Assembly (NCBI GenBank): GCA_017415505.1
Contig: JAFQGG010000018.1
Coordinates: 1-44,466, forward strand
DNA length: 44,466 nucleotides
Origin: Clostridia bacterium
Lineage (GTDB): Bacteria > Bacillota > Clostridia > Christensenellales > Borkfalkiaceae
Direction of reading: 5' to 3'
Positions 1 through 44,466 of this stretch are shown here, one piece after another (position 1 is the first letter of the stretch; every line of letters starts with the position of its first letter). The notes beneath the pieces are model-generated. The model made no database searches and was not told where the DNA came from. It worked only from the letters and a program-made list of their open reading frames with translations. The translations under genes were made by a program, and so were the position numbers.

Positions 1-105
1 CAAAAGCTACACGAATATATTTACTATTACAACAACGAGAGAATATCTCGTAAACTAAAAGGAATGAGTCCTGTACAATACAGAACTCATTCACAAGCAA
101 TTTAA
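1..105 (+). CDS. IS3-family transposase, C-terminal fragment
   Basis: The window opens inside a reading frame whose last 34 residues include YYNNERISRKLKGMSPVQY and end at a TAA at 103-105. This is the typical end of the IS3-family (IS150-type) integrase-fold transposase, where YNxxRxxxxLKGMSPxxYR closes the catalytic domain. The catalytic DDE residues lie outside the window. An inverted-repeat-like terminus follows 10 bp later, which supports the assignment. Whether the element is intact cannot be seen here. Confidence 0.85.
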   Translation, partial: QKLHEYIYYYNNERISRKLKGMSPVQYRTHSQAI

Positions 106-140
106 TTTAATTTTTTGTCCAACTTTTTGGGTTCACTTCA
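1..140 (+). mobile_element. Right end of an IS3-family insertion sequence
   Basis: After the transposase stop, bases 116-140 read as the complement of TGAAGTGAACCC followed by AAAAAGTTGGACA, the usual terminal inverted repeat style of the IS150 group. The element therefore ends at about 140. The left end is outside the window, so the target-site duplication cannot be checked. Confidence 0.8.
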
Positions 141-176
141 GAAGGCTTTTGGGGCGTAGCGTTTTATTCGTTTATA

Positions 177-1562
177 TTATACAGTAGGTAAAGTAAACGA
201 CGCGTTACCAATTTCAACGTGATAATTTAACACGTCGGCAACGACGTTGCCTACGGTGTAGGTCAAGGTGTAATCAACGGCTTTAAGTTCGCCGAAATTA
301 CTACTGTTCCTATTCACACCCGTAAACTTGACGTTATTGAAACTAAAAGAACCATAATTAAAGGTAATATCGTTATTTACGGTTAAAAAGCGGTATTCGC
401 TGTTATATTCTTCTTCGTATTTGGAATAACTTAACAACTCAATATTTTGTGCAAGCGCGTCTATAAAATTACCGAAAATCAACTGTTTCGTGGTGGATAT
501 AAATAAATCGTATTGTTCTTTGGTAAACGGTGTAGCAGTCCAAGTACCGTCCGTATTCTTTTTGTATTCGGTATAAGTATCTGCGGTTGTATCGTGGTAA
601 ACGAGTACTTCTCTTAAACTTTCGTCCGTATTATCGGGTCTATACGCTCTTAATCCGTTTTCGGTAAATTGATAAATTTCTTCTTGCGCGTTATTTACGC
701 CCGTAATGGTAAAGTTTGTAGGTTTAAGTATATAGCAAAATAACTGTTCAATACCCACATCGTTATCACTTAATCCCCCATATAAATTTTCAAACTTTAT
801 TTCTATGCTATTGACGGTTTGTGAATTGACGACGTTTGCATTAAAAGTCATTTCGTCGAGAGCAATAGGGATAGTAGCTTGGTAATCCTTCTTTACAAAC
901 TCTAATTGAATATCAGTCCATTCTACATTTCCGTCTAAATTATATAACGTTTTTACGTGTTCGCCAAGTCCTGCAAATTCTGGCTTGTTTCCTGTTAAGG
1001 TTGCAACGGTTTTGTTGACGGTAAATAAATTAAACTTATTTTTAATAGAGTCAAAAAAGTTCGACAAATCGGATATAGCCAATCTTTCTTCAGGCTCAAC
1101 CGTTCTCATTATTAAATAATTATAGCCTGAAGTTTGCTCGGAATAAGGGTGTTTTACAAGGTCTTCTACTGTAACGAATTTGTCTTGGAAATCTTCCCTG
1201 CGCCACCAAGCTTCTCCTTTTTCGTTAAGAATTATATCTCCGTTTTCGTCAGCGGGATACGGTTGTATATCGTAATATGCGCCGTTTGAAAAATATGGAG
1301 CATACTCTTTCCCATTTAATTCCTTACGGGGCATAGTCGTAAAGTAAAAACGTTTTATATCCGTATTTTCGGGCGTTTTAATTGAAACGGTATAATTAAA
1401 ATTAAACACTCTATTAGAATAGTCGGTATCATTAATTTCACTATTCCAAATTTCTTCGGTTATTTTCACGTCTTCATCTTTTCCCCCGCACGCGTTTAGC
1501 GTAAACACGCAAGGCAAAATCATGCAAATTGCCAACAACCAACTTAAAAGCTTCTTTTTCAT
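177..1562 (-). CDS. Putative surface lipoprotein of unknown function
   Basis: The 461-residue protein begins with a lipoprotein signal: a Lys-rich start, a hydrophobic stretch and the lipobox LNAC followed by GG, so it is probably anchored outside the membrane. I chose the ATG at 1562 over the in-frame TTG at 1568 because a GGAG box lies 9 nt upstream of that ATG. No domain was recognised; the remainder is polar and Asn/Thr/Tyr-rich as in secreted proteins. The gene is visibly more AT-rich than most of the window and ends 36 bp from an IS3-family terminus, so it may sit on acquired DNA. Function is unknown. Confidence 0.8.
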   Translation of the reverse strand: MKKKLLSWLLAICMILPCVFTLNACGGKDEDVKITEEIWNSEINDTDYSNRVFNFNYTVSIKTPENTDIKRFYFTTMPRKELNGKEYAPYFSNGAYYDIQPYPADENGDIILNEKGEAWWRREDFQDKFVTVEDLVKHPYSEQTSGYNYLIMRTVEPEERLAISDLSNFFDSIKNKFNLFTVNKTVATLTGNKPEFAGLGEHVKTLYNLDGNVEWTDIQLEFVKKDYQATIPIALDEMTFNANVVNSQTVNSIEIKFENLYGGLSDNDVGIEQLFCYILKPTNFTITGVNNAQEEIYQFTENGLRAYRPDNTDESLREVLVYHDTTADTYTEYKKNTDGTWTATPFTKEQYDLFISTTKQLIFGNFIDALAQNIELLSYSKYEEEYNSEYRFLTVNNDITFNYGSFSFNNVKFTGVNRNSSNFGELKAVDYTLTYTVGNVVADVLNYHVEIGNASFTLPTV

Positions 1563-1598
1563 AAACAAGTTCTCCTTAAAATTTTTTATATAATAAAA

Positions 1599-1642
1599 AG
1601 CCGTTTAACAGACGGGCGCAAAACGCCCACCGCTAAACGGCT
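1599..1642 (-). terminator. Intrinsic terminator-like hairpin in the leader of the lipoprotein gene
   Basis: AGCCGTTTA at 1634-1642 (read as its complement on the minus strand) pairs with TAAACGGCT at 1599-1607. An inner GGGCG/CGCCC stem lies inside, and CTTTTTATTA follows on the minus strand. It lies between the promoter at 1764-1792 and the lipoprotein start at 1562, so it may attenuate rather than simply end transcription. Confidence 0.6.
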
Positions 1643-1727
1643 TATTTATTCCTATTAAATTGCAAACGAAAAGAGGGCGGATTGCGCTATGCGCCCGTCG
1701 GTCTAAATGTTTATACCCGAAAAACAT
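1605..1727 (-). CDS. Possible 40-codon leader peptide
   Basis: An ATG at 1727 with an AAAGGAG box 10 nt upstream opens a 40-codon frame (MFFGYKHLDRRAHSAIR...) that ends at a TAA inside the terminator-like hairpin at 1599-1642. Its place between a good promoter and the hairpin would suit a translated leader. The peptide resembles nothing I know and part of its sequence is low-complexity repeat, so it may not be real. Confidence 0.25.
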   Translation of the reverse strand: MFFGYKHLDRRAHSAIRPLFVCNLIGINKPFSGGRFAPVC

Positions 1728-1763
1728 AAACAATCGACTCCTTTTCGCTTTTGTTATTAATTT

Positions 1764-1792
1764 ATTTTAACATATAATTTTATTTTTTGCAA
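1764..1792 (-). promoter_or_regulatory. Sigma-A promoter for the lipoprotein leader
   Basis: On the minus strand TTGCAA is followed by a 17-bp spacer and TAAAAT, with an extended TGT just before the -10. It would start a transcript near 1757, leaving a leader of about 195 nt before the lipoprotein. Confidence 0.6.
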
Positions 1793-1835
1793 CTGTTTGG
1801 AGGAAAAAAATAAAAATCGTATTTTTGCGATAAAT

Positions 1836-2162
1836 AAAAACCCGCCGTTTTGACGGCTCGTTTGCTCTCACAAACCCCTTTTCCAAAAAACTTAACCATA
1901 GTTAAGTTTTTAGAAACAAGGGTCAAGGGACGAAGTTCCTTGCGCGGTTTGGGCGCGAAGCCCAAGACCCGCTGTCAAGCGCGCCGTTAGGCGAATCAAG
2001 CCCCATAAAAGCAACCGTAGGTTGCGCTATACGCGAAGCGTTAATCCCGTCGGGGAAGGACGAAAAACTTAACCATGGTTAAGTTTTGAATGAAATCCGC
2101 CTATGGCGGGTGAAACCCAACGCAATGAAATTTTACTTCGCAAAATGGCAGGCTAAGCCTGC
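1836..2162. repeat. Mosaic of palindromic intergenic repeats (copy A)
   Basis: This block between two minus-strand genes has no convincing gene. It holds palindromes CTTAAC-CATA-GTTAAG (about 1886-1911) and TTAACCATGGTTAA (within 2064-2087), a small GCAACCGTAGGTTGC hairpin, the module ACGCGAAGCGTTAATCCCGTC, an AATGAAATTTTAC/GCAAAATG module (2124-2147) and the hairpin GCAGGCTAAGCCTGC (2148-2162). The same modules recur at 13362-13881, some in the opposite orientation. The A/T tails of the TTAACC palindromes would let them act as weak bidirectional terminators. Confidence 0.8.
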
Positions 2163-2195
2163 AAAAAACCCGCCCTTGCGTTATGCAAGGGCGGG
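2163..2195 (-). terminator. Intrinsic terminator of the 1184-residue lipoprotein gene
   Basis: An 11-bp perfect stem CCCGCCCTTGC / GCAAGGGCGGG with a 5-nt loop (2169-2195) is followed on the minus strand by six T residues. It lies 22 bp past the stop codon of the gene ending at 2217. Confidence 0.9.
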
Positions 2196-2216
2196 GAGTT
2201 TTAACGGCGTTTGCCG

Positions 2217-5200
2217 TTAGTCGTTATAGGTGTCCGTTTCGTCCAAATCGTTTTTAACGGGCGCTTTTTTCACTTTCTTTTCCATTTTCGGAGCGGAAGT
2301 TCTAACGATCGTCTTGGCGGGAGCCGTTCTACGCTTCTTCATGAATACTTTACGGATAATCAAGCTTACTACGGCGAGAATTAACGCGCCTGCGATAACG
2401 ATCGAACCTGCAAGCAACCAAATATTCGTTTCGCCTGCGGGCGTTTCCTCTTCGGTATCTTCCGTCGTATCGTCTTCTTCCACGTCCGCCGCAACCGTCG
2501 TGTCGAGCGTTGCGTAGTCCGCGTACATTTCATATACGTTGCCTTCCGTGTAACGCAAAGCGCTTACCGTCTTGGAATACGCGGAGGAGAGATAGCTTTC
2601 GTAGGAGTTGCCTACTTCGTTCTCGTCCTTCGATTGATCGTAACGCAAGAACGCGTCGCTGTCGAGGAAGGAGAACACGCCGTTGAAGAAGGAGAGCGAG
2701 GTGCTCGTGTATTCTTCTTCGTCTACGAGGTCGTTTTGTCTTGCCTTGATAAGGTTTGCAAACACCGTCGCGTCGGGATCGTTCGGGGTACGCACGTCGA
2801 ACGCCACGAAGCTACCGTCGGGGTTCACGACCGAGTTGTCGCGCGCACCGCTCCAAACTTCCAAGCGATAGTTTTTCGCTTCGCTACCCGTGTGGATATA
2901 GAAGGTCACGGTTGCCCATTCGTTGCCCGTATCGGTTACGGTGAATTGCGCCGCGTAGCCGTCCTTTGCCGTGTAGCGCGGGGTGAGCGTTTCTACGCTT
3001 GCAAGGTCGAGCACTTCCACCGTCTTCGCGATATCCGCGTAATATTTACCGTCTTTGTTATAGAACGCGATACCGTCGTTACCTTCGTGTTGCCAATTTT
3101 CGCTGTAATCGTAGGTCACGCCGTTTTCCGCTACGACGAGGTCGCCTTCCGCGTTCTTACCGTACGCGGAGAGGTTCGCGTAATACGCGTCCTTATTAAG
3201 ATCTTTCGCGCCCGCCCACGAAGCGTTGACTTTGTAAAGCCCGTTGCTTTGGAGTTTGAACGCGATATCCGTCGTCTTGTCGAAGCCCTTTTCCGTAGGG
3301 TCTTTCGCGCAAACGTTGCCGTCGTCGTCATACCAATAGGTAAGTCTTCTGCCGATAGACAAGGCGTTTGAATAGGAATCGTCTTCCGTATCGATAAGGT
3401 ATACGTTCGCCACCGCGCCCGCGCTTACCTTTACGCTGAGCGAAACCGCTTTATACGTTTCCGAAGAAATGCTCACGCTGTTGCCGATAAAGCCGTACGC
3501 TTTGTCGTCGTTTTCCGCGTCGTTGTAGATAACGAGGGGTTGCGTCGCCATGGAGCTTGCGCCGAACGCGCCCGCCCAAGTGGGGTTGGCTACGTTGAGC
3601 TTGGTGAGAATCTCCGAATAGTTCGCTTCGTGTTCCTTATTCAAAAGCCCCGCCTTCGCGTAAGCGTTGATTTGCGTGTTGCTCGTCGCACCGCCCACGT
3701 ACGCGCTGTCGCTGAATACGCCCTTGTAGTTCTTCAAAAGCGCGAAGCCTTTTTCAATGTCCGATTTGGAGGATTTCACCGCCGAGTCGAATCCGTTGTC
3801 GCCTTCGCCGTCTTTATATTCGCCGTCGAGGGTGACGAGCTTGGAATACGTTCCGCTCGCCGCGCACGCGTATTCTTCGTCGGAAAGCGTCTTCTTTTCG
3901 AAGCCCGCGAACGCCGCAAAGCCCGCGTGATAGCTCGTCTTGGTCGTGTCTACCACCGTGGTAGGACCGAACTGCAAGCTGATTTGTACTTTTTGTTCGT
4001 TTTCCGATTCGTTGGAAAGGAAGATAAATACCTGTTGCCAACCGTCGTAAAGCTCCTTATCGTTGACCGTGATCGCCGTAGCCGTCGTGGTGTCGATCGA
4101 GGAGATAGAGGTGAGCGAGGAGTTGTCCGTAATATCTTTCACGGTCACGCCCGCGCCCGTAAAGCCGTTCATGTCCGAAGTCTTTACGAAGAAGGAGTAC
4201 GCCACCTTGCCCGAAACGTCGTTCACTTCGTCCTTTGCGGGAATGGTGATAACGGGGGACTTCGCTTCGTAAGGTACGCCCCAAGCGGACAAAAGCACCA
4301 ACGCTTTTTCCGAGGTAAGGAAGTCGGTATCCTTGAAGTAGTCGTCGTAGACGGCTTTCTTATAAGGATTGTTCGTATCGTTGAGTGCGCTTACGCTATC
4401 GAGGATCGCGTGTACGTCCTTGGACGCGTCCAAGCCAAGTCCGGGGTAAGTTTGCACGTCTTGACCGGGGAAGAATGTCGCGATTTGATCCGCTTGCACC
4501 GCCGTGTATTGTACGCCGTAGGTGTTCTTTTGGGTGACGGGCGCGATTTCCCATGCGCCGTCGAGCATATCGCCCTTATCGAACGCGCCGAAGAAGTTCA
4601 AAGCGAATTTCTCGTTCTTCGTGTTGTCCGCGTAGAAGGTCTTTTCTTCGCTCGTAAGCGTGATTTCTTCCAAGCCCGTCGCGTCGTAATCGGCGTTGTC
4701 GATAATTTCGCATTGGATATCGTCGAAGAACGCGTAACCGTTTACGTATTCGTATCTATCCGTACCGCCGCCTTGACCGAGCCCGAGCACGATCGTGAAG
4801 GTGGAATCGGCAAACGACGAACCTTTCAAGATAAATTCGTATTGCAACCAACCGTTGTTCGCCGTCACGCCCTCGGTGTTGATGTTTTTCACGACGAGGG
4901 GATCGAGCGTTTTACCGCCGACCGTGTGCGTAACGCTCACGTACGCGCCCTTGTCCACCACGGGTTGCGAAGAACCGTCCGTAGAGGTGCAGGTGAGGTT
5001 GCTCGTCTTTACCCAAACGGAGAATTTCGCGCTCGTGCCCGCACGAACGGTAACGGAAGAGGAAGAGGTGAACTTCTGCGCCGTACCGAGATCGGTGTAG
5101 GTCGAGTTGGAATACTCGTTGTGGATCATGAGTACTTTATTGTTCGCGTCTTTCGCCGTGAGGTCCGCGCCCGCTTGATAATCGTGCGTAAGGGGGTTGG

Positions 5201-5771
5201 CGAGGGGGACGAGATTATCGCCGTCCTTCACCAAGGGCAGATCCTCGTTGTCGATATTGAACGCTTGATAGAAATCAAGATCGGAAAGATTGCGATCGTC
5301 GTTGGCGTCGTTATCCTTCCAAGCCGCGTAATAGTCGAGCTTGTCTTTCGCCGTCATGGTATCCCAAAGCGAAGCCGCTTCTTCCTCGGTAAGCTCCGAC
5401 GCCTTTTTGCCCGTGAGCGCGGAGGTCGTGAGGTCTTTCCAATTTTTGTCGGTAATATCAACGATACCGCTCGCCGCCTTGGACGAAAGCGCCGTACCGC
5501 TCGTCGCGGAGTTGACCGAACGCGTCCAACCGTTGACGGAAGTGCCGATCAAGTTCAAACCGCCGTTGGAGGTAAAGGTTTGGAATCCTGCGTTGGTAAC
5601 GGGATACCCGGAAGTATCCGTCGCCACCTCTTCCGTAGAGGAAGAGCTACTGCTCGAACTTGAAGTATCCTCTTCGCAGGACGCAAGCGCCACTACCGTA
5701 GAGGAAGCCATCAAAGCCGATAAAAGAAGTGCAAGAAATTTCTTCTTGCGGGAAGTATTATTGTTTCTCAT
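2217..5771 (-). CDS. Large surface lipoprotein with C-terminal membrane anchor
   Basis: This 1184-residue protein has a lipoprotein signal with the lipobox ALASC, then a Ser-rich linker, and near the C-terminus a single membrane helix (about residues 1128-1152) followed by a Lys/Arg-rich cytoplasmic-type tail. It may therefore be tethered at both ends. In between are several beta-rich stretches of the form W..Y.F.L...F...GYAFFDDI, which look like jelly-roll carbohydrate-binding modules, although I cannot name the family. An AAGGTGG box precedes the ATG. It has its own promoter (5853-5881) and terminator (2163-2195), so it is a single-gene unit. Function is unknown; carbohydrate or matrix binding is a guess. 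Confidence 0.8.
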   Translation of the reverse strand: MRNNNTSRKKKFLALLLSALMASSTVVALASCEEDTSSSSSSSSSTEEVATDTSGYPVTNAGFQTFTSNGGLNLIGTSVNGWTRSVNSATSGTALSSKAASGIVDITDKNWKDLTTSALTGKKASELTEEEAASLWDTMTAKDKLDYYAAWKDNDANDDRNLSDLDFYQAFNIDNEDLPLVKDGDNLVPLANPLTHDYQAGADLTAKDANNKVLMIHNEYSNSTYTDLGTAQKFTSSSSVTVRAGTSAKFSVWVKTSNLTCTSTDGSSQPVVDKGAYVSVTHTVGGKTLDPLVVKNINTEGVTANNGWLQYEFILKGSSFADSTFTIVLGLGQGGGTDRYEYVNGYAFFDDIQCEIIDNADYDATGLEEITLTSEEKTFYADNTKNEKFALNFFGAFDKGDMLDGAWEIAPVTQKNTYGVQYTAVQADQIATFFPGQDVQTYPGLGLDASKDVHAILDSVSALNDTNNPYKKAVYDDYFKDTDFLTSEKALVLLSAWGVPYEAKSPVITIPAKDEVNDVSGKVAYSFFVKTSDMNGFTGAGVTVKDITDNSSLTSISSIDTTTATAITVNDKELYDGWQQVFIFLSNESENEQKVQISLQFGPTTVVDTTKTSYHAGFAAFAGFEKKTLSDEEYACAASGTYSKLVTLDGEYKDGEGDNGFDSAVKSSKSDIEKGFALLKNYKGVFSDSAYVGGATSNTQINAYAKAGLLNKEHEANYSEILTKLNVANPTWAGAFGASSMATQPLVIYNDAENDDKAYGFIGNSVSISSETYKAVSLSVKVSAGAVANVYLIDTEDDSYSNALSIGRRLTYWYDDDGNVCAKDPTEKGFDKTTDIAFKLQSNGLYKVNASWAGAKDLNKDAYYANLSAYGKNAEGDLVVAENGVTYDYSENWQHEGNDGIAFYNKDGKYYADIAKTVEVLDLASVETLTPRYTAKDGYAAQFTVTDTGNEWATVTFYIHTGSEAKNYRLEVWSGARDNSVVNPDGSFVAFDVRTPNDPDATVFANLIKARQNDLVDEEEYTSTSLSFFNGVFSFLDSDAFLRYDQSKDENEVGNSYESYLSSAYSKTVSALRYTEGNVYEMYADYATLDTTVAADVEEDDTTEDTEEETPAGETNIWLLAGSIVIAGALILAVVSLIIRKVFMKKRRTAPAKTIVRTSAPKMEKKVKKAPVKNDLDETDTYND

Positions 5772-5852
5772 ACAACCACCTTTTTTGGTTTTTGTTTTTT
5801 CTATATCGTTTGCGTGGCGTTTTCCAAGGGCGGTAAAATACCACGCTATACT

Positions 5853-5881
5853 ATTTTAATACAAAATCGATTTATTGACAA
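5853..5881 (-). promoter_or_regulatory. Sigma-A promoter of the large lipoprotein gene
   Basis: On the minus strand TTGTCA, a 17-bp spacer and TAAAAT. It is divergent from the promoter at 5912-5940, with about 30 bp between the two -35 boxes. Confidence 0.75.
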
Positions 5882-5911
5882 GCATTTATGACGCAAATTC
5901 TAAAAAAAAGT

Positions 5912-5940
5912 TTGATAAAATGCAAAAAATTGCGTAAAAT
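5912..5940 (+). promoter_or_regulatory. Sigma-A promoter of the TSUP gene pair
   Basis: TTGATA, 17-bp spacer, TAAAAT. The expected start is near 5947, about 50 nt before the ATG at 5997. Confidence 0.75.
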
Positions 5941-5996
5941 ATGGTTATGGACGGAAAGAATTGGTATATTATAGTGCGCGCGGGAGGAAAAACGGT

Positions 5997-6368
5997 ATGA
6001 ACGGAGAAAAAACGCAAAACGGAAAACGAATCGTTTGCGGGGTTGCCGTAGGGCTTGCCAACAGCTTGTTCGGGGGCGGGGGCGGTATGCTCGCCGTGCC
6101 CATTTTAGAGAAAACGGGGCTTTCGCCCAAGCGGGCGCACGCCACGGCGATTTTGGTTATTTTGCCTATATCCCTTTTATCGCTGGCACTCTATCTCTTT
6201 CGCGGACTTTACGATTTTTCCGTGTTCGTACCCACCGCGCTCGGCGTGACGGCGGGGGGAGAGCTGGGCGCGGCGTTGCTTGGAAAGCTACCGACGAAAA
6301 CGGTCAACGCCGTGTTCGCCGTGTTGCAAGCCGTCGCTGGCGTGTGCTTGCTGTTTTTGAACGGCTAA
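5997..6368 (+). CDS. TSUP (TauE/SafE) family transporter, N-terminal half protein
   Basis: This 123-residue hydrophobic protein carries the glycine-rich signature NSLFGGGGGMLAVPIL followed by further membrane helices, matching one repeat of the TSUP family of anion (sulfite or organosulfonate) exporters. Full-length members have about 250 residues and two such repeats; here each half is a separate gene. The ATG at 5997 was chosen because a GGGAGG box lies 8 nt upstream; a longer frame from 5961 is possible but lacks one. The partner half starts 60 bp downstream in a different frame. The two proteins probably assemble into one transporter. Substrate is unknown. Confidence 0.8.
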   Translation: MNGEKTQNGKRIVCGVAVGLANSLFGGGGGMLAVPILEKTGLSPKRAHATAILVILPISLLSLALYLFRGLYDFSVFVPTALGVTAGGELGAALLGKLPTKTVNAVFAVLQAVAGVCLLFLNG

Positions 6369-6427
6369 CCAAAGCCGTCTTTTTTACGATCTTCTACGCT
6401 CGTCAGGTTGACCCGCCTTCGCTACAT

Positions 6428-6787
6428 ATGTCTTTTTACCTGTATTTGTTTCTCGGATTTCTCGGCGGGATTCCCGCCGGTATGGGCATGGGCGGGGGAA
6501 CGGTGACGATTCCCCTGCTCGTACTCGTGGGCGGAGTAGAACAAAAAATCGCGCAGAGCGCGAACCTGTTTTCCTTTTTGCCCATGAGCACTTTCGCTTT
6601 GCGAACGCACGCAAAAAACGGACTCTTGCAAACGCGCGGAATCCTTTTTACGGTACTTCCCGCCTTGCTTTTTTCCGCACTCGGCGCAATGCTCGCAGCC
6701 ACGCTTCCGTCGAGCGTGTTGCGCAAGGCGTTCGGTGCGTTTTTAATCGCGCTTTCACTTGCTACCGCCCTGCAAAATAAGTCTTGA
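6428..6787 (+). CDS. TSUP (TauE/SafE) family transporter, C-terminal half protein
   Basis: The 119-residue protein begins with a membrane helix and the second TSUP-type glycine motif, PAGMGMGGGTVTIPLL, followed by two or three more helices. It completes what the upstream 123-residue protein lacks. The start at 6428 is the first ATG before the helix, but no good Shine-Dalgarno box precedes it, so start choice and expression are less certain. A single frameshift does not obviously fuse the two halves, because the 60-bp gap reads as no sensible peptide. Tandem half-size TSUP genes also occur, to my knowledge, in other Clostridia. Confidence 0.72.
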   Translation: MSFYLYLFLGFLGGIPAGMGMGGGTVTIPLLVLVGGVEQKIAQSANLFSFLPMSTFALRTHAKNGLLQTRGILFTVLPALLFSALGAMLAATLPSSVLRKAFGAFLIALSLATALQNKS

Positions 6788-6957
6788 CGGGCGCAAAGCG
6801 GAAAAATTTCCTGCCTTTTCGGGGGGTGGGGAAACGCGTAAAACGCTACGGCGCAGGCTCGTTTGTTTTTATATGGACAATTTGCACAAAAAAAGCCCCT
6901 GAAAACAGCGAAAATGAGAAAAAAATGGAAAAAATTAAAAATTTTTTGAAAAGGGTA
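6788..6957. other. Intergenic stretch without recognised gene
   Basis: Between the TSUP gene and the ppx promoter I see no protein-like frame or clear hairpin. The second part is A-rich. The open frames crossing it are low-complexity and have no start signals. Together with the promoter and leader of the next gene it makes a gene-free gap of about 330 bp. Confidence 0.5.
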
Positions 6958-6986
6958 TTTACAAAAGCGTTTTTATGTGGTAAACT
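6958..6986 (+). promoter_or_regulatory. Sigma-A promoter of the ppx/gppA-like gene
   Basis: TTTACA, 17-bp spacer, TAAACT. Transcription from about 6993 would give a leader of roughly 125 nt before the TTG start at 7120. The leader is purine-rich with no strong hairpin. Confidence 0.6.
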
Positions 6987-7119
6987 ATGGGAAAAATAAA
7001 CGGGGAAAGCGGGAGAGGAGAGTAAAAAAAGGATTCGTCCCCCTGCTTTTTTCAAGAAAAAATAAGGATATTTACGATCCCCGAACCAAAGGGGAAAAGA
7101 AAGAAGAGAGGTAAAAAAA

Positions 7120-8631
7120 TTGGAAAAAATCGGCATTATTGATTTAGGTTCTAATACGGCGCGACTCGTCATTGCGGAGATGTTCGCGGACGGACATTAT
7201 ATGGTTGTAAACGAACTCAAAGAGAGCGTACGCCTCGGACAAGACATGGACCGCGACGGATTCTTGAAACCCCAACGCATTGCGGAAACGATCAAAACCT
7301 TGAAAATGTTCAAACGGCTTTGCGACGCGAGCGGTGTGGAAAAGATTATTGCGGTGGGAACGGCGGCGGTGCGCCGTGCGAAGAATCAACGCTCGTTTTT
7401 GGACGAGATTCAAGTTTCGTGCAATATAACCATAAAAGTACTCACCGAGGAAGAGGAAGCGATCCTCATTTACCGCGGTATTATCAACAACATGGACATT
7501 CCCAAGGGGCTTATTTTGGAGATCGGCGGGGGCAGTACGAAAATCGTGTACTACAACCGTAGAAACCTCCTCAACTACGCTTCCTTGCCGTTCGGCGCGG
7601 TTACGCTTACCGACCTGTTCGCAAACGATTCCTCGCCCGCGGAAGCGGCGGCGCATATCGAGGAGTTCTTCACCGAACAGCTCAAAAAAGTGCCTTGGCT
7701 CGCGGACGTAGACCCCGAAGTGCAAATGATCGGCGCGGGCGGGTCGTTTAGAAACCTGTTCAAAATCGTCAAGCTCGTGCGCAAATACCCGCTCGATACG
7801 GCGCATAACTACCGTATCGCGACGGAAGATTTCGCGGGCGTGTACGATATGGTGAAAGTACTCGACGTGGACAAGCGCAAGAAGATCAAAGGGCTTTCGC
7901 CCAACCGCGCGGACATTATGCCCGCGGCGATGGCGATTATGAAATCCTTCCTCTCTTATATGAACGTAAAGGAATTTGCGATCGGCGGGGGCGGACTTCG
8001 CGAAGGGATCATGCTCAACCAAGCCATGCCCATTACGCTTGAAAAGCCCATTTCCGACGTGCTTGGGTACAGCTTGGACAGGCTCGTGAAATTCCACGGT
8101 TGCGACACGAAGCATATCGAACACGTAATGCAACTTTCCATTCAACTGTTCAAACAGCTCCGCGTGTTGCATAAGTTCAACCGTCAATACCTCAAAATAT
8201 TGAAGATTGCGGCAAGTTTGCACGATATCGGGGAGCGCGTGCGTTATCATTCCCACGCGCAACACAGCAGATACATGATTTTGAACGCGCCCATCTACGG
8301 CGCGACGCATAGAGAAATCGTCTTGGCGGCGTTCGTAGCGGGCTGTCATAACCGCGAGGATATCCCCGTCGCGGAATGGGCGAAATACAAGGATATCGTT
8401 TTGGAAGAAGACTTCGAAGCGGTGAGAAAATTGGGCGTGTTGCTCCGTATCGCGGAGAGCTTGGACAGAACGCATTGCGGTATGGTGACGGGCTTGAACT
8501 GCGACGTTTTGGGCGATTCGGTGATCATGAAAACGGAAGTGACGGGCGACGCGGCGTTGGAGATTCGCGACGCGGCGGCTTCCAACCCCGAATTTAAGCG
8601 TTCCTTCAAAAAGAACCTCGAAATTTTGTAA
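7120..8631 (+). CDS. ppx: Ppx/GppA family exopolyphosphatase / pppGpp phosphatase
   Basis: The 503-residue protein has the ASKHA-fold phosphatase domain: IIDLGSNTARLVI at residues 6-18, EIGGGSTKIV in the second phosphate-binding loop, and a GAGGSFRN motif. An HD-type domain follows in the C-terminal third (HDIGERVRYHSHAQHSR), the two-part build of long Ppx enzymes. The family hydrolyses terminal phosphates of polyphosphate and/or pppGpp in the cytoplasm; which one applies here cannot be told. The TTG at 7120 follows an AGAGAGGT box and begins right at the conserved first strand. A hairpin terminator follows at 8637-8670. Confidence 0.9.
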   Translation: MEKIGIIDLGSNTARLVIAEMFADGHYMVVNELKESVRLGQDMDRDGFLKPQRIAETIKTLKMFKRLCDASGVEKIIAVGTAAVRRAKNQRSFLDEIQVSCNITIKVLTEEEEAILIYRGIINNMDIPKGLILEIGGGSTKIVYYNRRNLLNYASLPFGAVTLTDLFANDSSPAEAAAHIEEFFTEQLKKVPWLADVDPEVQMIGAGGSFRNLFKIVKLVRKYPLDTAHNYRIATEDFAGVYDMVKVLDVDKRKKIKGLSPNRADIMPAAMAIMKSFLSYMNVKEFAIGGGGLREGIMLNQAMPITLEKPISDVLGYSLDRLVKFHGCDTKHIEHVMQLSIQLFKQLRVLHKFNRQYLKILKIAASLHDIGERVRYHSHAQHSRYMILNAPIYGATHREIVLAAFVAGCHNREDIPVAEWAKYKDIVLEEDFEAVRKLGVLLRIAESLDRTHCGMVTGLNCDVLGDSVIMKTEVTGDAALEIRDAAASNPEFKRSFKKNLEIL

Positions 8632-8636
8632 AAGGC

Positions 8637-8670
8637 AAAAGTCGCTCTCGTAAGAAAAAGGGCGACTTTT
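8637..8670 (+). terminator. Hairpin terminator after ppx
   Basis: AAAAGTCGC and GCGACTTTT form a 9-bp stem around a 16-nt loop, ending in TTTT. It may be leaky, since maf starts 12 bp later with no obvious promoter of its own. Confidence 0.65.
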
Positions 8671-8681
8671 CAAATAACGGT

Positions 8682-9248
8682 ATGGATTGGATATTGGCAA
8701 GCGCTTCTCCGCGCAGAAAGGAATTGCTCGGAGAGGTGATAGAAAAATTTGAAATCGTTCCCGCGCAAGGGGAAGAATACGCCGAGGAGGGTTTGCCCCC
8801 GAATCGGCTCGTTTGCGCGCTCGCCGAGCAAAAGGCGAGCGAGGTCGCTTCCTTGCCCCTTGCCAAGGGAAAAGCGGTGCTCGGCGCGGACACGGTGGTC
8901 GCGCTCGAAGGCGAGGTGCTTGGCAAACCCAAGGACGAAGCGGACGCGGCGCGTATGCTTAAAATGCTTTCGGGGCGCGCGCACGAGGTCTACACGGGCG
9001 TTTGCGTGATCTTCCCCGACGGCACGAAACGGGTGGAAGCGGACTGTACCAAGGTGTACTTTTTGCCCCTTGACGAGGCAAAGATAAGCGCGTATATCGC
9101 CACGGGCTCGCCCATGGATAAGGCGGGCGCGTACGGGATACAGGACGGCGGACTCGTCGAAAGAATCGAGGGAAGCTTTTCCAACGTGGTGGGTTTGCCC
9201 GTGGAACTTTGTAAGCGGTTGACGGAGGGGTGTGTATGTGGAAAATAG
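8682..9248 (+). CDS. maf: Maf family nucleotide pyrophosphatase
   Basis: This 188-residue protein opens with LASASPRRKELL, the Maf nucleotide-binding signature, and has the conserved GADTVV..GEVLGKPKD segment and the MDKAGAYGIQDGG motif near the end. Family members hydrolyse non-canonical or modified nucleoside triphosphates (dTTP/UTP or m7GTP type) and affect septum formation. Length is typical. No strong ribosome-binding site precedes the ATG. The 3' end overlaps the MreB-like gene by 13 bp, which matches the maf-mre neighbourhood known in Firmicutes. Confidence 0.92.
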   Translation: MDWILASASPRRKELLGEVIEKFEIVPAQGEEYAEEGLPPNRLVCALAEQKASEVASLPLAKGKAVLGADTVVALEGEVLGKPKDEADAARMLKMLSGRAHEVYTGVCVIFPDGTKRVEADCTKVYFLPLDEAKISAYIATGSPMDKAGAYGIQDGGLVERIEGSFSNVVGLPVELCKRLTEGCVCGK

Positions 9249-10243
9249 CGATTGATTTGGGATCGTCTACGACGAAAATATCCCGCGCGGACGCGACGGG
9301 GGGCGTACAGCTTGACGAGCCGTCTTGCGTTGCCGTGGACGCGCAAGGCGAAGTGAAAGCGGTAGGCAAAGAGGCGAAAAACTTGATCGGTAAAACGGCG
9401 GAATATACCAAGATCGTGTACCCCGTGTACGAGGGCGAGATCGTGGACGTGCGTTTGGCGAAAGAAATGCTCGAAGTATTTTTTGAACGGATCGGGATTA
9501 AAAAATCGGCGTTGCGCCGTGCACAGGTACTTTTTTGCGTGCCTTGCGGGGCGGGGAAAGACGCGCTTGCGGGTTACGCCGCGCTTGCCGAGGAATGTGA
9601 TTTAAGAAAAGTGTTTCTCGTGGAACAACCTTACCTTTCGGCGGTGAGCGCGTCCGCCGTGTTGAGCCGTTCCGACCCCGTGTTTTGTATCGATATCGGC
9701 GGGGGCGTGACCAACGTGGCGGTGGTTTCGGCGGACGGGATTATCGCGGGGCTGTCCATGAATATCGGCGGGTCGAATATCGATTACGAGATCCAAAGAA
9801 AGGTGGAGCGCGCTTGCGGTTTGCAAATCGGCGCGCCTACGGCGGAACGGTTGAAAAAGGAAGTCGGCTCGCTGTTGCCCACGGCGCGCGGTACGATGGT
9901 GGCGGAGGGCAGGTCGGTGCAAACCCGTTGCCCCGCGGCGGTCAACGTGCAGGCGACGGATATTACCGACTGTATTCGCGGGTATATCGATAAAATTTTG
10001 CAATACGCGGGCGAGGTGCTCCGCCGATTGCCCGCCGAGGTTTCGGCAACGGTGAACAGGAACGGCGTGTACCTTTCGGGCGGACTCATGCGCCTTTCGG
10101 GGTTACCGCAATATATCGCCTCGCGATTGGAAATGCGGTATCATTTGCACGAGAATCCGCAGTACGCGACGGTGGAGGGCGCGACGGCGGTCGTTTGCGA
10201 CAAAGAACTCCTTCACTATTTTGCCAAAGACTTGAACGAATAA
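9236..10243 (+). CDS. mreB: MreB-like rod-shape determining protein (actin fold)
   Basis: The 335-residue protein has the actin-fold nucleotide-binding motifs IAIDLGSSTTKI at the start, DIGGGVTNVAVVS in the middle and YLSGGLMRL near the end. This is the MreB layout, and length is normal. MreB filaments direct lateral cell-wall synthesis on the inner membrane face. A GGAGGGG box 5-7 nt upstream supports the ATG at 9236 rather than the GTG at 9230. Overlap with maf suggests coupled translation. No mreC or mreD follows, and the sequence is somewhat divergent (an unusual Cys-rich VLFCVPCGAGK segment), so a specialised MreB/Mbl paralogue is possible. Confidence 0.82.
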   Translation: MWKIAIDLGSSTTKISRADATGGVQLDEPSCVAVDAQGEVKAVGKEAKNLIGKTAEYTKIVYPVYEGEIVDVRLAKEMLEVFFERIGIKKSALRRAQVLFCVPCGAGKDALAGYAALAEECDLRKVFLVEQPYLSAVSASAVLSRSDPVFCIDIGGGVTNVAVVSADGIIAGLSMNIGGSNIDYEIQRKVERACGLQIGAPTAERLKKEVGSLLPTARGTMVAEGRSVQTRCPAAVNVQATDITDCIRGYIDKILQYAGEVLRRLPAEVSATVNRNGVYLSGGLMRLSGLPQYIASRLEMRYHLHENPQYATVEGATAVVCDKELLHYFAKDLNE

Positions 10244-10247
10244 GAAA

Positions 10248-10289
10248 AGAAAAAAGAGTTTTCCCGTGAAGAAGAAAACTCTTTTTTTG
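10248..10289. terminator. Bidirectional intrinsic terminator
   Basis: Stem AAGAGTTTTC / GAAAACTCTT (10254-10283) has T-runs in both directions. It separates the converging mreB-like and rubrerythrin transcription units. Confidence 0.85.
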
Positions 10290-10290
10290 T

Positions 10291-10452
10291 TTACAGGTCG
10301 TCCGCGTCCTGTACGGGGACTTCCCGTTTGTTTCGCGGTCTGCCCGTATAACTGCCGTTCACGTCCGTTTCGGAAGGCTCGGGGAAAAGTCCCAACGCCT
10401 TTTTCGTGGGGGCAGGTGTGCGTTGAACGCGTTTTTTAGTTGTTCCCGCCAT
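10291..10452 (-). CDS. Small conserved-looking acidic-tailed protein, 53 residues
   Basis: This frame starts with ATG at 10452 inside the end of the upstream 42-residue gene and runs to a TAA next to the shared terminator. The peptide has a basic N-terminal part (KKRVQRTPAP) and the segment EPSETDVNGSYTG, ending EVPVQDADDL. The mixed, non-repetitive composition and the acidic tail look like a real small protein; I have an impression of similar DVxGSYTG...PVQDADDL tails in other Firmicutes but cannot confirm it. Translation is probably coupled to the upstream frame. Function is unknown. The KRVQRTPAP region is encoded by a copy of the dispersed GGGGCAGGT motif. Confidence 0.6.
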   Translation of the reverse strand: MAGTTKKRVQRTPAPTKKALGLFPEPSETDVNGSYTGRPRNKREVPVQDADDL

Positions 10453-10564
10453 GGTTAAAACCCTTGTTTTCGCCGTTGTCGGAGCAATTTTTGTTCCCGC
10501 AGTTCTTGTTTCCGCAGTTCTTGTTTTTTTGCTTGTTGTTTTGGTTGTTTTGATTGTTTTTCAT
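10436..10564 (-). CDS. Small Asn/Lys-rich protein with NKNCGNKNC repeats, 42 residues
   Basis: An ATG at 10564 preceded by AAGGAGAAAGTT (good ribosome-binding site) starts a 42-codon frame rich in Asn, Gln and Lys. It has repeated K-N-C-G motifs with three cysteines spaced five residues apart. It lies 48 bp past rubrerythrin on the same strand and overlaps the next small gene by 17 bp. No family is recognised; metal binding by the cysteines is only a possibility. It could also be a low-complexity filler peptide, but its strong start signal supports expression. Confidence 0.55.
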   Translation of the reverse strand: MKNNQNNQNNKQKNKNCGNKNCGNKNCSDNGENKGFNHGGNN

Positions 10565-10612
10565 AACTTTCTCCTTTTCAAAATAAGCAAAGGCTACGCC
10601 AAAAAAGACCGT

Positions 10613-11209
10613 TTATTTGCGTACGCCCTCGAAGGGCAAATGCAAATCGACGTACCCTTGACCCGCCTTGCAAAGCGGACACTTTTTCCACGCTTCGGTG
10701 TTGACGTGCATATAACCGCACTCGCTACAAATCCAAAGTATGGGCGTATCGTTTTTATACAGCGTACCGTTCTTCACGGCGTCGCAAAGGTATTGGAAAA
10801 CGATTTTGTGTTGACGTTCTACGTCCGCGACGAGCCGATACAGCGTGGCGATATCCTCAAATCCCTCCCGCGCCGCCGTCGCGGCAAACGTAGGATAGAT
10901 ATCTTCCGATTCGTTCTTCTCGTCCGTGGCGGCGAATTTAAGCCCCTCGGCGAGCGTTCCCGCGTGGAAAGGATATCCCGCGTCGAATTCGACGTTGTCG
11001 TAGCTACCTGCTTTCTCAATGATTTTGTTGAAGAATTGCGTGGCGTGCAACGTTTCGTTTTTGGCGATGGTGCGCACCGCGTCCGCCAGCGTTTTCAATT
11101 CCTCTTTCATGGCAAGCTTGGCAATCATTTGGTAGCGCATACCCGCTTGACATTCTCCTGCAAACGAGCGCGCTAAGTTCTTAAAGGTTTCCGTTTTTTC
11201 AAATTGCAT
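10613..11209 (-). CDS. rbr: Rubrerythrin
   Basis: This 198-residue protein has a four-helix ferritin-like domain with the diiron ligands in GECQAGMRY, the NETLH motif and DVERQHK, followed by a rubredoxin-type FeS4 site formed by CSECG and CPLC. Rubrerythrin reduces hydrogen peroxide in the cytoplasm of anaerobes. I chose the ATG at 11209 because GGAG lies 6 nt upstream; a TTG at 11230 is the alternative. The N-terminal diiron domain precedes the FeS4 domain as in classical rubrerythrin. It probably shares a transcript with the two small genes downstream. Confidence 0.95.
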   Translation of the reverse strand: MQFEKTETFKNLARSFAGECQAGMRYQMIAKLAMKEELKTLADAVRTIAKNETLHATQFFNKIIEKAGSYDNVEFDAGYPFHAGTLAEGLKFAATDEKNESEDIYPTFAATAAREGFEDIATLYRLVADVERQHKIVFQYLCDAVKNGTLYKNDTPILWICSECGYMHVNTEAWKKCPLCKAGQGYVDLHLPFEGVRK

Positions 11210-11320
11210 AATAAACTCCATTCCTTTCAAAGGCGTTGCCTTCTGTTTTCATTTTGCGCAAGGAATCGCTTGGTTATGCGCAAAAAAAGTGAGGAAAAGC
11301 TTGGAAACGGCGAAAAACGC

Positions 11321-11349
11321 TTGCCAAGAACGCGAATTTGCGTTAAAAT
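11321..11349 (+). promoter_or_regulatory. Sigma-A promoter of trmL
   Basis: TTGCCA, 17-bp spacer, TAAAAT, located 35 bp before the trmL start codon. Confidence 0.75.
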
Positions 11350-11383
11350 AGTACTTGCATATTAAAATAGAGGAAGATTGGCT

Positions 11384-11890
11384 ATGTTTCATATCGTATT
11401 GGTTGAACCGGAAATTCCGCAAAACGCGGGGAATATCGCCCGCACCTGCGCGGCGACGGGCGCGTGCTTGCACATGATTCGTCCGCTCGGGTTCGAGGTG
11501 TCGGACAAGTACCTCAAACGCGCGGGGTTGGATTATTGGCACTTGGTAAAGGTGTGTTATTACGACTCGTTCGACGAGCTTGCGGAGAAATTTCCAAACG
11601 CAAGATTTTTCTTTTTCACGACCAAGGGCAGAAAACGGCACAGTGACGCGCAGTTTCGCGACGGGGATTTTTTGGTGTTCGGCAAAGAAACGAGGGGTTT
11701 GCCCGAGGAGCTTTTATTAAAGCACGCGGGCGAATGTTTGCGGATTCCTATGTTTTCGGAGGCAAGATCGCTCAATTTGAGCAACTCGGTGGCGGTGGCG
11801 CTGTACGAGGCGCTCCGTCAAAACGACTATCCCAACCTTTTGGACGAGGGGGAATTGCACGATCACAGCTGGTCGGAACTTGAAAAGTAA
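11384..11890 (+). CDS. trmL: tRNA (cytidine/uridine-34 2'-O)-methyltransferase TrmL
   Basis: The 168-residue protein shows SPOUT methyltransferase motifs: VEPEIPQNAGNIARTCAATG at the start, then FGKETRGLPEE and IPMFSEARSLNLSNSVAVALYEA, which build the knotted S-adenosylmethionine site. TrmL methylates the wobble ribose of certain tRNA-Leu species. Length is typical. The ATG at 11384 was preferred over the TTG at 11378 because it starts directly at the first conserved strand and follows a GAGGA box. It has its own promoter, and a terminator hairpin follows its stop. Confidence 0.93.
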   Translation: MFHIVLVEPEIPQNAGNIARTCAATGACLHMIRPLGFEVSDKYLKRAGLDYWHLVKVCYYDSFDELAEKFPNARFFFFTTKGRKRHSDAQFRDGDFLVFGKETRGLPEELLLKHAGECLRIPMFSEARSLNLSNSVAVALYEALRQNDYPNLLDEGELHDHSWSELEK

Positions 11891-11893
11891 CGG

Positions 11894-11922
11894 GTATAAA
11901 AAGAATAAATTCCGTCAATAAC
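11894..11922 (+). promoter_or_regulatory. Candidate sigma-F (forespore) promoter of spoIIR
   Basis: GTATA, a 15-bp spacer and GTCAATAAC partly match the sigma-F/G pattern (GYATA, then GGNNANANT); two of the -10 positions deviate. spoIIR is a known sigma-F gene in Bacillus. The start point would fall near 11928-11930, just at the loop of the following hairpin. Confidence 0.4.
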
Positions 11923-11953
11923 TTCCGTGTATCTTCACGGAGGTTATTTTTTT
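11917..11953 (+). terminator. Intrinsic terminator after trmL that overlaps the spoIIR ribosome-binding site
   Basis: AATAACTTCCGTG pairs with CACGGAGGTTATT (one wobble pair, 6-nt loop) and a T-run continues directly into the ATG of spoIIR at 11954. The GGAGG of spoIIR is part of the 3' arm. Confidence 0.85.
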
Positions 11954-12484
11954 ATGAAAAAGTTTTGCATAATTTTTTTATTGTCATTCATAATAATCGT
12001 AACGGCGTTTGGTTTTTCCGCACCCGCAGGGGACTTGCAAACGGAAAACTATTTGCGTATCCATATCCGCGCCGATTCCAACGAATCGGAGGCGCAAGCG
12101 GTGAAATATCTCGTCCGCGACGAACTCGTTCACTTTTTAACCCCGCTCGTGGCGGAGTACGCGACGAAAGAAGAAGCGATTAAAGGGGTGCGCGGACAAA
12201 TTTCCGCGATTGAACGCGTGGCGAAAAACACGCTTGCAAAAAACGGATTTGCCTACGGCGCGCGGGCGAGGTTTGAAAAGGAAAGTTTTCCCACCCGCGT
12301 ATACGGCGAGTATACCCTGCCCGCAGGGGAATACCTCGCGCTCGTGGTAGAACTTGGTAGCGGAAAGGGCGATAATTGGTGGTGCGTGGTGTACCCGCCC
12401 CTTTGCTTCGCTTCGCCCAAAGGCGAACAGGTGATTTATAAAAGCAAAATCGCGGAGATTATCAAAAGTTGGAAAAACGGTTGA
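11954..12484 (+). CDS. spoIIR: Stage II sporulation protein R
   Basis: The 176-residue protein has an N-terminal membrane or signal helix and the SpoIIR core ENYLRIHIRADSNESEAQAVK, with later YGEYTLPAGEY and the NWWCVVYPPLCF motif that is highly conserved in the family. SpoIIR is made in the forespore, is secreted, and triggers SpoIIGA to process pro-sigma-E in the mother cell. The ATG at 11954 follows an ACGGAGG box at 10 nt spacing. That box is occluded when the upstream hairpin forms. sleB follows after 24 bp. Presence of this gene indicates a spore former. Confidence 0.95.
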   Translation: MKKFCIIFLLSFIIIVTAFGFSAPAGDLQTENYLRIHIRADSNESEAQAVKYLVRDELVHFLTPLVAEYATKEEAIKGVRGQISAIERVAKNTLAKNGFAYGARARFEKESFPTRVYGEYTLPAGEYLALVVELGSGKGDNWWCVVYPPLCFASPKGEQVIYKSKIAEIIKSWKNG

Positions 12485-12508
12485 GCCTCTACATACAGGA
12501 GGAACAGT

Positions 12509-13255
12509 ATGAAAAAAACGATAAAAAAAGCCGTTTTGGCGTTGGCGCTGGGCGTTGCGCTCGTTGCGCCCGCAGGCGTGATTGCGAGCGCAAGACAAGA
12601 AAGCGTGCGGGAAACGGTAACGGCGGAGCTTTCCGAGGTGGCGGTGCTGAAAAGCGGGTCGCAAGGGAGCGAAGTGAAAGAGGTGCAAAGACGGCTCAAA
12701 CTTTGGGGATATTATAAAGGAAGCGTGGACGGCGTGTTCGGCGCAAAGACGAAATCGGCGGTGATCGCGTTCCAAAAAAAGAACGGTCTTACGGCGGACG
12801 GCGTGGTGGGAAAATCCACCTATAAAGCGCTCGGCATGACGGACGCGTATAACGCGCTCGTAAACGGTAGCGGTTCTGTATCGAGCGGGATCGGCGGGTA
12901 TTCCAGCTCGGACGTGTATCTGTTGGCAAAGACCATTTACGCCGAAGGTCGGGGCGAGCCGTATACGGGGCAGGTAGCGATCGGCGCGGTGGTACTCAAT
13001 CGCGTGCGGAGCAAAGAGTTCCCCAACACCGTTTCGGGCGTAGTGTATCAAAAACACGCGTTCACGGCGGTATCGGACGGACAAATCAACCTCACGCCCA
13101 ACGAAACGGCGATGCGCGCCGCGCGCGACGCGATCAACGGTTGGGATCCCACGGGCGGTGCGCTCTATTATTACAACCCCGCCGTTGCCACGAGCGCGTG
13201 GATTTTCGATCGGCAAACGGTGACGGTAATCGGCAAACACGTCTTCGCCATATAG
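12509..13255 (+). CDS. sleB: Spore cortex-lytic enzyme SleB
   Basis: This 248-residue secreted protein has a signal peptide (about residues 1-28), a peptidoglycan-binding repeat domain (50-108; VKEVQRRLKLWGYYKGSVDG) and a SleB hydrolase domain (about 130-248) with the catalytic-glutamate motif YAEGRGE at 144-150 and the later ALYYYNPA segment. SleB is a lytic transglycosylase that breaks spore cortex during germination. A CAGGAGG box precedes the ATG. It is normally paired with ypeB; here ypeB follows after a 650-bp repeat block. Domain order matches the Bacillus enzyme. Confidence 0.94.
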   Translation: MKKTIKKAVLALALGVALVAPAGVIASARQESVRETVTAELSEVAVLKSGSQGSEVKEVQRRLKLWGYYKGSVDGVFGAKTKSAVIAFQKKNGLTADGVVGKSTYKALGMTDAYNALVNGSGSVSSGIGGYSSSDVYLLAKTIYAEGRGEPYTGQVAIGAVVLNRVRSKEFPNTVSGVVYQKHAFTAVSDGQINLTPNETAMRAARDAINGWDPTGGALYYYNPAVATSAWIFDRQTVTVIGKHVFAI

Positions 13256-13259
13256 AGCA

Positions 13260-13361
13260 TCGTTGTATTGAGCGAAACGCGTATATACTTCGCAAGACCG
13301 CGTCGAACTGCGGGAATCCTTGCTCGCGTACGGAAAAGTACGCTCCCGTCGGGAAAGCAAA
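13260..13361 (+). repeat. Structured repeat element (third copy, partial)
   Basis: Around 13300-13355 lies an inner hairpin GCGTAC-GGAAAA-GTACGC flanked by the linkers TTGCTC and TCCCGTCGGGAAA. The linkers match those of the two elements at 44095-44358 while the stem sequence differs, which suggests a conserved fold. No gene is seen here. Confidence 0.6.
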
Positions 13362-13568
13362 AAAAACTTAACCATGGTTAAGTTTTTAGAATATGGGTCA
13401 AGGGACGAAGTTCCTTGTGGGGTGTAGGGGTGAAACCCATACGCCGACGGCAGTCCCGTTCGAAGAACGGAAGAAAAGCCCCAAGTTAAGCAACCGTAGG
13501 TTGCGCCCCACGCGAAGCGTTAATCCCGTCGGGGGAAAGACGAAAAACTTAACCATGGTTAAGTTTTT
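13362..13568 (+). repeat. Palindrome-bounded repeat (copy B of the 1886-2087 element)
   Basis: Both ends are the palindrome TTAACCATGGTTAA within A/T-rich arms (13362-13387 and 13543-13568). Inside, the segments GGGTCAAGGGACGAAGTTCC, GCAACCGTAGGTTGC and ACGCGAAGCGTTAATCCCGTC match copy A in the same order. The middle differs but keeps hairpin potential. Confidence 0.8.
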
Positions 13569-13589
13569 GAAATAAGAGTCGGTAAGAGC

Positions 13590-13881
13590 AAAAAAAGCTG
13601 TCGAAACGACGGTGTAGTAACCCGAAACGGAGTGATAGATAAAATTAGGTGCAGGCTTAGCCTGCCCATGGTTAAGTTTTGGAGGCTCAAAAAATTGCCC
13701 CAAAAACACAACTCTACTCATAGTAGAGTCGGCATTTTAGGACAAAATAAAAACTTAACCAAGGTTAAGTTTTTGTGAGAGCAAACAAGCGGTCAAAACG
13801 GCGGTGTAGTAACCCGATCAAGAGTGATAGATAAAATTGGGTGCAGGCTTAACCTGCTAATGAAATTTTGCTCCGCAAAAT
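13590..13881 (+). repeat. Direct-repeat pair and further palindromes before ypeB
   Basis: Two copies (about 13590-13665 and 13780-13857) share GGTGTAGTAACCCGA, AGTGATAGATAAAATT and a GCAGGCTT[AG]RCCTGC hairpin. Between them are the palindrome ACTCTACT-CAT-AGTAGAGT (13711-13729) and a TTAACC-AA-GGTTAA palindrome (13749-13774). The module at 13858-13881 (AATGAAATTTTGC...AAAATG) recurs at 2124-2147. No gene is seen. Confidence 0.75.
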
Positions 13882-13904
13882 GTATATGAATAAAGGAGAG
13901 AAAA

Positions 13905-15653
13905 ATGAAAGAAAAGAAGGAACAGGAAATAGGCGTAAACCGCTCGTCGGGCGCGAAGAAGGTGGAAACCGTCGCCAAGCAAACGACGGCGGAAGAGAAA
14001 AAGGCGCAAGAGAGCGCCCGCGCGCAGGCGAGGGTAGAGGTCGCTTTGGAGAAACAAAAAGCGAAAAGGGCAAACCGCTGGTCGGAGCTTGCGCGCTTGG
14101 AAGCGGTGGAATACGAAGCCAAAATGAAAAAACGCGCGCAAGAGCGCAAGGCGCTTGCCGAGAAGCGGAAGGCGGAACGGCTTGCGCGCGCGGAGAAATT
14201 GGCGGAAGAGAGAAAAGCGCGTGCGGAAAGGCGTAAGGCGGAAGAAGAGAACCGCGCGCGGGAGCGCGCGCATGCAAAAGCAAGCCGTTCGCAAAAACGC
14301 TCCCGTTCCCGCAAACAAAAACGGGAAAAGGGCTACGGCGGTTGGCTTGCCGCCGTCGTTTCCCTCGGCGCAATCACGCTCGCGCTTACGACCGCCGTCA
14401 CCGTCGGCGCAATCGATATGAAACGGACGAAAGACGGCGTAATGGCGGGGTATCGCGGTATGGCGTACGAACTCGCGGGGGTTATGGAAAACGTGGATAA
14501 CGATCTCGATCGCGCACGCATTTCCAATTCCCCCGTGCAACAGGGGCGTATTCTCACCGACCTTTTGGTACAGGCGCGCCTTGCCGAACTTGATCTTGAA
14601 AAAATGCCCGTGAGCGCGGAATCGGACAAAAATTTGACCGCGTTTATTAACCGCGTGGCAATGGAAAGCGAGCGTATGCTCGCAAAGCTTCGTCGCGGTG
14701 AGAAGCTTTCCACGGGCGATCAGGAAGTTTTGGAGCGTTTGTATCAAGCCAACCATCAAATTCGCACCCGTTTGGACGAGTATATTTCGCAAATGTCGGA
14801 TGGCGATATCGCCTCGTATATGAAAAACGGCGAGGGGCAATTCGGGGATATGCTCACGACGATCGAGGGCTTGACCATGGAGGAAAACCGCCTTGCGCTC
14901 GGCGGGGAAACGGGGCAAAAGACGGGGGCAGGTATGGGACGAAAGCAAGAAGACCCCGCTAAAGAAGGTATGGGTTCGCCCCAAATCGACTCGGTAAAAG
15001 CGGAGGAGCTTTGCGTGCGGTATTTCTCCGATTATAAGATTGCTTCGTTCCAATGCGTAGGGGAAACGAACGCGCGTGGCTTGCACGCGTATAACGTGCA
15101 AGGCTACGCCGACGACGGTACGCAACTGTTTGCCGAATTGGACGTAAAGACGGGCGCGCTCGTGCGGTTCGATTTCTTCGAGGCGTGCGAGGAGAGTACC
15201 TTCGACTTGCAAAACGCAAGACGGATCGCGGAAGAGTTTTTAGGAAAAATGGGGTATGAAGATATGACGCCCGTACGCGTGCGCGAAAACGGTACGGATA
15301 TCGACTTCACTTTCGCTTACCAAACGGACGGCGTGGTGTTCTACCCTGATTCCGTGCGCGTGAAAGTTTGCCGTTCGCGCGGTATGGTTGCGGGTATGGA
15401 CGCTACGAAATATCTCAAAAACCATAAGCGTAGGGAAGCTCCGCAGGCGTATATTACGCTGGAAAGCGCGCAGGGCGCGTTGCATAACGGTTTGACCGTC
15501 GAGGCTTCCCGACTTGCCGTCGTGCATACGGCACGGGGCGAACGCCCCGCTTACGAGTTCCTTTGCTCGTACGGGGAAGAGAAGTATTTTATCTATACGG
15601 ACGCGCAAACGGGCGACGAGATTTCTATTCTGAACGTGAAAAGCGTGGGCTAA
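13905..15653 (+). CDS. ypeB: Germination protein YpeB with a long charged N-terminal extension
   Basis: The 582-residue protein has three parts. Residues 1-143 are almost only Lys, Arg, Glu and Ala, a likely long charged helix or coiled coil. A membrane helix spans about 146-170. The rest resembles YpeB, ending in PepSY-like repeats (RMVAGMDATKYLKNH, then YEFLCSYGEEKYFIYTDAQTG). YpeB is needed for SleB localisation and control in the spore; Bacillus YpeB is about 450 residues and lacks the extension, as far as I know. A GGAGAG box precedes the ATG. Its separation from sleB by repeats and possible terminators is unusual. Confidence 0.88.
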   Translation: MKEKKEQEIGVNRSSGAKKVETVAKQTTAEEKKAQESARAQARVEVALEKQKAKRANRWSELARLEAVEYEAKMKKRAQERKALAEKRKAERLARAEKLAEERKARAERRKAEEENRARERAHAKASRSQKRSRSRKQKREKGYGGWLAAVVSLGAITLALTTAVTVGAIDMKRTKDGVMAGYRGMAYELAGVMENVDNDLDRARISNSPVQQGRILTDLLVQARLAELDLEKMPVSAESDKNLTAFINRVAMESERMLAKLRRGEKLSTGDQEVLERLYQANHQIRTRLDEYISQMSDGDIASYMKNGEGQFGDMLTTIEGLTMEENRLALGGETGQKTGAGMGRKQEDPAKEGMGSPQIDSVKAEELCVRYFSDYKIASFQCVGETNARGLHAYNVQGYADDGTQLFAELDVKTGALVRFDFFEACEESTFDLQNARRIAEEFLGKMGYEDMTPVRVRENGTDIDFTFAYQTDGVVFYPDSVRVKVCRSRGMVAGMDATKYLKNHKRREAPQAYITLESAQGALHNGLTVEASRLAVVHTARGERPAYEFLCSYGEEKYFIYTDAQTGDEISILNVKSVG

Positions 15654-15659
15654 ATTTAC

Positions 15660-15694
15660 CCGCCCCGCGAGGCTAGCCTCGCGGGGCGGTTTTT
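15660..15694 (+). terminator. Intrinsic terminator after ypeB
   Basis: A near-perfect GC-rich stem, CCGCCCCGCGAGG / CCTCGCGGGGCGG, is followed by five T residues. Confidence 0.95.
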
Positions 15695-15734
15695 CCCTTG
15701 GAAAAATTTTCTTGCAAAATTACCGTTAATTTTC

Positions 15735-15774
15735 TTGACGAATAAGGAAAAGTATGCTATACTATAATTAGTAT
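15735..15774 (+). promoter_or_regulatory. Promoter of the Fur-family gene with an overlapping inverted repeat (possible operator)
   Basis: TTGACG, 17-bp spacer, TATACT (15735-15763). A perfect inverted repeat ATACTA-TAAT-TAGTAT covers the -10 box at 15759-15774. It is AT-rich and symmetric like PerR/Fur boxes, so autoregulation by the downstream protein is plausible. Confidence 0.6.
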
Positions 15775-15801
15775 CCAATCTTAATAAGAGGAGAAAAGGA
15801 A

Positions 15802-16188
15802 GTGCAAGAACGGCAAACGAAACAAAAGCAGATTATATACGAAGCGTTGAAAACGCTCAATCATCCGACGGCGACGGAGGTGTACGGGTACGTGAAGGAA
15901 GGGCATCCGACGGTATCGCGCGCGACGGTATTTCGGGTGTTGAACGGCTTTGCCGCGAGCGGGAAAGCGTTGGAATTGCGCACGGCGGGTTACGAGATGC
16001 GTTACGATTATAACGTAACGCCGCATTGTCACGGTCGTTGCGGTCGTTGCGGAAAGGTTGCGGATATAGAGGTGAAAGGCTTTGACGGGGGAATAGAAGC
16101 GACGGCGTGCGACGGATTTGAAGTCGAGGGGTATTTTTTGGAGTTTTTCGGGACGTGCAAAGAGTGCCGAGGAGAAATAAAATCATAA
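15802..16188 (+). CDS. Fur-family metal-dependent transcriptional regulator
   Basis: The 128-residue protein has the Fur winged helix (ATEVYGYVKEGHPTVSRATVFRVLNGF) and a dimerisation part with HCHGRCGRCGKV and a final GTCKECRGE, the two CxxC pairs that hold structural zinc. This is the PerR/Fur/Zur group; PerR-like peroxide sensing would fit an anaerobe with rubrerythrin, but the subgroup cannot be fixed by eye. The start is a GTG at 15802 after GAGGAG. A tRNA follows at 16274 from its own promoter. Confidence 0.9.
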   Translation: MQERQTKQKQIIYEALKTLNHPTATEVYGYVKEGHPTVSRATVFRVLNGFAASGKALELRTAGYEMRYDYNVTPHCHGRCGRCGKVADIEVKGFDGGIEATACDGFEVEGYFLEFFGTCKECRGEIKS

Positions 16189-16224
16189 AAACGGAATAAA
16201 ATAGAAAAAGAGCGAGAAAAATCG

Positions 16225-16253
16225 TTGACATTTGCGAGAAAAAGGCTTATAAT
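16225..16253 (+). promoter_or_regulatory. Consensus sigma-A promoter of tRNA-Gly
   Basis: TTGACA, 17-bp spacer, TATAAT: a perfect consensus, as is common for stable RNA genes. Confidence 0.9.
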
Positions 16254-16273
16254 TATAAAGCAAAAAGAAAAAC

Positions 16274-16348
16274 GCAGGTGTCGCCTAGCGGTATGGCGGC
16301 AGCTTCCCAAGCTGTTCCCGGCGAGTTCGACTCTCGTCACCTGCTCCA
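16274..16348 (+). tRNA. tRNA-Gly (anticodon CCC)
   Basis: The acceptor stem GCAGGTG / CACCTGC encloses the D arm, the anticodon loop TTCCCAA (anticodon CCC, reading GGG) and a T arm with GTTCGACTC. Discriminator T and an encoded CCA end the gene. Confidence 0.95.
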
Positions 16349-16387
16349 AAAAGAGAAACGCACCCGTAGCGGTGCGTTTCTCTTTTT
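16349..16387 (+). terminator. Intrinsic terminator of tRNA-Gly
   Basis: A long stem (AAAAGAGAAACGCACC with GGTGCGTTTCTCTTTT, 6-nt loop) ends in T5. The 5' arm begins directly after the tRNA CCA. Confidence 0.9.
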
Positions 16388-16461
16388 GGAAGATTGAGCG
16401 ACGGCTCACGGGGGCGGGGCGTAGGTTGTTAAAAAAAATTACGGTTAAGTATTAAAAAAGC

Positions 16462-16490
16462 TTGACGGCGTTTTCTAAAAGTGGTAAAAT
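16462..16490 (+). promoter_or_regulatory. Sigma-A promoter of the structured leader and LRR gene
   Basis: TTGACG, 17-bp spacer, TAAAAT. The expected start near 16497 coincides with the first bases of the closing helix of the leader. Confidence 0.8.
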
Positions 16491-16496
16491 ATACTT

Positions 16497-16668
16497 GCGA
16501 CCCCAAATTAAATAATTTTCTTTCGAGACGAGTATACTATTTCGGGCATAGTGTACCCATTCGCGTTATAAAAATCTCTTCTCGAAAGACTTCTTATAAT
16601 TTGGTGTCGCAACTGAGCGAAGAAGGCACTCTGCTGTGTCGTTCTTTGCTTGGAACGACACTTTTTTT
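16497..16668 (+). ncRNA. Structured leader RNA, riboswitch- or attenuator-like, class not recognised
   Basis: Helix P1 pairs 16495-16510 with 16597-16612 (15 of 16 positions). P2 pairs TCTTTCGAGA (16519-16528) with TCTCGAAAGA (16580-16589). P3 pairs GTATACTAT (16532-16540) with ATAGTGTAC (16548-16556) around a 7-nt loop. A terminator (16636-16668) follows just before the LRR gene. Two alternative pairings are possible: AGCGAAGAA (16616-16624) with TTCTTTGCT (16642-16650), and the GTGTCG of P1 with the CGACAC of the terminator. It lacks the T-box core and c-di-GMP signatures I looked for. A free-standing small RNA is the alternative. Confidence 0.7.
16636..16668 (+). terminator. Intrinsic terminator inside the LRR gene leader
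   Basis: GTGTCGTTC / GAACGACAC, 9 bp perfect with an 8-nt loop, then seven T residues. The LRR gene ribosome-binding site starts 19 bp later, so readthrough must be controlled for expression. Confidence 0.92.
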
Positions 16669-16698
16669 ATGGCAAAAATTATTATTTGGAGGTTTTTT

Positions 16699-19260
16699 AT
16701 GAACATTTTGAACCGCTTAAAACGCAAAGCGACTCTCTTTTCGCTTGCGCTTTTATGCACTCTTGGCGGAGCGCTTGCGTTGCACGCTACCGCGCCGACC
16801 GTGGAAACGGTAATCCCCGCCGTCGCGGAAGAAACGACGGAATCCACCCCCGTGGAAACTTGGGATATTTCCGCTTCGTCGAACGATAGCGTAACGGCGA
16901 AGCTGTATACCGACCCCGAAAACGAGGGCTATTACACCTTGTCTATCGAAGGCGCGGGGGACATGAAAGATTTTTCTAAACAACCTTGGAAGAATTATAA
17001 CGCTCAAATTAAAAAAGTCGTTATTGAAAATGGTATTACGAAAATTGGAAACTCCGCTTTTTCTGATTTTAGCAGTTTGACGTTTGTTAATATTCCTGGA
17101 AGTGTTGCAACTATTAGGTGGAATGTTTTTTCTTATTGTAATAGCTTAAAGAATATTAATATCCCCGAGGGGGTTAAAAGTATTGAAACTAACGCTTTTT
17201 ATAATTGTAGTAATTTGACCGTCGTCAACATTCCTAAAAGTATAACGAGTATTTCTGACAGTGCTTTTAGCTATTGCAACAATTTGAAAGAAGTACATGT
17301 TACGGATGTAAGTGCTTGGGCTAAAATTGCGTTTAGCGATTTTGAGGCAAATCCTTTGTATTACGCAAAGCATTTGTATTGTAATGGTGAATTGGTTACG
17401 GAAGCAATTATTCAAGGAGTGGATTCAATTGGAGCGTATGCGTTTTACAATTATCAAGCTTTAGAGAAAGTGACGATAGATAAAAGCGTTACGTTTATGG
17501 GTGATAGTGCGTTTTATCAATGCAATAATTTGAAGGAAGTACATATTAGTAATATAAGCGATTGGGTGAAAATTACGTTTGAATATTGGAACTCTAACCC
17601 TTTGGCTTATGCGAAAAATTTGTATTGCAATGGTATGTTGGTGACGGAGATAGATATACAGGACGCAAATAACGTTGGTAAATCTGCATTTTTTGGATGT
17701 GAAAGTTTACAAAAAGTAACGATTGGTGGAAATGTAAAGAGTTTAGGAGATTCTTCGTTTAGAGGATGTGTAAACTTGGAAACCGTAACCGTTTCCGGTG
17801 ATGTTTCTTCTATTGGACTTGGCACATTTTATGGTTGCAGAAATTTAACAAGCGTTAATATTTTAGCAAGGGTTAAGAGTATTGGGGATAACGCATTTGA
17901 TAATTGCAGTAAGTTAAAGACGATTAATCTGCCGGAAGGTCTTACAAGCATCGGTTCGCAAGCATTTGGTTATTGTAGTAGCTTAACCAGTATAAATATC
18001 CCTAGCACGGTTGCGAGTATTGGTTCTTATGCCTTTAGCAATTGTAGTGGTTTGAAAGGAGTGATGAACCTTCCTGAAGGAATCACCGTTATTAATAGTT
18101 ATACTTTTATTGGCTGTAGCAGTTTAACAAGTATCAATATTCCTGAGGGAGTTAAGACTATTGGTTCGTTTGCATTTATCGATTGCTCCAACTTAACGAA
18201 CGTTACGATTGATAGCGCGGAGGTTGCCGAGGCGTTGACCGATAAGACCGCGTGCGGGTATCTCGTAAATTACGCCGACGAGATTGCCGTGCGCGGGGAT
18301 ATTGAAACGGTGGGGGCGTACGTGGCGGGATTCCCGTATTCCACCGTGCTCACCTACGACGGTGTGGAGTACGTGGTGTACACGCAAGAAAAGCACGCGT
18401 ACACGGTCAAGAGCGCATTCCTCAATTTGAACGACAATATTAACGTGGTATACCGTATGTCCGTACCCGCAGGGTACGAGGACGCGTACGCGGTGTTCGA
18501 GTTCCAAGGCGAGGCGTACGACGTGAAAGAATATACGGTGGATAGTAACGGTTTGCTTTGCTTCACCTTCTCCAAGGTAATGCCCCAATACATGGCGGAC
18601 AACATTTGCGTAACGCTTTACGCCATGCAAGACGGTGTGGAAGTAGGCAAGACGAAGGCGACTTACAGCGTGAAGGAGTACTGCGAATACATGCTTTCGA
18701 GTACGACGGACGAGAAGCTTATCCGCTTGATTTCGGATATGCTCTACTACGGCGAAATGACGCAAAATTACAGAAACTACAACGAGGACGCGCCGATTAC
18801 GGGCGGAATGGATATTACGCCGAGCGAGTTTGTGGAAATGGACGAGAGTCACAACAAGTTGTTGCTTACGGGCGACAAGGGCGCGATTGATTGGAAGGGC
18901 GCGGGCTTATTCCTTGAAAACGACATGACGGTGCGCTTTAAGTTCGTGGCGGAGAGTTTGACGGGCTTAACGGTAGAAGTGAGCGTGAACGGCAGAACGA
19001 ACGTATTTACGGAAAGCGATTTCGTATACGAAAACGGCGCGTATTACGCGTATTTCAAGGGCGTGGCGGCGCACGAGTTCGACGACGCGTTCACGGCGAT
19101 AATCAAGAAAGATGGCGCGCAGGTGGGCAGAACCTTGACCTATTCGGTCAACTCGTATATTTACGACGCGCAAGGCAAGGCGACGGGAGATTTGCTCGCG
19201 CTCGTGAAAGCCATTTACAACTACGGCGCTTCGGCGTTGGCGTATAACCAAGCAAATTAA
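16699..19260 (+). CDS. BspA-like leucine-rich-repeat surface protein
   Basis: The 853-residue protein starts with a signal peptide (about residues 1-32). From about residue 95 to 510 it has tandem BspA-type (LRR_5) repeats of the form LTSINIPSTVASIGSYAFSNC, about 23 residues each. Residues 510-853 form a different beta-rich region with repeated VKSAFLNLNDNINVVYR / GLFLENDMTVRFKFVAE units and no recognised anchor. Such proteins are secreted or surface-bound adhesins. GGAGG sits 6 nt before the ATG. The LRR part is clearly AT-richer than both ends. Expression is probably gated by the structured leader upstream. Confidence 0.9.
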   Translation: MNILNRLKRKATLFSLALLCTLGGALALHATAPTVETVIPAVAEETTESTPVETWDISASSNDSVTAKLYTDPENEGYYTLSIEGAGDMKDFSKQPWKNYNAQIKKVVIENGITKIGNSAFSDFSSLTFVNIPGSVATIRWNVFSYCNSLKNINIPEGVKSIETNAFYNCSNLTVVNIPKSITSISDSAFSYCNNLKEVHVTDVSAWAKIAFSDFEANPLYYAKHLYCNGELVTEAIIQGVDSIGAYAFYNYQALEKVTIDKSVTFMGDSAFYQCNNLKEVHISNISDWVKITFEYWNSNPLAYAKNLYCNGMLVTEIDIQDANNVGKSAFFGCESLQKVTIGGNVKSLGDSSFRGCVNLETVTVSGDVSSIGLGTFYGCRNLTSVNILARVKSIGDNAFDNCSKLKTINLPEGLTSIGSQAFGYCSSLTSINIPSTVASIGSYAFSNCSGLKGVMNLPEGITVINSYTFIGCSSLTSINIPEGVKTIGSFAFIDCSNLTNVTIDSAEVAEALTDKTACGYLVNYADEIAVRGDIETVGAYVAGFPYSTVLTYDGVEYVVYTQEKHAYTVKSAFLNLNDNINVVYRMSVPAGYEDAYAVFEFQGEAYDVKEYTVDSNGLLCFTFSKVMPQYMADNICVTLYAMQDGVEVGKTKATYSVKEYCEYMLSSTTDEKLIRLISDMLYYGEMTQNYRNYNEDAPITGGMDITPSEFVEMDESHNKLLLTGDKGAIDWKGAGLFLENDMTVRFKFVAESLTGLTVEVSVNGRTNVFTESDFVYENGAYYAYFKGVAAHEFDDAFTAIIKKDGAQVGRTLTYSVNSYIYDAQGKATGDLLALVKAIYNYGASALAYNQAN

Positions 19261-19281
19261 TTAAAAAGGAGAGATAAAGTT

Positions 19282-19404
19282 ATGAAAAAGTACGAAGCAG
19301 TAAGCGTTACGGTAGAGCGTTTGGAAGTAGCGGATATCGTGAGAACTTCGGGTTACAATTCGCAAATTCCCGGAACGACGCTTCCCGATCAAGATTTTGA
19401 TTAA
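19282..19404 (+). CDS. Small peptide gene downstream of the LRR protein, 40 residues
   Basis: An AAGGAGAG box precedes ATG AAA AAG TAC GAA. The peptide starts MKKYEAVSVTVERLEVAD, then IVRTSGYNS, and ends in an acidic DQDFD tail. The charged leader-like first half and the Thr/Ser/Gly-rich second half are reminiscent of small Clostridial and Bacteroidal MKKYExP...TSG peptides of unknown role, possibly precursors. No modification enzyme is nearby. It lies 21 bp after the LRR gene and before a terminator, so it is likely co-transcribed. Confidence 0.65.
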   Translation: MKKYEAVSVTVERLEVADIVRTSGYNSQIPGTTLPDQDFD

Positions 19405-19413
19405 AGCGTAAAC

Positions 19414-19456
19414 TCGGCGCGTTCTTCCCCGTGAAGAACGCGCCGAAACTCTTTTT
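19414..19456 (+). terminator. Intrinsic terminator after the LRR/peptide unit
   Basis: A 14-bp perfect stem, TCGGCGCGTTCTTC / GAAGAACGCGCCGA, with a 5-nt loop, then AACTCTTTTT. Confidence 0.85.
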
Positions 19457-19459
19457 GGC

Positions 19460-19517
19460 GCGTACCTGCCCCCTTGCTTTTGGTAAAACCGCGGGGCAGG
19501 TACGCGTTTTTCTTTTT
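19460..19517 (+). terminator. Second hairpin terminator built from the GGGGCAGGTAYGCGT motif
   Basis: GCGTACCTGCCCC (19460-19472) pairs perfectly with GGGGCAGGTACGC (19493-19505), followed by a T-rich tail. The arm is one copy of a motif dispersed over the window. Confidence 0.75.
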
Positions 19518-19539
19518 TGCCCCCGCGCGCAAAAAAGCG

Positions 19540-19568
19540 TTGACAAACGCGCGGAAAAGTGATATACT
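19540..19568 (+). promoter_or_regulatory. Sigma-A promoter of the sipW-like gene
   Basis: TTGACA, 17-bp spacer, TATACT, 22 bp before the GTG start codon. Confidence 0.85.
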
Positions 19569-19590
19569 ATATCCGCAACAGGAGAACGAA

Positions 19591-20139
19591 GTGGAAAAAC
19601 TCAAAAAGATATACAGCATAATCATTTCCGTGTTTTTGGGTATCGTTATCTTAATCGCGGTATTACTCGTGGGGGTGCGCTTGTTCGGTTTAACGCCGTA
19701 CACCGTGCTTTCGGGGTCTATGTCCCCGAAATATCCCGTCGGGTCGGTCGTTTACGTGGTGAAAGTGAATCCCTTTGACTTAAAGGAAAAGGACGTAATC
19801 ACGTACGTGATCGAGGGCGGAACGGTGGTTACGCACCGAATCGTTGAGGTGATTCCCGACGAGGACGATCCCACGGTGGTACGATTCCGCGTAAAGGGTG
19901 ACGCGAACGAAGACGCCGACGGCGATCCCGTACATTGTAGCAACGTGCTTGGGAAAGTCGTGTTCGGGTTACCCGTCCTCGGCTACGTGGCGTATTTCGT
20001 GCAACGCCCGCCGGGGAGCATTTGGGCGATCGGGCTTTGCGTGACGCTCGTAATCCTTTCCTTTTTGCCCGACCTTTTGGATAAGCTTTTCAAAGAAGAG
20101 GACGATCCGCCCCAAGACACGCCTACTCCCCAAGAATAG
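19591..20139 (+). CDS. sipW: SipW-like (ER-type) signal peptidase I
   Basis: The 182-residue protein has an N-terminal membrane helix, the catalytic-serine motif SGSMSPKYPVGS and VTHRIVEV with the histidine that replaces lysine in the SipW/archaeal/ER group. Then follow FRVKGDANEDAD, a second helix near the C-terminus and a Pro/Asp/Glu-rich tail. In Bacillus SipW is needed for secretion and maturation of TasA and TapA fibre proteins. Here it sits just before five SipW-type substrates, which fits. Start GTG at 19591 follows CAGGAGA. It has its own promoter and terminator. Confidence 0.92.
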   Translation: MEKLKKIYSIIISVFLGIVILIAVLLVGVRLFGLTPYTVLSGSMSPKYPVGSVVYVVKVNPFDLKEKDVITYVIEGGTVVTHRIVEVIPDEDDPTVVRFRVKGDANEDADGDPVHCSNVLGKVVFGLPVLGYVAYFVQRPPGSIWAIGLCVTLVILSFLPDLLDKLFKEEDDPPQDTPTPQE

Positions 20140-20146
20140 AATTTTG

Positions 20147-20181
20147 CGAGGCAAACCGCCACGGCGGTTTGCCTCGATTTT
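20147..20181 (+). terminator. Intrinsic terminator after sipW
   Basis: CGAGGCAAACCGCC / GGCGGTTTGCCTCG stem, then ATTTTTAT. Confidence 0.9.
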
Positions 20182-20185
20182 TATG

Positions 20186-20243
20186 AAATAATATTATTTA
20201 TAATATTAAAACGCTTGACAGGCGGGGGTGGGCGTGCTATAAT
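20186..20243 (+). promoter_or_regulatory. Promoter of the TasA-like operon with an upstream palindrome
   Basis: A perfect consensus promoter, TTGACA - 17 bp - TATAAT (20215-20243), has a strikingly G-rich spacer (GGCGGGGGTGGGCGTGC). A 14-bp perfect palindrome AAATAATATTATTT at 20186-20199 lies 15 bp upstream of the -35 and may be an operator or an UP-like element. Confidence 0.8.
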
Positions 20244-20305
20244 ATACTTGCCTATAAAAGGGCGAAAGATAAAATAAAAAAAATCTTTAGGAGGATTTTT
20301 TAGTT

Positions 20306-21022
20306 ATGACTACGAAAAAGAAAATTTTTGTAGCAATTGCAGCAGTCGCTTCGGCAGTAGTTTTGGTCGTGGTATCCGTTTTGGCTACCGTTGCGTACCT
20401 TACTTCCTCTGCGGCGGTTTCCAACGTATTCACGATTGGTGACTCGAGGATTATCATGGACGAATCGAAGGTAACACCCGATGGTAAGGTAGCGGGCGAA
20501 GAAAGAGTAGATACCAACTCGTATCACCTCGTTCCCAACTCGACGTACACGAAAGACCCTATCATCACGATGAAAGCGGGCAGTGAATCTTCGTATTTGT
20601 TCATTATCGTAAGAAACGATATTGAAGCCATTGAAGATCCTGCCAAGCTTACTATTAAATCTCAGCTTGAGAAAAACGGTTGGGGGCAGGCAACGGTGGC
20701 AACGGCGGCTACCGGTATCGTTTACGTATATAAAGGAGTTGATGCTGAAGGCAACTTGAACACGAATGGGAAAGGCGTGGAAGCTAAGGACGGGGACGTG
20801 CAAATTCCTTTGTTCGAATCCTTTAGCATTAAACCCGACGCAGATTGTAAAGCGTACGGCGCGGCAAAGATTACGATTACCGCGGTTGCCATTCAAACGA
20901 ACGGCTTCGGTGAAGAAGAAGGTTCGCTTGAGGCACTTTTGGCAGCATGGCAAGCCGTAATTCAAACCTATCCGTACATCCATACGGGCAATACCGAGCA
21001 AGGCGGAGGCGCGCAAGCGTAA
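20306..21022 (+). CDS. TasA/camelysin-like SipW-type secreted protein 1
   Basis: The 238-residue protein has the SipW-type signal: a Lys-rich start, a long hydrophobic helix and VLATVAYLTSSAAVSNVFTIG around the likely cleavage zone. A beta-rich body follows with the family-like segment LVPNSTYTKDPIITMKAGSESSY and the terminal ITITAVAIQTNGF strand. TasA/camelysin proteins polymerise into extracellular fibres; this role is inferred from family and context. A TTAGGAGG box precedes the ATG. It is the first gene of a five-paralogue operon behind a strong promoter. Confidence 0.82.
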   Translation: MTTKKKIFVAIAAVASAVVLVVVSVLATVAYLTSSAAVSNVFTIGDSRIIMDESKVTPDGKVAGEERVDTNSYHLVPNSTYTKDPIITMKAGSESSYLFIIVRNDIEAIEDPAKLTIKSQLEKNGWGQATVATAATGIVYVYKGVDAEGNLNTNGKGVEAKDGDVQIPLFESFSIKPDADCKAYGAAKITITAVAIQTNGFGEEEGSLEALLAAWQAVIQTYPYIHTGNTEQGGGAQA

Positions 21023-21048
21023 TAGAATTTTAGGGAGTGGAGTTTGCC

Positions 21049-21597
21049 ATGACGAAAAAGAAGCTGTTGATTATGCTTATCGTCACGATTTGCACCGTCG
21101 CTGTGAGCGTCGGTGCAACTTTGGCATATTTGACGGCAATCTCTGCGACCGTGGAAAACGTCTTTACGATAGGGGAAGTCGAAATCACCTTAACGGAAAC
21201 CACAGGCGAAAGCTACGCCTTAATTCCCGGCGTAACGGTGCGAAAAGACCCGAGCGTGACGGTGAAAGGAGGGAGCGAAGACAGTTTCGTTTTCGTCAAA
21301 ATAGAGGAAACCAACGGTTTGAGTAACTATATTTCCTATTCCGTCGCGGAGGGTTGGACGCCACTTGGCGGTAGCCCCGGCGTATATTATCGTCAGCTCG
21401 TAAAAACGGGTTGGGATATGTCGTACGAGATATTAAAAGACGATTGTTTTTCGGTGAAAAACACGCTCACCAAAGAGAAGATGAGCGCAATTACTACGCT
21501 TCCCACGCTTACGATTACCGCGTACGCCGTACAAAGCTACGGCATGGACACGGTTACGGACGCGTGGCAAGAAGTGTATTTAGAATTTAATCCGTAG
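21049..21597 (+). CDS. TasA/camelysin-like SipW-type secreted protein 2
   Basis: The 182-residue paralogue has signal helix, then GATLAYLTAISATVENVFTIG and a body with ALIPGVTVRKDPSVTVKGGS, ending ITAYAVQSYGM..AWQEVYLEF. It is clearly related to the preceding protein in both the signal and last-strand motifs. I chose the ATG at 21049 (GGAG 6 nt upstream) over the GTG at 21037. It starts 26 bp after the previous stop and is co-transcribed. Probably a fibre subunit. Confidence 0.82.
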   Translation: MTKKKLLIMLIVTICTVAVSVGATLAYLTAISATVENVFTIGEVEITLTETTGESYALIPGVTVRKDPSVTVKGGSEDSFVFVKIEETNGLSNYISYSVAEGWTPLGGSPGVYYRQLVKTGWDMSYEILKDDCFSVKNTLTKEKMSAITTLPTLTITAYAVQSYGMDTVTDAWQEVYLEFNP

Positions 21598-21607
21598 AGG
21601 ATAAATT

Positions 21608-22387
21608 ATGAAGGGTAAATTTTTCACAAAAGCCAAGATTATCACGCTTATCGTGATTCTTTGCGTGGCGGTAATTATCGCCACGGGGGGTACGCTCGCG
21701 TATTTTACCGATAGCAAAGAAATGACGAGCGTGTATACTTCGGGCAACGTATATATCGAGTTGACGGAGTCTGCCGTAAAAGCGGACGCCACGGGTAATC
21801 TCGTCCAAGACACGGAAAAAGACCGTATCGTGGGCGGTGCACTCGACGGCGCGCCCGTGAACGATTACGGCGTGATTTTCCCCGGGCAAACGATATATAA
21901 AGATCCGACGATAAAGAATATCGGAATGGGCAAAGCGTGGATAGCGGCGAAGGTAATCATTACCGACGGCGCGGGCGATTTGCACAATATTTTCGGGTAT
22001 TCGAATAACGACGGTATTGATATCACTTGCTTTTTGGAAGGCGGGCTGTTGGCGGAAAGTATTCATATTAGGGACTGGAACGGAACGAGCAACGCGCTTG
22101 TCGGGACGGATTTTGCGATGGTGCAACTTGCCGATAGAGCGAACGGTAGATACGAATTTTTCTTCTTCATGCTTGCGGAAGTGGACAGCGGGGAGCACGT
22201 TACCGTTTTCGATACGATGTTTATCGACCCTCTAATTAGTGGTGAGGAAATGCAAGAATTCGTACAGTTGACGCTCACCGTGCAAGCGTTTGCGGTGCAA
22301 ACCTACGGCTTTGACGATTGCTATACGGCAATGCGCGTGGCGTTTGGTGACCATTTTGGGAACTTGCCGTCGAACAACGGGAATTAA
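21608..22387 (+). CDS. TasA/camelysin-like SipW-type secreted protein 3
   Basis: The 259-residue paralogue has a SipW-type signal ending TGGTLAYFTDSKEMTSVYTSG, the form closest to the classical TasA motif (AYFTD). The body contains GVIFPGQTIYKDPTIKNIG, the conserved spacer-strand element, and ends with LTLTVQAFAVQTYGF. The gene starts 10 bp after the previous one. An AGAGGA box precedes the ATG. Likely a major or minor fibre subunit. Confidence 0.83.
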   Translation: MKGKFFTKAKIITLIVILCVAVIIATGGTLAYFTDSKEMTSVYTSGNVYIELTESAVKADATGNLVQDTEKDRIVGGALDGAPVNDYGVIFPGQTIYKDPTIKNIGMGKAWIAAKVIITDGAGDLHNIFGYSNNDGIDITCFLEGGLLAESIHIRDWNGTSNALVGTDFAMVQLADRANGRYEFFFFMLAEVDSGEHVTVFDTMFIDPLISGEEMQEFVQLTLTVQAFAVQTYGFDDCYTAMRVAFGDHFGNLPSNNGN

Positions 22388-22451
22388 ATATTTTGCAATG
22401 CGCAAAGCATTCAAAACCCATTTTGAAAAGTGTAAATAAGGACGAAAGATA

Positions 22452-23066
22452 ATGACGAAATCGGTAGCGAAAAAGAAATTGATTATTACGGTCGCCGCGT
22501 TAGCGGTTACGACCGGCTTTTTCGCGTACGGAACGAGAGCGTATTTCACCGATAAAGTCACCTCGGGCAAGAACGTTATTTCCGTCGTGGGCGTAAACGA
22601 CGTACAGCTCGTCGATTTGTCTTACGCGCAAGGCGGGTTGCTTTTACCGCCCGACCAACCCGTTCCCGTTATGCCCGGACAAAGCGTTGGAAAGACGGTG
22701 TCCGTCAAGAATACGGGCGAGTCGCCTATTTTCGTGCGCATTAAACTTACGCCGAAAATTATTTTATCGGAAAAAGAAGCGGGCAGAGAAAGCGAAATCG
22801 ACCTTTCTTTGGTGCGCTTTGAAATAGATGAAACGAAGTGGTTATACCAAGACGGGTATTATCACTATTATCTCCCGTTGGAGGGTGGCGAAGAAACGAA
22901 AAATTTGATTCCCGCCGTTACTTTTAGTCCCGAAATGGGGAATATGTACAAAGACAGTCTTATTTTGGTTACGACGAGAATGGAAGTGGTGCAAGCCAAT
23001 TATAACGCTTCGTTCGTGCTTGACGCGACGGGGTGGGCGACGCCTACGGAAGGAGGTACGCCGTGA
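22452..23066 (+). CDS. TasA/camelysin-like SipW-type secreted protein 4
   Basis: The 204-residue paralogue has a signal helix followed by GTRAYFTDKVTSGKNVISVG-like sequence and the element PVMPGQSVGKTVSVKNTGES, typical of the immunoglobulin-like TasA/camelysin fold. Its last codons overlap the start of the giant surface protein by 4 bp (GTGA), so the two are translationally coupled and may act together, for example as adaptor and adhesin. Confidence 0.8.
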   Translation: MTKSVAKKKLIITVAALAVTTGFFAYGTRAYFTDKVTSGKNVISVVGVNDVQLVDLSYAQGGLLLPPDQPVPVMPGQSVGKTVSVKNTGESPIFVRIKLTPKIILSEKEAGRESEIDLSLVRFEIDETKWLYQDGYYHYYLPLEGGEETKNLIPAVTFSPEMGNMYKDSLILVTTRMEVVQANYNASFVLDATGWATPTEGGTP

Positions 23067-26000
23067 TAAAGAATAGACTGCGCTATATATTTATCGTTCT
23101 GCTTTCCATGCTGTTCGTGTTTACCTTCTCAACGGCAATAGGCGTATCGTCCATACGCGCGGAAAACGGGAATGGACAAACGGTGGAAACGACGGTTACG
23201 CAAACGCCGAAAGTGGTGATTTTGCACGAAGATGCACAAAAGAGCGTGCTTTCCATCAAAGAAGACGAAAAAACGAAGCTCGTTGCACGCGTAACGGGTT
23301 TGGAAAAATATACGCGGAATTGGCAAATTCTCAATCCCGCAAGCAACGAATGGGTTAACATTTACGGAAAAACGCAAGAAAGTTTGGAACTTAGTTATTC
23401 TTTGCTTGGCAGTATGCTGAACGCGAAGAGTAAAGCGTATATCCGTCTTGCCGTACAGGGCGAAAGCGGGCTGTATGCGAGCGAGGCGGTGGAAGTGACG
23501 GTGACCCGTAACGTTTTGGGCGAAAACGGGGAATTTTTACTCGACGCGTTCGAAGCGTATAACGCGGACACGGCGGAAGAGGAAGAAAAGTTCGAGATTT
23601 TCACCATCGTTATCAACTATATTTTCGATAACGGCGGGATTGCGTTCGAACCGTACGGCGCGTCCGTTGCCAAGGGTAGCGATTTCGTGAAATCCATTAC
23701 GAGCCCCGTGGTCGTCGGGTATAAGCCCGTACGGCGAGTGGACGGAGAATACGTGGATGCAACCACGGTGGAACTTAACTACACGAACGTACAGGAAAAC
23801 AAGACGGTGAACGTTATTTACGAGCCGGATATGGTAAGTTTCCAAGTGCATCACCACTTGCAAAACCTGTTGGACGACGATTATTCCCTTTCTTATAATT
23901 ATATTACGGAAGGGAAAGCCTTGACGGGCAGTATCGTACCCGACGGGCTTGCGTATACGGAAGAAGAACTTCCCGGGTTTAAGGCGCTTGCCTATGAAAA
24001 ATTGGAAGTGGCGGCGGACGGCAGTACCGTCGTGGAAATCCGTTACGACAGAAATTATTATCTCGTCGAGTTCGATATGTTAGGCGGTTACGGTACGGAA
24101 CCCGTATATACCCGTTACGGCGCGTCGGTTGGTGCGAATAAGCCCATTCGTCACGGTTATTTGTTCGACGGTTGGACGCTCGTTTCGTATAACGGCGCAA
24201 CCCCCACCTCGTCGCAGGCGTCTATGTACGATATCAACAGCGCGATTATCACCGTTCCGAACGCAAATCTTAAATATAGAGCGCGTTGGAGAACGCAACT
24301 TACCACCTATACGATGGTATTCTGGCGGGAAAACGCCGACGACGACGCGTTTGCGTACTGGGGATATTTGGAGGGGATTTCCGCGATGTCCGGTTCGCTC
24401 GCAAGCGGTGCGGACAGGGCGGACGAGGTTGACGATATCAACGATTACGCGCAATTTACTTATAACGAAGCGTTGACGGAAAAAGATATTATCGTGGAAG
24501 GTGACGGCTCGACCATCGTCAACGTATATTACACGAGAAAACGATATACGATTACGGTGAAAGCAACGGCGAAATGCGCTATTCCCACCAACCACTCGCA
24601 CGGCGACGATTGCTATTTATACCTTTGCGAAGCGTCGCATACGCACGATGAAAGCTGTAATCCTACCCTTTCGTGCTTGCTGGAAGAGCATACGGAGCAT
24701 ACGGCGGAGTGTATCGTTTGCGGAAAGGAAGAACATAGTCACGGCGAGGGCTGTTGCGCTCTTGCGGAGCATACGCATACCACCTCTTGTTGGGGACAGG
24801 GTATGGTGGGAAATTCGACGAATCCCACGGGCGCGCCGAGAAATCCCGAACAAGGGCAAATTTACCGTCGTAAACAAGGAAAAAATTATTCCTACTATAT
24901 ATATATAAAGGGGACTTGGTACACCTATAACGGTACGGGTACGAACGGGGCTATTTTAGACCCCACTTGCGGATACGACGTAGAACATGAGCACGGCGGG
25001 GACGATTGTAGCTGTAATAAAGAAGTGCACGCGCACGGGGACAGCTGTTACAGAGATTCTTTCCATACGCACGGCAAGCATTGTTATTCGTATTCTTGCG
25101 GTACGAAGGAACATACGCACAGCGACGATTGCAAGCTTCTCAACTGCGGAATTCCTACGGGACATACTCATTCGAGCAACTGTAACAACGCAGGGCGTTC
25201 GAATACGGTAAAACTTATTTACCGCAAGTACGAGCAAAGTTTGAAAGACGTTTGGCCTATCGTGGACGGGAACGGCGTTATTTACGACGACGGTCAGCGT
25301 TGGCAACCGAGCGGGTCTTCCACCTATTCGGCGGTGCTCGTGTATATTTCGCATATGCCCGGGGAAAATTTCACCCTTACCCTCAACGAGAGTAATTACG
25401 ACCAATATAATATGCATTATTATATGGAAGTGTTGCCGGGTGAACCGTATACGCATAGTTATACCTATAACGGTGTAACCAAGAATTTCATTTTGGAAAA
25501 TACGATTACGGCGCGGTATAACTATATCACGCAGGCGGAAGACTTCTTCGAAATCCACGGCTACGAGCGGTTTACTTCCAATCCGAGATTTAACGGTACG
25601 CAAATCGATATCAACGGCGGGGGCGACGTGCATTTCTATTATTCGCGTACGGTAAACCAAACGCTCCGTTTCAAAAATAAGAGCGAGGTGCTTGACGATA
25701 AAACGGTACAAGGGGTTATGTACGGCGCGAAGTTGAAAGATTACGAGTTTACGCCCGATTATCCCGCGGAATTAGAGCCGAACGCGTTTGTCTTCGACGG
25801 GTGGTATACCACGCCCGGGCTGTACGACGGCACGGAAGTGGACTGGAATACGGCGACGATGGCGGCGGTGGACGTCATGTATTACGCGAAATGGGCGCCT
25901 ATACGCCATACGGTAAGCGTGTATTTAACGAGCGAACTCACCGAGCAAATCGGGGAAACGCAATCGGTGGAACACGGCAACTTCGCCCATGCGCCGAGCG

Positions 26001-27694
26001 ACCTCGTTTCTAACGGGAACTACATTTTCCAAGGCTGGTTCTACGAGGACGAAGAAAACGGCGAGAAGGTGGAAAAGGCGTTCGTGTTCAGCGGGATTCC
26101 GATTTTGCAGGACTTGAAAGTGTACGCCAAGTGGAGCTCGCACGTAACGGTGAGCTACACCATTCATTATCGCTTGAAACCGACGAACGGGCAAACGGAG
26201 GGTACGCAAATCGCGGACACGCTCGTTGGCTCGGCGATCGCGGGGCATAACAAGACCTTCTTAGCGAAGGCGGGTGCGGAGCTGTACGAGGGCTACCAAA
26301 CGGGGTATTATCCGCTCGCCAACAGCCATACCGTAACCATGAGCGCGGAATCCGACCACGAATATACGTTCGAATACGTGTTCGTAGAGTCTATGCCGTA
26401 CGCCGTCGTGTATTTGGACGAAAACGGGAATGAAGTCGCGCCGAAGAAGGTCGTCACCGACAATAATTTGTCCGTCGTAACGGAAACCTTCGTGCGCGTG
26501 GATAAAAAGATGCCCGACGCGTACCAAAAGCGATTGTTGCTCGTGGCAGAGGGTACGAATAAAGACGAGTACGGCGTGTTTGCGGAAAACGTGATTACCT
26601 TCCACTACACTTCGGACGAAGAACACGCGTACTACAAAGTCGTGCATTATATTGAAAATATCGCTACGGACGGGTATAGAGAATACCGTTCGGAAGACAA
26701 CGTGGGCGTTATCGGGCAACCGTATTCCGTGGACGCGCTTGCTTTGACGGGCTTTACCTTTAAGGGCGCAAAGACGATGGTGAACGGCGTTTCCTCGCCC
26801 GTGACGGGAACGCAAGTTTCCGCAACGCTTACGCCCGACGGCTTGCTGTTCGAGTTGTATTACGATAGAAACGATTTGAGTTACGTCGTTAATTATCTCG
26901 AATCGGGTACGGAAAAAGTGCTGTATAAGCAAAAGACGGGCGAAGGTATTTACGGGGAACAAATCGTAGAATACGCGATTGGGCTTACCTCTTTGGGGTA
27001 TAGCCTCGTCAGCGAAAACGTAAAAACCGTTACGCTTTCCACGAACGAGAATTTGAACGTTATCAATTTCTATTATCAAGAAATGGAAATTTCCATTCAA
27101 TATAAACTCGTTGGGTTGAGCGGTTGCGGAAACCTCTCGCAAATGGGTGAACACTTGAAAGCGGTGACGGGCGTTTCGAACGGTTCGACGCCAATCGTAT
27201 CTCGTGGATATCATTTCGTCGGCTGGTTCATGGACGAAGCTTGTACGATACCCGTTAATCCGGCGTGGGTGGGTGCGGATTATACGCTTACCCCTCAAAA
27301 GGAAAAAGCCGTTTGGGAAAACTCGCTCGTATTCTACGCGAAGATTGACCCTGATTTCACTTCGCTTACGATAAGGACGGAGGGAGCGTCCGCGTTGGAT
27401 GCAAACCAAGCGTTTATCTTCCGCGTGCAAGGCGTTTCTGCCGATACGCAGAGCGTAGATTTGTACGTGACGGTAATCGGCAACGGCTCGGTGACGATTA
27501 CGAATCTTCGTTTGGGAAGCTATACGATTACGGAAGTGAGCGGTTGGTCTTTCCGCTACCAAGCGGACGAAGCGCAAAAGAGCGTTGCGCTTTCGGTAAA
27601 TAAAGACGAGAACGTCGTTTCCTTCCTGCATATTCGCACGATGGATAAGTGGTTGGACGGCAACGCGCAAACGAACAACACTTTTAACGGCTGA
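23063..27694 (+). CDS. Giant adhesin-like secreted protein with His/Cys array, InlB-type and MucBP-like repeats
   Basis: The 1543-residue protein (GTG at 23063, GGAGGT 5 nt upstream) has a signal peptide; a MucBP-like unit at about 260-330; an InlB/Listeria-Bacteroides repeat at about 333-412; a His/Cys-rich array at 505-709 with about ten HxHxxxC-type motifs; two more InlB-type units (868-947 and 948-1026; FVFDGWYTTPG, FQGWFYEDEEN); several MucBP-like units (1033-1340); another InlB-type unit; and a final SpaA/prealbumin-like domain (about 1430-1526). No LPXTG or C-terminal helix is seen, so attachment is probably through the SipW-dependent fibre proteins. Role in adhesion is inferred. Confidence 0.85.
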   Translation: MIKNRLRYIFIVLLSMLFVFTFSTAIGVSSIRAENGNGQTVETTVTQTPKVVILHEDAQKSVLSIKEDEKTKLVARVTGLEKYTRNWQILNPASNEWVNIYGKTQESLELSYSLLGSMLNAKSKAYIRLAVQGESGLYASEAVEVTVTRNVLGENGEFLLDAFEAYNADTAEEEEKFEIFTIVINYIFDNGGIAFEPYGASVAKGSDFVKSITSPVVVGYKPVRRVDGEYVDATTVELNYTNVQENKTVNVIYEPDMVSFQVHHHLQNLLDDDYSLSYNYITEGKALTGSIVPDGLAYTEEELPGFKALAYEKLEVAADGSTVVEIRYDRNYYLVEFDMLGGYGTEPVYTRYGASVGANKPIRHGYLFDGWTLVSYNGATPTSSQASMYDINSAIITVPNANLKYRARWRTQLTTYTMVFWRENADDDAFAYWGYLEGISAMSGSLASGADRADEVDDINDYAQFTYNEALTEKDIIVEGDGSTIVNVYYTRKRYTITVKATAKCAIPTNHSHGDDCYLYLCEASHTHDESCNPTLSCLLEEHTEHTAECIVCGKEEHSHGEGCCALAEHTHTTSCWGQGMVGNSTNPTGAPRNPEQGQIYRRKQGKNYSYYIYIKGTWYTYNGTGTNGAILDPTCGYDVEHEHGGDDCSCNKEVHAHGDSCYRDSFHTHGKHCYSYSCGTKEHTHSDDCKLLNCGIPTGHTHSSNCNNAGRSNTVKLIYRKYEQSLKDVWPIVDGNGVIYDDGQRWQPSGSSTYSAVLVYISHMPGENFTLTLNESNYDQYNMHYYMEVLPGEPYTHSYTYNGVTKNFILENTITARYNYITQAEDFFEIHGYERFTSNPRFNGTQIDINGGGDVHFYYSRTVNQTLRFKNKSEVLDDKTVQGVMYGAKLKDYEFTPDYPAELEPNAFVFDGWYTTPGLYDGTEVDWNTATMAAVDVMYYAKWAPIRHTVSVYLTSELTEQIGETQSVEHGNFAHAPSDLVSNGNYIFQGWFYEDEENGEKVEKAFVFSGIPILQDLKVYAKWSSHVTVSYTIHYRLKPTNGQTEGTQIADTLVGSAIAGHNKTFLAKAGAELYEGYQTGYYPLANSHTVTMSAESDHEYTFEYVFVESMPYAVVYLDENGNEVAPKKVVTDNNLSVVTETFVRVDKKMPDAYQKRLLLVAEGTNKDEYGVFAENVITFHYTSDEEHAYYKVVHYIENIATDGYREYRSEDNVGVIGQPYSVDALALTGFTFKGAKTMVNGVSSPVTGTQVSATLTPDGLLFELYYDRNDLSYVVNYLESGTEKVLYKQKTGEGIYGEQIVEYAIGLTSLGYSLVSENVKTVTLSTNENLNVINFYYQEMEISIQYKLVGLSGCGNLSQMGEHLKAVTGVSNGSTPIVSRGYHFVGWFMDEACTIPVNPAWVGADYTLTPQKEKAVWENSLVFYAKIDPDFTSLTIRTEGASALDANQAFIFRVQGVSADTQSVDLYVTVIGNGSVTITNLRLGSYTITEVSGWSFRYQADEAQKSVALSVNKDENVVSFLHIRTMDKWLDGNAQTNNTFNG

Positions 27695-27705
27695 GGAGGC
27701 TTACT

Positions 27706-28263
27706 ATGTTGAAAAAACTGTCGAAAAAAGCGGTGGTGGCAATCGTTGCCACGCTGTTGACGCTCACGGTATCCGTGGGCGCGACGGTTGCGTATATTCT
27801 TCGACAAACGCCTCCCGTCGAGAATGAATTTACGCCCGTTTTCGTGTCGTGTAGCGTGCAAGAGGAATTTGACGGCACGACGAAATCGGCGGTGTGCGTG
27901 CAAAATACGGGGGATATTTCCGCGTATATCCGCGTGGCGGTGGCGGTGACTTGGGTATCCAAAACGGACGGTAGCGTGTACTCGGCGCGCCCGACGGCGG
28001 GGAACGATTATACGCTCACGCTCGGCTCGTCCACCCGTTGGACGCTCGGTAGCGACGGGTTTTACTATTACACGGAAGCGGTGAGCGCAAACGCCGTCAC
28101 CGATATTTTGATACAAACGCTCGAACAGACCGCGCCCGCGCCCGAGGGATACGCGTTTACCGCGCAAATCCTCGCCTCGGCGTTGCAAGCCGAGCCGAAA
28201 ACGGCGGTGGAAACCGCTTGGGGCGTGATTGTGGACGAGAACGGGAAACTCACCGTTTCTTAA
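27706..28263 (+). CDS. TasA/camelysin-like SipW-type secreted protein 5 (divergent)
   Basis: This 185-residue protein has a signal helix with SVGATVAYILRQTPPVENEFTP where the others have AYLT/AYFTD, so the motif is weakened. A short beta-rich body follows (KSAVCVQNTGDISAYIRVAV, related to the KNTGESPIFVRI strand of protein 4). It begins 11 bp after the giant gene with a GAGGAGG box and ends the operon before a double terminator. It may be a cap or anchor component; this is a guess. Confidence 0.75.
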   Translation: MLKKLSKKAVVAIVATLLTLTVSVGATVAYILRQTPPVENEFTPVFVSCSVQEEFDGTTKSAVCVQNTGDISAYIRVAVAVTWVSKTDGSVYSARPTAGNDYTLTLGSSTRWTLGSDGFYYYTEAVSANAVTDILIQTLEQTAPAPEGYAFTAQILASALQAEPKTAVETAWGVIVDENGKLTVS

Positions 28264-28285
28264 CGCGTCGTAAAAGAATGAAAAG

Positions 28286-28325
28286 CGCGCGTTACGGAAA
28301 AATTCCGTAACGCGCGTATTTTTTA
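28286..28325 (+). terminator. Terminator 1 of the fibre operon
   Basis: CGCGCGTTACGGAA / TTCCGTAACGCGCG, 14 bp perfect, then TATTTTTTA. Confidence 0.92.
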
Positions 28326-28333
28326 TAAAAAAC

Positions 28334-28365
28334 AAGCGGTACTTTGCGCGTACCGCTTTTTATTT
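28334..28365 (+). terminator. Terminator 2 of the fibre operon
   Basis: AAGCGGTAC / GTACCGCTT with a 7-nt loop and a T-rich tail, directly behind the first terminator. Confidence 0.85.
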
Positions 28366-28390
28366 ATTTTGCAAGCCGTTTTAACAAACG

Positions 28391-28417
28391 AAAAAACTCG
28401 CGGGGAGCGCCCGCGAG
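28391..28417 (-). terminator. Terminator of the amino-acid ABC transporter operon
   Basis: CTCGCGGG / CCCGCGAG stem; on the minus strand TTTTTTCG follows. It lies 6 bp past the yerC-like stop codon. Confidence 0.88.
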
Positions 28418-28422
28418 AAAGA

Positions 28423-28704
28423 TTATTTTTTTTCGATAATCGATTTGTAACCGCCCTCGCCGTAGCGCACGCATTTGGAAACGCGTGCGAGCGTTGCCGA
28501 GGAAATTTCCGTTTCTTCCACGATTTCGCTGTACGTTTTGCCTTTGAGTAGCATTTTCGCCGCTTTGAGCCGTTGACACATGGATTCGAGTTCCTTGATC
28601 GTGCAAAGGTCGTCCAAGAACTTTTGCGCCTCTTCTTCCGTTTCGAGCTTTATAATTTCCGCGTAAAGCTCTTTGAGCATAGGTCTGTAATTTTTGAGCG
28701 TCAT
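28423..28704 (-). CDS. YerC/YecD family TrpR-related DNA-binding protein
   Basis: The 93-residue protein is a small all-helical TrpR-like repressor: LDDLCTIKELESMCQRLKAAKML, then the helix-turn-helix KTYSEIVEETEISSATLARVSKCVRYGEGGY, the YerC/YecD signature. Its ATG overlaps the ATP-binding protein stop by 4 bp (ATGA), so it is coupled to the transporter. By position it may sense or control amino-acid supply and repress its own operon; the effector is unknown. Length and motifs match the family closely. Confidence 0.9.
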   Translation of the reverse strand: MTLKNYRPMLKELYAEIIKLETEEEAQKFLDDLCTIKELESMCQRLKAAKMLLKGKTYSEIVEETEISSATLARVSKCVRYGEGGYKSIIEKK

Positions 28705-29498
28705 TGTTCCACCTCCGTTTTGGCAAAAAAGTTTTGCGTTTTTTCACTCTTGGCGTGCTCGAAAATATCCTCGGGCGCACCCATTTCTTCGATTACGCCG
28801 TCCGCCATGAAAATAATTTTGTCCGAAACGTTTTTCGCGAACTCTATTTCGTGCGTGACGATAATCATGGTCCTGCCCTCGTCGCGCAGTTGCTTGATGA
28901 CTTTGAGCACCTCGCCCGTAAGTTCGGGGTCGAGCGCGCTCGTCGGTTCGTCGAAACAAAGAATATCGGGGGAGAGGGCGAGCGCGCGCGCAATCGCGAC
29001 GCGTTGTTGCTGTCCGCCCGAAAGCTCGCACGGGTAGTTTTTCATTTTATTTTCCAAGCCCACGCGCGCGAGGAGTTCTTTTGCCGTTTCCTCGTTTTGC
29101 GCGTACGCTTCTTTGAGCCGTCTGCGCCGTTCCGCGCCCTTGCAGGGCGTCGCCTTGATCTCGTTTTGCGATTTTATATTCATGGCGAGCGTTACGTTTT
29201 GCAGGGCGTTGTATTGCGGGAAGAGGTTGAAATTTTGAAACACCATGCCGAAAGTGCAGGGATTGCCCTCTTTCGCCTTTCCCTTTTCGGGCGGGAAGAT
29301 TCGCTTTCCGCCCACGGTGATTTCGCCCTCGTCCGCCGTTTCCAAAAAGTTCAAACAGCGAAGCAGGGTGGTTTTCCCGTTCCCCGAAGAACCGAGCACG
29401 GAAAATACCTCGCCCTGTTCCATTTCAAAGGAAACGCCTCGCAAAACCTTCGTTTCGCCGAAATTTTTAACGATATTTTTAACTTCCAAAAACGCCAT
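28701..29498 (-). CDS. Polar amino-acid ABC transporter, ATP-binding protein
   Basis: The 265-residue ATPase has Walker A GSSGNGKTT (36-44), the Q-loop segment GMVFQNFNLFPQYNALQNV, signature LSGGQQQR, Walker B DILCFDEPTSALDPE and the switch histidine in IIVTHEI. Closest by pattern to GlnQ/HisP-type proteins. It carries an extra charged insertion of about 20 residues (KGAERRRRLKEAYAQNEE) before the signature motif. The gene lies 2 bp after the permease and overlaps the regulator gene, forming one operon. Confidence 0.95.
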   Translation of the reverse strand: MAFLEVKNIVKNFGETKVLRGVSFEMEQGEVFSVLGSSGNGKTTLLRCLNFLETADEGEITVGGKRIFPPEKGKAKEGNPCTFGMVFQNFNLFPQYNALQNVTLAMNIKSQNEIKATPCKGAERRRRLKEAYAQNEETAKELLARVGLENKMKNYPCELSGGQQQRVAIARALALSPDILCFDEPTSALDPELTGEVLKVIKQLRDEGRTMIIVTHEIEFAKNVSDKIIFMADGVIEEMGAPEDIFEHAKSEKTQNFFAKTEVEQ

Positions 29499-29500
29499 GA

Positions 29501-30187
29501 TTACACCTTATAATAGGACAGTTTCTTTTCCACCCAACCGAGTAGCAGGGTAAGCAATCCGTTGAAAATCAAATAAAAGATTGCCGCGTAGAGGAAGGGG
29601 GTCAAAATTACGTACTCGTTTACCGCGTGTTTCGCCGCGTTGAGCAAATCGATTACGCCCAAGATTTGCGCCAAGGAAGTGTCCTTGACGAGGGTGATAA
29701 TCTCGTTGCTCATGGGCGGTAAAATGCGCCGAACGACTTGCATAAACACGATTTTCGTGAATACTTGGTTCTTCGTCAAGCCGAGCACTTTTCCCGCCTC
29801 GTATTGCCCCACGGGAATCGTTTCTATCCCCGCGCGGTAAATTTCCGAAAAGTAGCACGCGTAATTGATAACGAACGCTACCGCCACGAAAAAGAACATG
29901 GTGGCGTTGATGGACAGGTTTAACGCCGAGGCGAGCTGTTTCGTGGGTACTTGGAAAACGTACTGCGGAAGAAAGCTCACGAGCAAGATTTGGAGCATCA
30001 ACGGCGTACCGCGAATTACCCAAATCAACACCTTCATAAACCATTGTAACGGCTTAAATTTCGACATAGAGCCGAACGCGAACAACAACCCCAAGGGCAA
30101 AGCGCATAAAAGGGTAACGGCGAAGAGTAGGACGGTGTTCCCAAACCCTTCGCACAGTTCCATCAAGATTTCTTGAAAATGTTCCAT
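29501..30187 (-). CDS. Polar amino-acid ABC transporter, permease
   Basis: The 228-residue membrane protein has about five helices and the HisM/GlnP-type motifs FIRGTPLMLQI-like (VIRGTPLMLQILLV) and the EAA loop EAGKVLGLTKNQVFTKIVFMQVVRRILPP. It is the only permease in the operon, so it probably works as a homodimer. It lies 3 bp downstream of the substrate-binding lipoprotein gene. Confidence 0.94.
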   Translation of the reverse strand: MEHFQEILMELCEGFGNTVLLFAVTLLCALPLGLLFAFGSMSKFKPLQWFMKVLIWVIRGTPLMLQILLVSFLPQYVFQVPTKQLASALNLSINATMFFFVAVAFVINYACYFSEIYRAGIETIPVGQYEAGKVLGLTKNQVFTKIVFMQVVRRILPPMSNEIITLVKDTSLAQILGVIDLLNAAKHAVNEYVILTPFLYAAIFYLIFNGLLTLLLGWVEKKLSYYKV

Positions 30188-30190
30188 AAA

Positions 30191-31042
30191 TTATTCTTTC
30201 GCGCCTACGATTACCGTTTCGCCCGCCGAACCGCTTTCCGCCGTCATAATTGCGTCCGCCATACTCTCTTTCGTCGTATATTTGTCCGCGTCCGCTTTCG
30301 TTACGACCGCCACTTGCATATTGTAAAGATAGGGCACGGAAACGCACATTTGCGCCGAGCGGTCGGGCGTGATCGTCATACCGTTCCAAATGAGGTCGAT
30401 CGAACCGTTTTCCAGAAGCGTTTCTTTCGAGTTCCAATCGATAATGAGGAATTCCACTTCGATATTTTGGCTGTAAGTCGTGTTCAAATACGCAACCGCC
30501 TTTTTCGCAAGCTCGATATCAAAACCCGTGTTTTCGTCCATGGCAATCGGCGCAAACACCGTGTATCCGATAACGATTTTGCCCGAAGATACCACTTCGT
30601 CCCAGCTCGAATCGGTCGCGTCCGCGTAGGGATTTACCGTTTCCGCCGTGAGTGCGATCGAATCGGTCAAGCCGTATTTCGCCGCGATTTCCGCGTAGTC
30701 CGTCGTACGAATGGCAAGGAGCGCCTCGTTGATTTTGGATACCAACGCCTCGTTTTCTTTCTTGCCCGCGATCCCGTAGCTCTCTTCCGCGAAGATAAGC
30801 CCGTCTACCATTTCCATTTTATTTGCGTAGTCGCCCGTGGAGGTGTAGTAACCCGCCATAACCGAGTCGATAATCGCTACGTCCGCTTCGCCTTTGTCAA
30901 GCTTGGTGAGCGCGTCTAATTGGGTCGCCGCCGCCAAAAACTCTTTCCCGACTTCCAACTTGTCGCCACCGCACGCCGTCGCGCCCAAAACGCAAGTTGC
31001 CGCCAAAGCAACGCCTACTACTTTTACTACCGTCTTTTTCAT
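30191..31042 (-). CDS. Circularly permuted amino-acid ABC substrate-binding lipoprotein
   Basis: The 283-residue protein has a lipoprotein signal with lipobox GATAC (Cys24). Residues 29-127 (LDALTKLDKGEADVAIIDSV, then FAEESYGIAGKKENEALVSK) are what normally ends an SBP_bac_3 protein. After a linker, residues 143-283 (GKIVIGYTVFAPIAMDENTG, FDIELAKKA, IDWNSKETLLENGSIDLIWN, GSAGETV) are what normally begins one. The old termini are joined and the new ones lie in a loop of lobe 2. The frame is uninterrupted and all landmark motifs are present once. It binds a polar amino acid, likely outside the membrane, for the permease downstream. Confidence 0.93.
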   Translation of the reverse strand: MKKTVVKVVGVALAATCVLGATACGGDKLEVGKEFLAAATQLDALTKLDKGEADVAIIDSVMAGYYTSTGDYANKMEMVDGLIFAEESYGIAGKKENEALVSKINEALLAIRTTDYAEIAAKYGLTDSIALTAETVNPYADATDSSWDEVVSSGKIVIGYTVFAPIAMDENTGFDIELAKKAVAYLNTTYSQNIEVEFLIIDWNSKETLLENGSIDLIWNGMTITPDRSAQMCVSVPYLYNMQVAVVTKADADKYTTKESMADAIMTAESGSAGETVIVGAKE

Positions 31043-31089
31043 AATACTTTTTTCTCCTTTCGTTAAAAAATTTTTAAGTAACGATATAT

Positions 31090-31118
31090 ATTATACTTTA
31101 ACGCGATAAAGTTGTAAA
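31090..31118 (-). promoter_or_regulatory. Sigma-A promoter of the amino-acid ABC operon
   Basis: On the minus strand TTTACA, 17-bp spacer, TATAAT, about 48 bp before the lipoprotein ATG. Confidence 0.75.
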
Positions 31119-31191
31119 GCGTTTTTGCCCTATTTTTTGAAAAAATTTTGTGAAAATACAAAAAATTTTTTTTCGACGATTTTCATATTAT

Positions 31192-31221
31192 TGACAAAAG
31201 AGAAATTTTGCTGTTATAATG
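31192..31221 (+). promoter_or_regulatory. Sigma-A promoter of the 718-residue lipoprotein gene
   Basis: TTGACA, 18-bp spacer, TATAAT, divergent from the ABC operon promoter. Confidence 0.8.
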
Positions 31222-31267
31222 TAAGTGTACTATATATCAATATTATATATAGGCAAAGGAGAAGAAC

Positions 31268-33424
31268 GTGAAGAAAATATGGTTAGGGATAGGCGTTATC
31301 GCCGTTTTGGGCACTACGCTTTTGAGCGCGGGGTGCAAGACGAAAGTGGAAGGCGGAAAGGAAGCGGTGAAACTCTTGCTTGCGCAGGAACGCTTGGACG
31401 AAAAGCTTTTAGAGGGGAACTTGGACGCGCTTTGGAACGGAGCGCAAGAATCGGTGCGCAATACGAGCGGGGTAAAAGTCAACGCGGTTGCGCCGATGGG
31501 ATTGAAGAATACGCTCGTCGCTTCGGCGGACGACGAAGGGTTCGAGGATAAGGGCGAGTATTACGAGTGGACGAAATTCCCCGCGTACTCTTCCACCTTC
31601 GGGCAGTTTGAGTCGTTTATAGACGGCATTGAAAGGCAGGCAACGGATACCGCCGAGCTGATCGCGAAAATGAAGGATAAGGTGGGCGTCACCGATAAAT
31701 GGGTGAAAAACGCGGCGGGATATAAAAGCGACTGTATGTTGCGCGTGAAAGAGGACGCGGAGTATTTGTTCGTACGCTCGGAGAGTTATTACGAGGTGGG
31801 CAAACGCTACACGCGCGCGGACGCGAAAAACGTGTACGAAACGTATAGCTATTATAATTACGAGGACGGCACGACGGGGGATATCCGCGCGCAGTATATT
31901 CCCGGAGAGCGGTACGAATCCATGTACGATAACGACAACGGGTTCAAAGATTACGTAATCGCGGAAAATTCGCGCGGGTATTGGACGCTCATGCGTTTTG
32001 GTACGTTCGACGGTAGCGAGTATTCCTTCGACGTTTGCGTGATTCGCGACGGCGTGGGATATAATTCGTTCGTGCAGTTGCAAGACGACGGAATATCTTC
32101 GGCGTGGTATACGGTGCTCGATCCCGAAAGCGGTAGGGAGTATTTCCGTTTAAGACCAAGGGCAGATCGTTGGGAGATAGAACTTTCGCTTTGCGCGCTC
32201 GGCGAGGGCTTCGGGGGCTTGCGCGCCTACGGCGATTTGAAAGACCAAGTGTATAGAGGTCGCGACGGGTACGAGTTCGAATATCCCACGGAGCTTGCGT
32301 TCGTGACGAAGAACGGCGAGGTGCAAGCGGGCGACTCTCAGAACGGCGTTTCTTATAACGGCGCGCGCGTAGTCATTGAACCGTTCGATAGATTTTATCA
32401 CGGCGAATTGAGTTTTGAAGTGGCCACGAGCGAGAACGCGCACGTTTCCGAGGTGTTGGAAAAGCTGGACGCGTATTTCAATTCGTACGGCGTGAAAACG
32501 CTGTACGATCACGCGAAAACCTGCCAAGGCGTGGAGTTTTGCAACCTGCTCACGCAGGAGTTCGGCACGACCTATTCTTGGTACGGCTATCCGCTCAATA
32601 GCTTGGAGAACGCGAATAAGGCGCGCGCGGAGTTGTTGGAAGAGTACGCAACGCACGATAAAATGTACGCGGAAGTGAAGGATTTTGAAACGGTGCGCGC
32701 AAGACAAAAGCTTGCCAGCGGAGTGGACTTTGCCAAGCTTACCGCGTTTAGCGGTGGCGAAAGCAAGTACGAAAACGGTAAGATTACCCTTTCGAACGCG
32801 ACGGCAACCCTCGAACAAACCGCGCTGTTGGAAGTGGGCGCGGAATACGGCTTGCATATCGGGCTTTCGCTCGTGAACGAGGCGGGGGATTTGAGTAGCG
32901 TAAACACCGTTTCCATGAAGGGCGGGAGCGGACGAACGACCGTCTTTGCCGAGGGCGCGACGACGCTCACCTGCACGCAAGCGGGAGAATTTATCCTGCC
33001 GAAGAACTTGGGCGAGGGCAGATACGCGGTCGTGGCGTACGTGGCGGATACGGACGGACTTCGCGTGAGCGAAATGCAACCGATCGCGTTCTACGAAGCG
33101 GAGGAAGGCGAACTCGAATCGGAGGCAATGCGCGTGACGACGGCAAAGGCGGGGAACAATTTGCTCGTGACCTACGAGATTCAGCTTTCCGTTTGGGCGG
33201 TTGCGGAAGAGAATAAGAAGTACAAAGGGAGCGAGCTGGAACGCGTACTCCTGCGCGAGGCGCTCGCTTGCGGGTATCCCAAGACGGGCGAATCGATTAC
33301 GGACGAGAACGGCGAGGAAGTGGCAAAAGACGAGGAATTGCCCGCGGGCGTATACCGCTTGAAGATATATCTTCCCACGGCGGACGGTATTTCGGAAGCG
33401 TTCGTATACTGCGAGATTCAATAA
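31268..33424 (+). CDS. Putative lipoprotein of unknown function, 718 residues
   Basis: The GTG start at 31268 follows AAAGGAGAAG. The protein has a lipoprotein signal with lipobox SAGC (Cys23). The body is mixed alpha/beta, rich in Tyr, Glu and Lys, without a domain I recognise; residues from about 500 on look like one or two beta-sandwich units (VSMKGGSGRTTVFAEGATTL). It is alone in its transcription unit. Extracellular and membrane-tethered by signal; function unknown. Confidence 0.82.
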   Translation: MKKIWLGIGVIAVLGTTLLSAGCKTKVEGGKEAVKLLLAQERLDEKLLEGNLDALWNGAQESVRNTSGVKVNAVAPMGLKNTLVASADDEGFEDKGEYYEWTKFPAYSSTFGQFESFIDGIERQATDTAELIAKMKDKVGVTDKWVKNAAGYKSDCMLRVKEDAEYLFVRSESYYEVGKRYTRADAKNVYETYSYYNYEDGTTGDIRAQYIPGERYESMYDNDNGFKDYVIAENSRGYWTLMRFGTFDGSEYSFDVCVIRDGVGYNSFVQLQDDGISSAWYTVLDPESGREYFRLRPRADRWEIELSLCALGEGFGGLRAYGDLKDQVYRGRDGYEFEYPTELAFVTKNGEVQAGDSQNGVSYNGARVVIEPFDRFYHGELSFEVATSENAHVSEVLEKLDAYFNSYGVKTLYDHAKTCQGVEFCNLLTQEFGTTYSWYGYPLNSLENANKARAELLEEYATHDKMYAEVKDFETVRARQKLASGVDFAKLTAFSGGESKYENGKITLSNATATLEQTALLEVGAEYGLHIGLSLVNEAGDLSSVNTVSMKGGSGRTTVFAEGATTLTCTQAGEFILPKNLGEGRYAVVAYVADTDGLRVSEMQPIAFYEAEEGELESEAMRVTTAKAGNNLLVTYEIQLSVWAVAEENKKYKGSELERVLLREALACGYPKTGESITDENGEEVAKDEELPAGVYRLKIYLPTADGISEAFVYCEIQ

Positions 33425-33435
33425 AGCAAAAACAC

Positions 33436-33467
33436 CGCCGTCGAAAGGAACTTTCCTTTCGACGGCG
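33436..33467 (+). terminator. Hairpin after the 718-residue lipoprotein gene
   Basis: CGCCGTCGAAAGGAA / TTCCTTTCGACGGCG, 15 bp, but with only a weak T-rich tail (AGTTACTTT). A copy of the GGGGCAGGTATGCGTT motif follows at 33482. From there to 33591 nothing else is seen except a small GAGCG/CGCTC hairpin. Confidence 0.65.
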
Positions 33468-33591
33468 AGTTACTTTGCCGAGGGGCAGGTATGCGTTCAA
33501 CGGGGATTTTAGGGTTAGTTTGCCGTACACGGCGTAGCTCGCGTGGACGATAGGCGAGCTGTTGAAAGAGCGAGAAACGCTCTAAAAGAGT

Positions 33592-33625
33592 AAAAAACGG
33601 GCGCGGAGTGAAAACTCCGCGCCCG
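33592..33625 (-). terminator. Terminator of the metallophosphoesterase gene
   Basis: CGGGCGCGGAGT / ACTCCGCGCCCG stem with a GAAA loop; on the minus strand TTTTTT follows. Confidence 0.9.
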
Positions 33626-33631
33626 CGTTAC

Positions 33632-34693
33632 TTAAAATTCAAAACTTCTGTCTTCGCCCTTGCCGATTCTCGTCGCGTACACCTTGCGCGCGGACTTGTC
33701 GATCGTGAATATATCGAACGCGTGTTCGTTCGTCGTGCCCCGAATCCCGGGCGTTTTGTTCCACGCCACGTACGAGGCGTCCGTCGTCGTTTCGACGAAG
33801 GTAACGCCGTCGATTTTTTTAATTTTATCGGCGTGCGAGTGTCCCGAAAACCAACCCACGAAAGTACCGCCCTTGCCCGTGAAATCTACGGCGATTTTAG
33901 CGTTTCGCGCGGGGTCTTCGTGCGTTTCCTCGCCCGCGAACGCCGTGCGTTTGTCAAACGCGTGGAATACCTTGGCAAGGAGGGAATAATTGTATTCGTT
34001 GGGGTCGTTTTCTTCCACCAAAACGATTTTTCCCGCGTGCGAGCACACCACTACGAACCAATCGTCGCTCGGCACGTTGAGCGCAACGCTCGCCACCCAA
34101 TCGATTTGCTTTTGCAAAAAACCGTAATGGCGCATACGGTTGTATTTCGCGTGCCCCTCCGCCGTTTTTTCTTCCGCGGGGATATCGTGGCTGTTCAAAA
34201 CGATAAACCGTACCTTATGCGCGGCGTCGTCCGCGTAATAGTAAGTGCCGTCTTCCGAGAACACGCGGTTGGGATAAAGAGTGGCGGAACGGAAATAATA
34301 TTCGTAGAATCTTTGCATGGGCGCGTTTTCCACGTAGTACGCGGGCGCGTCGAAGGTAGAATACGCCGTGTCGTGGTTGCCCAGCGTAATCAAGCACTTG
34401 CTTTCGATTGCCTTAAAGTCCTCGCGGTACGCCGTGATTTCTTCGTACAGCTCCTCTTGCGGGCAAAGCCCGTGTCCCGAAACGAGGTCGCCCGCGTTGA
34501 AAAAGTAGGGGATCGAGCAATCGAACATAATCTTTTCAAGGAGCGCGGCGGAGTGCCGTTCGTTTTGATCCCAATGGATATCGGTGACGAGCGCGAAACT
34601 CACGCTTTCCTTGCCCGCTTGGACTTGGAGTTTGTGGATCGTTTGAATTTTGTTTTGTAAATGTTCTTCCCAATAAGTAGGTATCGTTTGCAT
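33632..34693 (-). CDS. Calcineurin-like metallophosphoesterase
   Basis: This 353-residue protein carries the metal-binding series of the family: VTDIHW (D-x-H), NAGDLVSG, ITLGNHD, VVCSHAG and WFSGHSHADK. No signal peptide is seen, so it is probably cytoplasmic. Substrate is unknown; such enzymes act on phosphomonoesters, phosphodiesters or nucleotides. An AAAGGAG box precedes the ATG. It lies downstream of glyS on the same strand but behind a terminator. Confidence 0.88.
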   Translation of the reverse strand: MQTIPTYWEEHLQNKIQTIHKLQVQAGKESVSFALVTDIHWDQNERHSAALLEKIMFDCSIPYFFNAGDLVSGHGLCPQEELYEEITAYREDFKAIESKCLITLGNHDTAYSTFDAPAYYVENAPMQRFYEYYFRSATLYPNRVFSEDGTYYYADDAAHKVRFIVLNSHDIPAEEKTAEGHAKYNRMRHYGFLQKQIDWVASVALNVPSDDWFVVVCSHAGKIVLVEENDPNEYNYSLLAKVFHAFDKRTAFAGEETHEDPARNAKIAVDFTGKGGTFVGWFSGHSHADKIKKIDGVTFVETTTDASYVAWNKTPGIRGTTNEHAFDIFTIDKSARKVYATRIGKGEDRSFEF

Positions 34694-34749
34694 AGCGTTT
34701 CTCCTTTGCTATAATAAACATTTATTTTCGTTTTTAAGATAGGCGCGAT

Positions 34750-34789
34750 AAAAAGAAAGGGGCAGGTATGCGTTGAACGCATACCTGCC
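34750..34789 (-). terminator. glyS terminator built from the GGGGCAGGTATGCGTT motif
   Basis: GGCAGGTATGCGTT and AACGCATACCTGCC (34761-34789) form a 14-bp perfect palindrome around one base; on the minus strand a CTTTCTTTTTA tail follows. It begins 6 bp past the glyS stop. Confidence 0.75.
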
Positions 34790-34794
34790 ACGCA

Positions 34795-36195
34795 TTAAAA
34801 TTCGATTTTTTCTTCCACGTACTTGATCGCTTCGTCGATAGAAACGCGGATTTGTTCCATGCTGTCGCGGTCACGCACGGTGACGGTGTTATCTTCCAAA
34901 GTTTGGAAATCGATCGTTACGCAGTACGGCGTACCGATTTCGTCTTGACGGCGATAGCGTTTCCCGATAGAGCCGGTAATATCGTAGGTCGCGGGGAACT
35001 TCTTCAACATTTTCGCGTAAACCTCGTCCGCCTTTTTCGCGAGGTTCTTTTGAAGCGGGAGTACGGCGCACTTATAGGGCGCGAGCGCGGGGTGCAAACG
35101 GAGTACCGTGCGCACGTCGTTCTTTTCCGCGTCCACTACTTCCTCGTCGTACGCGTCGGTGAGGAACGCGAGCACTACGCGGTCCGCGCCGAGCGACGGT
35201 TCAACCACGTAGGGTACGTATCTTTCGTTCGTAACGGGGTCGAGGTAGTCGATAGGCTTTCCGCACTCTTTCGCGTGTTGGGATAAATCGTAGTCCGTTC
35301 TGTCCGCAATGCCCCAAAGTTCGCCCCAACCGAACGCAAATTTATATTCAAAGTCGGTCGTGGCTTTCGAATAGAAGCAAAGCTCTTCGGGGGAGTGATC
35401 GCGAAGGTGCAAATTCTCTTCTTTCATGCCGAGAGAGAGAAGCCAATTTTTACAAAAATCTTTCCAATACGCAAACCATTCGAGGTCCGTGCCCGGTTTG
35501 CAGAAGAATTCGAGTTCCATTTGCTCGAACTCGCGGGTACGGAAAGTGAAGTTGCCCGGCGTGATTTCGTTACGGAACGATTTCCCGATTTGCCCGATCC
35601 CGAACGGCACGCGCATACGCGTTGCGCGCTGTACGTTCGCGAAGTTCACGAAGATCCCTTGCGCCGTTTCGGGGCGCAAATACACCGTGTTCGCCGAGTC
35701 TTCCGTGACGCCTTGGAAGGTCTTGAACATCAAGTTAAATTTACGAATGGAAGTGAAATCGGAGTTTCCGCAAACGGGGCAAACGATTTTATGCTCGGTG
35801 ATAAACGCTTCGAGCGCCTCGTTGTCCATGCTTTCCACCTTCACGTCCAAACCCTTTTTCGCGACGTACGCTTCCACGAGGTTGTCTGCGCGGTGGCGCG
35901 CTTTACAGCTCTTGCAATCCATGAGCGGATCGGAGAACCCGCCGAGGTGTCCCGACGCTTTCCAAGTACGGGTGTTCATCAAAATCGCGCAATCTACGCC
36001 CGTGTTGTACGGGTTTTCCTGTACGAATTTTTTCCACCACGCCTTTTTGACGTTGTTTTTAAGTTCTACGCCGAGAGGACCGTAATCCCAAGTATTCGCA
36101 AGCCCGCCGTAAATCTCGCTCCCCGGGAAGATAAACCCTCTGTTTTTGCAAAGGGATACTAACTTTTCCATTGTTACCGCTCTTTTGTCAGCCAT
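34795..36195 (-). CDS. glyS: Glycyl-tRNA synthetase, homodimeric type
   Basis: The 466-residue class II synthetase has [20 protein letters not shown] at the start, the class II motif 2 region ([21 protein letters not shown]) and motif 3 ([10 protein letters not shown]), followed by an anticodon-binding domain. This is the single-chain alpha-2 GlyRS of many Firmicutes and not the alpha/beta type. A CxxC zinc-like pair sits at [10 protein letters not shown]. The start ATG follows GAAGAGGT. I found no T-box leader between the promoter and the gene. A tRNA-Gly lies elsewhere in the window. Confidence 0.95.
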
Positions 36196-36231
36196 TGTAG
36201 TTTAACCTCTTCAAAATTATTTACTTCGTAT

Positions 36232-36260
36232 ATTATACATTTTTTCCACTCGTTCGTCAA
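36232..36260 (-). promoter_or_regulatory. Sigma-A promoter of glyS
   Basis: On the minus strand TTGACG, 17-bp spacer, TATAAT; the leader is about 30 nt, too short for a T-box. Confidence 0.8.
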
Positions 36261-36352
36261 CCGTTTTGAGGCGTTTGGGGCGGGGAAAGCGGGGTTGGAA
36301 AAAAATTTTTACAAAATTTCTAAAAAAAATCGAAAAAAAACGGCAGGAACTA

Positions 36353-36381
36353 TTCCTTTTTTTTGAAATATATGTTATAAT
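36353..36381 (+). promoter_or_regulatory. Extended -10 promoter of fhs
   Basis: TATAAT at 36376-36381 with TGT just before it (extended -10) and a weak TTCCTT -35 at 17 bp. Confidence 0.6.
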
Positions 36382-36437
36382 GTAAGGTGTAAAATAGCCG
36401 AAAGACTGTTTTACGGGATCGAACAAAGGAGAATCGT

Positions 36438-38093
36438 ATGTTATCGGATATCGAAATTGCGGAAAGCGCCGAGCTTATTGATATTCGCGAAGTCGCGAAA
36501 AAGCTTGGGCTTACCGAAAATGAATTGGAACTCTACGGAAAATATAAGGCGAAAATCACGATTCCCAAAACGGCGAAGCGCAAAGCCAAGCTCGTTTTGG
36601 TGACGGCGATCAATCCCACCGCTTCGGGCGAGGGGAAAACGACCGTTTCTATCGGTCTTGCCGACGGGCTTTCGAAGATTGGCAAGAGCGCGTGTCTTGC
36701 GCTCCGCGAACCCTCGCTTGGACCCGTTTTCGGGATCAAAGGCGGTGCGGCGGGCGGAGGTTACGCGCAAGTCGTGCCCATGAGCGAAATCAATTTGCAC
36801 TTTACGGGCGATTTGCACGCGATCACGGCGGCGAACAACCTGCTTTGCGCGCTTATGGATAACCATATTTTCCGCGGGAACGAATTGAAAATCGATACGA
36901 ACAATATCTATTTCCACCGCTGTATGGACATGAACGAACGCCAGCTTATCAATATCACGATCGGCGGTAAGGGCAGAGGCGTGGAAAGAGAGGATCATTT
37001 CGACATTACGGCGGCGAGTGAAATTATGGCGGTGCTGTGTCTTGCCACCGATATCGACGATTTGAAAAAACGCTTGGGCAATATTATCGTAGGTTTGAAC
37101 ACGGACGGCGACTACGTGCGCGCAAAGGATATCCCCGGCGCGGTGGGGTCTATGGCGGTGTTGCTCCGCGAGGCAATGAAACCCAACCTCGTGCAAACGC
37201 TCGAACACACGCCCGCGATTATCCACGGCGGACCGTTCGCGAATATCGCGCACGGCTGTAACAGCGTGCAAGCCACCTACGCGGCAATGAGTCTTGCCGA
37301 TTACGCCGTGACCGAAGCGGGCTTCGGCGCGGATCTTGGCGCAGAGAAATTCCTCGATACGAAATGCCGTGCGGCGGGAATCGAACCCGATTGCGTGGTG
37401 ATCGTAGCGACGGTAAAGGCGCTCAAATTGCACGGCGGAGCGGAGAAAGCGACGCTTGCCGAGGAAAACCTCGACGCGCTCGCAAAGGGTATGCCCAACC
37501 TCTTAAAGCATATCGAGAATATCACGAAAGTGTTCCAAAAGCCCGTCGTCGTGGCTATGAACAGATTCTATACGGACACGAAAGCGGAAACCGACTTCGT
37601 AATCGAAACGGTGGCGAAATCGGGCGCGAAAGCGGTGTTCACCGACGTGTTCTTGCACGGTGGCGAGGGCGGAAAAGAGCTTGCCGAAGAAGTGGTGAAA
37701 GCGTGCGAGATTCCCTCCAAGCTTTGCCATCCTTACGAGCTTACCGACGGCGTTTGCGAGAAGATTGAGAAAATCGCAACCAAGATTTACGGCGCGGACG
37801 GTGTGGATTTCACGGACGAGGCGCTTGCGAAAATTAAGACGATTGAAGAAAAGGGCGAGGGGAATTTGCCCGTCATTATCGCGAAAACGCAGTACTCCCT
37901 TTCGGACAACGCCGAACTTTTGGGTCGTCCCGAGGGCTTCCGCGTAACGGTACGCGATATCGTCTTAAAGGGCGGTGCGGGCTTTATCGTAGCGATTTCG
38001 GGCAAAATCATGCTCATGCCCGGACTCGGCGCACACCCCGCCGCGGAAAAGATCGACCTTCTTTCCGACGGCACGATCGTGGGGTTGTCTTAA
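36438..38093 (+). CDS. fhs: Formate--tetrahydrofolate ligase
   Basis: The 551-residue enzyme joins formate to tetrahydrofolate with ATP in one-carbon metabolism and the Wood-Ljungdahl pathway. The P-loop NPTASGEGKTT lies at residues 59-69, followed by LREPSLGPVFGIKGGAAGGGYAQ-type substrate-site sequence (LREPSLGPVFGIKGGAAGGG), LTGDLHAI-like FTGDLHAITAANN and the EAGFGADLGAEKF motif. Length is normal (about 555). An AAAGGAG box precedes the ATG. Alone it does not prove acetogenesis, since it is common in anaerobic Clostridia that ferment amino acids or purines. Confidence 0.97.
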   Translation: MLSDIEIAESAELIDIREVAKKLGLTENELELYGKYKAKITIPKTAKRKAKLVLVTAINPTASGEGKTTVSIGLADGLSKIGKSACLALREPSLGPVFGIKGGAAGGGYAQVVPMSEINLHFTGDLHAITAANNLLCALMDNHIFRGNELKIDTNNIYFHRCMDMNERQLINITIGGKGRGVEREDHFDITAASEIMAVLCLATDIDDLKKRLGNIIVGLNTDGDYVRAKDIPGAVGSMAVLLREAMKPNLVQTLEHTPAIIHGGPFANIAHGCNSVQATYAAMSLADYAVTEAGFGADLGAEKFLDTKCRAAGIEPDCVVIVATVKALKLHGGAEKATLAEENLDALAKGMPNLLKHIENITKVFQKPVVVAMNRFYTDTKAETDFVIETVAKSGAKAVFTDVFLHGGEGGKELAEEVVKACEIPSKLCHPYELTDGVCEKIEKIATKIYGADGVDFTDEALAKIKTIEEKGEGNLPVIIAKTQYSLSDNAELLGRPEGFRVTVRDIVLKGGAGFIVAISGKIMLMPGLGAHPAAEKIDLLSDGTIVGLS

Positions 38094-38183
38094 AACGACG
38101 CCCTCCTAAAACGGCTCGCAACTCTGCCTTTTTAACGGATTCAAACGAGTTGCGCGGGATATAAAACATTAAAGAGAGAACTT

Positions 38184-39818
38184 ATGAAAACCATTGAAGC
38201 AACCAATTTCATTGAACAAATTATCAACGACGATATAGAGAACGGCAAAATTTCCGCCGTACAAACGCGTTTCCCGCCCGAACCCAACGGGTATTTGCAT
38301 ATCGGGCACATCAAGAGTATGCTCGTCAACTTCGGAACGGCGAAAAAGTACGGGGGCAAGTGCAACCTCTTTTTCGACGACACCAACCCGTCCAAGGAAA
38401 AGACGGAGTTCGTGGACGCCATTCGCAGAGATATCTCGTGGGTGGGCTACGAGTGGGTAAAGGAAGTGTACGCTTCCGACTTTTTCGAAATTATTTATAA
38501 CTACGCGGAAAAACTTATTACCGACGGCAAGGCGTTCGTGTGCGACCTTTCGCCCGAGGAGATCAGTTCCACGCGCGGTAGTCTTACCGAGCCGGGCAAG
38601 GAAAGCCCGTACCGCAACCGTTCGGTAGAGGAAAACCTCACCCTCTTCCGCGAAATGCGCGCGGGGAAATATCCCGACGGTAGCAAGTGCTTGCGTGCGA
38701 AAATCGATATGGCGTCGCCGAATATGAATATGCGCGACCCCGTTATCTACCGTATTCTTCGCGCCACGCACCACCGCACGGGCGATACTTGGTGTATTTA
38801 TCCCATGTACGACTACGCGCACCCCATTTGCGATTATTTGCAAGGCGTGACCCATTCCCTTTGCACGCTCGAATTTGAGGACCACCGTCCCTTGTACGAT
38901 TGGGTGGGTATCAACCTCGGTTTCTCGCCCAAACCCCGTCAAATCGAGTTCGCGCGTCTTGCCATTACCAACACCGTGATGTCTAAGCGGTACTTGAAAA
39001 AGCTCGTGGAAGAAGGACACGTGCACGGTTGGGACGATCCCCGTATGCCCACGGTGGCAGGGCTTCGTAACCGTGGCGTACCCCCCGAAGCGTTGTTAGA
39101 TTTTTGCACGAAAATCGGGATCGTGAAAGCCAACTCCGAGTGCCAGCTTTCCTATTTGGAAGCGTGTATCCGCGACAATCTCAACGAGAACGCCGAGCGC
39201 GCGATGGCGGTGCTCGAACCGTTGAAGGTGACGATCACCAATTACGAAGGCGAGGAATTGCTCGATTCGGCAATCCACCCGCTCAAACCCGAACTCGGCA
39301 CGAGAAAAGTGGCGTTTTCCAACACCGTGTATATCGATAAATCGGACTTCGCGCTCGTACCCCCGCCCAAGTATCAACGCTTGAAAATAGACGGCTACGT
39401 GCGTTTGAAAGGCGCGTATATTATCCATTGCGACGAGGTGATTACGGACGAAAACGGGGAAGTGACGGAGTTGAAATGCTCGTACGTACCCCAAAGCCGT
39501 TCTTCCGCCGATACGAGCGGGATCAAGGTGAAAGGCACGATCCAATGGGTAGACGGCAAAACGGGCGTGGACGCGGAAATTCGCAGATACGGCGTACTCT
39601 TGAAGGACGCGGAGTATGCGGGGCAGGACTTTGGCGAGAGAATGAACCTCGACAGCGAGCATATTTTCCACGGCAAAGCCGAACCGTACCTTGCGCAAAG
39701 CGAGGACGGAAAAGCCTTCCAACTTATGCGCGTGGGCTATTATAAAAAATGCGTGGACGAAAAGGGTGGTTTGGTGCTTTCCGAAATCGTTTCGCTCAAA
39801 GATAACTTTAATAAATAG
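38184..39818 (+). CDS. glnS: Glutaminyl-tRNA synthetase
   Basis: The 544-residue class I synthetase has RFPPEPNGYLHIGHIKSM with the HIGH motif at 39-42, DDTNPSKE, and the KMSKS-equivalent VMSKRYLKKL, followed by a beta-barrel anticodon domain. HHRTGDTWCIYPMYDYAHP is typical for GlnRS rather than GluRS. Most Firmicutes lack GlnRS and make Gln-tRNA with GatCAB, so this gene was probably acquired long ago, as known for some Clostridia. An AGAGAG box lies ahead of the ATG. It follows fhs by 90 bp without an obvious terminator. Confidence 0.95.
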   Translation: MKTIEATNFIEQIINDDIENGKISAVQTRFPPEPNGYLHIGHIKSMLVNFGTAKKYGGKCNLFFDDTNPSKEKTEFVDAIRRDISWVGYEWVKEVYASDFFEIIYNYAEKLITDGKAFVCDLSPEEISSTRGSLTEPGKESPYRNRSVEENLTLFREMRAGKYPDGSKCLRAKIDMASPNMNMRDPVIYRILRATHHRTGDTWCIYPMYDYAHPICDYLQGVTHSLCTLEFEDHRPLYDWVGINLGFSPKPRQIEFARLAITNTVMSKRYLKKLVEEGHVHGWDDPRMPTVAGLRNRGVPPEALLDFCTKIGIVKANSECQLSYLEACIRDNLNENAERAMAVLEPLKVTITNYEGEELLDSAIHPLKPELGTRKVAFSNTVYIDKSDFALVPPPKYQRLKIDGYVRLKGAYIIHCDEVITDENGEVTELKCSYVPQSRSSADTSGIKVKGTIQWVDGKTGVDAEIRRYGVLLKDAEYAGQDFGERMNLDSEHIFHGKAEPYLAQSEDGKAFQLMRVGYYKKCVDEKGGLVLSEIVSLKDNFNK

Positions 39819-39905
39819 GCTCTATCACGCCAATCGGTTGAAATTTTTCCGTCTTTTGTGACATAGCCAATATATAAGAAAATAAAAAAGAAAGGAGGAA
39901 AGAAT

Positions 39906-41174
39906 ATGGTATCTGTAAACAATATTCTTGCTTCGTGGCTCAACTATTTGCCCACGATCCTTGCCGCCGTGACCGGTACTTTGCTCCTTATCGCCTTTTT
40001 CGTCGGTTTGAAAAAGGGCGTGAGAAGAGTAAGCTGGGCAGGCGCGGTGTGGCTTGCTTCCGCACTCGTGTTCTTTGCGTTGCAAGCAAAGCTCGGGGAC
40101 AAAATCGAGGTGTTTTTAAGTCCGTTCGTTTCGAAATTCGTGACGGCGGAACTCGTTTCGCACGCGTGCTCGTTTATCCTTGCAATTGCAACCGTGCTCG
40201 CCGCACTCTTGATCAACGGACTTTTGAGTTTGATTTTCCGTCCGCGCGTGGCGTATAAAAACAAGCAGTCGGACGCGCATACCTTGGACGAGGACGGCGT
40301 GGAATACGACGAGGATTACGAGGACTACGACGATTACGAGGATTACGAATCGCGCAGAGAACCCGTTCGTTCGGGCTGTCAAACGCCGAGCGTGTTCGGG
40401 CGCATTTTGGGTTCGATCATGTGCATGATCAATATGGCGTCCATTTTAATCGTGATTTACGGCGTGTTGATATTCGCGCTTGAAGCGACGCCCCTCGGCT
40501 CGCATCAAGCGTTGCAACCGCTCTACGAAGCGAAACTGTTCGGCGTGACGGTAATGCCTCTTGCCAGCGCGTACGCTTCCCGCTTTGCCATGGATACTTT
40601 CGTCATGGGGATTTTGGTCGCGTTTGCCTGCAAAGGGAATAAGAACGGACTTTTGGAAACCATTCGCGTGTTGATCGTCAACGTGGGCAGTATCGTAGCG
40701 GTGATTTTGTGCTTCTACTTGCCCTTCTCCAAATACGCGGGCGAGGGCGGAAACTATTTCCTGCATACGCTCGTGGACCGTTGCCAAGTACCCGTAAACG
40801 CGTTGTTGGGCGAATCCGCGGCGGCGTTCGTGCCCGTCGTTTCGAAAATCGTTTCGGGATTCCTGCTTGCCGTGGCGGTAGTGGTCGTGGTATTGCTGTT
40901 GAATTGGTTGCTGAAAAAGTTGGTGGATATCGTGGAGAACGTGGGCTTCTTGCGCGTAATTGACGGCGCGCTGTCGGGCGTTGCGTATCTTATTATCGGT
41001 ATCGTCGTCGTGTTGGCGGTTTGGATCGTTTGGTATATCTTGGCGCGCGTGGGCGTGTTCAACGTCACCGAACTCTTCTCCGAGGGCGCGGTGCTTTCCA
41101 ACGGCATTTTCAAGGCGTGCGAAGTGTACGTCGAACCGTTCTTGCAAACGGTGAAGGGTTGGTTCGTTAAATAA
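39906..41174 (+). CDS. CvpA-like polytopic membrane protein with acidic loop
   Basis: The 422-residue protein has about eight membrane helices. The N-terminal part (LIAFFVGLKKGVRRVSWAGA) and the repeat-like later segments resemble CvpA/colicin V production family proteins. Between the second and third helix groups is a very acidic, Tyr-rich loop (about residues 118-150; EYDEDYEDYDDYEDYE). An AAAGGAGGAAAG box precedes the ATG. Function is unknown; the CvpA link is tentative. It lies 87 bp after glnS and ends at a strong hairpin. Confidence 0.7.
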   Translation: MVSVNNILASWLNYLPTILAAVTGTLLLIAFFVGLKKGVRRVSWAGAVWLASALVFFALQAKLGDKIEVFLSPFVSKFVTAELVSHACSFILAIATVLAALLINGLLSLIFRPRVAYKNKQSDAHTLDEDGVEYDEDYEDYDDYEDYESRREPVRSGCQTPSVFGRILGSIMCMINMASILIVIYGVLIFALEATPLGSHQALQPLYEAKLFGVTVMPLASAYASRFAMDTFVMGILVAFACKGNKNGLLETIRVLIVNVGSIVAVILCFYLPFSKYAGEGGNYFLHTLVDRCQVPVNALLGESAAAFVPVVSKIVSGFLLAVAVVVVVLLLNWLLKKLVDIVENVGFLRVIDGALSGVAYLIIGIVVVLAVWIVWYILARVGVFNVTELFSEGAVLSNGIFKACEVYVEPFLQTVKGWFVK

Positions 41175-41196
41175 CCCCTAATAATATATAATAAGG

Positions 41197-41225
41197 AAGC
41201 GGGCTTTGTTAGTCAAAGCCCGCTT
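41197..41225. terminator. Hairpin terminator shared by two converging genes
   Basis: AAGCGGGCTTTG / CAAAGCCCGCTT, 12 bp, then AAATAATTTTT on the plus strand. It lies after the CvpA-like gene and includes the stop codon of the converging phospholipase-like gene. Confidence 0.8.
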
Positions 41226-41989
41226 AAATAATTTTTGCCGAATAACGCCCGCGGTAGCGGGGTTTTGTTTTTCATGCAAGAGAGGAATTCTTCGAAAAGG
41301 AGTACGGCGGTTTGTACCGCCTCTTGGAAGAGTTCTTTCCCCCCGTCCGTTCTCACCGTTTGCGGGTCGCTCGGTGGCGACCACGCCCCGTTGTGTGCGT
41401 TGCAAAGCGCGTCCGTGCGCTTGCTTGAAAATAGGAGCGAGGATAGGGGCAGGTGTGCGTGGAACAGGGTAATCGCCCGTTGAAAAGCCGTCTTTTTCAA
41501 GGGCGGTAAACCAAGGTAGGCGACGATTGCGCCGTAGAGTTGGAATAGCTCCTCCCGCTCGTGCGGGGCGGGCGGTTTTTGGAAATACTGCGCGTGCGCC
41601 GTTTCCCTTTGCAAAAAGCAATCGAGCGCCTGTTCTATGCGCGAATGGCGCAAAGGGGATTTCCCCGCGTGCGCGTACACGAACGGGTGGAAAACGGTAT
41701 CGGTAGCGTAATGGGTGAGAAAGCCGAGCGAATAGGCGAGAATGGGGGTGCTTCGCGAGGCGAACGCCTTGCAAACGACGCTCGCGGCGTAACCGCCCCG
41801 TCGGTGTAAAATAGAGCCGAGATTGCGCGGGGAAGAACCGTTGAAAACGGGGTAAAAGAACCCGAAATCCGCGCCCTGCGCGCCGAAATAATAGAGCCGT
41901 AAATGCGGTTGAAGATTCTCTTGAAGGGCGCGGGAGAGTCTAAAATACGCCTCGTGCGCCACGAGATAGTGCGTGTAGGAAGCAGGCAT
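41213..41989 (-). CDS. Zinc-dependent phospholipase C family protein
   Basis: The 258-residue protein starts MPASYTHYLVAHEAY and has GAQGADFGFFYPVF and LGFLTHYATDTVFHPFVYAH, the His/Asp metal-binding pattern of the zn_dep_PLPC family found in many Clostridia. No signal peptide is visible, so it is probably cytoplasmic and its true substrate is unknown. No clear ribosome-binding site precedes the ATG. Its stop codon lies in the loop region of the shared terminator. One copy of the GGGGCAGGT motif (41446-41465) is inside the coding sequence. Confidence 0.82.
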   Translation of the reverse strand: MPASYTHYLVAHEAYFRLSRALQENLQPHLRLYYFGAQGADFGFFYPVFNGSSPRNLGSILHRRGGYAASVVCKAFASRSTPILAYSLGFLTHYATDTVFHPFVYAHAGKSPLRHSRIEQALDCFLQRETAHAQYFQKPPAPHEREELFQLYGAIVAYLGLPPLKKTAFQRAITLFHAHLPLSSLLFSSKRTDALCNAHNGAWSPPSDPQTVRTDGGKELFQEAVQTAVLLFEEFLSCMKNKTPLPRALFGKNYLSGL

Positions 41990-42069
41990 AGAGTAAGTAT
42001 GCGCAAAAAAAGGGAAAGTACGCGCGCGGAAAAAAAGTAAGAAAAGTGAAAAAATGCGCGCGTATTCTG

Positions 42070-42098
42070 TTTACTATTTTTTCAAAATATGTTATAAT
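42070..42098 (+). promoter_or_regulatory. Promoter of the ferredoxin gene
   Basis: TTTACT, 17-bp spacer, TATAAT with an extended TGT before the -10. Confidence 0.7.
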
Positions 42099-42133
42099 AA
42101 AAATATAGAGAATAAGTTTGGGAGGTAATCAAC

Positions 42134-42304
42134 ATGGCACATAAAATTTCCGATGCTTGCGTTGCTTGCGGTGCTTGCGCGGCGAGCTGTCCCGTAGACG
42201 CGATTGCTTTGGGCGATAACGGTATCTACGTGATCGGTGACGCTTGCGTAGATTGCGGTGCTTGCGAAGGCGAATGCCCCGTTGGAGCAATTTCGGAAGA
42301 ATAA
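42134..42304 (+). CDS. 2[4Fe-4S] ferredoxin
   Basis: This 56-residue protein has two CxxCxxCxxxCP motifs: CVACGACAASCPV near the start and CVDCGACEGECPV near the end, each holding one [4Fe-4S] cluster. It is the classical small clostridial ferredoxin, a cytoplasmic low-potential electron carrier. A GGGAGGT box precedes the ATG. It has its own promoter and terminator. Confidence 0.96.
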   Translation: MAHKISDACVACGACAASCPVDAIALGDNGIYVIGDACVDCGACEGECPVGAISEE

Positions 42305-42320
42305 TCCCGAAAAAAAGAGA

Positions 42321-42349
42321 AAAAAACGCCGAGTGCTCGGCGTTTTTTT
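42321..42349. terminator. Bidirectional terminator between ferredoxin and the small amphipathic protein
   Basis: AACGCCGAG / CTCGGCGTT stem with A/T runs on both sides, ending in T7 on the plus strand. A second hairpin, CGCGACTCCCT / AGGGAGTCGCG, follows at 42358-42385. Confidence 0.88.
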
Positions 42350-42419
42350 CATTTTGTCGCGACTCCCTTGGTATAGGGAGTCGCGTTTTGCAAACGATTG
42401 TCGGATTATATTGCTTTGG

Positions 42420-42584
42420 TTAAGCTTCTCCGTCGTTTGCGTTGGCTCGGTCGAGGAACGCGCCCGTTTTTTCGGCAACGGGCAACAGCTTCTTGATCAG
42501 ACCGAGCGCGAGTTTGTGGAGTAGCCCCGCAAGGAGCACGTCCACACCCAAAAGGCGCAACAACTTCAAAAATACGGTTTTCAT
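42420..42584 (-). CDS. Small amphipathic protein, 54 residues
   Basis: The ATG at 42584 has AAGGAG 9 nt upstream. The peptide is MKTVFLKLLRLLGVDVLLAG followed by LLHKLALGLIKKLLPVAEKT and an acidic end (FLDRANANDGEA). The Leu/Lys-rich first 40 residues form one or two amphipathic or membrane helices. A longer frame up to 42713 exists but its extra part is low-quality and spans the promoter. A good promoter lies at 42686-42713. Function is unknown; a membrane-associated peptide is likely. Confidence 0.65.
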   Translation of the reverse strand: MKTVFLKLLRLLGVDVLLAGLLHKLALGLIKKLLPVAEKTGAFLDRANANDGEA

Positions 42585-42685
42585 AAGCAAAACTCCTTTT
42601 CCGATATTTTTTCGGTCGTGCCGCGTAGGCGTTTGCGCCGTGCGTGGGGAAAAGCGGGGAGTGACTTTTCGTCCGTCGCACGGGT

Positions 42686-42713
42686 AGTATACCACGGATT
42701 TTCCGTTTGTCAA
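42686..42713 (-). promoter_or_regulatory. Sigma-A promoter of the small amphipathic protein gene
   Basis: On the minus strand TTGACA, 16-bp spacer, TATACT; leader of about 95 nt. Confidence 0.75.
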
Positions 42714-42762
42714 GAGAGTACTGTCATCTTTTTTCGAAAAAATTTTTTCTTATCGCATAGAC

Positions 42763-42791
42763 TTGACTTTTTGCGGGAATGGTTGTATAAT
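42763..42791 (+). promoter_or_regulatory. Sigma-A promoter of ruvCA
   Basis: TTGACT, 17-bp spacer, TATAAT, 38 bp before the ruvC ATG. Confidence 0.85.
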
Positions 42792-42829
42792 AGATAATAA
42801 GGAAGTATACGCAAAAAGAGGAAAAGAGC

Positions 42830-43468
42830 ATGATTATTTTGGGCATAGACCCGGGGTTGGCAACGCTGGGGTACGGCGTAATCGAAAAGGACGCGCGGGG
42901 AAACTGTCGCGCCGTCGATTGCGGGGTGGTACTTACGCCCAAAGAAGAGAGCTTGCCCGTTCGTCTTGCCATGCTCGAAGAGGGAATCCAAAAAATTTTG
43001 GATAAATATCACCCCGAGGAAGTGGCGGTGGAAGAGTTGTTTTTCTCCAAGAATATCACGACGGGTATCGCGGTGGCGCACGCGCGCGGCGTGGCGTTGC
43101 TCGCGTGCGTGAAGTATTGCGGAAAGCTGTACGAGTACACCCCCATGCAAATTAAACAGGCGTTGACGGGGTACGGAAAAGCGGATAAGAAACAAATCCA
43201 AACGGTAGTCGCCTCGCTTTTGAAATTGAAAAGTATCCCCAAGCCCGACGACGCGGCGGACGCGCTCGGCGTGGCGTTGTGCCACGCGTTCACGAGTCGG
43301 TTCGGGGACTTGTTCGCCGTCGGGAACATGACGAGAACGAAAGGGAAGAACACGGGCGGGGGCGCGGAAGCGCAAATGCTCGCCGAAGCGGAGCGTCGTA
43401 AAATGGCGCGAATAGCGAAAGCTAAGGCAAAAGCGCAAGAAAAGGAGAAGGAGAAGAAAGAAGAATGA
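42830..43468 (+). CDS. ruvC: Holliday junction endodeoxyribonuclease RuvC
   Basis: The 212-residue protein has IILGIDPGLATLGYGVIEKD with the first catalytic Asp, AVEELFFSKNITTGIAVAHARG with a catalytic Glu, and KPDDAADALGVALCHA with the last acidic pair. RuvC cuts Holliday junctions with RuvAB. The normal enzyme ends near residue 165; here a Lys/Glu/Ala-rich tail of about 45 residues follows, probably disordered or helical. It overlaps ruvA by 4 bp (ATGA). Confidence 0.97.
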   Translation: MIILGIDPGLATLGYGVIEKDARGNCRAVDCGVVLTPKEESLPVRLAMLEEGIQKILDKYHPEEVAVEELFFSKNITTGIAVAHARGVALLACVKYCGKLYEYTPMQIKQALTGYGKADKKQIQTVVASLLKLKSIPKPDDAADALGVALCHAFTSRFGDLFAVGNMTRTKGKNTGGGAEAQMLAEAERRKMARIAKAKAKAQEKEKEKKEE

Positions 43469-44073
43469 TAGCGTATCTCAAAGGCAGGGTATTGACGATC
43501 ACGGCGGAAACGGCGATTTTGGAAGTGAACGGCGTGGGGTATGAAATATATTGCTCGGGCGGAGCGTTTCGTAAACTCGTGCAAGGGGAAATGGCGGAAC
43601 TGCACACCTATTTACAGGTCAAAGAGGACGGCGTAACGCTGTTCGGGTTTGCCTCTCCGAAAGAAAAAGAACTGTTTTTGAAAGTCATTTCGGTATCGGG
43701 CGTCGGTCCGAAGTTAGGGATTGCCGTTTTGACGGGGCTTACCGCGGACGAATTCATGCAAGCGATTGCAACGGCGGACGTCAAGCGGTTGAGCGCGGTA
43801 AAAGGCTTGGGCAAAAAGACCGCGGAAAAAATCGTTTTAGAACTGCACGGAAAGATTTCGGCGGCGGAGGTCATGAGCGCGAGCGGCGACGACCCGACGG
43901 TATCGCCCGTCGGCGGGGTAACGGTATCCGCGCAAGACGAAGAAGCGGTATCCGCGCTCATGGGCTTAGGCTTCACGAAAAGCGAAAGCGTGCAAGCCGT
44001 CAAACGCGCGCGCGACTCAGGCGCGGTGACGGTGGAGGAAGTGATACGGAGGGCGTTGCAAGGCGGTATGTAA
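43465..44073 (+). CDS. ruvA: Holliday junction branch migration protein RuvA
   Basis: The 202-residue protein has domain I (MIAYLKGRVLTITAETAILEVNGVGYEI), the two helix-hairpin-helix motifs (VSGVGPKLGIAVLTGL, VKGLGKKTAEKIVLEL) and a C-terminal domain III (AVSALMGLGFTKSESVQAVK) that binds RuvB. Length is normal. It is translationally coupled to ruvC. The expected ruvB does not follow at once; instead a structured repeat block starts within 25 bp. Confidence 0.97.
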   Translation: MIAYLKGRVLTITAETAILEVNGVGYEIYCSGGAFRKLVQGEMAELHTYLQVKEDGVTLFGFASPKEKELFLKVISVSGVGPKLGIAVLTGLTADEFMQAIATADVKRLSAVKGLGKKTAEKIVLELHGKISAAEVMSASGDDPTVSPVGGVTVSAQDEEAVSALMGLGFTKSESVQAVKRARDSGAVTVEEVIRRALQGGM

Positions 44074-44094
44074 CCCCCCCCCTTGTAAAACGGT

Positions 44095-44221
44095 GTAAAA
44101 CAAAGAATCCGCTTCGTAATACGGCGTTGGACTGCGTTTTTCCTCGCTCGTTTACGCCAAGTAAACTCCCGTCGGAAAAGCCTCGTCCGCCTTGTCTTAC
44201 TCGCGTCTTGCTTTGTTTTAC
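44095..44221 (+). repeat. Structured repeat element, unit 1
   Basis: Ends GTAAAACAAAG and CTTTGTTTTAC are perfect inverted repeats (11 bp). Inside, GGAC/GTCC, TTTTCC/GGAAAA and GTTTAC-GCCAA-GTAAAC stems nest around the linkers TCGCTC and TCCCGTC. No gene is seen; the open frame across it is a shadow of the repeat. Confidence 0.8.
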
Positions 44222-44246
44222 TTCGGTTTATTCGTGCGGGTCGGTA

Positions 44247-44358
44247 AACGCAAAGAATCCGCTTCGCATTTCGTCGTCGCGCTGTGGCAACCCTCGGTCA
44301 TTTACGATTAGTAAACTCCCTCGGGTTTTCTCACGCAAAGCGCGGTTTGCTTTGCGTT
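44247..44358 (+). repeat. Structured repeat element, unit 2
   Basis: Ends AACGCAAAG and CTTTGCGTT are perfect inverted repeats. Inside, GCGC/GCGC, GTG/CAC, AACCC/GGGTT and TTTAC-GATTA-GTAAA stems nest in the same order as unit 1. AAAGAATCCGCTTCG is identical in both units. Confidence 0.8.
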
Positions 44359-44401
44359 CGGGCATCGCAAACGCGGGATAATGCGTTTGCTTATCTCGTC
44401 C

Positions 44402-44464
44402 CTACAAGGCGTTATCAACGCCTTGCTTAACGGGCAACTCGTCCTCGCGCTCCTCGAACTGCTT
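44402..44464 (-). CDS. Possible C-terminus of an unidentified protein (partial)
   Basis: On the minus strand the last bases read KQFEEREDELPVKQGVDNAL and stop at 44402. The charged, protein-like composition suggests the end of a gene that starts outside the window. The opposite strand is also open from an ATG at 44381, so this call is weak. Confidence 0.3.
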   Translation of the reverse strand, partial: KQFEEREDELPVKQGVDNAL

Positions 44465-44466
44465 GC

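Follow-up and report, generated by a model that had tools for sequence, protein, structure and literature searches.

The window, by which we mean the whole stretch of DNA that was analyzed (44,466 nucleotides), contains a gene for a naturally circularly permuted lipoprotein of the SBP_bac_3 family. Taking the sequence comparisons together, we consider it very likely that the product is a working permuted receptor, that its gene was rotated in place and that such rotations have been recurrent.

The binding-protein gene of the window

The binding-protein ORF occupies positions 30191-31042 of the minus strand, starts with an ATG at 31042 and translates to 283 aa. A Pfam profile search placed the protein in the SBP_bac_3 family (PF00497, 77.2 bits versus a cut-off of 26.4), which was the sole Pfam family above its own cut-off, and it did not qualify as a type I sugar-binding protein. 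The segments of the fold were named, in canonical order, b1, N, g, c1 and c2; in the window protein they run c1-c2-b1-N-g, which is not the linear order of a canonical SBP_bac_3 protein. The features of this gene and of the two transporter genes beside it are as follows.

30974..31042, minus strand: signal peptide, residues 1-23 (translation)
30971-30973, minus strand: lipobox-type Cys, residue 24, presumably lipidated (lipobox pattern)
30830..30955, minus strand: segment c1, about residues 30-71, the canonical middle/C-terminal part of SBP_bac_3, with Asp59 of the IIDSV motif; here first (PDB alignment, segment HMM order)
30668..30829, minus strand: segment c2, about residues 72-125, the canonical C-terminal part (EESYGIAGKK...KINEALL...KYGL; PDB alignment, segment HMMs)
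30593..30667, minus strand: linker, about residues 126-150, from the canonical C-terminus to the canonical N-terminus (linker comparison)
30533..30592, minus strand: segment b1, about residues 151-170, the canonical first strand (KIVIGYTVFAPIA; PDB alignment, segment HMMs)
30293..30532, minus strand: segment N, residues 171-250, GFDIELA ... WNGMTITPDR ... PYLYNMQVAVV, which carries W219, N220, G221, T223 and R228 (Pfam, PDB alignment, segment HMMs)
30194..30292, minus strand: segment g, residues 251-283, lobe-2 entry, with GSAGE; here last (PDB alignment, segment HMMs)
30191-30193, minus strand: stop codon of the binding-protein gene
29501..30187, minus strand: amino-acid ABC permease gene of the same operon (EhuD/ArtM/GlnP-type NCBIfam matches; conserved neighbor)
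28701..29498, minus strand: ABC ATPase gene of the same operon (best NCBIfam match GlnQ; conserved neighbor)

An earlier note on this DNA had claimed that the parts of the protein occur in swapped order, and the alignments bore this out. The PF00497 match was split in two, with the best stretch covering residues 167-259 on profile positions 13-101, and the protein aligned to the PDB chain 3hv1_A with its halves exchanged (residues 145-275 on chain positions 12-139, residues 38-122 on 161-245). When the window protein was rotated in silico to canonical order (residues 144-283 followed by 26-143), it matched 3hv1_A in a single stretch (3-237 on 13-245, 90.2 bits) instead of the two pieces obtained in natural order (64.4 and 18.2 bits). 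One stretch of the rotated protein likewise covered positions 13-130 of the 132 in the Pfam SBP_bac_3 profile, with the total Pfam score rising merely from 77.2 to 79.8 bits, and the best stretch of TIGR01096 went from profile positions 35-145 before rotation to 42-249 of 250 after it. The breakpoint was found directly after GSAGE, at the position that the note had given. As Pfam gives just a partial best match for such proteins, profile annotation hides rotated genes of this kind. The second SBP_bac_3 gene of the same genome (L216, on contig C17) was in canonical order when read by eye.

The permease and ATPase genes follow the binding-protein gene directly, in the arrangement of an amino-acid ABC importer operon. 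The permease scored above the cut-off of TIGR01726, the ATPase scored below the equivalog cut-off of GlnQ, and none of the substrate-specific NCBIfam equivalog cut-offs was reached in the window operon. The operon had been described as intact, and consistent with this a matching permease and ATPase adjoin the gene and are conserved as its neighbors in relatives. Based on this gene content, the window protein is probably the receptor of an amino-acid ABC importer.

Several other genes of the window were recorded. A Trp repressor family protein (PF01371) is encoded at 28423-28704 on the minus strand and shares a few bases with the end of the ATPase gene; it is possibly a member of the transporter operon and its regulator. 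On the other strand beside the binding-protein gene, an ORF at 31268-33424 (+, 718 aa) is lipoprotein-like in translation, and neither this ORF nor the one at 2217-5771 (-, 1184 aa) had a Pfam match at 1e-4. The translation of 23033-27694 (+) is a predicted 1553-aa surface protein with many His/Cys-rich HTHDESC-like stretches, and that of 16636-19260 (+) an 874-aa protein with BspA-type leucine-rich repeats (PF13306). A YpeB-type sporulation protein is encoded at 13905-15653 (+), with the YpeB match starting at ORF residue 182; either the protein has a long N-terminal extension or the start was called too early.

Five cyclic orders among relatives

The mature window protein was doubled and used as a query, against which any rotation aligns unbroken, and 145 of 398 genomes of the window's family had a match in this search. 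The set analyzed comprised 196 distinct ORFs, counting that of the window, which came from 215 loci and were classed by the segment at which they start: canonical (b1), A (c1, as in the window), B (c2), C (N) and D (g). By the doubled-query alignments 61 ORFs were canonical, 45 A, 39 C, 31 B and 7 D, with 13 left without a class; with the scan by segment HMMs, which were built from the same alignments so that the two methods are linked, 194 were assigned (canonical 61, A 48, C 40, B 37 and D 8). Two loci, L036 and L039, stand outside these class counts, L199 was counted as A and could be D (segment g was not detected in it), and in 17 ORFs one segment HMM matched twice and the best match alone was used. 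The numbers are counts of orders and not frequencies, because rearranged matches were fetched preferentially and the sample is non-random.

All five cyclic orders occur among the 196 ORFs, and the order strings from the segment HMMs fit the alignment classes. Since the segment borders were set at the observed breaks, the pattern of one class per border arises partly by construction, unlike the absence of non-cyclic orders, none of which was clearly present among the 196 ORFs when rows with an undetected segment were counted as consistent. A candidate class with the first strand at both ends was rejected as an artifact of signal-peptide alignment, the mature part starting at GFD; six C-order rows with an early alignment start also begin their mature part at GFD when read. 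The linkers of the rearranged orders have median lengths of 28-32 residues and the canonical tails medians of 7 and 18.

The orders are spread over 25 (canonical), 10 (A), 11 (B), 7 (C) and 7 (D) family codes. All four rearranged orders are present in the window's taxonomic order, where 158 of 396 genomes matched at E 1e-12, and A, B and D were found in further families of its class (222 of 341 genomes with a match). One of the C-order genes (L031) is from a Clostridia bacterium from water deer cecum. In the phylum sample 138 of 299 genomes matched, and the matches listed outside the window's class had canonical start and end positions except for G1135 (L227), whose gene reads in D order, and one odd row (G1178:C11, 17-472). 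Taken as a group, these genes have the properties of natural circular permutants, in that all parts are homologous, the orders are cyclic only and an unpermuted homolog is found at the same locus; the near relatives that differ in order from the window's own clade have B or C order and not the canonical one.

A group of distant paralogs from the same family (L032-L038, L040, L041, L153 and L154), about 24-32% identical where measured, is nearly all of B order and is perhaps a second lineage of rotated binding proteins. The divergent SBP at L039 (G133, 2010-2828) reads D-like, with the lobe-2 strand first, and the segment HMMs found only c2 and N in it. Tandem SBP arrays were seen at L042 (G115, 1831-4772; one canonical and two A-order genes) and L147 (G373, 2517-5525; three A-order genes), and arrays of this sort are a possible raw material for rearrangement.

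Conservation of the rotated gene

A search of related genomes for the same order, proposed in the earlier note, found it in independent genomes and in open frames. In a sample of 151 genomes of the family, 77 had a match (E 0.001), and in nine genomes besides the window's own there was a protein near-full-length collinear with the window protein at 52-69% identity, including three (G074, G071 and G114) with 68-69% over almost the full query. Further same-order relatives at 73-75% identity were among the matches listed for the 398 family genomes, so that the same order together with the same operon was found in other genomes at 52-75% identity. The dN/dS was 0.03-0.31 in 59 of 67 same-order pairs where defined (pairs of 72-99.5% identity; 26 C, 23 A, 16 B and 2 D), and these pairs are under purifying selection.

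The pocket motifs of SBP_bac_3 (the aromatic after b1, W-N-G-x-T, Arg, GSxG and Asp) are all in the window protein. In all five orders W219, N220, G221, S272 and D59 are nearly invariant, the Y89 column holds either Tyr or Phe, and most rows retain T223 and E87; we take these W/N/G/T/R/S/D/E/Y columns to be pocket residues, as in the LAO- and Gln-binding proteins. The fraction of rows with Arg at the R228 column was 30/45 in A, 21/27 in B, 35/40 in C, 7/8 in D and 33/59 in the canonical order (rows with a score <200 left out of the key-column counts). Given the proximity of the canonical termini and the location of the new ends in loops, the rotated chain would still fold into the usual two lobes and bind an amino acid. 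The permutation would then shift the tether point of the lipid anchor alone, in the window protein to lobe 2.

These observations bear on two simpler readings of the window. An assembly or binning error might be suspected from the draft state of the genome, which is in 54 contigs and of which the window is one whole contig, but other assemblies have the same order in open frames and the dN/dS of same-order pairs is well below 1, which makes such an error next to inconceivable; as the same order and operon occur in other genomes, the order in the window is not an assembly error. It is very improbable as well that the rotated gene is decaying or has become a remnant without function, in view of its open frame, its signal peptide and lipobox, the conserved operon, the purifying selection and the retention of the key pocket columns. 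Both readings were rejected on the basis of the same order in relatives and the low dN/dS. The claim that the protein is likely to work agrees with the open frame, operon, selection and pocket columns, and the rotated gene probably encodes a working binding protein.

Rotation in place

Downstream permease genes accompany 40 of the 48 A, 34 of the 37 B, all 40 C, all 8 D and 56 of the 61 canonical genes; the remainder include three genes whose locus ended too early to tell. At the DNA level, the window (A order) and L055 (C order) match collinearly from the upstream region through the signal peptide as far as +55, after which two blocks are swapped (A +77..+499 corresponds to C +413..+835, and A +516..+834 to C +96..+414), and 1.49 kb downstream is again collinear at 74%. 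The window and L054, both of A order, have DNA that is collinear throughout. In the window clade, the coding body between the lipid Cys and the stop was rotated in situ, the upstream DNA, signal peptide, permease and ATPase being collinear while the body is rotated.

Of the rows compared, the D-order L198 and the canonical L208 were the most similar two that differ in order (78.9% over 256 residues); they have two swapped DNA blocks, collinear upstream DNA and shared downstream genes in the same sequence. Four of the five genomes in the genus of L198 had a match at E 1e-60, two of D order (loci L228 and L229) and two canonical (L230 and L232), and the identity was 88% for L229 (D), 75% for L230 and 71% for L232 (both canonical). 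A gene of 355 aa lies between the SBP and permease genes of L208 (3384-4451), and the same kind of gene is found at L230 (354-1421), where the downstream genes are displaced by ~1.1 kb; it is not there in the D-order L228.

Repeated changes of order

For the trees, all rearranged proteins were first brought into canonical order by rotation, and rows with a score <200 were excluded. A quick tree of 135 rows needed 13 changes of order. In a 65-row tree, the C-order L015 and L055 fell within a clade formed with the window and six other A-order genes (100/97), and this nine-row A and C clade was nested in a mixed A/B/C clade (98/95); L015 and L055 are from the window's own genus, which therefore holds both A and C orders. 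The permease tree (64 rows) recovered the same nine-row A and C clade (SH-aLRT 95) and a 26-row A/B/C group (SH-aLRT 97). Trees of the half-genes broadly agreed on the nearest neighbors and were weak: by their starred branches, the N-half forces at most one change per order and the C-half at most two.

A single clade was rejected by AU tests for all four rearranged orders, with p-values of 8e-5 for C and 0.0019 for A in the 65-row set and of 3e-10 for B and 9e-5 for D in a 67-row set. In the 65-row set, one clade was not rejected for L015, L055 and L016 (p 0.19) or for the canonical rows (p 0.27), for which reason an apparent reversion from C to canonical order (L103 and L143, within C in the quick tree) was set aside. 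The diverse tree of the 67 rows contained 21 order changes, compared with a minimum of 4 and a shuffled mean of 40.0, in a topology whose bootstrap is unsettled, with 29 of 64 inner branches open and the deep branching poorly resolved. The single event put forward in the earlier note is difficult to reconcile with a count so far above the minimum and with the rejection of every rearranged order as one clade. The trees and tests indicate instead that the binding-protein gene was rotated repeatedly, at four break points, and not once.

Junction footprints and a probable mechanism

The D-order linker of L229 consists of KYGLVQGIEAAKAAQ followed by GTENETVPAAESDLAYVKSKG, whose lengths equal those of the canonical C-tail of L230 (KYGLTDSVAAAANAQ) and of its residues after the lipid Cys (GSQNASETSTESDWAYVQNKG); the tail lengths of the canonical L232 differ from those of L230. 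The gene of L229 ends in AALAQ-stop, compared with AANAQ-stop in the canonical gene, as would be the case had the original stop and the codons before it been retained too. In the window clade, the g-c1 loop of the C-order L055 (SVI-DKLDVGKEY) is like an A-order C-tail (ETVI) joined to the tail after the Cys (DKLEVGKEF in the window), and this resemblance points to A to C as the direction of change, while the loop of its sister L015 reads SVVQDQDLGAEY, without such a footprint. Since a linker pattern like TxNPyAxATDxSW is common to most close A, B and C relatives, the changes among these orders were probably conversions of one rotated form into another. These footprints, all of them short, vary across loci, and the D and canonical loci of the same genus also differ by the extra 355-aa gene in the canonical ones.

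Based on the junction residues in related loci, the course that we favor as likely for each event is that the mature body was first duplicated and two deletions followed. An in-frame tandem duplication would fuse the final codons of copy 1 to those that follow the lipid Cys in copy 2, and a rotated body would remain after two deletions, one lying behind the signal peptide and the other ahead of the original stop codon. A tandem duplication with loss of the outer halves had been suggested from the window alone, and it is supported by the junction residues, mainly those of the same-genus rotated and canonical pair, but no fused tandem intermediate was found among the matches listed in the family, order, class and phylum samples. 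Remnants of segments in the flanks were nearly absent, with 1 of 866 segment matches outside known SBP ORFs (L007, 3052-3297).

The scarcity of intermediates and remnants is what would be expected if the genes were instead rotated by cut-and-paste, by fission and fusion or through a circular DNA intermediate, with no tandem duplication and deletion, and the almost exact abutment of the swapped blocks in L055 (versus the window), together with the shortness of the duplication footprints and their absence in L015, also fits that route. We nevertheless regard it as unlikely, because the D and canonical pair seems to keep both outer tails, the linker corresponds to the C-tail plus the tail after the Cys, as duplication predicts, and no free half-genes were seen in the flanks scanned. 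A different objection is that there were few real permutation events and that the orders are ancient paralogs sorted by gene loss and conversion, in support of which one could cite the tandem SBP arrays of some genomes, one of them of mixed order (L042), and the two AU tests that did not reject single clades. This is less probable still, since the permeases next to A and C genes of 71-75% identity are close relatives and group in a single clade, D and canonical genes that are 71-75% identical are found within one genus with collinear upstream DNA, and every rearranged order was rejected as one clade. Beyond the preferred course of duplication and two deletions, it is conceivable, albeit doubtful, that an ongoing process in Clostridia (a DNA mechanism biased toward duplicating exactly the mature body, or selection to move the lipid tether) re-cuts the fold at four loops, passing from A to C without a canonical form.

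Comparison with known permuted proteins

PDB matches of B- and D-order relatives (33 and 47 sequences, E ≤1e-10) included no solved single-domain SBP_bac_3 permutant. The best stretches stay on one side of the old termini except for that of 6h30, a tandem two-domain construct whose domain junction aligns across the D linker. No report of natural or recurrent SBP_bac_3 permutation was listed by the searches of open-licence PMC papers, some of which were directed at permutation in general. As far as we have seen, the phenomenon is known, and the full set of rotations, their recurrence and the change within a genus are new; the published natural permutants of binding proteins that we came across are either single or old cases and lack a close relative with another order. 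Here all rotations occur in one bacterial group and near relatives differ, which makes the steps of the process, the tolerated breaks and the effect of the anchor testable. In particular, the consequence of anchor relocation for the importer can be addressed directly in these relatives, and the design of sensors from binding proteins could draw on the four loops that were reused as break points.

The circular permutations of DNA methyltransferases and of saposin/swaposin, with Jeltsch (1999) and Bujnicki (2002) among the references, are explained by duplication and trimming, and models by duplication and by fission and fusion are both described (PMC3320104). Intermediates are said there to be documented for the methyltransferases, in contrast to the matches listed here, among which there was none.

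The nearest relation of the window protein is the canonical SBP_bac_3 protein (PF00497; PDB 3hv1 and 4ohn), with which it shares family, segments, pocket motifs, lipoprotein-type signal and operon, and from which it differs in the rotated segments, the linker between the old termini and the lipid anchor, which would be on another loop. A parallel for the permutation is TpMglB-2 (Tp0684) of Treponema pallidum and Gram-positive relatives, a glucose-binding type I protein described in PMC4990184 as a natural circular permutant ('Type Ic') in which the first three N-lobe strands have moved to the C-terminus. It resembles the window protein in being permuted by nature, tethered and the binding component of a probable ABC importer, and it still binds its ligand; it represents one permutation in a sugar family, whereas ours is a recurrent permutation of SBP_bac_3 at four break points. 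Natural circular permutation among two-lobed proteins is also described, in PMC2395249, between glycine betaine- and molybdate-binding proteins and for CysB, with the glycine betaine-binding proteins permuted relative to each other as well. Those relationships were drawn from structure comparison at <24% identity, whereas the orders compared here change at 71-79% identity and within a genus.
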